Below, piece by piece: positions 1 through 64,000 of a stretch of 64,000 bases of DNA (positions are counted from its first letter, which is position 1; each line of letters starts with the position of its first letter). Source of the stretch: Pisaster brevispinus (taxonomy: Eukaryota > Echinodermata > Asteroidea > Forcipulatida > Asteriidae); the NCBI GenBank assembly GCA_023634235.1, contig JAMKCF010000013.1, positions 10,718,296-10,782,295 on the forward strand, read 5' to 3'. The translations under genes and the position numbers were made by a program. The notes beneath the pieces were generated by a model. That model did no database searches. It saw nothing but the letters and a program-made list of their open reading frames with translations, and was not told where the DNA came from.

Positions 1-979
1 TCAGGAGCTATGTCAAATCGCTCAAGTGAACCAAGTAGTTTTCAGCATTTTCAAAGAATTTTGCATTTTTGATGTTGTGACCCTTAATGTTTTCCTTTAC
101 ATTTTCCAAAAAAGTTCCACATTTAAATGTTCTTAACATATGCGTGAGTACCGTGCAATTTAGTGGTTGTTTCCAGGCCAGTTGATAAAGTTATCGTGAT
201 CTCATGTAACTGAACAAAAGATGTTGCAGATCACATTATGATGGAGAAGTTGAGGAATCTCCTTCCACCCCCAGTGCTAAGTTTACCAAAAAGTCCATTT
301 TGTGCACATCATAATGGGAAAATGAGTATGTAATTTCATCACTCTGCAGAGCTACTCATTTATTCCCTCATACAAACTTGGTTTAAGTTGGCCAAGATTG
401 ATTGAGGCCTACCCACTCTGTGTTGTGGGTTGCTTACATGCAAGGTTTATTAATTGTCCGTTTTTGTGTTTTGAGACATTGGTAGTCCTTATATGATCCA
501 AAACATAAGACGTTTGACTATTTTATGGCCTCATTTAATTGTGTTAATTGAAATGTGGCCTGAGAAACAAATTAGCCATGTAATCATCACCTTAGGTTTA
601 TCTTACATAGATACATTCAATAGAATGGCTGAAAAGGAACTGAAATGAAGCCAGTATTTAACAGTTATGCCAATAGTTAAAGGCACTATAAATATAATAT
701 AAGTCACGATAACTAAATGCATTTTCATCATAGCTGTACTGTTAAAATTCCAATCCTTATAAACAAGGTGTGCTAGTGCTGATAGTGAAAATTTATCCAT
801 TGAGTCTAATGAAATTTAAAATACATTATTAAAGACTGTCGCTAGTGAATTTTTATTGTAATATTAATTAATGTATTTATTTCCTTCAGATACACAAATG
901 CTCTCTTTTGGACACTTAGGTCAAGTTTGGGTCCCCTTACTGACTTCAACAGGTATTATATAATTATTGACTGCTTACA

Positions 980-1173
980 GGGGGCAATTTCATCGAGAGC
1001 TGCTTATGCACAAAAAGTAGACAGCACAGCGAAAATGCGCTTACAAACATAATGTTACCAGCTAAAATACCATATCACACGTACCATCTGTGACTGGTTT
1101 CCTGCTCATATTTGCTGTGCAGAAATTTGTAAAGAATAATTGTCTGCATATGCAGCTCTATGAAATTGGTCTC
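980..1173. mobile_element. MITE with Harbinger-like terminal inverted repeats
   Basis: The left end reads GGGGCAATTTCATCGAGAGC and the right end, reverse-complemented, reads GAGACCAATTTCATAGAGCT, so the termini are imperfect inverted repeats around a 195 bp non-coding body. The same terminal sequence appears at 48521-48542 next to a Myb/SANT exon, which ties this MITE to a PIF/Harbinger-like family. Target duplications were not resolved. Confidence 0.55.
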
Positions 1174-1789
1174 GGTCCAACAAGTCCAACTTAAAGAGGG
1201 GCTCTACGGTCCAACATAGATTAAGAAAAAACTCATTTTACAGTTGATTAAGTCCATGTTGAAGTGTGTTAAATGGAATTCAAGTATCTTCATGTTAAAG
1301 GTGTTTAAAATGTTATTTAATGTGATACCTTTTCAGAAGGATGTGAAACATTTGTGTCACTGGCTGGGTTTTTTGTATGATAAATAAGTATCTGTAGGAA
1401 TGTTTCGCTTGTCAAAAAGTCCATTTCAACTCAGATTTGAATGAATATTATGGAGCTTCATGGATAAAATACAAATTCCCTGAACAAAATAATACACAAA
1501 AAAAGAAGTTATCAAATAGAATGATGTTTTATATCACTTTTATGAAATGATGCGCATAAAGAGGGGTGGGATCAGGGGGGGTAAAGGGAGAGGAACTTGG
1601 TGTGGGTTGGGTTGGAGGGAATGAGGTCAGGGAAGACATGTAAGTTAAGTGAAATGTTTTTAAGAAAATGTTTTTAAGAAGTTTACTTGAAATTATGGAA
1701 ATTGTGTTTGGGGTTTGGTTATTATACAAGTTGTTTCGGAGTTGAAAATAAAAGAACTTGTTGCTGGAATTACAACAATAGTAAAGTGT

Positions 1790-2345
1790 GTTCAATTATG
1801 TATGAATTATTTGGTGAACCATTATTTGGTTAAATGATTTATATTAATTGGGTAAATTAAAACAAAATTTAACAAACGGGTGGTTAAGATATAACTAATG
1901 CTTGCCCAACCATTTAATATATAACCAACGAATGGTTAAACTTTGCCCAACTCTTGGCTATTTATTTCCCAAATTTTGACCATGAAAAAACATTAGTTGG
2001 GTAAATTGTTACTACTTAATGGTTAAAATACGACAGAATTCAACCAACAGATGGTCAAGATTTAAACGACAGTTAAGTGGGCATGAATTGCCCAACCATT
2101 ATTTTTTACCAACTAATGCCCAACCCTTTCTCCAAAATGCCCAACTTTTTTACACAATAGGCTGGGTAAAGTGAAGTTAACCAATAATTGGTTTAACTTT
2201 TTGACCAACCACTTATTAAAAAGCTAACCAACCCTGGTTGGTTAGCACTTTGCCCAACTGTTGGGCGGTTCACCTGGTAATACTAGGTTGGTTAAAATTT
2301 TATCCAAGTTGGTTAAAATCTTTAACCAACGTTCTGAGAGTGTAG
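1790..2345. repeat. Repeat element built of TTGGTTAA/CCCAACC motifs
   Basis: Over about 550 bp the motifs GGTTAA, CCCAACC and TTGGTTAAAA recur many times in both orientations, ending at a sharp edge with CCAACGTTCTGAGAGTGTAG. Dense two-orientation repetition suggests a foldback or MITE-type element. No ORF is present. The left boundary is approximate. Confidence 0.5.
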
Positions 2346-3639
2346 GGATTATCACCGGTGTAGATTTATAATTGTATATTTTTGGTAAACTCTAAAACGT
2401 GGTACCACTTTTTGATGTCCGAAGTTCATTGAACTATAATTGTATAATACAAATAACAACAGTCACAGTTCAGTATATCATCAATTGTTCGTTTATTTTA
2501 TTTAACGGTTGCAGTTGTGACCCCGCCTCACGTTTCACATCATTAATTCTCGGGATTCTTTAACACAGCGAATGTTTATACTTTATATTTAACTAATGAA
2601 CATTGGACATTCATGTTCGTTTGCGCAGTTATTTTAAAAACTGGACATCGAAACACACGTTTGTAAAACGGATGTACACTTTCTATTTTATATTGGACAA
2701 TGAAGATTCACGTATAAATAGGTTTGCACAGTGAATGTGTACTATCTTAGCAACGTAGACACCCTTTAAGTTTGTCAACGATTTTCTAAGTTCAACTCAA
2801 AGTATACATTCACGTTGGTTTGTACAACCAATGTGTACTTTCATCGAACATTGAGCGTTAAAAACAACAGCTGTAAGTTTACGGCAGGTAACCGGCTGCT
2901 CCTCTGTCAAACTTATGTTGTGACTTATTGCACATTGAGCGCTTGAATACTAATCACTTCTATGTAGACATCCACATCAGTTTGTATAGAAAAGGAATCT
3001 CACCTTCATCGCAGAATGAAGCTTTCTGGAAGTATCATCTGGTCAACAGTTCCCCATTTTTCAGGGGGGTGTGTGAAAAAACTGATTGAAGAAAATCATC
3101 GTCCTTATGTCATTTTTTTATCAGCATGCTATCATTCTAATGAACGCAAAGTTGACCAACAGTAATTATATTGTTTTGTAAAATGTTGCTTTACCCTTAT
3201 TCTCTGTCCCCCTTTCCCCTTTCTCTTTATTCCTCTTGTTTTTATGCTATAAAACTTTGAGTGTGTGTCAAATTTGACATAGGGCATGTACGCCAGCGGC
3301 CCCAGATCCATGCATGAGTACTTTTAATATTAACAAATTTAAGTTTACTATTTTAGAAATCAGTTTTACGCCATAATGGATTTACGTGAACTCGACTTAA
3401 AAAACACACTAACAAACCCAAAAACGCTTACTGGGGTAAAGACAAATTGCCCAGAAAATTTTAAAGATAATTTTTTTTATGGCGTTATGAGCAAGGGGAT
3501 CGAATGGCCGTACCCTGTTTCCACATTTATATCGTTTGTATTGATCTTTGTTTATGTAAAGAGTCCTACTAAAGTGAGTCAATACTTCATTTAGTTCATC
3601 CCCGTTGACTGGTATTACTCGATGCAAAGAATGGTTTAC

Positions 3640-3891
3640 CTCTGACAAGTAACCTCATGAGCGCCTGTTTGCCTTCACTGCGAGCACCGCCTCGGTGAAC
3701 CTCGTATGTTCCAGCATGTGTGCTACTTGCTCCCTGGATGTCATAATGAAGGTTGCCATTGAACGTAGAGTAAACACCGCTGCTATCCTTTCTCCAATGA
3801 GGATCTGTACCTGAGCTTGTATTAGTAACTGCAAGACGTACATCATCCCCTGGGTTTACCGTCTGGCTTATAGCAGTTGGCAGAAAGTCAG
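3640..3891 (-). CDS. Tie-like receptor, second Ig-domain exon
   Basis: This 252-nt exon has an acceptor CTGCAG at its upstream side and a donor G|GTAAAC. It encodes an Ig-like domain starting SDFLPTAISQTVNPGDDVRL, with the WRKD tryptophan, a GNLHYDI strand, and the DAG-like phrase THAGTYEVHRGG ending MRLLVR. That layout (GDDVRL..., HWR, ...AGTYEV, MRLLVRG) is typical of the Ig domain ahead of EGF repeats in invertebrate Tie/angiopoietin-receptor-like proteins. Phase 1 on both sides fits the exon at 4275-4610. The usual second Ig cysteine position is occupied by Val (TYEV), and no first cysteine is evident, so the disulfide is missing, as in other members of the family with atypical Ig domains. 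Identity is from pattern recognition, not a search. Confidence 0.8.
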
Positions 3892-4274
3892 CTGCAGAAG
3901 AAAAACACAAAAGTAAAGGAATTTGCAAAGTCTACAAACCAGTGACATAACCAGCGAAAGGACAGGGTGGGCTCATCAAAAACCATTTGCCGTAATGAGA
4001 TAAATGATAGAATATAGCAAAATATGTCAAACAATATACATATATATACAATAAATAATATAAAAAAACATGTACAAAAACAAATACAACTGATAATAAT
4101 ACATACACACAATATGGATTAAACGCAACAACTGGAGTAAAAATAGAACACAAATCTGAAGAAGTGTATACATTTTATTGGGCATGTTATGTTACAACCT
4201 TCGATTCGTCATTTCATTTTTACTTCCGCTTCACTTTTTAAACAATACATTCAAGCGAACAACTCACTACTTAC

Positions 4275-4610
4275 ATCCAGCGCTCATAATAACGGTGCCA
4301 ATGCTAGTCGACACACCTCCAGTTGTCGCTTGACAAGCATATACTCCAATCCGTGAGACCCCGCCAGATGCCGGCATCCGTAGAACAGAGACAGAAACAT
4401 CACCGTCAACAGCCGTTGGGTCCAGAGTGCTATCGTCTGGTAGGCTTCGGTCAGTTGTGACGAGGGTTCCAGTTGTGTAAGTGTATTGAGTACGAGCAAC
4501 AGAGAGAGTTCCGTTTAAGCTAACAAAGAATCCAGCTATGAAGGTCTCCTCCGAAGAAAGTGGGACTCTTGGTTTAGTTACGCAGGTAAAATCGTCTACG
4601 GCAAATACAC
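4275..4610 (-). CDS. Tie-like receptor, first Ig-domain exon
   Basis: This 336-nt exon is flanked by acceptor TTGTAG and donor GGAT|GTAAGT, phase 1 to phase 1. The translation opens VFAVDDFTC and closes with the Ig F-strand phrase GVYACQATTGGVSTSIGTVI, so both disulfide cysteines are present. It splices in frame from the signal exon at 21882-21942 (LLGVLE, then G, then VFAVDDFTC) and into the exon at 3640-3891. It is predicted to be the membrane-distal extracellular Ig domain. The 17.3 kb upstream intron is unusually crowded with transposons. Confidence 0.8.
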
Positions 4611-4726
4611 CTACAATTCAAGCAGAATATTTAATTTCCGTCTCTTCCAGCCAATGTTATTATGTTTAAGTAGTTCCTTGCTATATATGTGTTGAGGTAA
4701 GGAGCTCATTTTAAATGTTGTTTTCA

Positions 4727-4749
4727 CTGAAAGGGTTGATAACCCTTTC
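4727..4749. repeat. Short perfect hairpin
   Basis: TGAAAGGGTT and AACCCTTTCA form a 10-bp inverted repeat around GAT. It lies between the Ig exon and the piggyBac pseudogene. No function can be assigned. Confidence 0.6.
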
Positions 4750-5256
4750 AGTAGCAACAGATACTTGCAACTAATGCATTGGTGACCAGAGAAATTTCAT
4801 CGACATGACTGCTTGGTTACCAAGAGTATTCTGTAAAGTTTTAGGTTACAGCGCCCTCACAAGGCAGACTGGGGTTAGCCTAGGTCCTAGTCACAGAATG
4901 CAACTTGTACAAGCAACCAATGTTGACAATGAAGTATATGATGAAATGACTGTTTCCTTTGGTATATTGCCTTTGGCTAATTAATTGCCTGAAACATATA
5001 TTCGAAGTTTGGTATTATGACCAATAAATACCAATTTGAGTATAGTTTCAATGTGAAAACTGAACATTTCTAAACTTGCTGTTCATACCAATCTGCATGA
5101 AAATTATTTCCCTCGGAAAATTTGTTTCTGAAACCTAAAAAAAAAACCAGAAGGTTTAAATCATTTCCTTTCGAAGCACCATCCCCCGCCTCGATTGACA
5201 CATATCATGAACCAATATGTAAATAAGGAATTCAAAAAGTGCATTTTTTTTTCTTT

Positions 5257-6652
5257 CTAAGCACCATCCTCCCCCGAAAGTGTTCCGAAAGTATTAAAAC
5301 AAATTAATCGCTTGGTGTGGAAATTCTCAAAGCATGGTATAACACACATTGGCTTTACACATTGTTTACAAATCATGCGAGTTTGTTTTCTATTTAGAGG
5401 TCGAACTGCATACAACATAGTCGCGTTTCTTCCCGCAAACATTCGGACCAGGAAAGTGCTGACTTGAAAGGGCGTTTGAACCACTTGACAGTTGACTGGC
5501 ATGCTAAACTGGGTTGTACTCCAAGGTGAAAATAAGTCCCTTTATCACCTTGACCCGGAAATCCAAAGTGGACAAGCTCTCGTTTGTATGGATGCTGTTG
5601 TATACGACATTAGCATTAAGCAAACAGATGTCTAGGATTGTGATAAATACTCGTTTCCACCATTTTAGTGTTCTGTGGCTGTGAGTATAGTACGTGCACA
5701 TTGTCCTGCCAGATCCGTGCCTCCCATGTATTTATTGTAATCGTCGACTATGCACGGTTTTTGGATATCACGATGTCCTGTTGAAGTTTTCCGGCTGCGA
5801 ATATGTTTACTAGTGACACTGCAGTCGCCATAGTTTGACAGGAGAGTGTGGCACGTTTTGTGTCCTGCCACATAACGCATAGTTGGCCTGCTTTCTGATA
5901 ACATTGGGGATCTGCTCCGCTTTTCATGGGGAACTTCTTGGGGTTTGCAACATCGGGTATCCCTAGGGTGGTATAGCGCACAGTTCCACAAGCTCCGAAT
6001 CCTAGCTCAGACAACTTGGACAACAGAGCCGGGCTAGTAAACCAATTGTCCATGTAGATGCAATGTCCTTTATGTTCGAGTCCCTGCAAAAGGTTCAAGA
6101 CTACCTTGCCTGGTGCCCCGAAATCGGATGGATGGTGTTTTTCAGGATAACTTACAGAGGACTGTCCTTGTGGGGACCTAGGCTGCGATCCTGTGAACAA
6201 GTCCAAGGCACATATGTACCCTGTGTCTGATTCGTTCAATGAAAAACATTTCAATCCCCATTTGGCGGCCTTTCGTGGCATGTACTGTTTGAAGCTGAGT
6301 CGTCCTTTGAACTTTACCATGGTCTCGTCCGGCGAAAGGCTTCGTCCAGGCTGGTACACCCGGAGGAATGATGGTAGTACAATGTTTAACAGTGGGCGTA
6401 CTTTTGAAAGTTTGTCACGGTAGAGTCGTCCTCCACATCTCTGTTGTTGGCGAGGTGGAAAAATTGAAGGATTGCAGTAAATCGGTTACGAGCCATGGTT
6501 GCTGAGTACAGGGGACCTCGTAGAATTTCAGACCTGGACCAATGCATGGAGTAACGAGGCCTTTTGTTGATTCCCATGCAAAGAAGTAGGGCCACGAATG
6601 CCATCATTTCAGGTACATTAGATATTTCTGATGATGTTTTCAATGATAGCAA
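5257..6652 (-). pseudogene. piggyBac-like transposase pseudogene
   Basis: Successive minus-strand frames give a recognisable piggyBac (DDE_Tnp_1_7) transposase in the right order: an N-terminal part with MLSLKTSSEISNVPEMMAF and MHWSRSEILRGP (6652-6390), the core with SPDETMVKFKGR (first catalytic Asp near 6329) and YMDNWFTSP (second Asp near 6050), then CIVDDYNKYMGGTD (third Asp near 5745), and a C-terminal cysteine-rich tail CKQCVKPMCVIPC (near 5350). The reading frame breaks near 6390, in the 5748-5990 overlap, near 5665 and near 5510, so it cannot make a full enzyme. Terminal inverted repeats were not found by eye. Confidence 0.85.
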
Positions 6653-6789
6653 TTAATGTTCTTATTTTGACTGAGGTGAGTTCAATACTTTACAGTGTTC
6701 TGTCCCCGGTTTATTTTCAATTTTTTACATGAATTCCAGGAGTCTCTGTAGACATTTCTTCGACATCCAAGATTCCTTGTTCACATTAA

Positions 6790-8360
6790 ATCATTCTTTC
6801 CCGATTTATGTATTCACGAAACGTGGTTTAAAGAAACCCCTCCACCTTATGTCCACATAATTTTAGTCGGGTTCACTGTTCTCGTTCAGAAAGACCTGGC
6901 GGAAGGGGGAGCCATGTTTGTTTCCAACTCGCTGAATTTCCGTACACGTGAGGATATTATGCCCTCTCATGACGAGTTAAAGAGCATCTTCATTGAAATA
7001 CAGCGAGAAAAGACCTGTAATCTCATTGTTGGAAATGTCTACAGGGCTCCTGGTACTTCCTTTGAAAACTTCAATAGGGCGTTTGATACTTGTCTTGATA
7101 AGATAACAACGGAGGGTAAGCTGTGTAACGGGGTGATTTCAACATTAACTTGCTCAATTGTGCAGATCATCAACCCACGGACGACTTTGTGAATGTTGTC
7201 TTCGCCTCTGGATTCCACCCTTTAATTTCTAAGCCCACCCATATCACCCCTCACACTGCAACACTAAAAGACAGTATACTAACTAATTCTGATCTAGAAC
7301 TCTCAGCTGGAATACTGTCCTCAGATAATATATCCGATCACTTTCTTTTTTTTCAACTCACTTCTTCCTGCCTTCAAGGCTCTGTAACTCGTAATACATA
7401 TCTTCATAGAAACGTCAACACCAACTCTCTCAATTCCTTCAAACAGCACCTAAGTACAATGGATTGGAGTGATGTTGATGACGCTTCGGAACATACTCTG
7501 CCTATGATTCTTTTCTTTCTAATTTTTTCTCATGCTACGATTCTCATTTCCCACTTACTCTTAAAACTACTGCGAAACCAAACAAGAATCAGCCTTGGAT
7601 TACTCAATCCATTATTAATTCCAGTTTTTTTTTAACAGGTTGCATAGGCATTTCCTCCGTCCGCCAGCAATACAGAGTCTATATAAATAAACTCACCACC
7701 ATCATTCGTCTTGCCAATACACATTATTATGCTGCTAAGCTGGAAAGTGCCAAGGGTAACCTTAAAAATATCTGGAGAAAAATCAACGGTCTGCTTGGGA
7801 GACGAAAAGGAGAAAACCTTCCCGATGATTTCATGATCGGAGACGATGTGTCGTCCGTACCCTCGTATATCCTTGACTCCTTGACATTTCACTAACATTG
7901 TCCCTCCTTAGCTAACAAAATACTAACACGCACTTTATGGATTCCTTGCACAACCCAAAATATTCCCACTATTCAAGCCCGGTGACAAGCGCTGCACTAA
8001 CAATTACAGGCCCGTCTCTGTTGGCCCTTGATTTACCAAAATCCTGGAACGTTTTGTCTTTAATCGTCTGTCTCAATTCATTTCTTCTTATAACATCCTC
8101 TTCAAACAACAGTACGGCTTCAGACCTAAACATTCCACAGAAATGGCCCTCATTGATCTGGTTGACATGATGCTTTCATCAATAAACATCGTGCTGCCGA
8201 TAATCTCTCCAAAGCTTTTGGTACTATCAACCATTCTATTCTTCTCTTTAAACCTCACTACTATGGCATCAGTGGCGTCCCACTGCAATGGCTTTCTGAC
8301 CACTTATCCAACATAAATCAGCATACATCTGTCAGAACACCCCTAGTCCACTTCTAGTGT
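6790..8360 (+). pseudogene. Jockey/CR1-type LINE fragment (endonuclease and start of reverse transcriptase)
   Basis: The fragment reads through several frames. Near 6800 it shows the apurinic endonuclease phrase HETWFKE; at 6914-7080 it has GGAMFVSNSLN, DELKSIFIEIQREK and NVYRAPGTSFENFNRAFD; near 7190-7350 it has FHPLISKPTHITPH and ILSSDNISDHF. At 7610-7870 it carries the linker with IWRKINGLLG, and from 7990 the reverse-transcriptase start (NYRPVSV, LFKQQYGFRPKHST, SKAF) up to a SVPQ motif near 8350, where it stops. Frameshifts and stops are frequent. The plus-strand orientation is opposite to the host receptor gene. Confidence 0.8.
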
Positions 8361-8641
8361 TCCACAATACTCTGAATAGAGCATTTCTCACTTTACACTA
8401 TGAGTTTATTGTTTAAAATCATTCAGCAATTTACATCAATAATTCCCGCAATTAATTGGGTCTCGAGCTTGAGGTAAATATGATTAGAACAGCTAATTCA
8501 AAATCCAATTATCGATTCCAACTGGTTGACAAAATACTGTGATAAGTATCTACTACACTCTGTCATGTCTGTACAATTCAATTCAAGTTAGTGATTCAGT
8601 AATGTTTAAAACCTAACCACTACTTGACGAATAGAGACAAT

Positions 8642-8675
<34 letters not shown>

Positions 8676-9658
8676 TCTGTCAGTTTCACTTGGCAATTTC
8701 GTACTTCCGTTCCTATAAACAAGATTCGCTCCAACTATATATTACTAATACTACGACACTGGCACTGTATTACTGGACCCCAACAAAAACTGTCCATTAC
8801 TTCTCAACTCCAGAGGATTCACCTCATTTAGTCACCAAAGTGAGAGGGCTTTCATTACACTTAGCTTGCACACTACGATATGTTTCCTTACTGCCTTGCA
8901 ATCAGTTCAAAAGTCAGTAGGATCAAATTGGTGCTTCGGCCACCAAGTTATCGCCCTCTTAATTCCAGCGTTGAGCAATCATTCTACGTCTTGGTACTGT
9001 GACGATTTCCAAACACTTCCGCTGCAGGCCACGGCTGAGCCAGCGGTTTCTGGTACGCCCTATAGCGTCACGACTTCACACTTCGATACGGGCCATCTGA
9101 AAATTCGTAAGCCAAACTTATGCCATAATTTAGGTCACAAAACACATGATACACTTCAACGTACAATTAATCCAACAATATTACCAAGTACAGACTTCAA
9201 AGAGGCTCTCTTAATTTGCACAAGTTTTCAAAGACTTTTAAATTAAAACTACATGGGTTCTTATCATGAGAGACTTCTTTAAATAATGAATTAATATGAA
9301 ATAAATTACTTACGATAGAAGATCTGTCGTCCAACCTGTCTCCTTTCTAAAGCTGGTAACTTTAGGCTCAAAGCCTACAGCAGCTAATCAAATGTTTAAG
9401 CTTGCAATGCTGGTGCGGCAAATTCCAGGTTGGATTTTCAATATCTTACTCGGGTAAATCTTCGCTTTTTAAAAACATGTAGTAGCACAGCAAAACAGTG
9501 TGTGTACAACCATCACAAGCTCTAAGAAGGAATGGGTTCATATCCCACCAAAACTAAACTGCTCTCACCCCCTATTGCCATCTCTTTTGCATACACTTTG
9601 TTCCCTCACACAGCACCCCAGACCAAACCTTAGAATATGCAAATTAAACCACTGAACC

Positions 9659-9662
9659 TTAA
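9659..9662. repeat. TTAA target-site duplication (left)
   Basis: TTAA abuts the left terminal inverted repeat at 9663 and is matched by TTAA at 14768-14771. Kolobok and piggyBac superfamilies use TTAA targets. Confidence 0.65.
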
Positions 9663-10103
9663 AGAGTGGTTCTAAGAATTCGTTGTTATACCTTATATGG
9701 ACTTTTTATTACTTATTATAAATAAATTAAACAAATACTTTTTTATTTTATTTATCAAAGTTTGAATTGTCCAAGAAAATGCAACTCAAAATGCGGGGCT
9801 TTGGCCTTTGTTGTTATTCAATTCAGTAAAAGCGTCCGATATGCAAATGAGGCAGTTGACCTCTGAGCATACGTCACATTTAGAAGACTCATGCACTGTT
9901 TATGTTGGGCTTGCTGAGCAACCCACACACAGGACGCGTGCATGCTCACTCACGATCACATGCTCACACACTCGATCTTCTTTTCTTCTTGACCTGCGTG
10001 ACAAGATTGCTTCATTTTTTGTCTCCGCGAATTTGTTTTAATTTGGAAGTCCTGAAAGTCGATGTTATGTTACACATGCAGTAGAAAGTGCCTAGTCATC
10101 AGT

Positions 10104-11743
10104 ATGCCAGCGTCTTGTGTCGTTGGCGGATGCTCAAGAAATGCTAAGAAAAGTCCCAACGTACATTTTCTGGCATTTCCAAACGCCACCAAGGATCCTG
10201 CCACGCGACGATAATGGAAACGTTTTGTTAACAACACAAGATCGGACTTTCAACTGACATCGTCGTCGTTGATATGCTCCTCACATTTTGATACTACATG
10301 CCAAGACGAATCCACGAAACTTCAAGGTCAATTTGGCCTGAAAATTAAGTTTCGCCTGAAGCCTGGTTCCGTACCAACACTGAAGGCACCGTTTGCGTAC
10401 TCCGTGAAGGCAACCGCAGCCACCGACACGGTCCCTCCTGCCGCCGCCTGTTCTAATTCTGCTGGCAGTAGCGGGACGACTTTGGCTGGTGGCAACAAAC
10501 CGTCGCTGAAATCACCACTCACCAAGCGTCGGAAGCGATCAGGATTGGCGTTTGAGAAAAGAGAACGTGCCAGGGTAAGTAAATTCATAGACTTAAAAAA
10601 TTGGTCCGAATTTTTCTCCGTTCATTTGGTGTGATTAATTTTGCAATGAATTAACCCTTTTCGTGATAAAAAAAAGGAACACACTAGGAAGATTGCCTTT
10701 TCTTTAGGTTGCAAATGCAGTGCACCATTTTCGTGAAAAAAAAACATGACTAGCTTTGCCCATTGTTATTATTTTTTTTTCAATTACAATACACCCTTTC
10801 AATTACAGTGCACCCAATGAACATTTATTAAATTGCATTGCATCATTTTTGTGATAAAAAAACACTATTGCTTGTTCCACAGGATGTACCTTGCTGCCCT
10901 GCATTATTATAACGAAAACACTGGCAGGGAGCAAGCGAGGAGCACTGGTGGGAGTTTGGCCTACAGCATCAGCTACCCAAGGGCAAAACAGGATACCGGT
11001 GGATAAAGGCTGGTGCAATGCACATACAGTGAGTACACGTATAAACCATGTACTGTGACAATGTTTAAATTTAAAGGAGCATGGATTTATTGCTGGCAAG
11101 ATTTCTACACAGTGTAATGGAAGACATTTTCTCATTATACATTTTGTGGGGGGTTACTACATGTATCTAATTCTTATCAACTTTTGATATGACTAAATGG
11201 GCACATTTCAAACTTGTTCAGCTGTCATTTTTATTGGAACTGTGACACAAAATGCATTTTCCTGTATGACCATTAGGTAATGACCAGTGCAGTATCTAAA
11301 AATATCCGGATACACAAGGTCAATCTTTATGTAAACAAATGTTTGTGTTTTTGTCCTTCTAGAATACAACCAGCGCATAATCGACCAAACTCTAAGGCTT
11401 TTCGAGGAAGGCAGCAAAGATGCACGTACAGCTGATGAAGAACCCTGGGCCCCTCACACTAAAACACTCAAAGCCGGACAAGGCAGAAGCAGTATCTAGT
11501 TTTGTTTCAAGATTTTCAAAATCCGTAGCACCAGTAGGGAGACCGGAAGGAACGCAAGACATGGTAGATGAAGATGAAGCGAGTAAGAATAAAGACAATA
11601 AAGTTAAGTCAGCCAAAAAAAAGAGGGGAAAAGGAGTGAACAAAAATAGGACAGATGATGAAAGTGGTCAGGAATCAGCATTAAAAAGGAGAAGCCGAAA
11701 AAGAAAGAAAAGTGGTGGAGGAGGGACATCCCAAACAGAATAG
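10104..11743 (+). pseudogene. THAP-domain gene, interrupted
   Basis: Translation from 10104 gives a THAP zinc finger: MPASCVVGGCSRNAKK with the C-x4-C pair, FLAFPNATKDP, the WKRF tryptophan and LICSSHF with the C-x2-H pair. One in-frame TAA (near 10211) precedes the tryptophan. The exon continues through KFRLKPGSVPTLKAP and a basic segment (KSPLTKRRKRSG) to a donor AGG|GTAAGT at 10574/10575. Further exon-like blocks follow at about 10883-11030 (MYLAALHYNENTGREQARS) and 11362-11743 (RLFEEGSKDA, then in another frame KPDKAEAVSSFVSRFSK and a Lys-rich acidic tail ending at a stop). The frames of the last two blocks do not join cleanly. THAP domains bind DNA; the C-terminal part resembles an uncharacterised metazoan family known to me only by pattern. 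Confidence 0.65.
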
Positions 11744-11949
11744 ACAAACAAAATTTGCAGATGAGTACATTTCGTTATTTGGTACAGTTTTTGATAAGGG
11801 GGTAATAAAAACAATGAGCAAGAGAGCTGACTTTCAGTAAATATTTTATTTATTAACTTATTTTCTTGTATATGTGTATACCACATGACTTTAAAGAAAG
11901 ACTTATAAATGCCTATGGGGAGACAAATCAAGACCCCTTTGAGCATGTT

Positions 11950-12807
11950 AATTTTACATCAGTGCTCAATGGATTTAAACTTGAACCACTTTGAAACATT
12001 GGCAAAATTTTTGACTTTATATGCACTGCATGTATGTGTTGTACTGGAATTTAATTGATAATACATGCGAATACATGTACATGCTTGTAAATAAAGTACA
12101 ATTTTTTGTGCAGAAGATCACTGTGTTTGTGTGTGACATCTCATAATTTACATATTTGACAGGGCTTACAAAAATATTTAATTATTTCAGGGGTACAAGT
12201 ATAGACCATGTGACCTTTATGAACTAAAATAGTGACCTTATACTGTACATGTATATTCTGCATTTCTTGACAAGCAAGATACTGCACAGGCCATATGACA
12301 CAAAACTTACATTTGGTATAATATTTTTCACATAAATTTAAGAGTTACAAAAGCACCAGCTGTACAGCTTTTGAGATGTCAAAAGTTGAGAAAAATCCGA
12401 CAAAATCAGACAGTGCAATCTCCATAAAACATGAGACACAAACTGTGCCTTCAGGGGTCCAGGCTCTGTGGCTCTTTTGTAAACATGTGATGTCATATGG
12501 TCTATACCTCTACATATGAAGTTCTTTCAATAATCGAAAAAGCGAGTAAATTTTATTGGTTTTTGTTGAAACTGTAAAAGTCCAACTAGAAATGAATTGG
12601 TTTAAATGAAAGTTCTGTATGTTTCAACAAATTTTAATGGAAACACAAAATTAGTACGTGAGCAGATGACCTACTGTATTATTGTTTTACTTGACCTTTG
12701 TATTCAAGTTTTTATCAAATTTTAGGTAAAGGCTTTTAGTTTCACATTTTTTTAAACAACTGAATAAACATTTAATAACTTAAAATGAACCTTATTTACA
12801 AGTTTGT
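11950..12807. other. Gap between the two genes of the TTAA element
   Basis: This spacer between the convergent genes holds a 309-bp MITE (12199-12507) and AT-rich sequence. No coding signature was seen. Confidence 0.5.
12199..12507. mobile_element. MITE with GTATAGACCAT termini
   Basis: The element begins GTATAGACCATGTGAC and ends GTCATATGGTCTATAC, a 16-bp terminal inverted repeat with one mismatch. The body is non-coding. A diverged relative occurs at 41655-42245, sharing phrases such as CCAGGCTCTGTGGCTCTTT and AACATGTGATGTCA. It is nested between the two genes of the TTAA element. Confidence 0.7.
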
Positions 12808-14199
12808 TTAATCTAAGTCGTCTAAAGGGGGAAACTGAAAGCCTTTGTAATTGCCCTCTTCATCCGGATATGTCTGCCTTATTTTGAGCATTACGCATGC
12901 AGGTAGTGGCACACGGTTGTGGCGTCCAAGAAAACCCCAGCACCAGCGCACATCCTGTTGGTAGGCTACATGCCGAAATTTTCTGTAATCAAGGAGTAAA
13001 GAAATACAATAATTAAATAAACATCATAAGGAACGAGGATCGTGTCAACTGTCAATCATCCCACACAAAAATAAACAAAGAAAACAAAAAGGGGGGGGGG
13101 AGTTAATTACAGTGCCTACATTTATTTATATTTTTCAATGTACCTTTTTGTGGTTCTCTTGGTTTGTGGTTCTCTTATTCAATGAATGGAGCTTATGCAA
13201 AATCTGTTTTTGTTGTGTTACAACCATAAAATAATCTCAAGATAATTTACATGTACCCCACTGAAATAGCTTACCTAGTTCTGTCCCCTTCAATAGCATG
13301 AGCTCCATACTGTTGGCGGTAGGCATGGTAGGCTGTCTGCAGTGTCCCTGGATTAAGGGCTGTTGCCTCAAACCAGGGATGATCTGTGAAGCAAGTTATG
13401 CGTGGCGGTCTGGGGGCAAGCTCATCGAGTTTTGCTGTCAACTTTTCAACTTCCACGCAACATATGCAGTTCACAACACTCTCCATTACCTCACATTTCC
13501 CACATGAACACCTGGTGGAAATAAAACACAAAGGTGCAATTAGAAAGGAATATATGTACAATTTTGTGTAATGTTGAGTTGTTACCCAAAACCACCACAA
13601 CTCAGAAAAATATTGCATACATGGTGTTACCACAAACCCACCTTGATAAATTATATTTTCAATGTGTAACACAGACCTCCATGCCAAGATGCCAGACGAC
13701 TTCAGTACTTGTAAACACTAGCCACATAATACCCAAGTACAATAAAATAGTCAATACATACAGTCAATGAACAACTGTTGTGATTTTTTAAAAGTTGAAC
13801 AAGTTGGTGCTATGATTTTCCGGTACAAAATTATTAAATAATTACCATTCTGTGTTTTGTAAACGATCCAAGTTGAGTGGCATCGCTTCGTCCTCCTCGT
13901 TTTGCTCGTCAGCAGCATGAGCTGGGACCACCGGGGCCAAAGGCTCGAACCTATACATGTATGTATAGGGCTGAACCCCTCAGACATGTCGGACGACCAA
14001 CGCGTGTCCAACAGCCGTGTCTACATCGTCGTCATTGTTGAGCAACAAATCTTCGTCGTCGCTAGCTTCGCTATTGACACTGCTGTTGCTGTCGCTACTG
14101 CTACTACCACTACTTTCACTGCTAGAATATGGATGGAAAGCCTCCGATGTCTGTCACACTATTTTCTTCCCAAGAAGCGTCCGAATCTGATCCTGACAT
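12808..14199 (-). pseudogene. P2RX7 C-terminal (ballast)-domain-like gene
   Basis: Three exons splice in frame on the minus strand. Exon 1 (14199-13846) starts MSGSDSDASWEEN, runs through a Ser/Asp-rich stretch (SSSESSGSSSSDSN) and VQPYTYMYRFEPLAP to RLQNTE. Exon 2 (13511-13275) encodes WCSCGKCEVMESVVNCICC and ITCFTDHPWFEATALNP. Exon 3 (12982-12808) encodes HVAYQQDVRWCWGFLGRHNR and IRQTYPDEEGNYKGFQFPP, ending in a stop. The NTEWCSCGKC, CICC and FRHVAYQQ..RWCWG phrases define the P2RX7 intracellular ballast family, found widely in invertebrates without an attached channel. Exons 2 and 3 are intact. Exon 1 has a frameshift near 14135 and an in-frame TGA near 13982. No membrane segments are present, so this is not a P2X channel. 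Confidence 0.75.
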
Positions 14200-14767
14200 T
14201 TTGTTTACGATAGATACGACGTGACTGACTGCGAGTAACTTGAGTCCAGTACTACTGTACGTACTGCGTAGATTGTTTATGGGAAACCAGGCCGTATAAC
14301 CAAGGTACCAGACTACACAATCCAAGCCAAGCGATCGATCGACCAAATCGCACCCGATAAGTCGCCCCAAAGAAACGTCTTACACATGTATAGTACACAA
14401 ATCATGCATGAAAGTCGTCCAAGTTGAATCGTGATCAATAATGGAACATGTACACTATTTTACACTATGAGCTTTTCAAGTTGGTATTATCGTCGCTGCA
14501 TGACTCGCGTAATACACTGCACAGCCGGCCGCATGCCACAGCACAGCGGTTGTCTTTCTAAATGTGACGTCACACCTTATTGAGAGATAAACAAACATGA
14601 CCTCTCGCTTTTCTTAAAACAGAACTCATACGGGTTGGAAATAAATGGCATTTAAATTAATTACAATGATTCAAAGGCTAACAAAATAGTTAAATATAAT
14701 GTCTGTACAATATAGTCTTCCAGAAATGTGTAAACTTCACTGGTTTAGTATTTCTTAGAGTCCCTCT

Positions 14768-14771
14768 TTAA
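14768..14771. repeat. TTAA target-site duplication (right)
   Basis: This pairs with 9659-9662 and abuts the right terminal inverted repeat ending at 14767. Confidence 0.65.
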
Positions 14772-14939
14772 GCCTGAGACCATACAAACCTGGGCGAGGC
14801 TACTACTGGATGACAGTACAAAAGACATTGACTATTCAATCATGGCCACTTGGTTCTGGCAATAGGCCAGGCTGGGTACATTTACAATGGATAATAAGGA
14901 GGTATGCAAATACAATCAAATAAGGAAAATTAATATTCA

Positions 14940-15530
14940 CATTAAATTTAAATACTGTTTTTTGTGACAACATCCTTCAAGAACCATTACTCGGACCGTC
15001 TCCTCATCGAACATGGTGTGCCTCAAAGGTATATCCTGGAACCCTTACTTTTTCTACTTTATACTAACGACCTTCATTACTCTTCTCCTCTACTGAACTT
15101 CACTCTATTTGCCGATGATACCACGATCCTTTACTCTAGTAAAAATCTCTCTTCTTTATTTGACATTCTCAACTCCGAACTCAAACTTATTTCATAATGG
15201 TTCAAGGCTAACAAACTTTCTCTAAACCACACCAACACAAACTTCATTCTCTTCAACAAATCTTCTCGTTCCCAAGACAAGTTGTTGCCGCTTCTTGAGA
15301 TCGATGATACCCCTATCAACAGGGTCTCATCTGCAAAATTTATTGGAGTCATTATCGACCAAAATATTTCCTGGAATAATCACATCTCTTCCATCACTAA
15401 AACTATCTCTCGCAACATCGGAGTACTTTCCAAACTTCGCTCTTTTTTCCCTCTCCCGCAATTATAATGCCCTACAATTCCCTGGTACTTCCATTATTGA
15501 ACTACTGTAATATTGTCTGGGCATGCACTG
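14940..15530 (+). pseudogene. Jockey/CR1-type LINE reverse-transcriptase fragment
   Basis: In mixed frames the fragment reads HGVPQRYILEPLLFLLYTND (palm motif), LFADDTTILYSS (the catalytic ADD box), WFKANKLSLN and FIGVIIDQNISWNNHI. The conserved order GVPQGS, FADD and LGV..D identifies a non-LTR reverse transcriptase, truncated on both sides. It lies just outside the TTAA element and is a separate copy from the fragment at 6790-8360, because both include the GVPQ motif. Confidence 0.75.
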
Positions 15531-16689
15531 CTATAGTCACACACAAATCGTATGACCTTTACTTCCTGTCGTAACGGAAGGAAAGATTTTGCCTTTTTTT
15601 ATTAACAACTCATTCTCAGGGTATGTTTACAGTGTTACTCAACATTGAAATTATATTGAACATTGGAACTCAACGGATAATTGGACCTTTCCATCAAAAC
15701 GACACAAACAAGAGGATGTCATGAATACGTCATCAGGCACAGATTTACATTAAATCAACGGTGGATTTTGTAGGAAATCATAACTCAGGAACCACATGTT
15801 AAATTCTTACAATCTGCACGTTTTCGGATAGGTCGTTAAAAGATGAACCCACGCTACACAGGGCGTGACCAAATTAGAACTTGACTTCTGGCTCAAAACG
15901 GCAGTTGAACGTTTAGAAAAAATTTTATCTCTACATATTTTTTGCATCAGATTTTAGATGAGACATACTGCCATTTCCAGGCTCTGTAAAGCATGAAAAA
16001 CGGTGGGTGCACATCCAAGCCGTTCCCACGCGCTGTAAGCGTCGAAAATGTGGTACACATTTCCAGCAATTTCCAGCTACCGCAAGTATTTGATTCGGTT
16101 TCCAGTCCATATTGAAGCAAGTTTTCTTTTACTGAAACAACGGTTTTCGCACAATGTGCGGTAGCACCTAGTGTGAATCTACTAGCTGTGTAGATTTGTT
16201 CTTAACCAGTTTTTGCTTTTTATTCTACTGCCGCGGAGTAGATTATTGATATCAGGAAACTACTTTTAAAGACTTTGTTCTGAAAAGAACAGTCCAGCTT
16301 ATGGCTACTACTTGGGCGAGACTACTTCTTCGATAGAGGTGACTTCTCGTATTTACTTCACTGCTGCGGAGTGAGTTCTTAATTTGCCATAACGTTTTGA
16401 CTAACTTGCTCTTGTCATAATCAGGAGACAAATGTTGGTGTATCCGGGTTCAGTGGTTTCAGAGTAAAGTCAGTCACTGCTCTAACAGGTTCGTCTTAAA
16501 GGAGATTTGTGGTTGGAGGGCTCAGGGCTAGTATATGGGTTGCTCATTGTGTTTGAATGCCCTCTGTAGTGGGGCATGTCAGTATATTAACGGATATGTG
16601 GAGTAGGGTAGTAGGATTGTGTGCAAATTACTGCTAATTAAATGACCGGTATCTGTTTTTATACATAGTCTTAATCATTTGAGTTCTGA

Positions 16690-17040
16690 ATTACATTCAC
16701 TCAAATAGTTTACTCAACGACGAATGACTTTGTGAGCACGAAATATTCAAACAAAACATTTTGAAAACTCAAAACCATTTCGTTATCTCAATTAACTTGT
16801 TTGTCGAGTTCGACAACCTTTTGTTCTTGAACTCGTTTCGAGAGCAAGACATGCTTTTGAGCAATCGAAATGACTGCACGTGTACGAAAAAAAAATTAGC
16901 TCGCGGTCATTTTTACGCACTGAAAATTAAATTATTTCATCCATTCACGATCATTTCTAAACAAGAAATAAATGTGTTTTGTGAATAATATTAATATTCG
17001 AAATCGTTCCGCTCGAACGCTCAAAATTAGGTGTTTAGTG
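16690..17040. repeat. Degenerate repeat array with TTCGAGC / GCGCTCAAA motifs
   Basis: Short phrases such as GAGCACGAAAT, GTCGAGTTCGAC, TTTCGAGAGC and GCGCTCAAATT recur at roughly 30-40 bp spacing. The same vocabulary fills 56430-57240. No ORF of interest was found. Confidence 0.4.
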
Positions 17041-17339
17041 CGCTCAAATTTACCAACAGTGGAGTAATTTACAATTATGTACATAGGCCATTGTATATTA
17101 ATATCGTGATGGTAAGACATTTTTGTTCTATAATTTTAACCGGGCTGTTTGTTGCCACCACACCATAGTTCCGGCCATGAAGTGGTTAGTTCCGCCAATT
17201 TTCCAATATTGATGTCTGTCCCTTTTACCTTGCCTTCTTGTACTCCTTCGGCCCAACATCGGCCGCCTTCGTGTACTTCTGCGCAATTTTCAACAAATTC
17301 TCCTCAGTTCTCCTAATATGGCAATGTAAGTTCCTGCAC

Positions 17340-18065
17340 TCGATGTTGACACTATCTGCCACACTTAGCAACCACCAGCCCCTCTGACCTCGGAAGATAA
17401 AGTGTGCTTACATTCGACCGCGGATGAAGCGTACCATTCATGGTCATCAGTTTTCTCGTTCTCCTGTCCGTGACATCTAGCTCTTCCTTAGTCCACTCAA
17501 CAATACTTGCATTGTACCTCATCAAAGACACGACCCATGTGTTAATTGCCTTAACCATGTTCCCTCCGTTCAGTTTAAACTTCAAACATTTCTTTACCCG
17601 TCTGATGTACTTTGCCCTCAACCTCACCTTTGATTCCTCGTGAGGACATGGTCCGATTCAAGTACTTCAAGATACAAATAACTCTCTTCCTCACCCAAAG
17701 CCCTCATCTGTGCACCATCTGGCAGAACGATACCATTAGAATGTACCCTCATTTCCCCCTTTCATGGTTATTGAAGCACATCTTTTTAGGCCAAACTGCA
17801 CCCCGATGTCATCACTGAAAATCCTGACGGTCTGCAGCAAAGAATCGATCTCCGCCTCATTCTTTGCAAACATCTTCAAATCGTCGATAAAAAGCAGATG
17901 GTTGATCTTACATCCGTCCTTCTTCATTTCATAACCTGCACTCACCTTCCTCAGAATCATCGACAGGGGCATCAATGCCAGAACAAACAGGAGCGGAGAC
18001 AGAGAGTCACCTATGAAAATCCCTCTTCTTACGCAAACCTTGTCCAGACTAACAAGATGCAAACA
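17340..18065 (-). pseudogene. R4/Dong-type LINE reverse-transcriptase fragment
   Basis: On the minus strand the frames give GIFIGDSLSPLLFVLALMPL (palm), NHLLFIDDLKMFAKNEAEID (the catalytic FxDD box), FSDDIGVQFGLKRCA, then in other frames YLEVLESDHV, INTWVVSLMRYNASIVEWTK and DRRTRKLMTMNGTLHPRS. The combination DSLSPLLF plus INTWAV..RY plus TRKLM..LHPRS is characteristic of R4/Dong-like or related non-LTR elements. Frameshifts separate the blocks, and both ends are truncated. Confidence 0.75.
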
Positions 18066-18265
18066 TACCCATGCATGGCAAGCGATGGCAAGCGTGCCAA
18101 CATTTTAGGGGCAAGTACACCCCATGTTTTATGGAAAACGTTCCAAGATGCAAGCGAGATGCCCATGCATGGCAAGCGAGGCCAAGCGTACCAATATTTC
18201 AAGGGCAAGTGTACTCCTTTTTTGGCATGCGTGCTAACAATTTATAGGGCAAGTGTACCTTTGTT
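18061..18265. repeat. Tandem repeat, about 2 copies of ~105 bp
   Basis: The block CCATGCATGGCAAGCGA...GGGGCAAGTACACC is followed by a second copy, CCATGCATGGCAAGCGAGG...AGGGCAAGTGTACTCC, and a partial third. It abuts the LINE fragment upstream of 18065. Confidence 0.6.
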
Positions 18266-18559
18266 GTGAATATTGGATGTAAGAACCCTCCATTATTATA
18301 AATGATGATTTGCGTGTAGAGGCATCTGCAGTATGTGCTGTATAAATGTATTGTATTACTATTTACCACTGCCCTTCCCTATGCGCAGTGGATTGCTTAT
18401 AGAGGATCCAAACATCAGCATTTGTGGCCAAACTACTTTTTCGTTTTTCCCACGGGGTTTTGGGGTTTTCGTAACCGGCTACTATCATGTTTGGTTTTGA
18501 AAAGTTCTACCACTTCCACCAATGACGCCGTAAGATAAGGAAGCTCCCTTAAGTGCTCA

Positions 18560-19350
18560 CGAGCTGTTCAAAATCACCCAAGCAAGGAATTGCACCACCA
18601 AACACGACATACTCAACCATGCCATCCAAACACCGAGGGGGGAAACAGAATGGGACCAGCACCAGCCCATCCCAGCGTGAACCCATCACGCCCGGGGCAT
18701 GCTAGATGGCACGCACAACGGCGATGAGGTTTTCGAGGCATTCGTCAGGGTCACCCTCTTCAAAATTGCTGAAGGTCAGCGGCAGCTGGAAGAGAAAATC
18801 GCAGCCTCTATAGAATTTAACATTGAAAAAAATCACTGAGTTCGAGAAGTCAAAGGATACTCTACAAAAATCACTTAACATTGTGACTTCGGAGGTTTCG
18901 ACTATAAAGAGTCAACTTGCCTGGTTAAACCATGATATAAACAAGCAGGAGTGCTTCAGCCGTCGAAAGAACTTTTGAATTGTTGGTGTTCAGAGGTTAG
19001 TAAACGAAAGCTACGTCGACAAAGTAGTTGACATCCTGCGTAACCATTTTGACTGGGAAACCTCTCCGCACCTCGAACGGGCTCACCGGGATGGTAAGGA
19101 CATCGACAGCAGACCTTCACACATCCTCGTAAAGCTCCTGTCGTACCAAGACAAAGTCAAGGTCATGAAAAATTGCAGCCAAACTCTCAATATGTTCACA
19201 GTATATTATCTTACTACACAAGATTGGATAGAGAAAAAGACCTGGAAACATCAAGTAAAGACCCTGTATGAAAATGGCACTAAGCTTCGTTTCTTTGCGG
19301 GCCGCTGAAGGCACGGCACTGGTGAGGTCTTCCCGTTTAATAAAGACTGT
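18560..19350 (+). pseudogene. Tx1/L1-type LINE ORF1 remnant
   Basis: Plus-strand frames show the order seen in L1 ORF1 proteins: a coiled-coil-like stretch (KSLNIVTSEVSTIKSQLAWL), an RRM-like part (NFXIVGVQR, VVDILRNHFDWET), LERAHRDGKDIDSRPSHILV, LLSYQDKVKVMK, and the C-terminal VKTLYENGTKLRFFAG. Several stops and frame changes break it. The family chaperones LINE RNA in a cytoplasmic particle. The ORF2 start follows at 19805. Confidence 0.7.
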
Positions 19351-19615
19351 TAAATACCCTTGGTTTTAACGAACCTTATTTACCTTGTTTCCGAACGTTT
19401 TGGGTGTGTGCCTATCTTGTATATTTTGTATACCAAGATGTATGTAATATTTTGTTGTTTTCCATCCAGAATTGGTTGGGCTTGGGTGAAATCTCACTTT
19501 CCCTAATGTTATTGTTTTCCCTCGGGATCACGATGAGCGTTACTTGCGCCTTTCTCCTGTTTCCCCGTCCGATTTCACAGGAGGCGTTTTCTGGTTGATT
19601 GATTGGCTTCGTCGT

Positions 19616-19646
<31 letters not shown>

Positions 19647-19804
19647 TTGCTGCAAAACCCTGGGGTAGCAGTTTGGTGTACTTTATATATACGGTGTTTC
19701 ATATACAAATTTCTTATTTTCAAAATAGAAAGTGTTTTATTGATGAACACCCTTTTCGTACATCAATAACACCTCTTCTCCCTTTTCCCCTCAATTGTTA
19801 AGTC

Positions 19805-20239
19805 ATTATGTCTAGCCATCTCTCGACAACCTCAATGAATTGCCGAGGTTTGGGCAATCAAGCAAAACGTAGAGATGTTTTTCATTTCCTTAAGTCACAA
19901 AATACTCTATTTGTTGTTTGCAAGATGTACATTTTGATAAGGACATGGAAGACTTTGTAAATAATGAATGTTACTTTAGTTCCTTTAAGAGTAATTCTCG
20001 AGGCGTAGTATTTTGTTTCAATAATAATTGTTAATATAGTATCAAGAACGTCAAAATTGATTGTAATGGTTATATGATTGTACTTGATTTGGAAATTGGT
20101 GACCATAAAATGGCTATCATTAATTTGTACGGTCCAAATACGGATGACCCGAATTTCTATTGGAATATTACCACCATTCTAAACGACATAGACAATACTC
20201 ATAATATCCTATGTGGATACTGAAATTTAATTTTAAACT
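19805..20239 (+). pseudogene. Tx1/L1-type LINE ORF2 start (endonuclease)
   Basis: The reading NCRGLGNQAKRRDVFHFLKS, DVHFDKDMEDFVNN, YMIVLDLEIGDHKMAIINLY and GPNTDDPNFYWN matches the N-terminal apurinic endonuclease of Tx1/L1 ORF2, ending at the CGDFN-like box (here CGYWN). Frame changes occur after LFVVC and in the middle. The ORF is cut at 20239 by the TIR element at 20243-21685; a few LINE-compatible codons may resume after 21688. Confidence 0.75.
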
Positions 20240-20242
20240 ACT

Positions 20243-21685
20243 CGTCGCCGACACCACGAACTGACACACTGTGTACAAAACCATTTTTCTTGTAGTTTTC
20301 AGTTTTGTGCATGTTTAGACCATGTTAACCGAGGCCTACAATTTCATGAAGTTTCAACGCTTCAGGAGCTTGACCTTAATAACGATGATGATGCTAAGCA
20401 ACTTTGCACCAGAACTGAAAATTTTCGCCACCACGAACTGACACAGAGGTTCAATAAACCATTACAACACACGACGCGCACAACCTCTAAAGTGAAAAAA
20501 ATACGTTTCCACGAACTGACACAAACCCTTGGTGTGTAGCGCGCGCTGACCTACATTTTCACGAACTGACACAAACGCATTGTAATACATTGGATAGTGC
20601 TAGTTCGTGGAAAATGCCTGATTGCGTAAATTTTCGTCGCCACGAACTGACACCAACCTCTCTTACTTTATCAATTGTTAAAACCTTAAAATGGGTTAAA
20701 TCCCCTGAGTATACGCAAGTGTTGGGTAGGTGGTACTGACTGTTCCACACAATCCAACATACACTAAAAATGTTTTCTGTGCATTTACAACGATATTTTT
20801 ATATACAATTGACTTATTTTGCTGCCAAGCTAGTGTCTATGATTGTTTTAGCCGTTGTATTTTTTTTATTAAATTTGTTAATTACTTAATATGTTTAATT
20901 AGTGAAAATATAAAATTAGCGCCATCACAGCATTCACAACATTGCCCCACGCCTAACATCTGGCTTTTACATAATGGGGGAGCAATAAACTACACTCAGT
21001 CATGGAGGCTACCTCCATGACCCAATAAACTCCTCCAGGTACCCTCTGACCGTCTGCAATGAACTAAGCCAGCCATGACAAAACAAATTATCTGTAAACT
21101 CTATCTCTCTTTTTCTAAGCTTCAAGCCAGCTGACACAGCTTGACTTGGTGGGGGGGGGGGGCTGGTTGCAAACCAGACACATAGCCACAGCTGTCGCAA
21201 GACGTCAGACACCTATTACACACAAAGAACAGACGGCTCAACTTCTGAAAGTGTTAGATCTTGGGAGGTCTGTGTTTGACATGGAATATTTATGTGCTAA
21301 GTACATGAGTGCAAATAGTTTTCTGCCCCTCTAAAAAAAAAAAAAAAAAAAAAACACTTCGACCTGACACCTCCCCCCCCCCCCCCTCTTAGAGATGTGG
21401 AATGGTCTTGCCTTGGATGTCAGGGAATTTGAGTCCCGCAGGTCAACACACTTTGGAGATTATCCTAATTTCATCAATGTGTGGAGCACATCAGTCCACC
21501 TTCCCCTCATTCATAGGAGCAGTAAAAAGTACTGTTTATATGAAGTTCAAAGCATCAAGTTCCCACTGTGAGAAAACTAGTTGAACATACCTCGAATTTT
21601 TGCAGAAAAACTTCAAACGCTGTTTTCTCAGATTGCTACTTTTTACTGGTATCTACGTGTGTGTCAGTTCGTGGTGTCGGTGACG
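20243..21685. mobile_element. 1.4 kb TIR element with internal CACGAACTGACAC motifs
   Basis: The left end begins CGTCGCCGACACCACGAACT and the right end, reverse-complemented, begins CGTCACCGACACCACGAACT, a 27-bp terminal inverted repeat with one mismatch. ACT lies on both sides (20240-20242 and 21686-21688), consistent with a 3-bp target duplication. The core CACGAACTGACAC recurs near 20432, 20510, 20560 and 20640, and in inverse orientation near 20602. No transposase is recognisable, so it is probably non-autonomous. Superfamily is unknown. Confidence 0.7.
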
Positions 21686-21881
21686 ACTTATTAGCCACAT
21701 TGCAATTTTCTTCAAACGGTAGGTAACTTGGGTGGATGTGGTGGAGGAAATTTTACTAGTTTGTTTGACAAGATTATATATAAGTTACCAAGTGCAAATT
21801 GTATACATTATTAAAATCGGCGCTTTCAAGGAGAGTTCCAAAATCTTCGCAAAGGGTGGGGTGAGGGTGATATGTACATAC

Positions 21882-21942
21882 CTTCTAAAACTCCCAACAA
21901 AATGATCAGCAGCTCGAGGTTCACACGAAGTTGTCCCGCCAT
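21882..21942 (-). CDS. Tie-like receptor, first coding exon (signal peptide)
   Basis: The exon encodes MAGQLRVNLELLIILLGVLE plus one base, with donor AAG|GTATGT. The hydrophobic core LELLIILLGVL is a typical signal peptide and continues in phase into VFAVDDFTC at 4610. The start is supported by a near-identical 61-nt exon at 50440-50500 with the same ATG, length and donor. The upstream sequence (GTCCCTTG, GTCTGTCC) is also shared with that copy. Confidence 0.75.
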
Positions 21943-22235
21943 GACTGTCTGTCCGCAGACATTTGCTGGTGTCCCTTGCTAAATGTCACTCCACTCTAAA
22001 AAGGGACAATCATATGTATAGCTAACAAAACCAAACAAGGAACTTACTAAACTGATTTTGTTGATAAAATGACAAATTAATCATCTTGTTCGAATTCAGA
22101 TTGTGGAAGTTGACTAGATGCCAAATTTGCAAAATCATCATTACATACTTTGGATAGTTCCTCTTTGGAGAAAGAAAGGATATACTTGTGCCCTTTTACC
22201 TTTTTTAAAAACATTGTTTGTATATATATACATAT

Positions 22236-22370
22236 ATATGTAATAAATTCAGAATATGAGTTAAACAAACTCTGGCATATCTCTCTTCAAGGATAAAGAG
22301 AGATAAAGAGAGACCAATAAAGAGAGATATGCCAGAGTTTGTTTAACTCATATTCTGAATTTATTACATG
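22236..22370. repeat. Inverted repeat, about 50-bp arms
   Basis: Left arm ATAAATTCAGAATATGAGTT...GGCATATCTCTCTT and right arm AAGAGAGATATGCC...AACTCATATTCTGAATTTAT are reverse complements around a short AAGAGAGATAAAGAGAG spacer. It would fold into a stable hairpin. Confidence 0.75.
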
Positions 22371-22439
22371 TTATAGCTCTACAGAGATGTATCGAGCACT
22401 GTGAATTGTGATAGAAGACGATTTCATTGGATATATACA

Positions 22440-22850
22440 TATAAAATTAGTAGGGGAGATGGCCTTAGCTTTCGATCCAATCAAGACCTTCGTCAGAGGC
22501 ATAAACAAAAACAAACACAAACATATCCATTTATAGCAAAAAGAGAAGCAAAGGATTAAGGGAGAGTATCCAGAAAAAAAGCGGGAAAATATAGCCAATC
22601 AGAGTTGTAAATTAACTGGCTAAGAACCAATAAGAGGGAAGAAGTGAGAACAAAGGATGGTCAGTGTGAAAGGCTGGATCACTGGACCATAAAGGTGGTA
22701 CCGCATTGTAGGCATTACAATGCGGGAAGCATTATTATATTTATATATTTATATATTAAATTAGTAGGGGAGATGGCCTTAGCTTTCGATCCAATCCGGA
22801 CCTTCGTCAGAGGCATAAACAAGAACAAACACAAACATATCCATTTATAT
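22440..22850. repeat. Two direct copies of a dispersed repeat
   Basis: The block starting TTAGTAGGGGAGATGGCCTT and continuing AGCTTTCGATCCAATC...CTTCGTCAGAGGCATAAAC occurs at 22448-22545 and again at 22758-22850 with few changes. Similar GATGGCCTTAGCTTTCGA sequence is common in dispersed repeats of marine invertebrates. Confidence 0.6.
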
Positions 22851-22895
22851 TTATATTTATATATTTAAATAGTTTGGGTTTGAACAAAGAAAAAT

Positions 22896-22968
22896 TGACT
22901 GGAGCGGGACTTGAACCAACGACCTCCGGATTAACGTACCGGCGCTCTACCAACTGAGCTATCCAGCC
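22896..22968 (-). tRNA. tRNA-like sequence, GUU anticodon position (left arm)
   Basis: The reverse complement folds as a cloverleaf: acceptor GGCTGGA/TCCAGTC, D-arm GCTC/GAGC, T-loop TTCAAGT. The anticodon loop ACGTTAA places GTT (Asn) at 34-36 but has C instead of the invariant U33, and the anticodon stem has a T-T mismatch next to the loop. It is the mirror of 23231-23303, differing by at least this one base. Probably a tRNA-derived repeat or pseudogene. Confidence 0.5.
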
Positions 22969-23230
22969 CTATGTTGGCGGTCTCCCTATTAGTCAATATC
23001 TTTGTTCGGGGTGCCAGTCAGAAGCCATACAACCATTAACTGCCGTGTAGCCAGGGGATGCGACTATATAAAAAAGTCGCATCCCCTTAAGGTGATCCCG
23101 TGGCTGCCGCTTCCCAGGTTGAATCGTAAACGTGGGTGTGATCCCTGGCTACACGGCAGTTAATGGTTGTATGGCTTCTGACTGGCACCCCGAACAAAGA
23201 TATTGACTAATAGGGAGACCGCCAACATAG

Positions 23231-23303
23231 GGCTGGATAGCTCAGTTGGTAGAGCGCCGGAACGTTAATCCGGAGGTCGTTGGTTCAAGTCCCGCTCCAG
23301 TCA
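23231..23303 (+). tRNA. tRNA-like sequence, GUU anticodon position (right arm)
   Basis: Acceptor GGCTGGA pairs with TCCAGTC, the D-stem is GCTC/GAGC, the anticodon stem CCGGA/TCCGG is perfect, the variable loop is AGGTC and the T-loop is TTCAAGT with one stem mismatch. Internal promoter-like boxes (TAGCTCAGTTGG and GGTTCAAGTCC) are present. The loop ACGTTAA has C at position 33, which is atypical for a functional tRNA; GTT at 34-36 would read Asn. Better than the left copy, but function is doubtful. Confidence 0.5.
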
Positions 23304-25599
23304 ATTTTTCTTTGTTCAAACCCAAACTATTTAAATAAAATTTCCCAGTCAGTTTCCCTTGTGGTTCATGACTTGATATATTATATTTATATATTTATAT
23401 ATATATTTTTTTTTTAATTCTGGATGGCAAACCAAAACGTGTTTGTACTTCCTGAATTAGTTCAGCTAAAACTTGAACCAAATTGAAATTTGAATACACA
23501 GGTAAACATTAAATAAGTAAACATATTATACAAACATTGAAAAAATATGTTTGTATCAAAACCTTTGTTTGTGTTTAGAAATAATCTATATCGCTAGCTT
23601 CGTAAAAATAAAACATTTATTTGTGTATTTACCAGCTAAGTGACAAGGCATGTGAATTTGTATTGAAAAGATTTAAAAAGTTATGTCATTAATAAAGTAA
23701 CCGACAACTTCGTTAATGCATTCGAGGATCCCACTTACCAAAGCCAAGTTCTAAATGTTAACAATCCATCTATGGATCGACGGGAATGCTCAGGGCAATG
23801 ACTTAAATCTCAACTGTATATTGGAGGAAAGAACCACTTGTATCAAATACCTGATATTAACTTCCCTGCCAAAGACGTGAAAGTCCATCCAAGCCCACCT
23901 GAGAAGTTACACACGACAAGGCTGGTGGTGTTAAAACTGTTGGCATATGCGACATATAAACCGGGCAAGCAAGTTCAGCTTTCAAAACAAAATGTAAAAC
24001 CCGGTCTGTTTTAAGAAAGAAAAGATGTTGGTTTCATTAATAATATAATGCAAGGTAATAATCTCATTCTTAAATTAGTCACACAAATCACAAAAAAATA
24101 TTGCGGCAACCTAGAAAGAAAGACAATCCCAGCAAACCAAAACACAAATAGACAAACCAACATAACCCCAAAATACACACACAAACAAACTGTTTATACT
24201 TGTTTTATTGTTTTTCTCTGTGCCGTACTCTGCTATAAATCCTAATAAATTGTTGTCATCATGGAGTTATCTATAGAATTGAAAACTGTGCTCATGTGTA
24301 CCGCGTCGTTGTCAACCAAAACACATGAAATAACGCACCAATTTGAAAATGGGGGCTAAACCTGCCGTTTAAGTTAGGAGTTGTAAAGGAAAAACCTCTT
24401 CATTTTCAGCATGTAGAAAATATCGTCCTTAAAACCTGTTTTTTTACTTCCAGCTGTTGTTTTCCCCCGTACATTTTTTCTAAAATATGACTTCATAGTC
24501 AGAGAGAAGTATTTGACAGGAAAAATGATCATGTTTGAAATACATAACCAGTTACCTTTCATACTAAAACTAAACACTGATGTTTGTAATCTTACCAATC
24601 ATGTGTACCTTAAAAAGAGAAGAAAAAACCGGAAGAACACATCATATATATAAAACAAACAAAATTAATGAGCAATACAACGCATATAAATGAAGAAAGT
24701 AAGGGGGAACCATTGCAAAAAAAAGAAAAAAAATCCGTTTTTCATCAAAATATGCTATAGATATCTTGTTTTCCTGTTAAGCTATGAGAAGGAACTATCC
24801 AGTTTAATTCATATCAAATCTTCATTCATACTTCCCAATTTTAAACATTGAACAACCAAAGCCGTGTCGAACGTTCACAGTAATCTCGAGTGCACAGCAT
24901 TGAATCTCATTGAAGTTCTCAAGCCAAGAACAGGCTCCTGGTAAAGCCAATAATTAATATCAAATGTTAGTCATTTGATTGTTTCAAGAAATGTTGGTGC
25001 TGTGAACCAAGTCACAATACACATTGACAGTATTTAGATTGAAAATGTATCCAATATTGTTCTTGAATAAAAACCCTGCACCATAACACACACAAATAAA
25101 GACCAGGATCACGAGAACTGAGAAAGTGAAAGTTGTCAATGTTTGTGAAATATTTCGATATATAATTTACGGCTGCTTTTTGGGGTTTCATGAAGTTTGA
25201 AACGGTGAATGCAAGACATTAGTCACATTAAATAAACCATGCAATTTAGGTCTCAACATTCCAAGAAAAAAAACATATCCCAATTCCGTTTGACCACAAA
25301 CGGCTTTCAAATTTAGCCTGTATTCTCAGGGAGGCCGCATTCGTGAGTGCTCGGTGACGATCGGGCAACACAAACTCAGCTTGACTCAAACTAAACTTAA
25401 TCAAACTCTATTGACAAAAAAACAGACATGCAGGTGTGATAGGGGAAAGATGAACTTAGAAATACATTTCTGTATATCGCGATATTATGTTGTCGAGTAA
25501 AATGTGTTCGATGCTACAAAGTTGTTGGTGTTCTCTGAAAAGTTGTGCATTAAATGATATTGTATTGAAAGGCTACGTTTAGAGCATTCGTCCAATGCA

Positions 25600-26785
25600 A
25601 AGTTCGTGCGTCGGGGTAATAGTCTGGTGGCATAATGCACTGGACAATCATAAGGAAGCGATCCTTGTGCTGTTAGATTTTCAGCTGCATTTGACACTAC
25701 TGACCATGAGCATCTCCTTCAACGTTTATCTTCTCGCTATGGAATTACAGGAACTGCCCTTAACTGGTTCTCTTCTTATCTTAACAACAGAACCCACCAT
25801 GTTCTCATCAATAATGCTATGTCCGATCTCTTGTGTGGTGTTCCTCAAGGTTCTGTAGCGGGGCCTCTTGGATTTATATTGTTCAGTGCACCCTTACAAT
25901 ACCTCATTGCTGCCCATGGTATTTCTAGTGTTGCTTATGCTGACGATACCCAATTTTTATGTTACATTTGACCCGGCTGATCGGGCTTCTGCCATTGCTA
26001 AAGTTAAATTATGCATTCAAGATGTCAAATATTGGGCTTTGTCCAACAAACTCGCTCTGAATGACTCCAAAACTGAGATCTTATTTTTAAGATCTCGTTT
26101 CACAAAAACGGTTTCTCCGCCAAACTTACATATTGCCCAGTCTGTTATTAAACCATCTGAATTTGCCCGCAACCTCGGTGTAATTATGGATTCTTCATTT
26201 TGCATAAGTAGACATGTTGATAATGTTTGCAAAGCAGCTCTCATAGCTATCAGAAAAATAGCACAGATTCGCCGCTACCTGGATGAAGCTACTACTCTTC
26301 GTCTTGTTCACGCTTTCGTCACAACTAGACTTGATTCCGGCAATTCTCTTCTGTATGGACTCCCTGATAAAGATCTTGCTAAAATTCAACGTGTATAAAA
26401 CATTGCCGCTCGCCTCGTTTCTTGCTTGCCTCGTTCTCACCATATTACACCAGTACTAATGAAATTGCATTGGCTCCCAGTTAAGTTTCGTACAATTTAT
26501 AAAATTGATTTAAAATTAACTTTCAAAGCTCAAACATGTCAAACTCCTGCTTATTTATCTGAATTTGTTCACCATTATTCCCCTACTCGGACTTTACGTT
26601 CATCTCAACAGTCATTGCTTTCATCTACAAATGCTTCTTCCATTTTGTATGGCCACAGATCATTTTCTTACGCCGCAGCATTTCTTTGGAATAGTCTTCC
26701 TGTGCATATTCGCCAGGCTAAATCTTTACACTGTTTTAAGTCTCTGTTAAAAACACATTTGTTTGAAGCTGCTTATTTGTAATCT
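25600..26785 (+). pseudogene. CR1/L2/Rex-like LINE, 5'-truncated reverse transcriptase
   Basis: The fragment reads LLDFSAAFDT, YGITGTALNWFSSYLNNRTH, GVPQGSVAGPLGFILFSAPL, SVAYADDTQF (catalytic ADD), LALNDSKTEILFL, ARNLGVIMDSSF, TTRLDSGNSLLYGLP, then after one stop HHITPVLMKLHWLPVKFRT, LRSSQQSLL, YGHRSFSYAAAFLWNSLPV and FKSLLKTHLFEAAYL, which is the complete C-terminus of this group. Only three or four breaks (two frame changes and the stop at 26396-26398) make it one of the better-preserved LINEs here. Truncation at the 5' side is normal for LINE insertion. Confidence 0.85.
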
Positions 26786-27389
26786 GCTTACATGTATTTG
26801 TAAGTGTTTCTTTATTATTACTATTAATGGCCCATTATGGAGACATTTCGCAGTAATAAAACAGCCTTTTGGAGGACATTTTTATTACGGAGACATATAA
26901 CTGTCTCCTTTATTCTTTGACCGCTCGTAACGGGTTTAGTATGCATTTGGCATGCTGGATCAAGCCGGATTCATTGACTCGAAGACCGTCACCAATGAAT
27001 GGACCCGTCTACATTGGTATGGGGGGTTGTTGAAGCTTAGAAAAACACGCTTAAAATAGGGAAGGTTATATGTCGCATGGTGTGAAACGAAGTAATTAGG
27101 AGACTTTACGTTTTTTGGATAAAAGTCACACTATTCGGAATTATTATTTTGTAAAATTCTTTCTCAGTTTTTTGCAATGTTAAACCAGATAGTTTTTATT
27201 TTCAAACATTCTTTAAAAGTGAACTTATTTATGATGGTCCCCTTTTTGACTATTGGTATCGTCCATGGCTAGACTACTGGAATATTCATAACGTTTTGTC
27301 TGGTTTCTGTACTCCTAATACCGTAATACAAACAATGTATCATTAAAACCGTTTGTCCCCCTTGGCCTTGTATTTGGCGCGCAATGTGA

Positions 27390-27397
27390 TGACGTCA
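27390..27397. promoter_or_regulatory. CRE-like site TGACGTCA upstream of the SET-recombinase gene
   Basis: The perfect palindrome TGACGTCA, the consensus for CREB/ATF factors, lies about 470 bp upstream of the start codon in a locally CpG-rich stretch (CGCACGTCGGGCGG, GGCGCCGGCGGCC). This is a plausible promoter region; transcription start is not shown. Confidence 0.35.
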
Positions 27398-27492
27398 AGA
27401 AACTTTCTTGATGGTCTTTGTGCGTATTTTTACGCACGTCGGGCGGTGTGTGGCGTCTCTTTTCTCCCTGGCGCCGGCGGCCATGATGCAGC

Positions 27493-27702
27493 ATGGAAAA
27501 CCAAATTTTTTATTGCGTAAACAGTGAAAAGATCGATGTCATACAAGAGTATACACGAAGATTAATAATTGCAGTTTTCCTTTTAATCATTTGGTTGACA
27601 ATTCTTACTTTTTTAAGTATTGCTGCTGTAGTCCTAGGCAGTGTACGCCGTGGTTCTAATTTTACTAGTAATTTCGACCTCGAGTACTCTACATCGTTTT
27701 AA
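27493..27702 (+). CDS. Short ORF with one membrane segment in the leader region
   Basis: The 69-codon ORF begins MENQIFYC and contains a strongly hydrophobic stretch (LIIAVFLLIIWLTILTFLSI), then a basic GSVRRGS and a stop. It lies 160 nt upstream of the start codon of the SET-recombinase gene, possibly in its 5' leader, so it could be an upstream ORF or a chance reading frame. No family is recognised. Confidence 0.25.
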   Translation: MENQIFYCVNSEKIDVIQEYTRRLIIAVFLLIIWLTILTFLSIAAVVLGSVRRGSNFTSNFDLEYSTSF

Positions 27703-27863
27703 CGTTGTCGTGACACTAACATGTAGTGTACGTAGCCGAGCTTATACAAACGCTGCAAGAATATTTTCTGGAATCTAAGTTCAGTACACATTTGGTGTCT
27801 GTGTTTTTAAACTACTCCTACCTACTCCTCCTACTCATCATAGCGGTCTCGACTGACTTCATT

Positions 27864-30800
27864 ATGTTGGTAAGTTAAACATTTTTTCCACCATTAATAC
27901 AAAACAACTTCACTTGGGCTTATTAAGTTATAATATATATATTATTTGCAACTTTACCTGAAAGGCTTAGCATGTTGTGTTGCGATAATCATAACCCTCC
28001 CCTCCCCCAATTCTCTTGACGCGACGGTCGCACATTTTTATTCAGACCGGTCGGTACGACCGTCGATACATCGTAAGAATACAGTCATGACAGTGTTACT
28101 ATTTTATGCTTTCGAATCGATTAACACAAAACCTGTAGAGGCCTACCTTGTTGTGGGCATCCGTAGCAAAATCTCATTTAATTTTTCTAGAATAGGACAA
28201 ACAAATTGTGACACAAAACTACATCACTGGATAGTCTGATAGTTACTGACGGTGACACTGACAGTCTGTCCTGTAGCCTTCAGTTGTGTAGTAATTTTTT
28301 ATTGAATTGCTCTGAACTTTAAAAAAGTAAATAGTCAATATCCAGTGATAAGTATAAACTAGCCCACAGGTTGCCATAGTATGGTTGCATACAATCATGA
28401 CAATGACTCAAACAAGACGGTATGATACTCCTGTGTGTTTAGCATAAGCTCAGCAAGTAAGCAATTAAACTCTTGATCTAGTACAGTGACAAGTACATGT
28501 TAATCTCTTTGAAAGTTGAGATGAAATTTCCTCAAAAGAGTCACTCAAAGCAAAGCAAACTCGTTGTTTTTCTTGTATGCGTCTGCTGGATGGGGAAGGT
28601 GCACGATAAATTATGCTGTTCTAGCTCTTTCATAACTTAACTGTGGAAAGTGAATAATATTTTCTTTTGTACCAAGTGGTGTTGGTAGGGGAGGGGGGAG
28701 GGGGGGGGGCATGGCGTGAAATCTGAAATTTGTATTGAACATTTCCAGAACAAATGTTTCATTTTTCTGCTTTAATGTGATAATTTCATTTTGTAAAAAT
28801 ATTTTTCATTTACATGCAGACAATATTTTTTGGGGGGCCAGATTATCTTATAAAAAATGGCATAACAAGAGCGCTGAAAGAAGGCTTAAAAAATGCAAGT
28901 GTGAACTTGGCCAGAACTTGCAGAAGTGCCCCCTAATAAAAATGGTGCACCCCGTGTGCCCCTTAAACTTTTACCTTAATTTTCAATGCTGTTTGTATAC
29001 CTAAACATGCTTATTCACAGTTAATATTTAAAACTTGCAGTTGAGTTTTCTTTGTCATACACAGTCTACGATAGCATGGTTACATTAACCACCCAGGTGC
29101 CATGTGTCATTTGAGGAGATTTGTGTCATATTAAGTGTTTAAACTTTCAACTTTCAGTCTGTGAGACAAACACGATCATCTGCAAATGTCTCTAAGGACA
29201 AGCTGATAATAGAAGCATTAAGCAAAGAGGACCCGGCAAAGACTTTCGTCGTGAAAAACTCTCCAGGCAAAGGTATACATGAGGATGAGCCTATATTTGT
29301 TTCAAAAAACTATTTGAACTATATCTTTGGCAATAATAATTATTTTCACAAGCATTTGATGTGGTAGTCTGAAGGTTCGATCATCTGAAAGTGGGGTTGA
29401 GAGGCAAGGGTGATAGTCAAACAGTTGTAGTGGAAAGCATGAAGTCTTGATAGTTTTAAATGTGTGTACCATCTTGCCATGGACTGAAACAACGATGTGT
29501 TTACATCTCAAGTTTGCTATGGTAAAGATGCGCACAGATACAGTCAATTCTACGTGGCCTTTAAAGCTTTATTGCTGGCTATTGCTGGTAAATTACATGT
29601 ACATGTTAAATAACTCCTCCCTTTAGGACCATTGTGTTATGTTCACATTGCCAGTAATATAACGGCAATGGCATGATGGGACTTAAAACCTTTTATTTTA
29701 CAGTGAAACGTGTCTTTTTAGTGTTAGTTTCCTAACCTCATGAAGCATATTGTGTCAGAGATAGAATTGTTTTCAAAAATTGCTGCCGTGGCTTTTTGGG
29801 AGACATTGCAAATTGCAGTGATGATTATTGAAGAAAAAATGTGCATTATTGGGAGACATTGCAAATTGCTATGTGTTTTGATTATTGAAGAAAAAGTGTA
29901 CGTTTGGGAGACATTGCAAATTGCTATGTGTTATGATTATTGAAGGAAAAATGTACGTTTGGGAGACATTGGAAATTGCTGTGTGTTATGATTATTGAAG
30001 AAAAGGTGTACATTTGGGAGACATTGCAAATTGCTATGTGTTTTGATTATTGAAGAAAAAGTGTACATTTGGGAGACATTGCAAATTGCTATGTGTTATG
30101 ATTATTGAAGAAAAAATGTACGTTTGGGAGACATTGCAAATTGCTATGTGTTATGATTATTGAAGAACAAATGTACATTTGGGAGACATTGCAAAATCCT
30201 GTGTGTTATGATTATTGAAGAAAAAGTGTACATTTGGGAGACATTGCAAATTGCTATGTGTTTTGATTATTGAAGAAAAAATTTACGTTTGGGAGACATT
30301 GCAAATTGTTATGTGTTTTGATTATTGAAGAAAAAATGTACATTTGGGAGACATTATGTTATGATTATTGAAGAAAAAAATGTACCTTTGGGAGACATTG
30401 CAAACTGCACTGTGTTTTGATTATTGAAGGACAAATGTATTTTTGGGAGACATTGCAAACTGCACTGTGTTTTGATTATTGAAGATTAAAAATACAGTTT
30501 GGGAGATAAAGCTACTAACTCTGTAAGATTTTTTGAGGGATTCCCAGATAATATATTAATCTACCGACATCTCAACATGTCTGAAAATCACCCCTTATTG
30601 TCAATTTTATACAAATATTGACATAATGTGGCCTGTTTAAACTTGGCTAAAACTCTTAATCAGCGCATACCAAACTTTCCTTTTGGCTTATTTATATTAA
30701 AAATTACCTTTGCCTGCATACACATAGCATATAAAACAAATTTTCTTTTTGGCTGATTGAAAACTATGTACCCACATTTATACTTCTGCTACGATTCTAG

Positions 30801-33800
30801 AGAGTAGGGCCTTACTTAATGTCTATTCAGTTTGGCAACAGACAGATCACATTACGATGGGTCACTCCCGGTTTACTGTATAAACACAACATTAATTTTG
30901 TATGTGATGCCATTATTATCATTAACAATAAATTGACACAGACTTTTTATTGCATTGTTTCATACACACTTGAAGGTTTAGGAGTCTTTGCCACCAAAGC
31001 AATTTCACCTGGACAACCTTTGGTTGTCTATGGGGGGAAACTTATAACAAAGGAGGAGGGGGAAAGACTGGAGAACGAGAAAGAGAGTGTCTTTCGCTAC
31101 TTCTTTGTGTTCAAAGGAGAGAAACTATGGTATGTGTTGTTTTTGAAGTAGATGGATACCTGTAGTTTCCAACAATTTCTAAGAAAAACAGTTAATTTTT
31201 GATTAATATCTACTTTTCCCAATTTTCCTATATTTTGTCTTTTCTTCGTGACCTACTGTACAAGATATTTATGGGCAAATAGTGCCTTTAAAATATATTC
31301 CAGATTGATAGACATTCAAGTTAAGTCATTTAAGTACTTTTAAAGGTGGCACATGCCCTGTTAAAAAAAGTAGATCTTGCTGTGCGTGACAGACACACTT
31401 GGTACTCATAATAACTGTAATGCATGTTTAACAGTGTTTAACCAAACTGGTAGGGTTTTAAATGTTTTCACAAAATAATGACTTATTAATTCGTGTTTCC
31501 ATGTGCTCTCTCATTATAACAGTTGTGACGCAACAGAACCATCAAATTTGCACCTTGGACGACTAGTAAATCACGGCAGAGGCAAACACCAAAATGCTAG
31601 GATGAAAGTGTTAGATATTAATGGAGCACCAATCCTATGTCTCTTCTCTCTAAAAGGTTTAAAAAAAGACGAAGAAGTCTTGTACGATTATGGGATAAAA
31701 AATCTTCCTTGGCTTCATAACGCAGGTAAATTATGGGTATATTTTGAAATGTATTTTTGTCTTTGAGAAAGGAACATCAATAACTCATCACATCCCATTC
31801 CTTGGTGGACATTCAAACTTTTAAAACTACCAAAACAATTTGGACTAGGTGGCCCACTTCAGGGTAAACCTGCCAAATGAACTTTTCCATAGTTATATTT
31901 TCAGAGATTGATTTTTTTCACTAAATGAGTCGATACTTTAGACTGCAAGGGGCCTTAGTTAGCATAAATAGTTTTAGTTTCTTAAGTTATACATATGTAA
32001 TAACTAAGGGTCACTGGCTGTTGTACTGTAGCTGATCTGTTTGGTCTGTGTTTTTAATTTTCCAAAGAGAAATAAAGCAAAATTTCAGTGGAGAGACAGA
32101 AATGTATTAAAAGGACTAATTAACCTGATTTTATATTATGAAAGCAAATTATCCGAATCTGTTTGTATTTTTTCACTATTAGGCAGAAACTCCCAAGAAA
32201 GTTGTGCTTCTCTAAAGCCAGAAAGTGTAAGTGCTTGTTTAAATATGTTGAAATAACTTTAATCCTCAGTGTTTACATTTTATAACATCACTAAATATAC
32301 TTATTTGGTTTAGTTCAAATCAAAGAGCTCTGTGCTATTACAATAAATACAAAATGTTATTCTGAATGGTTTATGATGTACACTAAAATCTTACATAAGT
32401 TTTGTTTTTTTAACCCTTGGCAGTCAGACAAGCCAATACCACAAGAACATCATCTTCATCAGCCCGATGATAATCTTGTTGAGGTTGAGGTTGAACAAGT
32501 ACATGTACCAGCTGACCCGAGGCAGCTTTCCAGTGTTGTTCAACAGTCAGGTTTGTGTGTGTGTTGTTGGTTTTGTTTTTGTTTCGTTTGTTGGGATGTT
32601 TTTTGTTTGTTTGTTTGTTGGGGTTGTTGGGGTGTTTGTTTTTTTGTTTGTTTGTTTGTTTGTTGTTGTTGTTACTGCTGTTGTTGTTGGGGGTGGTGGT
32701 GTTGATGTTGTCGTCGTCGCCGTCTTCGTCGTCGTCGTCGTTGGTGTTGGGTGGTGTTTTTTTTTTTTTTTTTTTTTTTTTTTGGGGGGGGAGGGGGGGT
32801 TGGTTTTGTATTAGTGTAAGGTGTGTGTAATTATACCATAGCTCTGATTATACTATATGATGTAGCACCCCACATATAAAGAGGAAAGCAGTAGACAACT
32901 TCTTCCCTGCAGACCATGGATGGCACTGCAGAGAATGTTTCTGAAGAATTCAGCTATGACCAGCAATGACCTATGGACCATGGGCCTTCTAGGGGACTGT
33001 GCTGCTAATCTCTAGAGTCTAATTTTCTGGGATGGTTTGGCAACGGTTACAAAGGCACATGTACTGCAACAAACCCTTACTTTAGAAATTTCAGGCTTCT
33101 AAGGAACTGCCACTGCTGCACAACACTAATAGCCCCTCATCAGCTAGTCTACTCAGCTTTATAAAACTATGAAAGGCTACACACCATGGGCCAAGCTCGT
33201 TCAGTACACAGTATGTACAACCACATCATACATTCGAATGAATGTACACAGGCGAACCGATCTCTGATTTCTCGTACACACCATGCACAACACTTATTTC
33301 AAAGCCTTTCCAACGATGGACATGTTGATAAGCGCAGCCCGTGACATGCTTTTGGAGATCACTACATTAATTGTGGTCTACTACACTTTGCGAGCGTTGC
33401 TAGCCCTCTGTCCCATCACAGTATACTCGATCATGTGCATAGACACATTCGCTTAATTGCTCAATACTGTTGGATATAACAGGTATGATAAGTAAATTGT
33501 TTGAATTTTTATTCAACAGGCAGCAGCATCAACAGGTTCCAAGAAAGTTGTCCATTCCTGAAGCCTGAAAATGTGAGTGTTGAGATAGCTTAAATATACG
33601 ACAACGTAGCCTATGCGTGAATACATGTAGACCCACATGTATATCACTTGACATTATAAAGTGCACAAGCACTGCCTTTTGCAACAAGTTAATGCATTGA
33701 ATGGTACATGTACATCAATAGAAACCATAGATACTTAATATAAAAATTGTTTTTGATGCCTAAAACACTTAATTAGCAATGAGACTATTTGAAATTGCAA

Positions 33801-36800
33801 TAGTTCAAGAGGCTTTTTCTGAAACTGCTGATGTGTGCAAATGATTTGCACACATTGCAACCTTTGTCATAGGTGGAATTGGAGGGTGACACACTTGCAA
33901 TAAAATCTGCATCTTGACCTCTGTTCCAACAACTTTGTTGTCTTTTCATTTCTAATTTCAAGTGCAGACTTAGTTCATTTACACAAGACAATAAAGGCAA
34001 TTATCATAATCGGCATGCCCTTAATATGTATCTACCTATAGTCGGGTGCTCGATTAACCCCTCAAAAAGTCCTGTTGCAAACATGTTCAGATTTTCGTTG
34101 AAAAAGATTGATTTAGTTGGTCGTAGAATTAAGCTTCTTGTGTTTGTGTTTTCTGGGCAATTATTCAAATTGATATATATTAAAATCTTACATACATTTT
34201 GCTTTTTAACCCTTGGCAGTCAGTCACTGAAGAGCCAGTGCTACCAGATCATCATCATCAACCTGATAACCTTTCTCAGGTGGGCAACAGTGCTGATGAG
34301 CATTCTGATGACTTGAGCAGGCTGCTCTCCTGGGTTCAACTTAATACAGGTTGGCCTTTATTCTTACAAGTACAAGTTTTAGTTTTTTGTATTAAACAAG
34401 GAAGATAGTGGCAGCACTTTAAGAGTAACTAATACATAACAAACTGCATGAGCTTTTGTATCAACAACTACTTCATCATATTCATTGCATCTGATAAAGT
34501 TAAATGTTGTTACGAAAGCTCATGCAGTTTTTGTATGTGACGTCAGTTACTACACCTTACTTGTTTTATCTATCAGACTAACACGGCTATCTCTATCATC
34601 ATATACTTTTATGAACATGCCTTTTTTATAAGTGTCAATGTTTAGTTTTAGCACTGATTTTGTGCTTTTCTTGATAAAATAGAAGTGCGCATTTAATTTG
34701 TCCTTCGTTGATCTAGGGTAGGAAAATACATAAATACACCAGGACCTTGAAAAATTTTATACAACACATAAAGTGTATTTTGATTATACCAATGCATTCG
34801 CCCCTTTTGAATGCTGCCAACGATACAGGATGAGGGGTGGGTTATGACAGCTTTTTTCATATTCATTGCACATATCACTATCAATTCCCCTCTGTACAAT
34901 CTTGAAAGTGAAACTTTATACAGCTCTTACTTAATTGTTTGCACTCGTAGTAAAATTTGTTTGCCCATGACCATTAACATCAAGGTCATCATCTCGGTTG
35001 CTCAAAACCTACCCATGTACATGTTGTAAATGCATACTTGTTTTTTGTTGTTGTTGAACAGAAAACAGCTCCCAAGAAAATACAAGTACAAGTAGTCTTC
35101 CTTCCTGTTCCATGAAGCCGGAAAATGTGAGCATTACTTTGAATTGTTAGAGCATGTATATTATACTACTGCAATTAGCTTCTTTTTTTATTATTCAATG
35201 ATTCAGTTCCCCCACCCCAATCCATTTTTATTTTTTATTTTTTTTTTTTTGGGGGGGGGGTATAATTTCTGTAAACAAAGTATTGTTTTAATTGCAAATT
35301 CAAAAGTACGAACAAATTTTGCCTCAAAAGTCTTTTTATAAAAAAGTATGAGCATTAGTAACACTGATAATCTTGTGTTGTAAAACATTACCAGTTTTGT
35401 GTGTGGGCAGAATTTTTGGGAAGATACACAAAGTAAAAAAACAAGAGTGCAAACATAAAAAGGAAGCAAAACACATTGGTATTGGTATAAAATAAAGCTT
35501 TTCCTTTTTTGTGTGCATTTAGTGAGCAATTGTTCTGAATGATGTCCACTACAATCTTACATAAGTTTTGTTTTTTCAACCCTTGGCAGTCAGACAAGCC
35601 AATACCACAAGAACATCGTCTTCATCAGCCCGATGACAATCTTGTTGAGGTTGAAGTTGAACAAGTACATGTACCAGCTGACTCGAGGCAGCCTTCCAGT
35701 GTTCAACAGTCAGGTTTGTTTGTTTTTTTTTGTTTGTTTGCTTTGCTTTTTTCCCTTTAGTTTGTTTTTTAAACAATACTCATTGTTATTTTGTTTCACC
35801 CCTCCCTTAATGACAACAAATTTCCAACAGTCTTCTTGCTAAGACTTTGATTTGGATTCAATACATTTGCATTATACAGGTGAGGAGTTGCTGTGACATA
35901 ATTTGTGTTATGTTAAGACATCAGAAACATGCCAAAATATACAAAAAATTAGTGCTGTGTCCGATGATTAGAATATTTTCATGAGTGGAAAAAATGTTTT
36001 TTCCCAATCAAGGAGAGTTTAATTGACAATTCAATTTTTTCAACAAATGAAAATACTCTTAACCATTGCACAAATGCAATCCATCCAATATTGTGCTTAC
36101 ACAGCATTCAAATTAAGCAGATATTTGTCATTTAATGGGAGGATAAAACTATCATAAAAAAACCCCAAAACATCCAAGATTGTATTACATCCACTTTGAG
36201 GATAGTGTACGTGTTGTGGTCAAGTGTAAATAGTCAACAAGCATAGCATGCAGTAGTAAAATAACCCAGGATGGAATGAAAATTCTCAGTGAATAGTCCT
36301 AAAATGCATGCTTATACAGGCCATGCAATGGTTTGAGAAATGCCACGTGACCTTACAGTCCTGTTAAAGTACAAAGAGTTCTACTTACATGCTGTAGTTG
36401 TTGTATAACACATCTTGGCATCGAAGCAACCGTCCTCATATATTGTTCGTGCATGTGACTTACAAGTACAAATATGCAATTTACAGCTACTAAAGTGCTC
36501 TATATTGTTTGATTAAAGAGTGAATTGTTTGCATGTGTTTCCCAACAGGCAGTAGCTCACGAGAAATCTACTTAAAAGGTCTTCATTTTCTGAACCCTGG
36601 AAATGTGAGTATTTATTATCTTAAATTGATTTGAATAAACTCTATACATCACAGAAAATTGACTAAAAAAATGCTAAGAAACTCTGTATAATACTTTGTG
36701 GCTACATTATAGCTAAGAAGGAACAAGAAGCAACATACAGAGTAGCCTTGTCCAAGGTTGAAAAACCATGCTTCGACCCCACGGTATACTGTATATCAAG

Positions 36801-39800
36801 TACTGCAGTACTGTGCCAGTATTGTTATGCTACCTGGTGAATTCAAAACGGGGTGTTTGCGTAAAGAGCCTTGGACAAGGCTACAGACGGAGAGGAAAAA
36901 TAGATCTGGGGATAACCCCAGACATTGAGTTTCACCCTCCTTCAAATGTATCAAGTGCAGTTTCGCCACCACTCACCGAATTGGACTTATTGCCCACATG
37001 CCACGATGCCAGAAGTCCCGCTCTAACTAGAGTGACTGCATATACATTATAATTTATCAAAACATTTTAATGTTTCGATAAATTATAATGTATATTTTGA
37101 CTCTACAATTATAAACATTTAAAAATGTTTATAATTGTAGAGTCAAAATAGACACATACGAAAGTATGCATCCATGCATGACTTTGAAACAGCTAGTGAA
37201 AATCCGGATATTGTTAGATGGTGTTGTCATGTTTGCTAGTCTGTCATTTAAAATGATGTGTATTAAAATCTCTTTTTTTTCAACCTTACAGCCAGTCACT
37301 TTGAAAGAGGCAAATGATCATCAGGGCCTGCTTTGTGTACCATCTACAACTACTAGTACCACAGCTTCAGACATAAGTGAATCTGATTCTGATGATTCAA
37401 CCTATGTGTGCTCTTCTGATGACAGTGATGATTCTGTTACTGAGTCGGTGAGCTTCCCATTAGTCCATGGGACACAACCTGTTAAGTCAATGATCTTACC
37501 TCCAGTAGCTGAAGCCATTACTGAGGCTAAATCTACATGTGCATCTAAATATGTGAAGCCCAAGCGAATGTGTCCCTTCTGCAGCAAAAGCATCCAAGAA
37601 AAACTAGCAAGGCACATATCAACGGTCCACAAAAGTATCAAATCAGTTTCTGACGCAATGAAGCTTCCAAAACTAGAAAGAGATGCTGTATTTGATGGTT
37701 TTAAGAAAAGGGGAATCTTCATCACAAACAAGGAGCAACTGAAAAAATCCACACCAGTCTACCAAAGAGAGAGGAGAAATCTGAGCAGTGATGACAGGCT
37801 TGTCATCTGTGGCCTCTGTAGTGGATTTTATTCAAAGAGGTGTTTTAAAAAACATAAAAACAGATGTCAAGGTGACTCTCTTTCTGCGGCATGCTCTATA
37901 CCTCTTTCGATGTTGATAACTGGTGATGATATCTCTGATGTGTTTAAAAGAGAAATTTTGTGTAAGTTTCGCAACACAGATGTAGGGGAAGTTTGCAGAA
38001 CAGACCCAGTTATCCTTAACATTGGGCAGCAGCTTTGGAGAAAAGGGAAGAACAAAAAAGGTGACCGAAAAGAAAAAATCTGTGATGGTAGACATGAGAA
38101 GGCTCGCCTCATTATATGTTGTCTACAAAGATCAAGAAATAGAGTCAATTGATGCAGGGAAACAGACAGTTGGAGACATGTTCAAAAGAGAGAACTTTAA
38201 AGCATTGAGTAATGCAATCGATGTGTACACAACCCATGCCGAGTCCACTGGAATTAAAAGTGGCCTCAAGTGTGCCCTCTATTACTTGATAAAGAAGGCA
38301 TGCAAGATCATCAAATCTACACATCTGATGGAGGGTCGGGATGATGCTGCCGCAGAAATAGACAAGTTCATTCCTGTATTTGAGCTCAACCATGAGTTTA
38401 TTTTTGGGGATGCGACTTATGAAAAAAACAACAGACGCCAAAAGATGCTGCGAAAACCAACAGAGCTACCTTTAGAGGAGAACGTCAAGAAGCTCAGAAT
38501 TTACACAATCAACAAGGTGGAACAGATGTTGGCTGACGACTTCCTTGTCTGGGATTCTCATAACTTTAATGCACTTCGAGACCTCACTGTTTCTAGGCTT
38601 ACGATGTTCAATGCCCGCAGAGGCGGGGAACCATCCCGCTTAAAAATAGCAGAATGGCAGGAAGCAGAAGACCGTCAGTGGATTGATCAGCAGAAAGCAG
38701 ACAATCTGCATGACCCACTTGACAAGTATCTCATTTTCAATCTCAGAGTAACGTACCAGACTGGAAAGGGTAACAATCACTTGGTGCCTGTCCTTTTCCC
38801 ATCCGACACAGTAGAAGCCATGAAGAAATTGACAGACACTGAAATCAGATCAACTGCAGGTGTCAGAGAGGACAATTTGTTTGTGTTTGCTTGTGTCCAG
38901 GGATCATCTACACATGTAACAGGGTGGCTTGCTCTGAATAACATATGCAGTGAAGCAGGAATCGAGTCCAAAACAAATCTCACAGCTACAAAAAACAGAC
39001 ACCGCATTAGCACACTCTATGCGGCCCTTGAGCTTCCAGAGCAGGAAAGGGATCTGTTTTTTAAACACATGGGGCATTCTGGCAACATAAACCAAAACAT
39101 CTACCAAGTGCCTCCAGCTATAGCGGAAGTCATAAAAGTTGGGAAGCAACTTTTGCAGATTGATAAAGGTAAATATTCATTGCCTCACACTTTTAATGGT
39201 AAGGGAAGTTATTGAAACAACTACGGAAAACTTTGAATAAAGACATTTGAAAAACTTCTGCAACTGACTTGTCTCATGTCGACAACAGAATCAAAATGAA
39301 AAGTGTAATCCTTGGTTAACATGATGTTGACGAATGATTGCCCTAGTCAGGCAAATAAGTACAGTTTTGTGATTTTCAATTTGTGAGCATTTGGTTATTG
39401 TTTTGTTAAGTTGATATTGTTTGAAATAAAGTTGTTGTATATTTTCCCAACAGGTAGCAGAATCAGGTCCCAAGAAAGTCATCCTTCCCTGAAGCCCGAA
39501 AATGTGAGTGTAATTTAAATCTATAGAGTGGTACATGTTTACATTACAGAAACTGATTTATTTGGGAGAAAAATCTGTGCAGCCACATGGCTAGATATCT
39601 TTAAAAGATGATTGACATTTAAAAAGCTGATTTTTCTGGGTTCGATCCGAAATTGTATTAATTTTTTCAATGAGAGACACATACTAAGAGCACCATGCAA
39701 GATGGCATAAAAAAATCAGCTTTTGCTCAAAAAAGCCATTAGAAAAATATGAACAATTTAGTAACATTGTCTGGAAAGAGTTTGTGTGTGTCTGATCATA

Positions 39801-42800
39801 CATGTACAGTACATGAATCTTGGGTATTCACTTAAGTATTCACTCATAAAAGTGTCCATTTTTAGATGGATTATGTTTAAATTTGTCAGTGACACCACAC
39901 AGTAATATGCATGCAAATTATTTGTAAAATTTAGCAATAAAATAACTTACATGACAGCTATAATTGAACTTCTTTTCATTACAAAACGTCTCTCAAAACT
40001 GCTGTGCTTTGAGATGCTTTTTCTCATTGAGAGACTCGATACTTTGAATTTGATATGTTGTTTTTGACACTGCTATGAACTAAATTAATCAGTGATAATG
40101 GAGAAAAGATAAGTTTTAGTTTGTGACAAACCTGAACCGATTAAAGTAAAACACTTTTGTATTTCATGACTGCCAATTTTGTTGAAATTGGCAGAAAAAA
40201 TACATGTGTTTTTTTATTGTGTTTTTTATTTGTGCATTTGAGCAGAACTTTCACGAAACATTACATGGAGCGTGAGTGCTACTTAATGAAAATGGGAAAT
40301 TTCACTTTTGGTCACCGCAAAGGTTACTATGAATAATTAGTGTAATTAATAAATAAAGTAAAACTCTTTAAATTTTTAACTGCTAAAACTGTAGGCATTG
40401 ATGAAGAAGTTTTGGGGAGATACACAAAGTAAGGACAGTGCAAAAACGAATAAGAAAAACACAAGGGATCGGTAAAAAAATACAGCTGTATAAACAAAAG
40501 AGGGACAATAGGTTGCAGGTGTTGTATACAGAATGATGTATCTTAAAATGTAAAATGTTTTTACCCTTGGCAGTCAGTCGTTGCATTGAAAGAGCCAATC
40601 TTATCACAAGATTTTCATCCTGATGATCTTTCTATGATGAACAACAACGGTGATGAACCAGCTGACGCAAAGGAAAGGCAGCTTCCTCATGTTCAACAAT
40701 CAGGTTTGTTTCTTGGGAGTTTGTTTTTCTTCAATTCCCCAAAACTTGAGAACGGTCCCTGTTTCATCAGTACATCGATTACACTCGATGATATTTGTGT
40801 TTCTTTCTTTTTCAAAGTAAGGCTTTTTTATTGTAAACTGAAAGTTTGCTTGGGTTTTTTACTTCCTTTTTTCTATGGTGCCAACAGATAAATCCTTGTT
40901 TATTTCATTATGTTTGGAAGATAAGAACCCTGGTTGCTGGTTTTTTGTTTGTTTATAATAATCAATTGTCAATGAGTCAAGCGTTTCATTATCATGGCAC
41001 TTGTCCATGGAGCCTGGAAAAAGCTAAGCTAAGGATTGTCTAAGTGATTGCACCTTTTTTTAGGGCTACTAAGATAATCAGAGACAATTAAATTATCATT
41101 CCTTCAAAGTAATATTGGGTGCCCATGTCACCATGTTATATGGAAGATAGGATCATGTAATGTGTGTAACCGGTTCAAGGGTGCAGCAAGATTAAACCAA
41201 AATGATTCAACAACGAATATGAGTTCGATGAACAACAATCTGATCTTAATATTTTTCACCAAAACCAATTCTCCAAAAAGGCTAGTAATGTCAAAGGACA
41301 TTTTAAGATGAAAATCAAGAAGAAATAGTAATACAATTCCAACTTAAACAAAAATATAAAAAGTTCACATAGGAAAGAATTAATGCCATGAAAGTAATAA
41401 AAGGTAGAAATAAACTTAGCAGCTTGAAGAACTCTTGGTTGAAAAAACGATGACAAACCACTGAACGTTACACGACACTACTCACAATCCACGCGAATAC
41501 AAACAAGTTTAAATGAAGAAAAGGATGAAACAATATCCAGAAACATCAGGAAAAGTTCAAAAGTTCAGATTCTAGAAGACACATTATCTACATTTCTGTG
41601 GTCACATTCTTTGTGAAACTTTTGTAAATAAAAAAAAATAAAAATCAAGTCATGGTATAGACCATGTCCCCATGTTTACAAAAGTGTGACTTTGTACACT
41701 TCAGGGCCAGTGGCGTAACTAGACATTTTCATTTGGGGGGGGGGGGGCAAGTGGGGGCAAAGATTAAATTTGGGGGTGCCAAAGGAGTGCAAGGCTATCA
41801 TTAAATATGTTAACTGATTTATATATTATAAGAATATACTTTTCTGTGATTTCATATGGGGGGGCAAGAGGGGGGGGGCAAGGGTTCTGTGCGGGGGGGC
41901 GCAGCCCCCCCCCCCCCCCCCCCACTGCCCCCCCCCCCCTCTGGTGACGCCACTGTTCAGGGCGTATCTGACAGATAAGATCCTACACTGGTCATATGGG
42001 AAATTTCACATGCTGTATCATAGTTACCACATAAATTAAAGAGTAATAAAACAGTTGTACAAGTTTTGAGATGTGCCCCCTTTCTTTATGTAAAAAATTG
42101 ACATAAATTGTATGGTGCAATTTCCATAAAATGTAAGATTTGTATGTTTTTCTGCCATTGAGTTGTGTACAAAATGTACCTGCAGTAAGTCCAGGCTCTG
42201 TGGCTCTTTGGTAAACATGTGATGTCAAACGTTACATGGTATATAGGAAATAATGAATGCTTAAAACAATAATGCATGTTACCACTTTCTTGCAGTAAGG
42301 AAAAGGTACCTTGTCTGGCCAAAATCGCATGAAAAAAAGGTAACGACATTCTTCATGGAGATTATCAAAGGAGAAAGTCAGCAGTCTCTACCTAGTAAGT
42401 ATAAGTATAATTCCCCTTAAGCCCTGCATGTTCATCTAGATGTATGTACTCAAACTTTGACTCACTATAAAAGGTTCACCGATTTATACTCGCCAATTTG
42501 TAGATTACTTAAGAATAATCCTGTCGCCTACTGACAAATAAAATGAAGGTTTCACTGCTTCTTTTGTGGTTCTGATGAAAAGTGAGTTTATTTATGTCTC
42601 TCTTTTCATGTCACAGCTCACATGAGATAGTTTAACAATTTTAGGAACCAAAATCTATGTATTTCTAGCAGCGGATAAAATGTAACAATATCATCCAGAT
42701 AAGCTTACATTTAAAAAGATAAAAGTCTATTAGATTAACAGTTTGAGATGTGTTTACAAGAGTCTCTACTTGAAAACTGTCTAATGAGCGAAGGGTTAAC

Positions 42801-42982
42801 GTGGAATAAATATAGTCTTTATTGTGTTTTTTGTCACAGGAAGAAATCAAATTGAATCCTTCTTAAAAGAAGAACCAGAAATTCCTTACAGTTGGACAAC
42901 AATAAGGACCAAAGTAATGAACGAGAAGGCAAAGTGGCAAAGGATTATGAAAAAAAGGATGGAAGAAATGGGGGAAGACTAG
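27864..42982 (+). CDS. SET-domain / zinc-finger / tyrosine-recombinase fusion gene
   Basis: Sixteen exons join with consistent phases: 27864-27869, 29158-29272, 30976-31129, 31523-31725, 32183-32226, 32424-32550, 33520-33572, 34220-34349, 35062-35126, 35590-35713, 36549-36604, 37292-39168, 39454-39503, 40574-40703, 42296-42394, 42840-42982. They total 3376 nt, which becomes divisible by three (1124 residues) if one extra base in an A6 run at 38073-38078 is removed. Order: short N-terminus (1-38), SET domain (about 39-158), repeated linker modules (160-359), acidic Ser-rich part, C2H2-type finger (C453, C456, H467, H472), second finger from C532, tyrosine-recombinase domain (about 640-985), and a C-terminal region like the one that ends the same recombinase family. 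A nuclear chromatin- or DNA-modifying role is inferred. It may be a domesticated or still mobile recombinase. Transcript support is needed to prove that one mRNA spans it. Confidence 0.8.
29158..31725 (+). CDS. SET domain exons (KMT5A-like)
   Basis: ATG TTG at 27864-27869 splices in phase 0 to exon 29158-29272 (SVRQTRSSANVSKDK...NSPGKG), then in phase to 30976-31129 (LGVFATKAISPGQPLVVYGG, RYFFVFKGEKL) and 31523-31725 (DATEPSNLHLGRLVNHGRGK, MKVLDINGAPILCLF, EVLYDYGIKNLPW). The motifs GKGLGVFA, LVNHG and LYDYG correspond to the cofactor- and lysine-channel motifs of SET lysine methyltransferases, closest by eye to KMT5A (H4K20 mono-methylase). The usual NHS is NHG here. No stop or frameshift interrupts the domain, so activity is plausible; the substrate is unknown. 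Confidence 0.85.
29790..30515. repeat. Minisatellite, about 13 copies of a ~55-bp unit
   Basis: Units of the form GGGAGACATTGCAAATTGCT, followed by ATGTGTTATGATTATTGAAG and an A-rich tail, repeat with minor variation inside intron 2 of the SET-recombinase gene. A related array lies just past the gene's stop codon (43020-43860). No conserved reading frame is kept across units. Confidence 0.85.
32183..36604 (+). CDS. Tandem A/B exon modules encoding an acidic linker
   Basis: Short A exons (32183-32226, 33520-33572, 35062-35126, 36549-36604; a fifth at 39454-39503) encode peptides like GSSINRFQESCPFLKPEN. B exons (32424-32550, 34220-34349, 35590-35713; another at 40574-40703) encode peptides like DNLVEVEVEQVHVPADPRQ. 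Every A exon runs phase 1 to 0 and every B exon 0 to 1, so each A+B pair is a symmetric 1-1 unit that can be duplicated or skipped without a frameshift. B1 and B3 are almost identical, including their upstream intron ends (TTTTAACCCTTGGCAG or TTTCAACCCTTGGCAG), showing recent duplication. The linker has no known fold. Confidence 0.8.
32551..33519. other. Intron with G/T microsatellites and a poly-T/G tract
   Basis: The intron after exon B1 opens with degenerate TTTG/TTGTTG repeats, GTCGTC runs (about 32705-32745), a ~26-base T run (about 32757-32783) and a G run. From 32830 to 33519 nothing else was recognised. Confidence 0.6.
34412..34605. repeat. Dispersed hairpin-forming repeat in intron
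   Basis: ACTGCATGAGCTTTTGTA near 34443 is the inverse of TTACGAAAGCTCATGCAGTT near 34510, and the block ends with CAGACTAACACGGCTATC. Such CGAAAGCTCATGC...CAGACTAACACGGCT repeats are widespread in animal genomes. It lies in the intron after exon B2. Confidence 0.5.
37045..37147. repeat. Two consecutive AT-rich perfect hairpins
   Basis: TATACATTATAATTTATC pairs with GATAAATTATAATGTATA (37045-37095), and immediately after, TTTGACTCTACAATTATAAA pairs with TTTATAATTGTAGAGTCAAA (37096-37147). They stand 145 bp before the recombinase exon. Confidence 0.8.
37292..39168 (+). CDS. Zinc-finger and tyrosine-recombinase exon
   Basis: This single 1877-nt exon starts PVTLKEANDHQG, like the other B exons, then adds an acidic Ser/Asp stretch, a C2H2-type finger CPFCSKSIQEKLARHISTVH, a second finger CGLCSGFYSKRCFKKHKNRC and a tyrosine-recombinase domain. 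Catalytic-looking residues, in protein numbering: Arg801/802 in NARRGGEPSRL, Arg928-His929 in TKNRHRISTLYA, His954 in MGHSG and Tyr963 in NQNIYQ, matching the R..RH..GH..Y order of phage-integrase-fold enzymes such as Cryptons. The first His of the canonical HxxR box is Thr. The frame shifts by one base in the A6 run 38073-38078; both sides of it are otherwise open. Donor is AAAG|GTAAAT. Confidence 0.85.
39454..42982 (+). CDS. 3' exons: fifth A/B module and C-terminal exons
   Basis: Exon 39454-39503 (GSRIRSQESHPSLKPEN) and 40574-40703 (SVVALKEPILSQDFHPDDLS) are the fifth A/B pair. The last two exons, 42296-42394 (RKRYLVWPKSHEKKVTTFFM) and 42840-42982 (NQIESFLKEEPEIPYSWTTI, ending KKRMEEMGED and TAG), give a Lys-rich C-terminus. 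In the related recombinase family a W...V..F...P...W..IK..V.N region ends the protein, and this matches loosely. Introns contain a MITE copy (41655-42245) with a hAT-type MITE inside it. Confidence 0.75.
39504..40573. other. Intron without recognised features
   Basis: This is AT-rich sequence between exons A5 and B5. The 3' end has the same ACCCTTGGCAG acceptor as the other B exons. Nothing else was seen. Confidence 0.5.
41655..42245. mobile_element. Diverged GTATAGACCAT MITE, interrupted by a hAT-type MITE
   Basis: The block starts GGTATAGACCATGT and ends ACATGGTATATAGG, and shares long stretches with the copy at 12199-12507 (CATATGGG.../CATATGAC, GTGCAATTTCCATAAAA, CCAGGCTCTGTGGCTCTTTG). 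The insertion at 41708-41955 explains its greater length. Confidence 0.6.
41708..41955. mobile_element. hAT-type MITE with 8-bp target duplication
   Basis: Ends are CAGTGGCGTAAC and, reversed, CAGTGGCGTCACCAG. TTCAGGGC flanks both sides (41700-41707 and 41956-41963), an 8-bp duplication as made by hAT transposases. The 248-bp body is non-coding, with long G and C runs. Confidence 0.9.
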
Positions 42983-43019
42983 CTTATATAAGACCAGTGT
43001 TACAGGTATTGTTTAGAAA

Positions 43020-43860
43020 TATGCAATGGGGGGAGGGGGGACATTGCCAGTTGCAGTGTGTTATAACTTTTGGGAGGAGAGAGTAAAATTGAAGAAATTG
43101 AAGTGTTAAAACTATCGTAGGGAAAGAGGTACATTTTGGAGACAAAGCCAGTTTCTATATGTTAATTTTGTTTTTGTGAGGAAATGTACTTGTGGGGAAC
43201 ATTGTCAAATTGGAGACTGCCAAATTGCAATTTGCTATGATTTTTTTTAAAAGGTACAATTTGAGACATTGGTAATTTGCAATGTGTTATAATTTTTGTG
43301 GGAAAAAATGGTTTATTAGGGAGACTTTGCCAATTTGCATCAGTTATGATTTGTGTTCATGAAAAAAGGTGCAAATGGAAACTTAGCAATTTGCAATGTG
43401 TTATAATTTTGGTGGGAAAAATTGTTTATTGCCAGTTTGCATCAGTTATGATTTGTGCTCGTGAAAAAAGGTGCAATTGGAGACATTGGCAATTTGCAAT
43501 GTGTTATAATTTTGGTGGGAAAAAATGGTTTATTAGGGAGACTTTGCCAATTTGCAATATGTTATGATTTGTGCTCATGAAAAAAGGTACAATTGGAGAC
43601 ATTGCCAATTTGCAATGTGTTATAATTTTGGTGGGAAAAAATGTTTTTTTTAGGGAGACTTTGCCAATTTGCAATATGTTATGATTTGTGCTCATGAAGA
43701 AAGGTACAATTGGAGACATTGCCAATTTGCAATGTGTTATAATTTTGGTGGGGAAAATGGTTTATTAGGGAGACTTTGCCAATTTGCAATATGTTATGAT
43801 TTGTGGTCATGAAAAAAAGTACAATTGGAGACATTGCCAATTTGCAATGTGTTATAATTC
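43020..43860. repeat. Minisatellite, alternating ~57-bp units
   Basis: Units such as GGAGACATTGCCAATTTGCA followed by ATGTGTTATAATTTTGGTGG alternate with GGAGACTTTGCCAATTTGCA followed by ATATGTTATGATTTGTGCTC, giving a higher-order period near 117 bp. The units resemble those at 29790-30515. The array begins 40 bp after the stop codon of the SET-recombinase gene, so its start may be in the 3' UTR. Confidence 0.85.
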
Positions 43861-44381
43861 ATTTTATCGCATAAACGATAACATACATTATTCGCCGCAG
43901 AAGACCCCCCGCAGTGTTGTTTGTTATGGTTGTTGGTTATGGTTGTTGGGTAATAATTTTGTTAGGCTTGCCTTGGTGATGTTCCTTGTAGTGGTTTGGA
44001 CGTAAGCCATAAAGGTAACCTAACTTTCCCGGGGTAGCAAGGCTGACCTTTATGCAAAGTGTGTGTGGTCAAATGGACCTTTATTTTAGATTGCGTAACA
44101 AAAGCATGGTACTTCTGAGTAGCGGGAAAGCTAATCACTTCGGCTCAGCTTTCACTGAGAGTAACATTTACTTCGACAACTTTAAATTTTCAATCGTAAG
44201 GATTTGTTGAATTGTTCGCAATCATTTGCGGGCCAGTTTCGGTGGAGCGGTATTCCATTGTTGGAGATTTTGGTCTAACACTACAGAGACAGAGGTTTTC
44301 TGCGGCACTTTCGGTCTTATACAAGTTATCTACGGCAGAACCTTGCGAACTTTTTAACTCGCGGGTTTTTCTGGAGGAGGA
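43861..44381. other. Spacer upstream of the gag-like ORF
   Basis: It contains GTTGTTTGTTATGGTTGTTGG repetition and moderately GC-rich leader-like sequence before 44382. It could hold the 5' terminal repeat of a DIRS/Ngaro element, but no repeat partner was found. Confidence 0.35.
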
Positions 44382-45458
44382 ATGCCTCGTCCAGTACGGA
44401 AGAAGACGCGTCCGGGGAGAATGGACTCGCCGATACTGCCAATGCGGGGCCGTGGCCGTGGCCGTGGCTGGGGCCGTGGATCAAAGGGTCGGCCGCGGAT
44501 GAACCAGCAGCCGCCCATAGGCCAGCAGACGTCGGCGGAGGTTCCGGTGGATGAGAGCACCTCCTCGGCCATTGCTGCTGACGACAGCAGCTCAGGACAG
44601 CCATCTGTGGGCATCATTGAGAGGACATCCGCACCGTCGTCAGCGTCTTCAGCCGGACCTTTGCTGGCTGGACCGTTGCCGATAGGAGATCCGTCAGCAG
44701 GAGGACCAACAGTAGCCGGACCGTCAGTAGCGGGACCATCGCCACTCTATCCAGTTGGGCATGCCGGTACGTTCACCGATATTGGGTTTAATAACCAACA
44801 GGGTGCAGGGGTTTTACCTGCCTTATCTGGGGTTGTCGTTCCTCCTTTTTCTAATTTACTAGAGGGGTATAGGAGACCCACCCCTATTCCATCTGTACAA
44901 GATAGTTGTGGGCTAGGGTTCCATGTCACTCAAGCCTTGAAGGAAAAAATTTGGAATTCCCAGTATGTTGACATGGCTTTGTTGTTCCGTGACAACGCAG
45001 TGTTTTCGTTGGCCTCGGCCGACAGTGGCACTGGGTTGTCGATGATGGTGGATGAGCAAGGTCGGGTGGTCTTTCGCCCGGCCTCAGCACCACCGCGGAA
45101 ATTGCAGACCATCGATCATTGGACAAGTGCATTTCATACATTTATGGCTGTTTACTCTGTACGCCATCCCATGCGTTTTGGTGAGTTATTAAAGTATGCG
45201 GAGACCATTCGCCTAGCTGCTGCGCAGTTCCCCGGGTTGGGCTGGCGTAGCTATGATGAGCAATTTCGCTTGCGTCAGGAAGCGCAGCCCTCCCGCTCTT
45301 GGGCAATGCTTGACACCGAGCTTTGGGTAACTGTTGCTGCTGCTACCGCTACTGGTTATATGCCAGTCGCTGCGGCTACTTACACGGGCAAACAATTTTC
45401 CTCGCCCATGTCAAAGGGTGGCACCTTGGCCTGTGATGCGTTTAAAGTGGTGTTATAG
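44382..45458 (+). CDS. DIRS/Ngaro-type retrotransposon gag-like ORF
   Basis: An intact 358-codon ORF begins MPRPVRKKTRPGRMD, followed by an RG/RGG-like basic segment (RGRGRGRGWGRGSKGR), a Pro/Ser/Gly-rich middle (GPLLAGPLPIGDPSAG), and a conserved C-terminal half with IDHWTSAFHTFMAVY, WRSYDEQFRLRQEAQPSRSW and LDTELWVTVA. That last block is the hallmark of the gag-like protein ahead of the recombinase/RT genes in DIRS and Ngaro elements. The usual CCHC-like zinc knuckle after it is missing: the ORF stops after LACDAFKVVL. No reverse transcriptase or recombinase follows, so this is a truncated element. Confidence 0.7.
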   Translation: MPRPVRKKTRPGRMDSPILPMRGRGRGRGWGRGSKGRPRMNQQPPIGQQTSAEVPVDESTSSAIAADDSSSGQPSVGIIERTSAPSSASSAGPLLAGPLPIGDPSAGGPTVAGPSVAGPSPLYPVGHAGTFTDIGFNNQQGAGVLPALSGVVVPPFSNLLEGYRRPTPIPSVQDSCGLGFHVTQALKEKIWNSQYVDMALLFRDNAVFSLASADSGTGLSMMVDEQGRVVFRPASAPPRKLQTIDHWTSAFHTFMAVYSVRHPMRFGELLKYAETIRLAAAQFPGLGWRSYDEQFRLRQEAQPSRSWAMLDTELWVTVAAATATGYMPVAAATYTGKQFSSPMSKGGTLACDAFKVVL

Positions 45459-45551
45459 TATAGCAAAAATCATTTTGGTTTAATTTCGTGACTTTCATCC
45501 AGCCGAATTATTCATACAATTGAATGTAATTAGGCCTTTTAAGGCTAAAGG

Positions 45552-46123
45552 ATGGTTGCAAATTGCTCTGCAGCCATATGTCTCAGCAGAGAAAAGAGAA
45601 AGGGGCCCGGAGTCCTTCGTAAGTTGACATACCATAGGTAAGTAGGCCTACATGTTTATTTAATTTTTTAAAATTTTAGCAATTAGCTAATTACCATTGA
45701 TATGAACTCCATTTCGGTTATTTATCAGGTTTACTCTTTTCTTTCCTCCATCGTATGCTGTAATGATGATATTCATTGGGACTTTGGGTCTAATACTACT
45801 CTAGGCTATAGTCTAGAGTGTTTATTGCACGGTAATGAATGGGTTTATACGGTGCGATAGTATTATTGGGTAGTGGTTGTGATTTTAGTCGTTGTTTAAT
45901 TAAACTCCTCTCAAGTGATACGTACATGGTTTTGTTTAATGCTTGTAAAGAAAAACTCCATTTACATTTTAAATAATTGTTATTTTACTCCAGATTCCCC
46001 CATGAAGACTCAAAACTGATGCGCGAGTGGGTTCATCGGATAAAAAGGATGCTCCCGAACGGTAGAAAATGGAGTCCCACTGCACAAGACCGGCTTTGCA
46101 GCAACCATTTTGCACTTTGCTGA
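45552..46123 (+). pseudogene. THAP-domain gene in two exons, truncated
   Basis: Exon 1 (45552-45637) encodes MVANCSAAICLSREKRKG and ends CATAG|GTAAGT; exon 2 (from 45994, acceptor CTCCAG) continues RFPHEDSKLMREWVHRIKRM, then KWSPTAQDRLCSNHF. The joint C-x4-C...C-x2-H pattern with the central FP and W is a THAP finger. Right after CSNHF a stop is met; deleting seven bases (GCACTTT) would restore the expected ADPDC continuation, so a small insertion probably killed it. Lies 94 nt after the gag-like ORF. Some RT-like phrases downstream are too weak to call. Confidence 0.6.
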
Positions 46124-48169
46124 CCCTGACTGTTTACATTGTAAAATGATGGAGCAGGATTTGAAGACAAATAATTTAGATATTACCAGAAAATGGTATC
46201 AACTCAAATTGGGGAGAGGAACCTTTTTTGTCATTATCTTCAAAACTCTATCGGCGACATCCGCTGGGTTTTTCCTGTTCGCATCATAAGGGGTTGTGTC
46301 CGACAATTCTGTCTGACGAAGTTTCAGGAGGTGCATAGCCTCGATTGACCTTATTTCGGCAGGCTTTATGTTAGTTTTAATGGCCTTTGGCCGGCTGATG
46401 TATAATTTCTGTTGATAGTTTGTTACTACTGTTCTTGTATTTTTCAGTGTATATTTAAATATTCTGAAATAATTGTTAACATCTGTACTTTTTACTATTG
46501 TAATGCGCATCTGAATATTGTTTTGTTATGAAACTTGCGCATATGAATAAATTATTAGATTAGATTAGATTAGATTAGAATTATTTATTCAGCCAACGTT
46601 AAAAAGTTAAAACCAAAAACATCGGAAATTGTAGTGCAACTCGAGCTCTCTAGATTTTACATTATAACTGTAATGGTCTGTTTTATGGGTTACCCGACTC
46701 TCTTCTTGTTAAAGCTTCAACGGTTTCAAAACTCTGCTGCAAGACTTGTTACTTATTGCTTTGTTTTCTTTAATTGTATAATTCAAACTATGCACGGTCT
46801 ACGTGCACACTGCAGTGTTTTTATGCTACAACCGGTGACAAATAAATGACTAGTCCATGTTATAATTATTTACACCTTTGTGCTTATGTTGAGTTTATGA
46901 ATCTTGCTTTTTGTCATTTATCCAAGAAATGGGTCTTTAATTTGTGCCTCAAACCTGTCAAATAGTATAGCCCACCGTGTTTTTAAGGACTATTCTCCAT
47001 GTTCATCTTCAGTGCGTTACCACCAGCACGTGACTTTTTAGCGCGTCCATGAAGAACCAGGAATTTTTGTGTACGGCTTATGGTGCGTATGTACGCGCGG
47101 CCGATCTAGGTATTATATTCTATATCTATGATATACGCGGGTAGATATACGCAGCTGTGATTGGCCTCGCAAGTTGTTTTTATTGTGTTCTGGCGCATCT
47201 AGAAGATGCAAACTTTTAGAACAAAGTTTCGCTTTTGTCGCAGCTCGGTTACGAGCAACATCTTCATCCCACCCCATCCCCCGCTCCTCCAATATTGGAG
47301 TTAATTCAGAGGTTGCGTTTGCTGTGGCCTATTTTTATGGGATTTAGGACTGACACCTCCAAGTTGTAGATTAAACCATATTTATCATACTTTATAGTTA
47401 AGCCGTTTATTGTAAGCACAGCTATATCCATTTGTTCAAGTGGGGCTTTTTCCAACTGTAAGTACATACGGTGGAGTCACTCTGTGCACCTTCGGTGATA
47501 GTTTGTTAATAAAGTACCGTTTTAAGGTAAATACAACTTCATATACAAATTTTAAGGGGGTATGGATTACTATTACATACCTAATGTTATCATTCTAAAT
47601 ATGATAATATACACCTTTGATATGGGTATGTGTGACCGGGTTCTGTTGAGGTAGCATCCATGGGTATGCGTGCCCGGATGCCAGTACGGTGCTTTTATGA
47701 TAACTTCTGATACTTCAATTCCTGTGGGTTTGTGTGCCCGGGTTTTGGAGTTGCATCTGTGGGTAGGCGTGCCCGGATGCCTTAGTTCTAATTTTGAGTA
47801 TTGTGCAAAGTTTGTCAGTTCTATTAACTAAAGAAGGTAGTTAAGTCCATATAAATGTTAAGCTGAAGTAGTGTGTGTAATTGTACTTGGTAGTAGTAGT
47901 TAGGAAGGAAGCCGATGTGTCCGTCTTTTTGCACCGAGTCATATTGGCAACACACTCTTCTTTGTGAATGTTTTGTAACGTTTCTCCCATGCTTGTACAC
48001 AGCTCACTGTCCAAATGAACACACATTTACACAACACGACGAACACACAAGAAGGTCAATGGTCAACAAGTTGTTTTTGTAGCTATTTTTTATATGTTAT
48101 TGTATCTATCTTGTCCGCTGTAGCGCCACCTTTGGTAAGTTTAGGCCTAATTTAAATATAAATACTTAC
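46124..48169. other. Gene-free stretch
   Basis: It contains a short ATTAG/TTAGA tandem run (46550-46578, typical of some LINE tails) and diverged repeats of GTGGGTATGCGTGCCCGGATGC (47620-47790). No credible coding region was seen on either strand. Confidence 0.5.
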
Positions 48170-48357
48170 GCATTCACGCACTCCCTCACTCGCTCCCAAC
48201 ACGCCAGTTTATGTTTGTTGGTCAATTTTCCACCCTTTAGTGGCCCCTCGATTACAGATTTTTCCTCGATATAGCTTGCGGCCAAAGCTAGGTCCATTTC
48301 GACGGAGAAGGGTGAGGATTTCTTTGCCATCGCCACTGCATTCATTTCGCCCACCAT
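48170..48357 (-). CDS. Myb/SANT-like exon of a Harbinger-type element
   Basis: The ORF starts MVGEMNAVAMAKKSSPFSVE and contains the trihelix/Myb-like pattern F..E..LAL..Y...., then KLTNKHKLACWERVRECVNA, ending at donor AATGC|GTAAGT. Proteins like this (NAIF1/Myb_DNA-bind_5 type) accompany PIF/Harbinger transposases. The TIR-like sequence at 48521-48542, upstream in the direction of transcription, supports that origin. Later exons and a transposase are not visible, so it is probably a fragment. Confidence 0.6.
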
Positions 48358-48399
48358 TTTGTCGTGATTTTCTTCGTCTTCTTTTTTGCTTAAGCAGAC

Positions 48400-48542
48400 G
48401 ATCTAAAATGTTGCGCGCGCAATTTGTTTACGTGCTTAAGTTAGCAACCGCTGGTAAAATACGTTTACGCTTAAGCAAATTGTTTTGCTACAGTAAGCAA
48501 ACAAAATTGCTTACCGTTAAGCATCTCTATGAAATTGGGCCC
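48400..48542. mobile_element. Harbinger-like terminal region
   Basis: The outer end, reverse-complemented, reads GGGCCCAATTTCATAGAGAT and is followed by palindromic GCTTAAGC-type motifs (GCTTAAGCAGACG, ACGCTTAAGCAAATTG). It matches the ends of the MITE at 980-1173. Its outer edge coincides with the break in a duplicated segment (see 48541-48990). Confidence 0.55.
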
Positions 48543-48990
48543 AGCGACCACGCCCAAGTGTCACCACCCCATCCAACATTAAAAAGCTTTTATTTCCCTT
48601 GAAGTGCTAAAAATCTGAATAAGTATTCTTTCTTAGACAAGACACATTTGCCAAGTTCCACACATTACTTAGGTGCACAATTTTCCATCCCGAGCTCTGA
48701 GTCAAAGGAGGCAGCAGCATGGGCACACAATGCATTACATGCAGACATTAGAACTATATTAAATGCGACCTGCTGCTAAAATAATGAAAGATCTTAGTAA
48801 TTCAGCCAGCCGAAAACAATCCCGCAGAAGGGAACAGGTAAACTGTTAATGTTCATCTCGGCAACAATGTGGTTGAAAGGAACTCAAAAAAGATTTTTTT
48901 TTTTCTTCTTAAGGTACAAACTGTGACCATAATAGCACAAGTGATAATCATTTCACATAAACAGTTTGTGGTCTGACATTTCGAGCCTAG
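48541..48990. repeat. Segmental duplicate of 54645-54995
   Basis: Shared phrases in the same order include AGCGACCACGCCCA, CTCTGAGTCAAAGGAG, AATGCGACC, GTAATTCAGCCAGCCGA/GGGAATTCAGTCAGCCGA and AAGTGATAATCATT. Homology stops at the outer end of the Harbinger-like terminus at 48540. Coding content is not clear. Confidence 0.7.
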
Positions 48991-50439
48991 CAGAGTCTTT
49001 CTCGAAGGATTTTTTTCTAATTTCTTTGTAATTAAAAACATTGTTCAAATTTATTAATTTCAAAAAGAGGAAAATGTTGTATTACTATGTTTTACTATGA
49101 TATGCGGAGGCACACATACTGAAGTTGATGGTAAAGAATACTCAACCTTATGACCACCTCAATAGACTGCCTCACGGCGCCAGCAATTTTAGATCCAGCT
49201 CTTTTTCTTGTTTTGACACAAAATCAAACTCTTAGACATAAACTTGACAGGGCACAACCCGAGGCCAAATCCATAATAGCCAGGGTAAAGTGATCCTGTA
49301 GTACGGAATTGCAAGGCCCCTACCCGTATCAGTCTTTAAGATATGCACCGAAATGTTAAACACTTTTAAGAAGAACAACAGACTATCTGCTGGTCTCAAG
49401 GTAAAAACAGGTATGTTTTACCAAGTAAGGGTTAACAGGTTTTCTAGTCGACCAATTACTAGAGAAGCTGTAACCGTGCTTAATGCAGCCACCCAATATT
49501 AGCCACCCATGTATGCATGCCATTTAGTGACACCTGTAGTTCTGTATTGCAATAATTCTACCCGTACAATCTTTAAGAAATGCACCGTTATTTTTCAGGT
49601 CATCATAACAACATCGATTACAAGCCTTCTGTCTGATGATGTGCCATCCACTTGGAGTACAAGTCCACCGCCCAAAAGGGCAAATTTACAACATACAACT
49701 CTTTTGCACTTACTACCGCCCATCTCAAACATGCAGTACGTAGCCAACATTCTTAAACGTGTTGTTGTCTCAAAAAGTACGAGCTTGTTTTATGAAGTTC
49801 GACCTGATTGTTATGAGCAGTATATGGTAATCAAACTCCTCTCTTATCGCTTAGGATTCTTTCTAAAATGGTTTTCTTTTTCTTCTTTTCTTTTTTTATT
49901 TTCTTTTTTATTTTTTTTTAATTAGCAGTTCTTCGATATCGACCACAGATCTAAGCTGCCTCCAAATAAAAAAACGAAACTTAAAACAATTGTCGTCATG
50001 AAAGTTTTATGCTCTAGTAAAAAAAAAATGCTCAAATCAATATTGAAATAACATCTGATATATCGCCCGAAAGAGCCCCTAATGGTCGTCGGTATAAAAA
50101 GGAAAATGACGACAACATTGATAAAACTATATGTCTTTTTACTCTTAATTAAGGGATCAACGATCTGTACTGGTCCCTAGGGGTCTATCTGACTGTCTCA
50201 ACATCTGAAAATTACCTTTACAGCATGTATTATTACTCCTGAAAGTTTCATACTCTTATCATTAATGAACAATTTCACTGGAGCTTATCCGCTGCACTAA
50301 TGCGATTGAACTCGGCTAACCAGAATCCATCTGAGCATCACTTTCTGTCGACATCGTGACATCAACATAACAAGACTGCTTGCATTGTACAAAGAAAGTT
50401 GGCTTTAGTCAAAACATAATGAGTAAATAAATTACATAC
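48991..50439. other. Gene-free stretch downstream of the orphan signal exon
   Basis: No Ig exon partner for 50440-50500 was found here on the minus strand. A T-rich tract lies at 49870-49925. The 138-codon plus-strand ORF at 49509-49925 has no family signature and is not called. Confidence 0.4.
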
Positions 50440-50500
50440 CTCAAAAAAAACCAAACAATATGGTAAGCAGCTTGAGGTTGACACGAGATTGTCCTGCCAT
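50440..50500 (-). pseudogene. Duplicate receptor signal-peptide exon with a stop codon
   Basis: The 61-nt exon encodes MAGQSRVNLKLLTILFGFF and then TGA directly before the donor G|GTATGT. Length, start and donor match the exon at 21882-21942, and the preceding bases (GTCCCTTG, GTCTGTCC) are shared. In the paralog the codon at this position is GAA. With the stop, and with no Ig exon found downstream, this is likely a dead copy from a tandem duplication. Confidence 0.7.
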
Positions 50501-50979
50501 GGCTGTCTGTCCAAAAACAACTGTCGTGTCCCTTGATTCGAGTTTTTCAATCTCAAGCTCAACGAGAGAAAACGAGGAACTTAGGAGTGAACTATTGATT
50601 AGTGATTTATGATTGATTCGCACAGTGTTTACAATCCAAATAATGGAATTTGGCTTCGAGGCTTAAATAACTTTTTTATCATTAAATAATTTAAGGTTTC
50701 CTCCTTGCACAAGAAGGATATCCGGGTGTCTTTCTTTAGTATTAATAGTTCGATGTGAAATCCCAAATCTGAGTATCTATTAACAAAACGGTTATCTTCC
50801 CATGTCTTGCAATATGAACATCATATATTCTAAAGAGGTTTGACGGCTAGATTGTTTATGTACTAGAAGCAGTTGCGCAAATAAGAGAAAAAGAGGGAAT
50901 TATAGATCACGTGTTTCAGTGGACCGTTAAAACCGGGATTTTAGTAACCCCAATTGAGTCACACATTTAGTAAATCTGT

Positions 50980-52345
50980 GAAAAATTGGGGAAATTGTTT
51001 TTAGGGGAGTCATTGAAACTAGGAGGGTCTTTGACCCAAAGTGGGCTCAAAGTATGTCAGGTGTTTTTGCTATCAAATGAAAGAAAATTTAATTTTAAAT
51101 GCTGGAAGTGGTGTTTGCTGTGTCAATGTATTTTACTGTGAAAAGTAAAACTTAATTGAAGATGTTGTGCTAGTTAACAAGGAATCAGCACGCTTATTAC
51201 ACAGTTTCTATGTAAAGAGGACCTTGAAACTGCTTAAATTAATACTTTACTATGTATCTATCAAAGTGTGTCACATTGTGTGAGGCTGGTATCAACATTG
51301 TTCAAGGAGGGGGTGTGAGAAAAAAAGATTGACCGAGTGCCTAGGCACACAGTTTCTTTTTTTTCCTTTCTGTCCTTCCCCACCCCCATACCACAAACGC
51401 ATACCTGTTGTTGTGTTTTGCCATTCACCATTCGTACATTTTTCCTACCTCCAACATGTTTCATTTCTATTTATATAAAGAACTGTATAAAACGCCTTAA
51501 ACTTTTTTTCTAAAGCTTGCCTTCCAGTACATGGTTCTCACTCAACATGGGGTGAAGCCGTGGCCGAACGGATAAGAACACCTAACACAAGCCCTGGTGT
51601 TTCTGATTAGTACAGTGTGGGTTCGAGTCACAGTCGTAACATTATTGTGTCCTTAAACATAACACTTAACCAATATTGATGTGTCCCTCGGATGGGACGT
51701 GAAGCTGTAGGTCTCATGAGTTGTCTTATGTTGTCCAATGCAAAAGACAACAGTTTGCCCCGGTGTTCCTGGTCTGATCGGCAGCATATTGCGCCACAGC
51801 ACCTTGTAAACATGTGCATGGTGCTATAAAGGAATAGGTCTCGTACTTTAAAATGTAGCTCTACTACAGTGCAAGAAAAAATACTGCATTATTATTACAA
51901 TTATTAGTATTACTATTATTTTAACAAATTAAGGACAACAACTTCTGTAACGTAAGACAGTGGGATCAGAGGGTAATAACACCCTGTTTCTGGTCATGTG
52001 TGGATCACTCATGTCTTTAAAGCATGTATGGTGAACCACGTGCATAGAAAGATATCCAGTGGGACTAATTCAGTTGTAGTCCCACTGATTCCCATCTCTA
52101 CAAAGACTTTACAACGCAATATACATTGAACAAAATTAAAGTGCTAGCTGACTCCTTGTTAGAAGCACCTTATCTTTAATCAAGTGTTACTATTCACATG
52201 ATAATAAAATGACAAAATAAACATCACTCTCAGTGTTTAGAATCAAATTTCCTTTCATTTGATACATGACATACATTGAGAAAAATTTGGGTCAATGACC
52301 CCCAGTTTCAATGACCTCCCCCCCCCCCTTCGAAAAATAATGTCC
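50980..52345. mobile_element. Element with ~250-bp imperfect terminal inverted repeats
   Basis: Left arm GGGGAGTCATTGAAACT...TTTGACCCAAA...ATGTCAGGTGTTTTTGCTATC is mirrored by the right arm (52075-52345), whose reverse complement reads GGGGAGGTCATTGAAACTGG...ATTGACCCAAA...ATGTCATGTATC. Both arms also share TCAAATGAAAG, AATTTAATTTTAAA-like sequence and AACAAGGAATCAGC/AACAAGGAGTCAGC. The interior includes a SINE and no transposase. Exact ends and target duplication are unresolved. Confidence 0.6.
51548..51840 (+). mobile_element. tRNA-derived SINE
   Basis: The head has polymerase III boxes (CCGTGGCCGAACGG as box A and GGGTTCGAGTC as box B, near 51554 and 51620) typical of a Ser/Leu-type tRNA origin. 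The body has CCTCGGATGGGACGTGAAG, a phrase recurrent in SINEs of echinoderms and other marine invertebrates. It lies inside the inverted-repeat element. Confidence 0.7.
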
Positions 52346-54644
52346 CCAACCCCTATCGGTTCTTACTTTTTTGTTGGTCAATGTTGACACCCATATCTAA
52401 CAATATCCGTTGAAATTGGGATATCTTTTATCCCAATATGCAAAATGCAAAAAGCGTGAATGGATCCAATTCCGAGATCACAGAAAATAAGTGCATAGAA
52501 CACCACAAGCGCCCTACAAGCGCTCGAATGTTTTCAACAAGCGTGCACGCAAAACAGTATATTTTGGTTTGCCTATCAACATTGGTTTTCGGTGTTTCCC
52601 TACCAGGGGTTTAGCGACGAGAGGTATCGATACGGCGCGCTGCCCATGGTAGCGAGGCTGGGGCATACGCGTTTGTACCTCTGCTTAGGAAATCTATAAG
52701 GCGTTTGTAATTCATAATTGTCTCTACGGATGTCAGAAGGTAATTAGCATAATTGCACGGGAAGGGCTTATTGACAAGCAAACTAGTGAAGTCAATATTA
52801 TTATCATGATGACGTCAGGTGAATCAGGTCAACAGCCAAGCTTCAACTGGTTAACATGGTCGTTTCCAAGATCGTACAACGATAATATAGAAAAGGTTAG
52901 ACGTAGCCCTGCTTCGACCCCATCCGGTGCTCTATTACAAACAAGTTTAATGGCAGAAGGTACAGGTTGACTTAGTGATGCAATATACTTGAAACTGATC
53001 CCATGGTGCCATTCCGTTACCAAACACTTTTAACATCCAAATATGTGTAATTTGTATAAGCACATTTATACTATAAAAATGAGACATTATCTAGAAAAGA
53101 TAAAATGCAAAAACAAAAATCCTGCCTAAAGGTGCTTTTAATGGTCAACGTTTATTGTTGCATTGAGTTTTACTGAACTTTCAAATGTAACCAAAAAAAA
53201 TCAGTGAGACTTGACCTTCGGATGCGTTTTTTTCTTCTTCTTCTTCTTCTTTTCTTTTCTTGTTTACCCAATTTTCGTTCACAGTTCCAACACACTGTTT
53301 TACAAAAAATTGAAACAAAAACAAACTGGGGGTTTCTCGGTCACTACTATAGCAAACTTAAATTGATAATAAATCCTACCTTTCCGGCTTGTTTTTATTT
53401 TTTAGTTTGTCTTTTATAAAATAAGATGACATGTTTATAACTAAAACAAGTATCAACACACTGGTAGTTAAACTGGTATATTAGTACAGTACCACCCACA
53501 CGCTTTTTGGAATAATGATTATATTATAATATATATATTTGTTAAACTAAATTTCCACATATTTGCAAAAATTATATCTGTGTTGATTAAAAAAACAAGG
53601 ATTTATTCTCTTTTCGCTTCGAAGGTTCGAACACTCCAAGTAATGCAGTTCAAGTTTAATTCCGGGTTTAACTTAGCTCTGTTAAGAAAACAAAATACGA
53701 TATTTGAACAAAAATAAGGAAATGCATCAACAGTTTCAAATTCAATCAGAGTCATGTCGATGGCCCAAACAGTTGATCTGTTTGGCATTTAGCCTGAACT
53801 AACTATGGCTGTTTTGGATAGTAAGTTTGTGCACTTTTGTGTATTATTCGTGGATGAGATATCGTCAGAAACTTCCTCCTTTAAGCAAATGGAAAAACAA
53901 TTGTCTGTTTCAAACGAGTGTTTTTTGGGTGTGTTTTTTCAAAGAGTTATTTTGTAACAGTTTCCTTCTAAATGTCGTGTTCTCCTTTAGCGTTTAGCGT
54001 TGATCATGCAAAATCCAGGATCCAACATTATGAAAATTAGTGTACTGCGAAAGGATAATCTGAAAAGCAGTAACATTTTGATCTGCTTTAAATTATTATA
54101 ATAAAATCGCACTACTGAGTTGTTTGATGTAACAATAAAATAATCATGGCTTAATAAATACATATCGTCGTCAAATAGTTTTGTGCGGTCTGGGCATTGT
54201 TACGTAGAACCAACTCATTTTACAAACTGAGGCGGTTAGCACGACAGCAAAGTTACACAAAATTGGAAAAGCTAAATGATGATGAAAGGGAAAACTAGCA
54301 ACAAACAAATTGGTACAGGTCCAGACATTGTATACAGTCTCAGATAACAAATATTTGAATTTATTTACATTTAAACAGCAAAAGCGAATCTAAAACACTT
54401 ACAATCGGTCAATAATGGAGAGCATGAATTAAAGCGACTTGGCACACACAAATGAATATTGACTATTGTCAAAATTTGAGGTTGAAATTTACCGTAAATA
54501 AATGCCACCTGCTCAAACAACTCAGGTCTCTGGAATGGGGAGTCCGGCGCCAACCACACATTCGCGCGGAGCGGGATAGTGGGTAGTCTTCACAGCGGGA
54601 CATCTGAACAGACCAAGCCTCCAGCCAGAACACAGCATGTAGCC

Positions 54645-54995
54645 AGCGACCACGCCCAGGTGTCGTCCTGCCAGTGGTAGTAGCGCCGTCAATTCCTGTG
54701 ACTCGGCCGGTACACATCCCATCCCGAACTCTGAGTCAAAGGAGTCCGCAGCGTGGGCATACCATTCCTTATATATACGCACATTAGAATTAAGTCAAAT
54801 GCGACCAGTTGCTAAAGTAATGAAAGAACTTGGGAATTCAGTCAGCCGAGAACGATCCAGCAAAAAGGAACAGCTAAACTAGGAATGTTCATCTCCGCAA
54901 TAATGTGGCTGAAAGGAATTCCAAAAAGAAATCATGCGGTACAAATGTTTACCATAACAGCTTAAGTGATAATCATTACACATTTAAACAAAAGT
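54645..54995. repeat. Segmental duplicate of 48541-48990
   Basis: It has the same ordered phrases as the copy at 48541-48990, without the Harbinger-like end. Here the left neighbour reads ACACAGCATGTAG before CCAGCGACCACG, giving the likely pre-insertion arrangement. Confidence 0.7.
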
Positions 54996-56429
54996 AAATA
55001 CAAATCTCAACCACTCAAACACCAATTAAATGTGAAGGGGTTTTTCCCCTTTACTGGGGTTTTTCCTCCCACATCCCAACCTGAAACTTGTTATTCAAAT
55101 TGTCTACATGCAAAAAAGTCACAGTGTTTTCTGCTTTTTAATTAGGGTCCTTTCTTTCGTTACCAAAAATACAACAACAAAAACAGAAACAATAGCAATA
55201 TTTACCAAAACTTTCCCGAAATCGCATTGAATAGACGTATGATACTCATCGTGTTTTCACCCCCTCAACGACATTTTCTACAATACAGTGCATCTTACGA
55301 TAAAGGGAAACTATTTCGTTGTAAAAATAAAAGTAAAGAGAATGGGTCGAATGCAAGAGGAAAGTGACTTTTAAAGTTAAGCCTTAACACACATGCTTAC
55401 ATTGGTTTCTATTGTAATTTGCTTCTATAACCTTTACAATGTGTCTACTCCAATGTATATTTAATTTAGAGCGTAATTACCAACGGTAGTTATATCCACT
55501 CAGCGGCTCTTGGCAATTAGGTTATTTATTAATCAATGGTTTCAAAACACACACTACACAATACAATTACGAAAAAATAATTCAATTTAGTACAATAGTA
55601 AAGCAGTAGTACACTAGGCCAATACTTAATCATTTCAAATATTATGTTTACATGCTCTTTCATAATTATACGACGTAATCGTGCATCCCTAAGTATGTTT
55701 ACCTTAATATCCACTTGAACAAAGTTAACGTTAATTTTCTTATATATAGGAACGGTTAATGAGTGCGTAATGATTGCATTTTATTTTACTGAAACACAAT
55801 TAATAATGTTTATAATAAAACTAACAACCAAGCAAATAAACAAACAAACAAACAATCAAAAACAATTATCAGTGTCGCCCTGGGCAAAACGCCGAGTTTT
55901 ACGAAGATCCCTAAACGCATATGTAAGCCAAACATCACCTTGACGTTACACTACGGACTCGTTTTGTTCCCCACAAACACAAAAACGTATGTTTATTAGT
56001 TAGTAAATAAAGCATATGTCTGAAACAAAAAGCCATTCATGTCAGACAGCAGCGGTTTGTGTGATCATTGTATGGTTGGCTAATCAAGCACTTCTGATTG
56101 GACTGTGAAAGTTTTCCACACGAGAAGGGTACACGAGTCGGGTGAAGGGCATGCCAAGGCTTGCGGAGCGGACCACACCGGTTCAAAGAAATGGCTGCAC
56201 AACCAAATCTCATAACACAGTATTATTCCTTTCAAAAAATGATGGTATTTTTTTACATTGTATTTTGACTGGACTTATTTATTTTATTTATTATTATTAT
56301 TTTTTTTTATCAGTAGGCAGGCCATTATTCATTCTATGAGCAACAAACAATGATTTAGCAAGGATTTGTTTTCTTCTAAAATGCCAATGCGGCTGTAACA
56401 TACAAAGCCTCCAAAGGTTATTGATTACT

Positions 56430-57240
56430 TCACAACGAATACTAACTATTCAAATAGCGCGCTCAAGCTCATTTCGTTCAATAATATTGAAATTGCTTGT
56501 ACGCAATTTGTTGTGTGTTCGAAAAAAAACCGTTTATTTTGTCTATTCGATATCAGTTAGGTTACTCAAAATCGTTTTGGGGGCAATAATTTATTTCAAG
56601 AGCTCATTTTTTGATTTCGAAGCTATTTGAAGTGACGAAGTTATTTTTTTTTTTTAGTGCGTAAAATGTTTAGCTCTCGATTTGTTTTTCTCGTAAACGA
56701 AACAATTCGTTTCTTACACATAAAAATCATGATGTGCTCTCGAAATTGTTTCGAAATAATTTCGAGCACGAAATAAAGATTATTAAGCATGCAAAATTGT
56801 TTCGAGCTTATGAAATAGTAAACGTTACACGCAATAATAAATTTTGAGAGTGCATGAAATGAATTTGAGTGTTAATTTGCGGAAGTGGATGACATAAATT
56901 ATTTCTTGTGTTCAAAATTAGTTTGCGATCACGGAACAGTTTTTTTTTAGAGAATGAAATACGTATTTAGAGCGTTCAAACTGATTGCAAGCGCACGAAT
57001 TGATGTTGTTTCTAGTGCGCAGAATCGTGTATTTTGTACCCTTAACGTATTTTGAGTTCATTGATTTTTTTCGAGCACAAGCAATCATTTATTTCGAGCT
57101 CTCACTAATTTTGGCCGAATTCCAGCATTTTTTATTGAACCTCCCACGATATTATTTTGGAGCACAGGTCGAGTAAATTATTTTTACCGTTCAAATTGAT
57201 TTCGAGCGGAATAATTGAATGAAAGTGAGCGAAAAAATAA
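56430..57240. repeat. Degenerate repeat array with TTTCGAGC motifs
   Basis: Phrases such as TTTCGAGCACGAAAT, TTTCGAGCTTATGAAAT, TTTCGAGCTCTCAC, AGCGCACGAATTGA and TCGAGCGGAATAATTGAA recur every 30-45 bp. It shares vocabulary with 16690-17040. No domain-bearing ORF is present. Confidence 0.5.
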
Positions 57241-58133
57241 TGTAATGCTAGTCCTCAAAAAGATATGAACAAAATGTTTTCGAATGGAAATAATCTTAAG
57301 TAATATTAAGTTGATCCGAAGTAGCAACCCTTGTTCTGTTAACAACTTAAAAAGAGGAGCTAAACATACATGTCACTTGATTTCTCGCAAAATAAAAACA
57401 TTCAAAAAATTCCTGACTCTTTTTGTTGTTTCGGAAACTATCGTTAGCACAATTGCTCGTTATGACACAAAATTACACACCTTATAAGATAAACAAAAAA
57501 TGTATACAGACAACTTTAAACAATCTTCACCACTTGTCGGTATTTTGACCAAGAATGGTTCCGACCATACTAGGGCGCCACCAACGGCGAAAAACGAGTT
57601 CAAACACTGATATTGGGGCTATTTTTGCCGATCAAATTTTAAGAAAGAAAATTTCAAACTTGTGACCGATTAATAACTAAACAAAAGAACAATTGCTAAC
57701 CAAGAGAAAATTGTTAACTGCAGAAAAAAACATTTATCTTGGTAAACAAAAACCACAACATGCTCAAAATTAACTCTCAGAAGTAATTTTTCAACATCTT
57801 GTCACGTTAAAATGCGTTTTCAATTTAAAGTTTTTAAATAGAGTTCCGTACAAATGAAAATAAGAACTCTTAACGACGACCTACCTGTGATAGCATTTGT
57901 TTAAATGTTGTAATATTGGCGTTTAAAACTTCACAATCCATAATTGAGGAAACAGAATGAACAATAATGAACATCAATTTGTATAAACAGACTTGCAAGC
58001 TTTTACTTTTATACCCTCGTTACCACCGGTGTCTATGTCTAATAGTTGTTCAATGAAATTGACAATTTATGGTTGGAGTTCCATCAAGTCATCCTCGACT
58101 TGAAAACAAACTGCGTTAGACGTCATGAAACAC

Positions 58134-58190
58134 TTAGCGAGTGTTGCCATATAGGTTCATCTTTGAGCTTGGTGACAGATGCATGCATAT
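58134..58190 (-). CDS. Putative last exon of the receptor kinase gene
   Basis: After acceptor TTTACAG the exon reads ICMHLSPSSKMNLYGNTR and a stop, in phase with VYQEP at the end of exon 59698-59809. It would be a short C-terminal tail with a tyrosine. Support is splice-site and phase only; another last exon is possible. Confidence 0.45.
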   Translation of the reverse strand: MCMHLSPSSKMNLYGNTR

Positions 58191-58862
58191 CTGTAAAGAA
58201 ACAAATACAAGTACACATTATTCATAGGAGTAAAGAACACGAAACAAAACGATCGTATACAGATTAAAATAAATAAAACAAAAAAAGGAACTTGTGAACA
58301 ACACGATTGCACCAGAGATTGCCGGTCATGTACAGAGTTTTTTATTGATTGATTTATTGTACTATTGTTTTCTTTTTGTCGAAACGTATCTACTGAGACA
58401 CAAAGTATTGATGTAGAGACACGGTCCTCTAAGGACGAGCATTCACCAGAATTAAACAAAAGAAAAGCCATATGATGACGTCTCAAATATAAAATATTCC
58501 CTTGCACTGATTTCAATCCTCCAGTACTATAAAGCTCAATGCACAATACTAACTATAGCACAGCAGAGTCGCATGATTGAAGGGGAAAAGGTCGACACGA
58601 CACAGGGCTAGCTGAAAACAAGTTTACATTACCCGATTCAATCAGCCTAAAAATAACAACATTGGTGGAATAACATGATGATCTGATACAAAGTAATACT
58701 TACAGATAGCTTTTCCATAATTAATGACTAGTATTTAGAGACAAGTATGACAGAAGAATAAAATGTTTTCTGTCTTGCTCAAAGTTAAAATGGAAAAAAA
58801 AGAGTGATCCCAAGAGTTGCGACCTAAAATCTAACATTTTTTATAGTAAATATGCTCATCAC

Positions 58863-58950
58863 TTGGGTAACTAATCACTTGCGCGCGAAGTTTGAACCTA
58901 CTACCATGGGTTAGAAGCCGGTGCTCTTGCAACTGAGCTATCTTGCCACT
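58863..58950 (-). repeat. Degenerate tRNA-like sequence
   Basis: The reverse complement shows GGCAAGATAGCTCAGTTGC (acceptor and D-arm) and GGTTCAAAC (T-loop), but the 3' acceptor strand no longer pairs. It is probably a tRNA-derived repeat remnant lying in the kinase gene's last intron. Confidence 0.5.
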
Positions 58951-59697
58951 CGCACTCCCCACACGCAAAAGAAGTCATGAACTGTGTAAACTGTTTGTTA
59001 GAATACACATATCATATTGTCCTAGGGTTGACAATCGGTAGCTTATTGAGGTTTGACAACTATTGACAACTAGTTTGACAACTTCCAATACCTGGGGGGA
59101 GCTAGTATTGACTGTCCATCCAAATTACACCGTGTAACAACTGTTCACTATACTTCGTACTTATTCAGTTCAAAATCGTTGAGCTCGGGAAACGTGGTTT
59201 GACATTTACGTGTGCCGTTATCTTAAGCTAGGGTGGTGTTTGCGCATATTTAGCGCCCCATAAAGCACACGCGCAGTGGACTATTGCACGTGCGATAATC
59301 TACTAAGCGTGCGTAATTAACCTGGGCTTGAATGCTGGCACTGGCTGGCGTGCTTTAAACAGCGAAAATAACACATGGCACGTGGTAGTGAAGGGACCTG
59401 TGAGAACTCGGTTCTCGGTAGTACATGATTTTGTTTGTGGGTGTACAAGGAAACATGACTAGAGCTGGTTTTAAACCATTATAATTTTAACAACTTGAAC
59501 GCTTTAAAATATTTTTCAAAAGTTCGCTTGAAGCAAGTAGATTGCAAATCCTGGAAACTAATCTTATGTTCAAAGTGGATTGTAGTTTTCTCCGTTACCT
59601 GTCTTTGTGTGGTGGTAATCTTACTTATTTTACATGTTTACACAACTTTCTAAAATCAATTTCAAATACGTTTGGTCTTTGCATCAATGTATCTTAC

Positions 59698-60225
59698 CGG
59701 TTCTTGATAAACGTTGCTGTCCGTCATTGTTTCAAGGACAGACACAAGTTTATTGAAGGATGGTCGGTCACTGGGATCCTTCTGCCAGCACTGGAGCATC
59801 ACGTCGTATCTGTATTTAAAGCACACCGTTACCGTTCAGTTCTTCAAATAACAACACTGTTCACCTATGTGCTTAGCCTTTAAAAAAGAGAAAAGTCAAA
59901 CAGCAAGTGTAATTTTTAAAAAACCGGGTCTAATATACAACTCGCGTTTTGTCATTTTAATTGCCTCATTGCAATCGGGCAGAAATTCAATGCGTCGATA
60001 AATCTATCCTAAACTGCATGAATGTGGTTTTCCTCTTCCCAATATTCGGAGTCAATTTCGTACATAAGCTTGTTTACTTGTGTTGAACGACCATCGGCTT
60101 CACCGTTTCTGAAATTGATTCACCTTTGTGGTAAACGGTCCTTATTTGTTCTTCAACAAAAACTGCCTGTAAATTGTTTTACACCAGAAATGTGAAAATT
60201 TCTGAAATATTTAGTAATTGCATTG

Positions 60226-60261
<36 letters not shown>

Positions 60262-63200
60262 CAGACAAAATGTGTACAGCATTTTGAACGACTTTGATAT
60301 GGATCACTGGATTTCTGTTTGTTTAATTCAAAATTGTTTTAAGATACATTTAACTTACATGTTGCGATCACAGTTACTTGGTTTGGGCATACGGTATCCA
60401 TTCCGCAGTCTCGATGTCAGAAGTTTAGTCTTGATACCAGGGTAAGGAGTCTCACCTTCATACATGCATTATGAAAATGTTGTAAATCTTAAAACTGTTT
60501 ATTAGACGTACCGATGAAAGTTACCCTTAAAAAGTGATGATGAATTAAACAATGACAATTAAAGTTTTGACAAATACAAATAAAACAACAGCATGAAACG
60601 GTTCTCTTACCCAATTTGGTAATTTCCCAAAGCAAGACTCCAAAAGACCACCTGTTGAAAAACAAGTATACTGTTTTTATTGTTTACTGGTGTTAATGAT
60701 TAGTGTTACTAAAACATATATAACAGTTGGCAGTAAACGTCAGGTCTGGATCTACAAGGAGGCAACAGAGGACACGGCTAATAATCTTTGTTTTTGATGT
60801 TGTTTATGAGCAAAATTCAGACTTTGCACTACGTTACTAAACAATTACAAGAAGTTACACTCGACGAACTAATTTTTGTTTCTAATTACTAAGTTGTTTT
60901 GGTGCGTAACAAGAATAGCGTCGACACAATATCTGTCCAATGGTTCAAACATTTGGTTATGTGCTCTCAAGATAATACAAAACATGTTTGATACATGCCC
61001 AAGAGGCGCAATGCATGTACCATGAGGCTATCCTAATAATTGTCATTGGGTGAATGTGTTAGTATGGGCTTATGGAGTATCTTTGAAGGCCTATTCTATG
61101 GGTCAACAGCTTGCCCCAAATTAATGAGCATTTATTTTGTTGAATGGCGATAATTCGTTAAGAACTTGTACATTTTGGGAAGTTTGGAAAAAACGGAAAT
61201 ATGACGATTATTTTTTTACTTTATTTATTTATTTATTTGTATTGTTGTTTAGATACCGACAGAGCAATTTCACCATATAGGGTTTAGGTTCTCTTACACG
61301 TCACTCTTTGAGGTATATGTCTGGTGGATCAGTGATTCCAGGGATAGCCAGCGAGCAGGGTCGCGAGTCTGTAAGTAAAAATGTTTGTCAAGTGTAAAGT
61401 AAACCGAATCAAGGAAACATTGATAGAGTTGTGCATTCCCATGTTTCTCCAATAAATACAAAACATACTTACAGTGCAACGAACTGCAAGAAAACAAGCA
61501 TGCATTTTGGGCGGTTCAAATGTTGCAGTGTTTAGTTTACTGTAAAGTATGTTTAACCGTATACCTTCTGCACGTAAACGTCTTCTCCACGCGACAAACC
61601 GAAGTCAGAAACCTTGGCAATCAGATTATCATCGAGGAGAATGTTCCTTGCTGCCAGATAACGATGTATCACCTGTACAATAAGTTAACCGTAAGAAGTA
61701 ACGAATAAGTCAAAACACTCACAAATTTGGAAAATCGTTTTTTGTTTTTTTTATTCTTGAAGTATAAGAGTTTTCATGAGAATCTTGACCTCTGAACACA
61801 AGTGAGTTTCGGGCAGTTATCAAATCCGCAAAGTCATGAACAAAGCGTACGGCATGACACTTAAAGCTGGACTAACTTCTAACAGCCGCGAGCTGGACAG
61901 GCACATCTCTAATATTCGTAGTCTCGAGCCCTGTCAGTCTGTCAACTGCAAATAAATTATTCGAGGCAGAACAAGTTTCGTCTTCAATTTGTAATGTATA
62001 GTTGCCTTGTAATTAGAGTGTGCATTAATATTTTTTTAATTTTTTTTGTTAAAGTCACCAAAAGAAAACAACAAAGTTGATTCGTTAATCACGAATGGGC
62101 AAATGTGAGTGAGGAAAGAGTACATTGACTGCGATGTTGGCTTGTAAGAAATATACAGTGTGCTAATTAATCGTTAAAATTGATTTTGCGACACATGACA
62201 GTAATACTTGCCCTTGATGCAGCCAGGTGTTTCATTCCTTTCGCCACACCCAGAGCAAACTGGAGCAGCTTCGGAGTGGACAGCGATGCATCACCCTGGG
62301 TCATTGAACGAGCCTTGATCAGGTAGGAGCGCAGATCACCGTTGGAGAAATACTCCGAAGCTACGTACAATATGCCTTAATTACAGATGAGATAAAATTA
62401 GTCTTTCACGAAGAACTATTTTAAAACAGATTTCGTTGCAATAGAAATATTCAGTTTTTAATGTTAAGACCCTTCGTCCACATAAAAAAAAACTTAAAAC
62501 AATCAGAAGTATACCTAAACGTTGACTCACTTACCTTTTTGTTGACAAGCACCTAGAATCTTGACGAGATTAGGATGACTTCCGTGAAGAGTCATAGTTT
62601 TGAGTTCCTTTAAGAAATTTTCTCTGTCAGCTGGAGATGCATTTTCTGAATAAACATAAGCATTTTCAAAGTTAAAAGAACTTCTTTTATATAAGTGAAA
62701 GAATTAAGAACGGTGATTGACATCCTAAAACTCCTCCATTTTTGAAAACTTGTCTTTGTATAAGTATCCTTTTCCTAAAAAAAACTTGGACCAAATGTCT
62801 TCATTTTGGATGTGAACTTTGTTAACATGACAACAACAAACTCTCGGATACAGCTGGGCGATTGCTGCTTTATCACTCTCTAATCTAAATAGTGTGTCTT
62901 CTGGGTAAAAGGTTGTTCAAAGGAAAATAATATAATAGTAAATAATACGCAGAGACTGTGCCTGAGCACACACAGAAGGGAATTACAAAACACAGTTTTT
63001 TACAGTAAAAAAAACCAAAAAAAAACAAAACATGTTGATTAGTTGGAGTTAATGCTGAAACAATATTATGCAGCTACAACCAGCGTATTTATGCGTTAAG
63101 CTTTTCGTCAAAAACATCAAACGGTAAAACATGAATTTAATACAACAAAGTATCGTTTTAGACAGACTGTGTACCCTCTTCGTGATAGATAAAGTCTTAT

Positions 63201-64000
63201 GAAAGAAAACTTAGACATACCTTTGAGCTTTTTGATCGCAGCCCTGCACATTGTCCCTGTAATCCTTACTGCACCATAATGCACTTCACCAAAGTGCCCG
63301 TTTCCAAGTATTTTATTTTCTACCACAAAGTCGTCCCACAAGACGCTCCATGGCTGGGCCCACATGGGCAAAGCAATACTTCCGTGCGGTGGTTCCGGTA
63401 ATGGGCGTACAGGTGAGTCACATACCTGATCGTATACTGGCTCTTGTGCCAAACATACTCCCTTAGATTCTGAAGATTCGTTAGGTTTCACCTCTCTTGG
63501 AAGAGCATTCTCATAAGAAACCTGTTAAGAACCATATGGTACGTTTAATTCCATCTAAACGCCTACTGTATAGAAACATGAGGCAGATCATTTTTCTTGC
63601 ATTGGTAAAACATTTCTCACAATAACGGGATGATAGTGCTTTGAAAATACCATCACAGTATGAATTTCTGAGGCCAAATTTAACAACCTGTTTATTAGTT
63701 ACACCAGGTTCATTTGGATTGCTCCGTTGCATAAACATTGAACACTCAACATGCGTAGTTCAATTTTAATAGTGGTCATTCACTGGTCAAAATACGACCA
63801 TTTAAATACTCAAGGTCGAAAAGTATAGTAATATGACTTCATTGAGAGCCAGCAGCAGGAGGCTTTTAATGATTTGAAATCGTTAGCTAAATGGAGTAGC
63901 AGTTAAAGTTAAACAAACGGTGAGTCTTGAATGCCTATTAATGGAACAGAATGACTGAAACAAACCTGAGTCAGAACAAAATCATGTGTGCAAGAATTTG
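59698..64000 (-). CDS. Receptor tyrosine kinase (Tie/FGFR-like), cytoplasmic part, HRD Asp replaced
   Basis: Minus-strand exons join with matching phases: 64000-63966 (partial, DFVLTQ), 63521-63221, 62645-62535, 62375-62212, 61672-61565, 61368-61298, 60651-60611, 60455-60359, 59809-59698, and probably 58190-58134. The kinase runs from [19 protein letters not shown] (Gly loop) and AAIKKLKG (ATP Lys) through FLKELK (helix C Glu), [10 protein letters not shown] (catalytic loop), [16 protein letters not shown] (Mg loop, activation segment), [31 protein letters not shown] to [15 protein letters not shown]. This is a complete fold, most like Tie/FGFR-type animal receptors. The HRD Asp is Tyr, so phosphotransfer is expected to be lost or very weak. 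Ectodomain and membrane exons lie beyond 64000. Confidence 0.9.
61565..61672 (-). CDS. Kinase catalytic-loop exon with HRY instead of HRD
   Basis: The exon reads [20 protein letters not shown], then [16 protein letters not shown], between acceptor TGTACAG and donor AAG|GTATAC. In active kinases the position after HR is Asp, the catalytic base; here the codon is TAT, one base from GAT. The Asn of AARN, the DFG motif and an activation-loop Tyr are kept. A true pseudokinase, a polymorphism or an assembly error are all possible. Confidence 0.85.
62212..62375 (-). CDS. Kinase hinge/helix-E exon with a GC donor
   Basis: The exon reads [46 protein letters not shown]. It must join VIHRY in the next exon in phase 0, which places the 3' edge after AGG at 62212 with the intron starting GCAAGT, a GC-AG splice site rather than GT-AG. 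Confidence 0.8.
63221..63521 (-). CDS. Juxtamembrane and kinase N-lobe exon
   Basis: After acceptor TTAACAG it reads [20 protein letters not shown], then [39 protein letters not shown] and [20 protein letters not shown], ending AAAG|GTATGT. The glycine loop GNGHFG and the VAIK-type lysine (AAIKK) are present. Juxtamembrane tyrosines in SYEN and VYDQV are possible phosphorylation or docking sites, an inference. Confidence 0.85.

Follow-up and report, generated by a model that had tools for sequence, protein, structure and literature searches.

The window, the whole stretch of 64,000 nucleotides of Pisaster brevispinus that was analyzed, contains on its forward strand a predicted gene combining a SET domain with a putative zinc-finger tyrosine recombinase (YR). 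An earlier note had described 16 exons joined in perfect phase between positions 27864 and 42982. All 16 exons inside these limits are bordered by GT/AG and their phases chain, except within the long recombinase exon (37292-39168), which contains one frameshift that is also present in contig C410. The splice and phase check supports exon 1 (27864-27869), which reads ATG TTG and was found in all four other copies of the gene, and exon 2 (29158-29272), located upstream of the SET domain and likewise found in other copies. The SET domain is encoded, in phase, by exon 3 (first half, 30976-31129) and exon 4 (second half, with LVNHG, LYDYG and PWL; 31523-31725). The SET profile search proposed in the earlier note detected PF00856 at full length (profile positions 1-105 of 105; E 9.3e-14; Pfam search), and the 14 best solved relatives in a PDB sequence search were KMT5A/SETD8 chains (best E 9.8e-18), confirming a complete KMT5A-like SET domain. 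The domain occupies residues 41-149, near the N-terminus of the protein (1,186 aa in intact copies), whereas canonical KMT5A/SETD8 is described with SET at the C-terminus (PMC10368294). In one related family, C363, the SET domain is diverged, with NDG replacing NHG.

The SET exons are followed by linker cassette exons that span 32183-36604, namely A5 (32183-32226), B6 (32424-32550), A7 (33520-33572), B8 (34220-34349), A9 (35062-35126), B10 (35590-35713) and A11 (36549-36604). Exon 12 (37292-39168) encodes an acidic stretch, C2H2 and C2HC zinc fingers recognized by eye, and the recombinase; it is followed by an A cassette (exon 13, 39454-39503), a B cassette (exon 14, 40574-40703) and the two halves of a C-terminal module, exon 15 (42296-42394) and exon 16 (42840-42982, with a TAG stop). 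Exons 13 to 15 fit by phase. Comparison of the window family with C363, C8d and C4 showed the two-exon module in the first three and the second half of it in C4. Among exons 5-11 and 13-14, several are clearly duplicated from each other, and such duplicates occur on both sides of the recombinase exon, for example 33490-33580 and 39424-39511 (78% identity) or 32373-32578 and 35539-35739 (92%). Two of the four B-cassette acceptors are similar to the acceptor of the recombinase exon (scores 39 and 36, each reached by 0 of 518 null comparisons); the other two are unremarkable, at a score of 23 (reached by 11 and 9 of 518). Given the duplicated cassettes and the acceptor likeness, the exon chain, as judged from sequence, exceeds chance. 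In families C4 and C6, the SET exon can be joined in frame to one giant exon containing the linker, zinc fingers and recombinase. Of four candidate acceptors tried in each family, 3 and 2, respectively, preserve the frame, so that this join by itself is modest evidence. The union of SET and zinc-finger recombinase in one gene model, as initially proposed, is upheld by the in-phase exons and by the uninterrupted frame in the four other copies.

The predicted recombinase

The catalytic residues of tyrosine recombinases are, in order, R, K, H/K, R, H/W and Y, and their positions were taken from XerD. The boxes ARRGGE, GKGNNHLVP, NRHR, MGHS and IYQ are invariant across five families, and all eight aligned YRs, with identity down to 23%, retain R, K, R, H and the nucleophile Y; all eight have threonine in place of the box-II histidine. 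The formal support for this predicted domain is modest. The profile of eight members matched bacterial and phage YRs with an E-value of 3.2e-4, a score of 35.9 and a probability of 38.9% (maximum of 200 shuffles, 24.4), and 4 of 6 catalytic positions were identical, compared to 2 at most in the shuffles. This score exceeded those of the shuffles only once three diverged members had been added: with the five-family profile, the hhalign score of 15.6 equaled that of its own reversal (15.6) and was below the shuffled maximum of 24.1, with 4 of 6 catalytic positions matching in the alignment versus at most 2 in 300 shuffles. A single YR sequence scored 19.3 with hhalign versus 11.2-14.8 for six controls. 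The phage integrase profile check suggested in the earlier note succeeded for one of the eight members (PF00589, E 0.0015) and failed for the other seven. No recombinase was among the matches of PDB sequence searches with the YR, the NCBIfam search produced no match, two weak PHROGs matches (0.051 and 0.1) were to families of unknown function, and no relative was confirmed among IMG/VR viral contigs or prokaryote contigs. The AlphaFold model of the YR part of the window copy, built from a single sequence, had a pLDDT of 32.5 and was left out of the evidence.

Ends, insertion sites and copies in the assembly

The gene is contained in a predicted mobile element (26821-43867, forward strand, right limit approximate) of which the window holds a 3'-truncated, frameshifted member; the element size is ~23 kb, and the right end and a right tail of ~1.9 kb are absent. 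The left end, CTATTAATGGCCCATTATGGAGACAT, adjoins a short TTATTATTA run (26821-26846). Repeat comparison delineated a left subterminal tandem array with a 55-bp unit containing GGAGACATT (29795-30506) and, together with comparison of copies, a right subterminal array of a related unit (43212-43867), in which the window copy breaks off. At the left border of the window copy, the TTA run is short only.

The main aligned pieces of the window copy are 96-99% identical to three C11 places (C11a, C11b, C11m) and one C1 place (C1m), from which, by whole-unit comparison within the assembly, the window flanks are absent. These four copies contain all the window exons and one extra in-phase cassette pair, in an uninterrupted 18-exon frame for the 1,186-aa protein, with the domain order KMT5A-like SET, repeat linker, two zinc fingers, YR and C-terminal module; the frame is intact in 4 of the 4 copies with the full gene examined, the window copy excluded. 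Of ten coding changes among them, 6 are synonymous and 4 non-synonymous, the latter all located outside SET, zinc fingers, YR and C-module (binomial P 0.0087). Inspection of open reading frames in C11a revealed no second convincing gene beside the SET-YR gene. The copy in C410 is near-identical to the window copy, flank included (99.3-99.5%). C11m and C1m have a common left flank of 6,240 bp at 100% identity and different right flanks, so one of the two may be a misjoin, and they are perhaps not independent. The left flanks of the window, C11a and C11m/C1m are distinct, as are the right flanks of C11m and C1m, and C8 has a separate right border. The end anatomy excludes the shortened copies at C1:20.29M and C440, in which the YR is broken. 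The left border of C8 and the right border of C11b read N.

The left end starts at one common base in the window, C11a, C11b, C11m and C1m, lying in different flanks; exact common ends in different flanks are the pattern by which we recognize a mobile element. A left-end search yielded 11 matches, comprising five full-length ones of the window family, two partial ones at 97% and four of a second family at 72%. The right end adjoins (TTA)n in C11a/b, C11m, C1m and C8. The ends are imperfectly inverted (local score 37, a value that 1 of 5000 random pairs attained), and [AC]GAC occupies positions 21-24 of six ends in inverted orientation, the register of two left ends among the six being set by similarity. 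The second family (YR 66% identical in amino acids) and a third one (67%) have a like layout at TTA arrays, and the three diverged families end at (TTA)n microsatellites with a commonly placed motif and, in two of them, head-to-tail pairs. No TTA/TAA array of at least 7 units was detected in 134,051 bp of other sequence examined, and no empty site was found in this single assembly. The copies show dispersal of the whole unit, common ends with an inverted motif, TTA-microsatellite borders and head-to-tail pairs. A search within the assembly shows the element to be multicopy, at the C11 and C1 places and in diverged families.

A same-strand YR lies within 20 kb downstream at 42 of 54 SET loci (controls, 3 and 1), 12 of the 54 SET loci and 44 of 86 YR loci being unlinked within 20 kb; these locus counts include haplotigs and are lower bounds (106 of 139 YR candidates scored). 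The reading frame is intact in other copies, and the SET-YR pairing is kept across diverged families. Between families, dN is 0.18-0.30 for YR and 0.18-0.37 for SET, with dS reaching saturation in all 10 YR pairs and in 5 of the 6 SET pairs; SET and YR are both under purifying selection between families. The pairwise identities of the two domains show no clear mutual tracking (C4-C6, 0.73 for YR and 0.62 for SET).

A probable transposon with a putative chromatin-writing domain, its rivals and its meaning

We consider it highly probable that the window copy, which is truncated and frameshifted, belongs to a DNA transposon of ~23 kb, the sole evident gene of which is the SET-linker-zinc finger-tyrosine recombinase-C-module fusion. 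The alternative in the earlier note of a host gene that captured a recombinase is not supported at the window locus, where the gene in its entirety is part of a dispersed element that has common ends, and the SET-YR pairing recurs at 42 of 54 SET loci. Nevertheless, a multi-copy host gene family, in which KMT5A-like genes bearing a tail derived from a recombinase expanded through segmental duplication, would account for the purifying selection, the multi-exon gene and the identical 6.2-kb flank at two places, and similar genes have been published as a host gene expansion (PMC10368294). Such a family seems improbable, given that the unit begins at one base in different flanks, that three families have matching inverted end motifs and locate at TTA arrays, and that C11a carries no other convincing gene. 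Little probability also attaches to the copies being assembly artefacts or haplotigs of a single locus: the resemblance of C410 to the window and the common flank of C11m and C1m are what such artefacts would produce, but the distinct left and right flanks and the separate C8 border, as well as the like layout in several diverged families, make this explanation very hard to sustain.

The remaining rivals concern the protein. The open frame of the recombinase exon reaches upstream to 37115 and includes ATGs, so that a separate recombinase start is possible, and SET and recombinase could be two adjacent transcription units of one element producing separate proteins; we regard this as quite unlikely in view of the duplicated cassettes on both sides of the recombinase exon, the phases that hold in 4 of 4 intact copies, and the single intron that can link SET in frame to the giant linker/YR exon in C4 and C6. 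It is rather unlikely, too, that the recombinase part is catalytically dead, a mere DNA-binding tether for SET of the kind suggested for DUF3504 genes. The threonine at the box-II histidine position is compatible with such a role, and domesticated examples of such YRs have been described (PMC3212892); however, the other catalytic residues (R, K, R, H, Y) are invariant, whereas DUF3504 is described without most of the tetrad (PMC3212892), and the copies are recent and dispersed.

If the gene indeed belongs to a transposon, its zinc fingers and the core-binding region would bind the inverted ends and the subterminal GGAGAC repeats, and the YR would join both ends and excise the element, probably as a circle in which inverted arms surround a TTA core at the junction; TTA repeats would be the sites of reinsertion. 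A histone lysine in nucleosomes close to the element or its target is the probable substrate of the fused SET domain, and kinship points to H4K20; this methylation would most likely aid the expression, targeting or replication of the element itself. Because the gene joins a histone-methylating enzyme with a DNA-cutting-and-joining one, the transposon seems to be equipped with a chromatin-writing tool of its own, and the chromatin-marking recombinase imagined at the outset is a live idea.

More tentatively, and at somewhat less than even odds in our judgment, these elements form a separate superfamily of animal YR transposons, widespread from cnidarians to echinoderms, whose transposase includes a chromatin writer, whose SET domain serves copy-number gain, and which account for the published KMT5A-like 'expansions', part of whose genes switch on at genome activation. 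Under this reading, KMT5A-type methylation could license replication locally or make TTA-rich target chromatin more open, so that an excising recombinase would gain copies and leave head-to-tail arrays. A transposon encoding such a fusion of its own would represent a naturally occurring, multicopy analogue of SETMAR and would show that a selfish element writes chromatin marks. It also allows a direct test of whether the KMT5A-like genes of Hydractinia (up to 65) and sea urchin (61) (PMC10368294) are mobile elements, in which case their embryonic activation would have to be read differently. An animal YR directed to a simple repeat might also serve as a tool.

Comparison with known systems

A literature search by title and abstract start found no SET-YR element among the matches listed, which does not establish absence from print. 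Like the animal Cryptons, this would be an animal DNA transposon that relies on a tyrosine recombinase for movement and has no DDE transposase (PMC3212892), and no transposase was among the Pfam matches of the element protein. The Crypton kinship considered in the earlier note is not supported: animal Cryptons are described without a C-terminal domain and terminal repeats (PMC3212892), whereas this ~23-kb element has inverted end motifs, a C-module, zinc fingers and SET, and is set apart by that description. The fungal Starships are also large elements with a tyrosine recombinase, defined by accessory genes and a DUF3435 captain that comes first among the genes at the 5' edge (PMC12506042); in contrast, DUF3435 is not among the Pfam matches here, and C11a has no other convincing gene. 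The primate SETMAR/Metnase similarly fuses a SET methyltransferase to a transposon recombinase and binds transposon ends, but is described as a single domesticated host gene with a mariner transposase (PMC6326780), unlike this multicopy fusion kept between families. The YRs of endogenous nimaviruses, compared by description, likewise have a C2H2 zinc domain, five of seven key residues located, and a simple repeat as the insertion site, through which copies are joined; they differ in that this repeat is the telomere motif (TAACC)n and that the viral genomes are large, with no SET in the description (PMC10871703). A further parallel by description is provided by Hydractinia and sea urchin, with tens of diverged genes in which a KMT5A-type SET is mostly N-terminal, and the C-terminal parts of the longer ones are alike between the cnidarian and the echinoderm (PMC10368294). 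These genes have been read as H4K20 methyltransferases, in a main text where the words 'recombinase' and 'integrase' are absent (PMC10368294); compared by description, they may be the same thing as the SET-YR elements.

Gene model and copies of the element

On the plus strand of the window, we identified a gene model of 16 exons (27864-42982) with GT/AG borders and chained phases, in agreement with the in-phase joining proposed in the earlier note, except for a frameshift within exon 12 (37292-39168), the sole break in the chain. The claim of a complete SET domain also holds: in a profile search, the N-terminal part of the model matches the full PF00856 domain (E 9.3e-14). The nearest PDB relatives of this domain are KMT5A/SETD8 (E 9.8e-18), with VVYGGK, RLVNHG and VLYDYG aligned to VEYHGD, RLINHS and LLYDYG of KMT5A. 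Exons 5-11 and 13-14 are alternating linker cassettes, A (phase 1-0) and B (phase 0-1), which flank exon 12 on either side and of which several are clear duplicates. At its 5' edge, exon 12 is similar to cassettes B8 (score 39) and B14 (score 36), scores reached by 0 of 518 null comparisons each, and not to B6 or B10 (score 23, reached by 11 and 9 of 518, respectively). In the intron before the recombinase exon, a stretch whose length differs in other copies (36740-37150) contains, on visual inspection, a short MITE-like unit with inverted repeats, together with two near-perfect palindromes.

Searched against the window's own assembly (549,739,089 bp in 512 contigs, designated here by C and a number), a 1,041-bp DNA query from the recombinase part yielded nine places at 97-100% identity, the window included, and nine more at 66-70%. 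Of the eight near-identical places besides the window, five were compared over their wide surroundings. On C410, the match to the window extends through the right flank at 99.3-99.5%; this contig is either a duplicate or a second haplotype. The remaining four, C11a, C11b, C11m and C1m (C11 at 354k, 377k and 8.78M, and C1 at 29.03M), have window positions 26,812-43,867 in common and do not share the window flanks; the gene model belongs to a mobile element. C11a comprises 22,930 bp between TTA arrays and is directly followed by C11b, to which it is joined through (TTA)25. C11m and C1m, on two chromosome-size contigs, have a 100% identical left flank of 6,240 bp and different right flanks; because the common left flank may be an assembly misjoin, they are not counted as two independent insertions. 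A segment of about 1.1 kb (window 40824-41918) is also found in C11b and is absent from C11a, C11m and C1m, reflecting either a later insertion or a deletion. Other ORFs of the window, assigned by eye, are reverse-transcriptase-like (LINE-like) ORFs ending beside the left end of the element (25654-26782), a 366-codon ORF just right of the truncated element whose product looks like that of a DIRS-type or similar retroelement (44358-45458), and a minus-strand ORF resembling a piggyBac-type transposase fragment (5748-6485).

In all four copies, the 16 exons and one extra in-phase cassette pair join into a frame of 1,186 amino acids with no inner stop. Divergence of these copies from that of the window is 0.66-0.72% outside exons (computed without tandem arrays and two variable stretches) and 0.36-0.50% in exons. 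The 10 distinct coding changes among them are six synonymous and four non-synonymous (P = 0.0087 for four or fewer non-synonymous of 10 under site proportions), the latter at residues 266, 435, 439 and 448, all after SET and before the zinc fingers. The exon encoding the zinc fingers and the tyrosine recombinase (YR) part is uninterrupted in a further copy on C8 and broken in that on C440. C11a contains ten stop-to-stop ORFs of at least 110 codons; the exon-free ones are, by eye only, antisense, low-complexity, tandem-array or intronic.

Ends and TTA borders

The left end of the element is CTATTAATGGCCCATTATGGAGACAT and the right end, read inward, is CCGTAAATGGCCCCCTTGGTAGACAT. When the two 60-bp ends are aligned locally, the top score is 37, which 1 of 5000 random pairs attains. 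A second family (C8d/C1, YR 66% at the amino acid level) has its own ends, visible at a head-to-tail junction on C1; we located four of its left ends, including two that share an orientation and are separated by 23,185 bp. In a third family (C4), about 19.4 kb separates the two ends, both of which lie at TTA arrays. All three right ends start with CCG, and [AC]GAC occupies positions 21-24 of 6/6 ends, where the left ends of the second family and of C4 are not independent tests of motif position because they were set in register, by CTATTAAT and by [AC]GAC itself, respectively, with three bases remaining up to the array. TTA arrays of at least seven units border the C11a, C11m, C1m, C8, C1 and C4 junctions and do not occur in the 134,051 bp of other retrieved sequence; the left border of the window copy is only TTATTATTA. 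C11a carries 60 copies of GGAGAC[AT] on one strand versus 3 on the other, mostly in two subterminal arrays.

The recombinase part and its pairing with SET

The recombinase assignment, made by eye in the earlier note, was examined by profile searches: Phage_integrase was matched by one of eight YR members (E 0.0015), and the other Pfam searches, as well as PDB searches, with single members or a five-family profile gave no recombinase match. In hhalign, the five-family profile scored 15.6, below the shuffles' 24.1, and aligned four of the six catalytic positions, with 0 of 300 shuffles above two. The eight-member profile, in which three members of 23-26% identity were added to the five families, gave E 3.2e-4, score 35.9 and probability 38.9% in hhalign against XerD, XerC, FimB, FimE and lambda Int (maxima in 200 shuffles, 24.4 and 2.6%); its PDB search produced one unrelated match (E 1.8). 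The alignment pairs K, R, H and Y, the first R falling outside the local alignment, and 8/8 members have R, K, T, R, H and Y without variation, with T replacing the usual H. The recombinase part is very likely a YR and is predicted to be probably active. Fish and corals commonly carry similar YR proteins.

SET lies upstream of YR on the same strand in all five families examined (the window's, C4, C6, C8d and C363), at a distance of about 11 kb and with about 36% identity in C363. The C363 SET reads NDG instead of NHG (C363:21286-21513), and its methyltransferase activity is perhaps altered or lost. Comparison of the C-terminal module, which covered C363, C4 and C8d, revealed the second exon in all three and the first in C363 and C8d. 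A giant exon that holds linker, zinc fingers and YR can be joined in frame to the SET exon donor in two families, with 3 of 4 candidate acceptors in frame in C4 and 2 of 4 in C6. Between families, dN is 0.18-0.30 for YR, with dS saturated in 10/10 pairs, and 0.18-0.37 for SET, with dS saturated in five of six pairs and dN/dS of 0.11 in the sixth.

Protein searches of the genome gave at least 92 SET matches in 54 loci and at least 102 YR matches in 86 loci, these locus counts being lower bounds that include haplotigs. A same-strand YR is present within 20 kb downstream (1.5-18.9 kb) at 42 of the 54 SET loci; as controls, YR is upstream at three and on the other strand at one. Counted from YR, 42 of the 86 loci are linked to SET and 44 are unlinked. 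One SET-YR family occupies eight places that score equally in the SET search and in the YR search (C1:14461028, C8:12650913, C11:8933947, C14:16175564, C80, C133, C159 and C344); with an open frame of 1113-1115 amino acids at YR in seven of these, it looks recently active. At C10:11901801-11902682 and other diverged YR loci, no SET was detected within 20 kb upstream; some of these loci, which may be SET-less relatives, have long open frames (1338 amino acids at C10).

Proposed mechanism and known systems

The sequences show a unit with its ends, TTA borders, an intact frame and a conserved SET-YR pairing. The zinc fingers and core-binding region would bind the inverted ends and subterminal repeats, and the YR would recombine the element ends and insert at TTA. 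KMT5A activity can promote replication licensing. By kinship to KMT5A, the SET part would monomethylate H4K20, a modification that PMC10368294 ties to replication and accessibility. The tandem pairs are consistent with insertion of a circle next to an older copy. Nimavirus YRs with a C2H2 domain, described in PMC10871703, set a precedent for insertion into a simple repeat and, possibly, for concatemers.

KMT5A-like genes number as many as 65 in Hydractinia and 61 in sea urchin, with SET mostly N-terminal, and the longer ones are alike at both ends between the two animals, according to PMC10368294, the main text of which does not contain the word 'recombinase'. We think that many of these genes may be such elements. 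From each of the Cryptons, Starships and SETMAR, the element departs in at least one tested feature.
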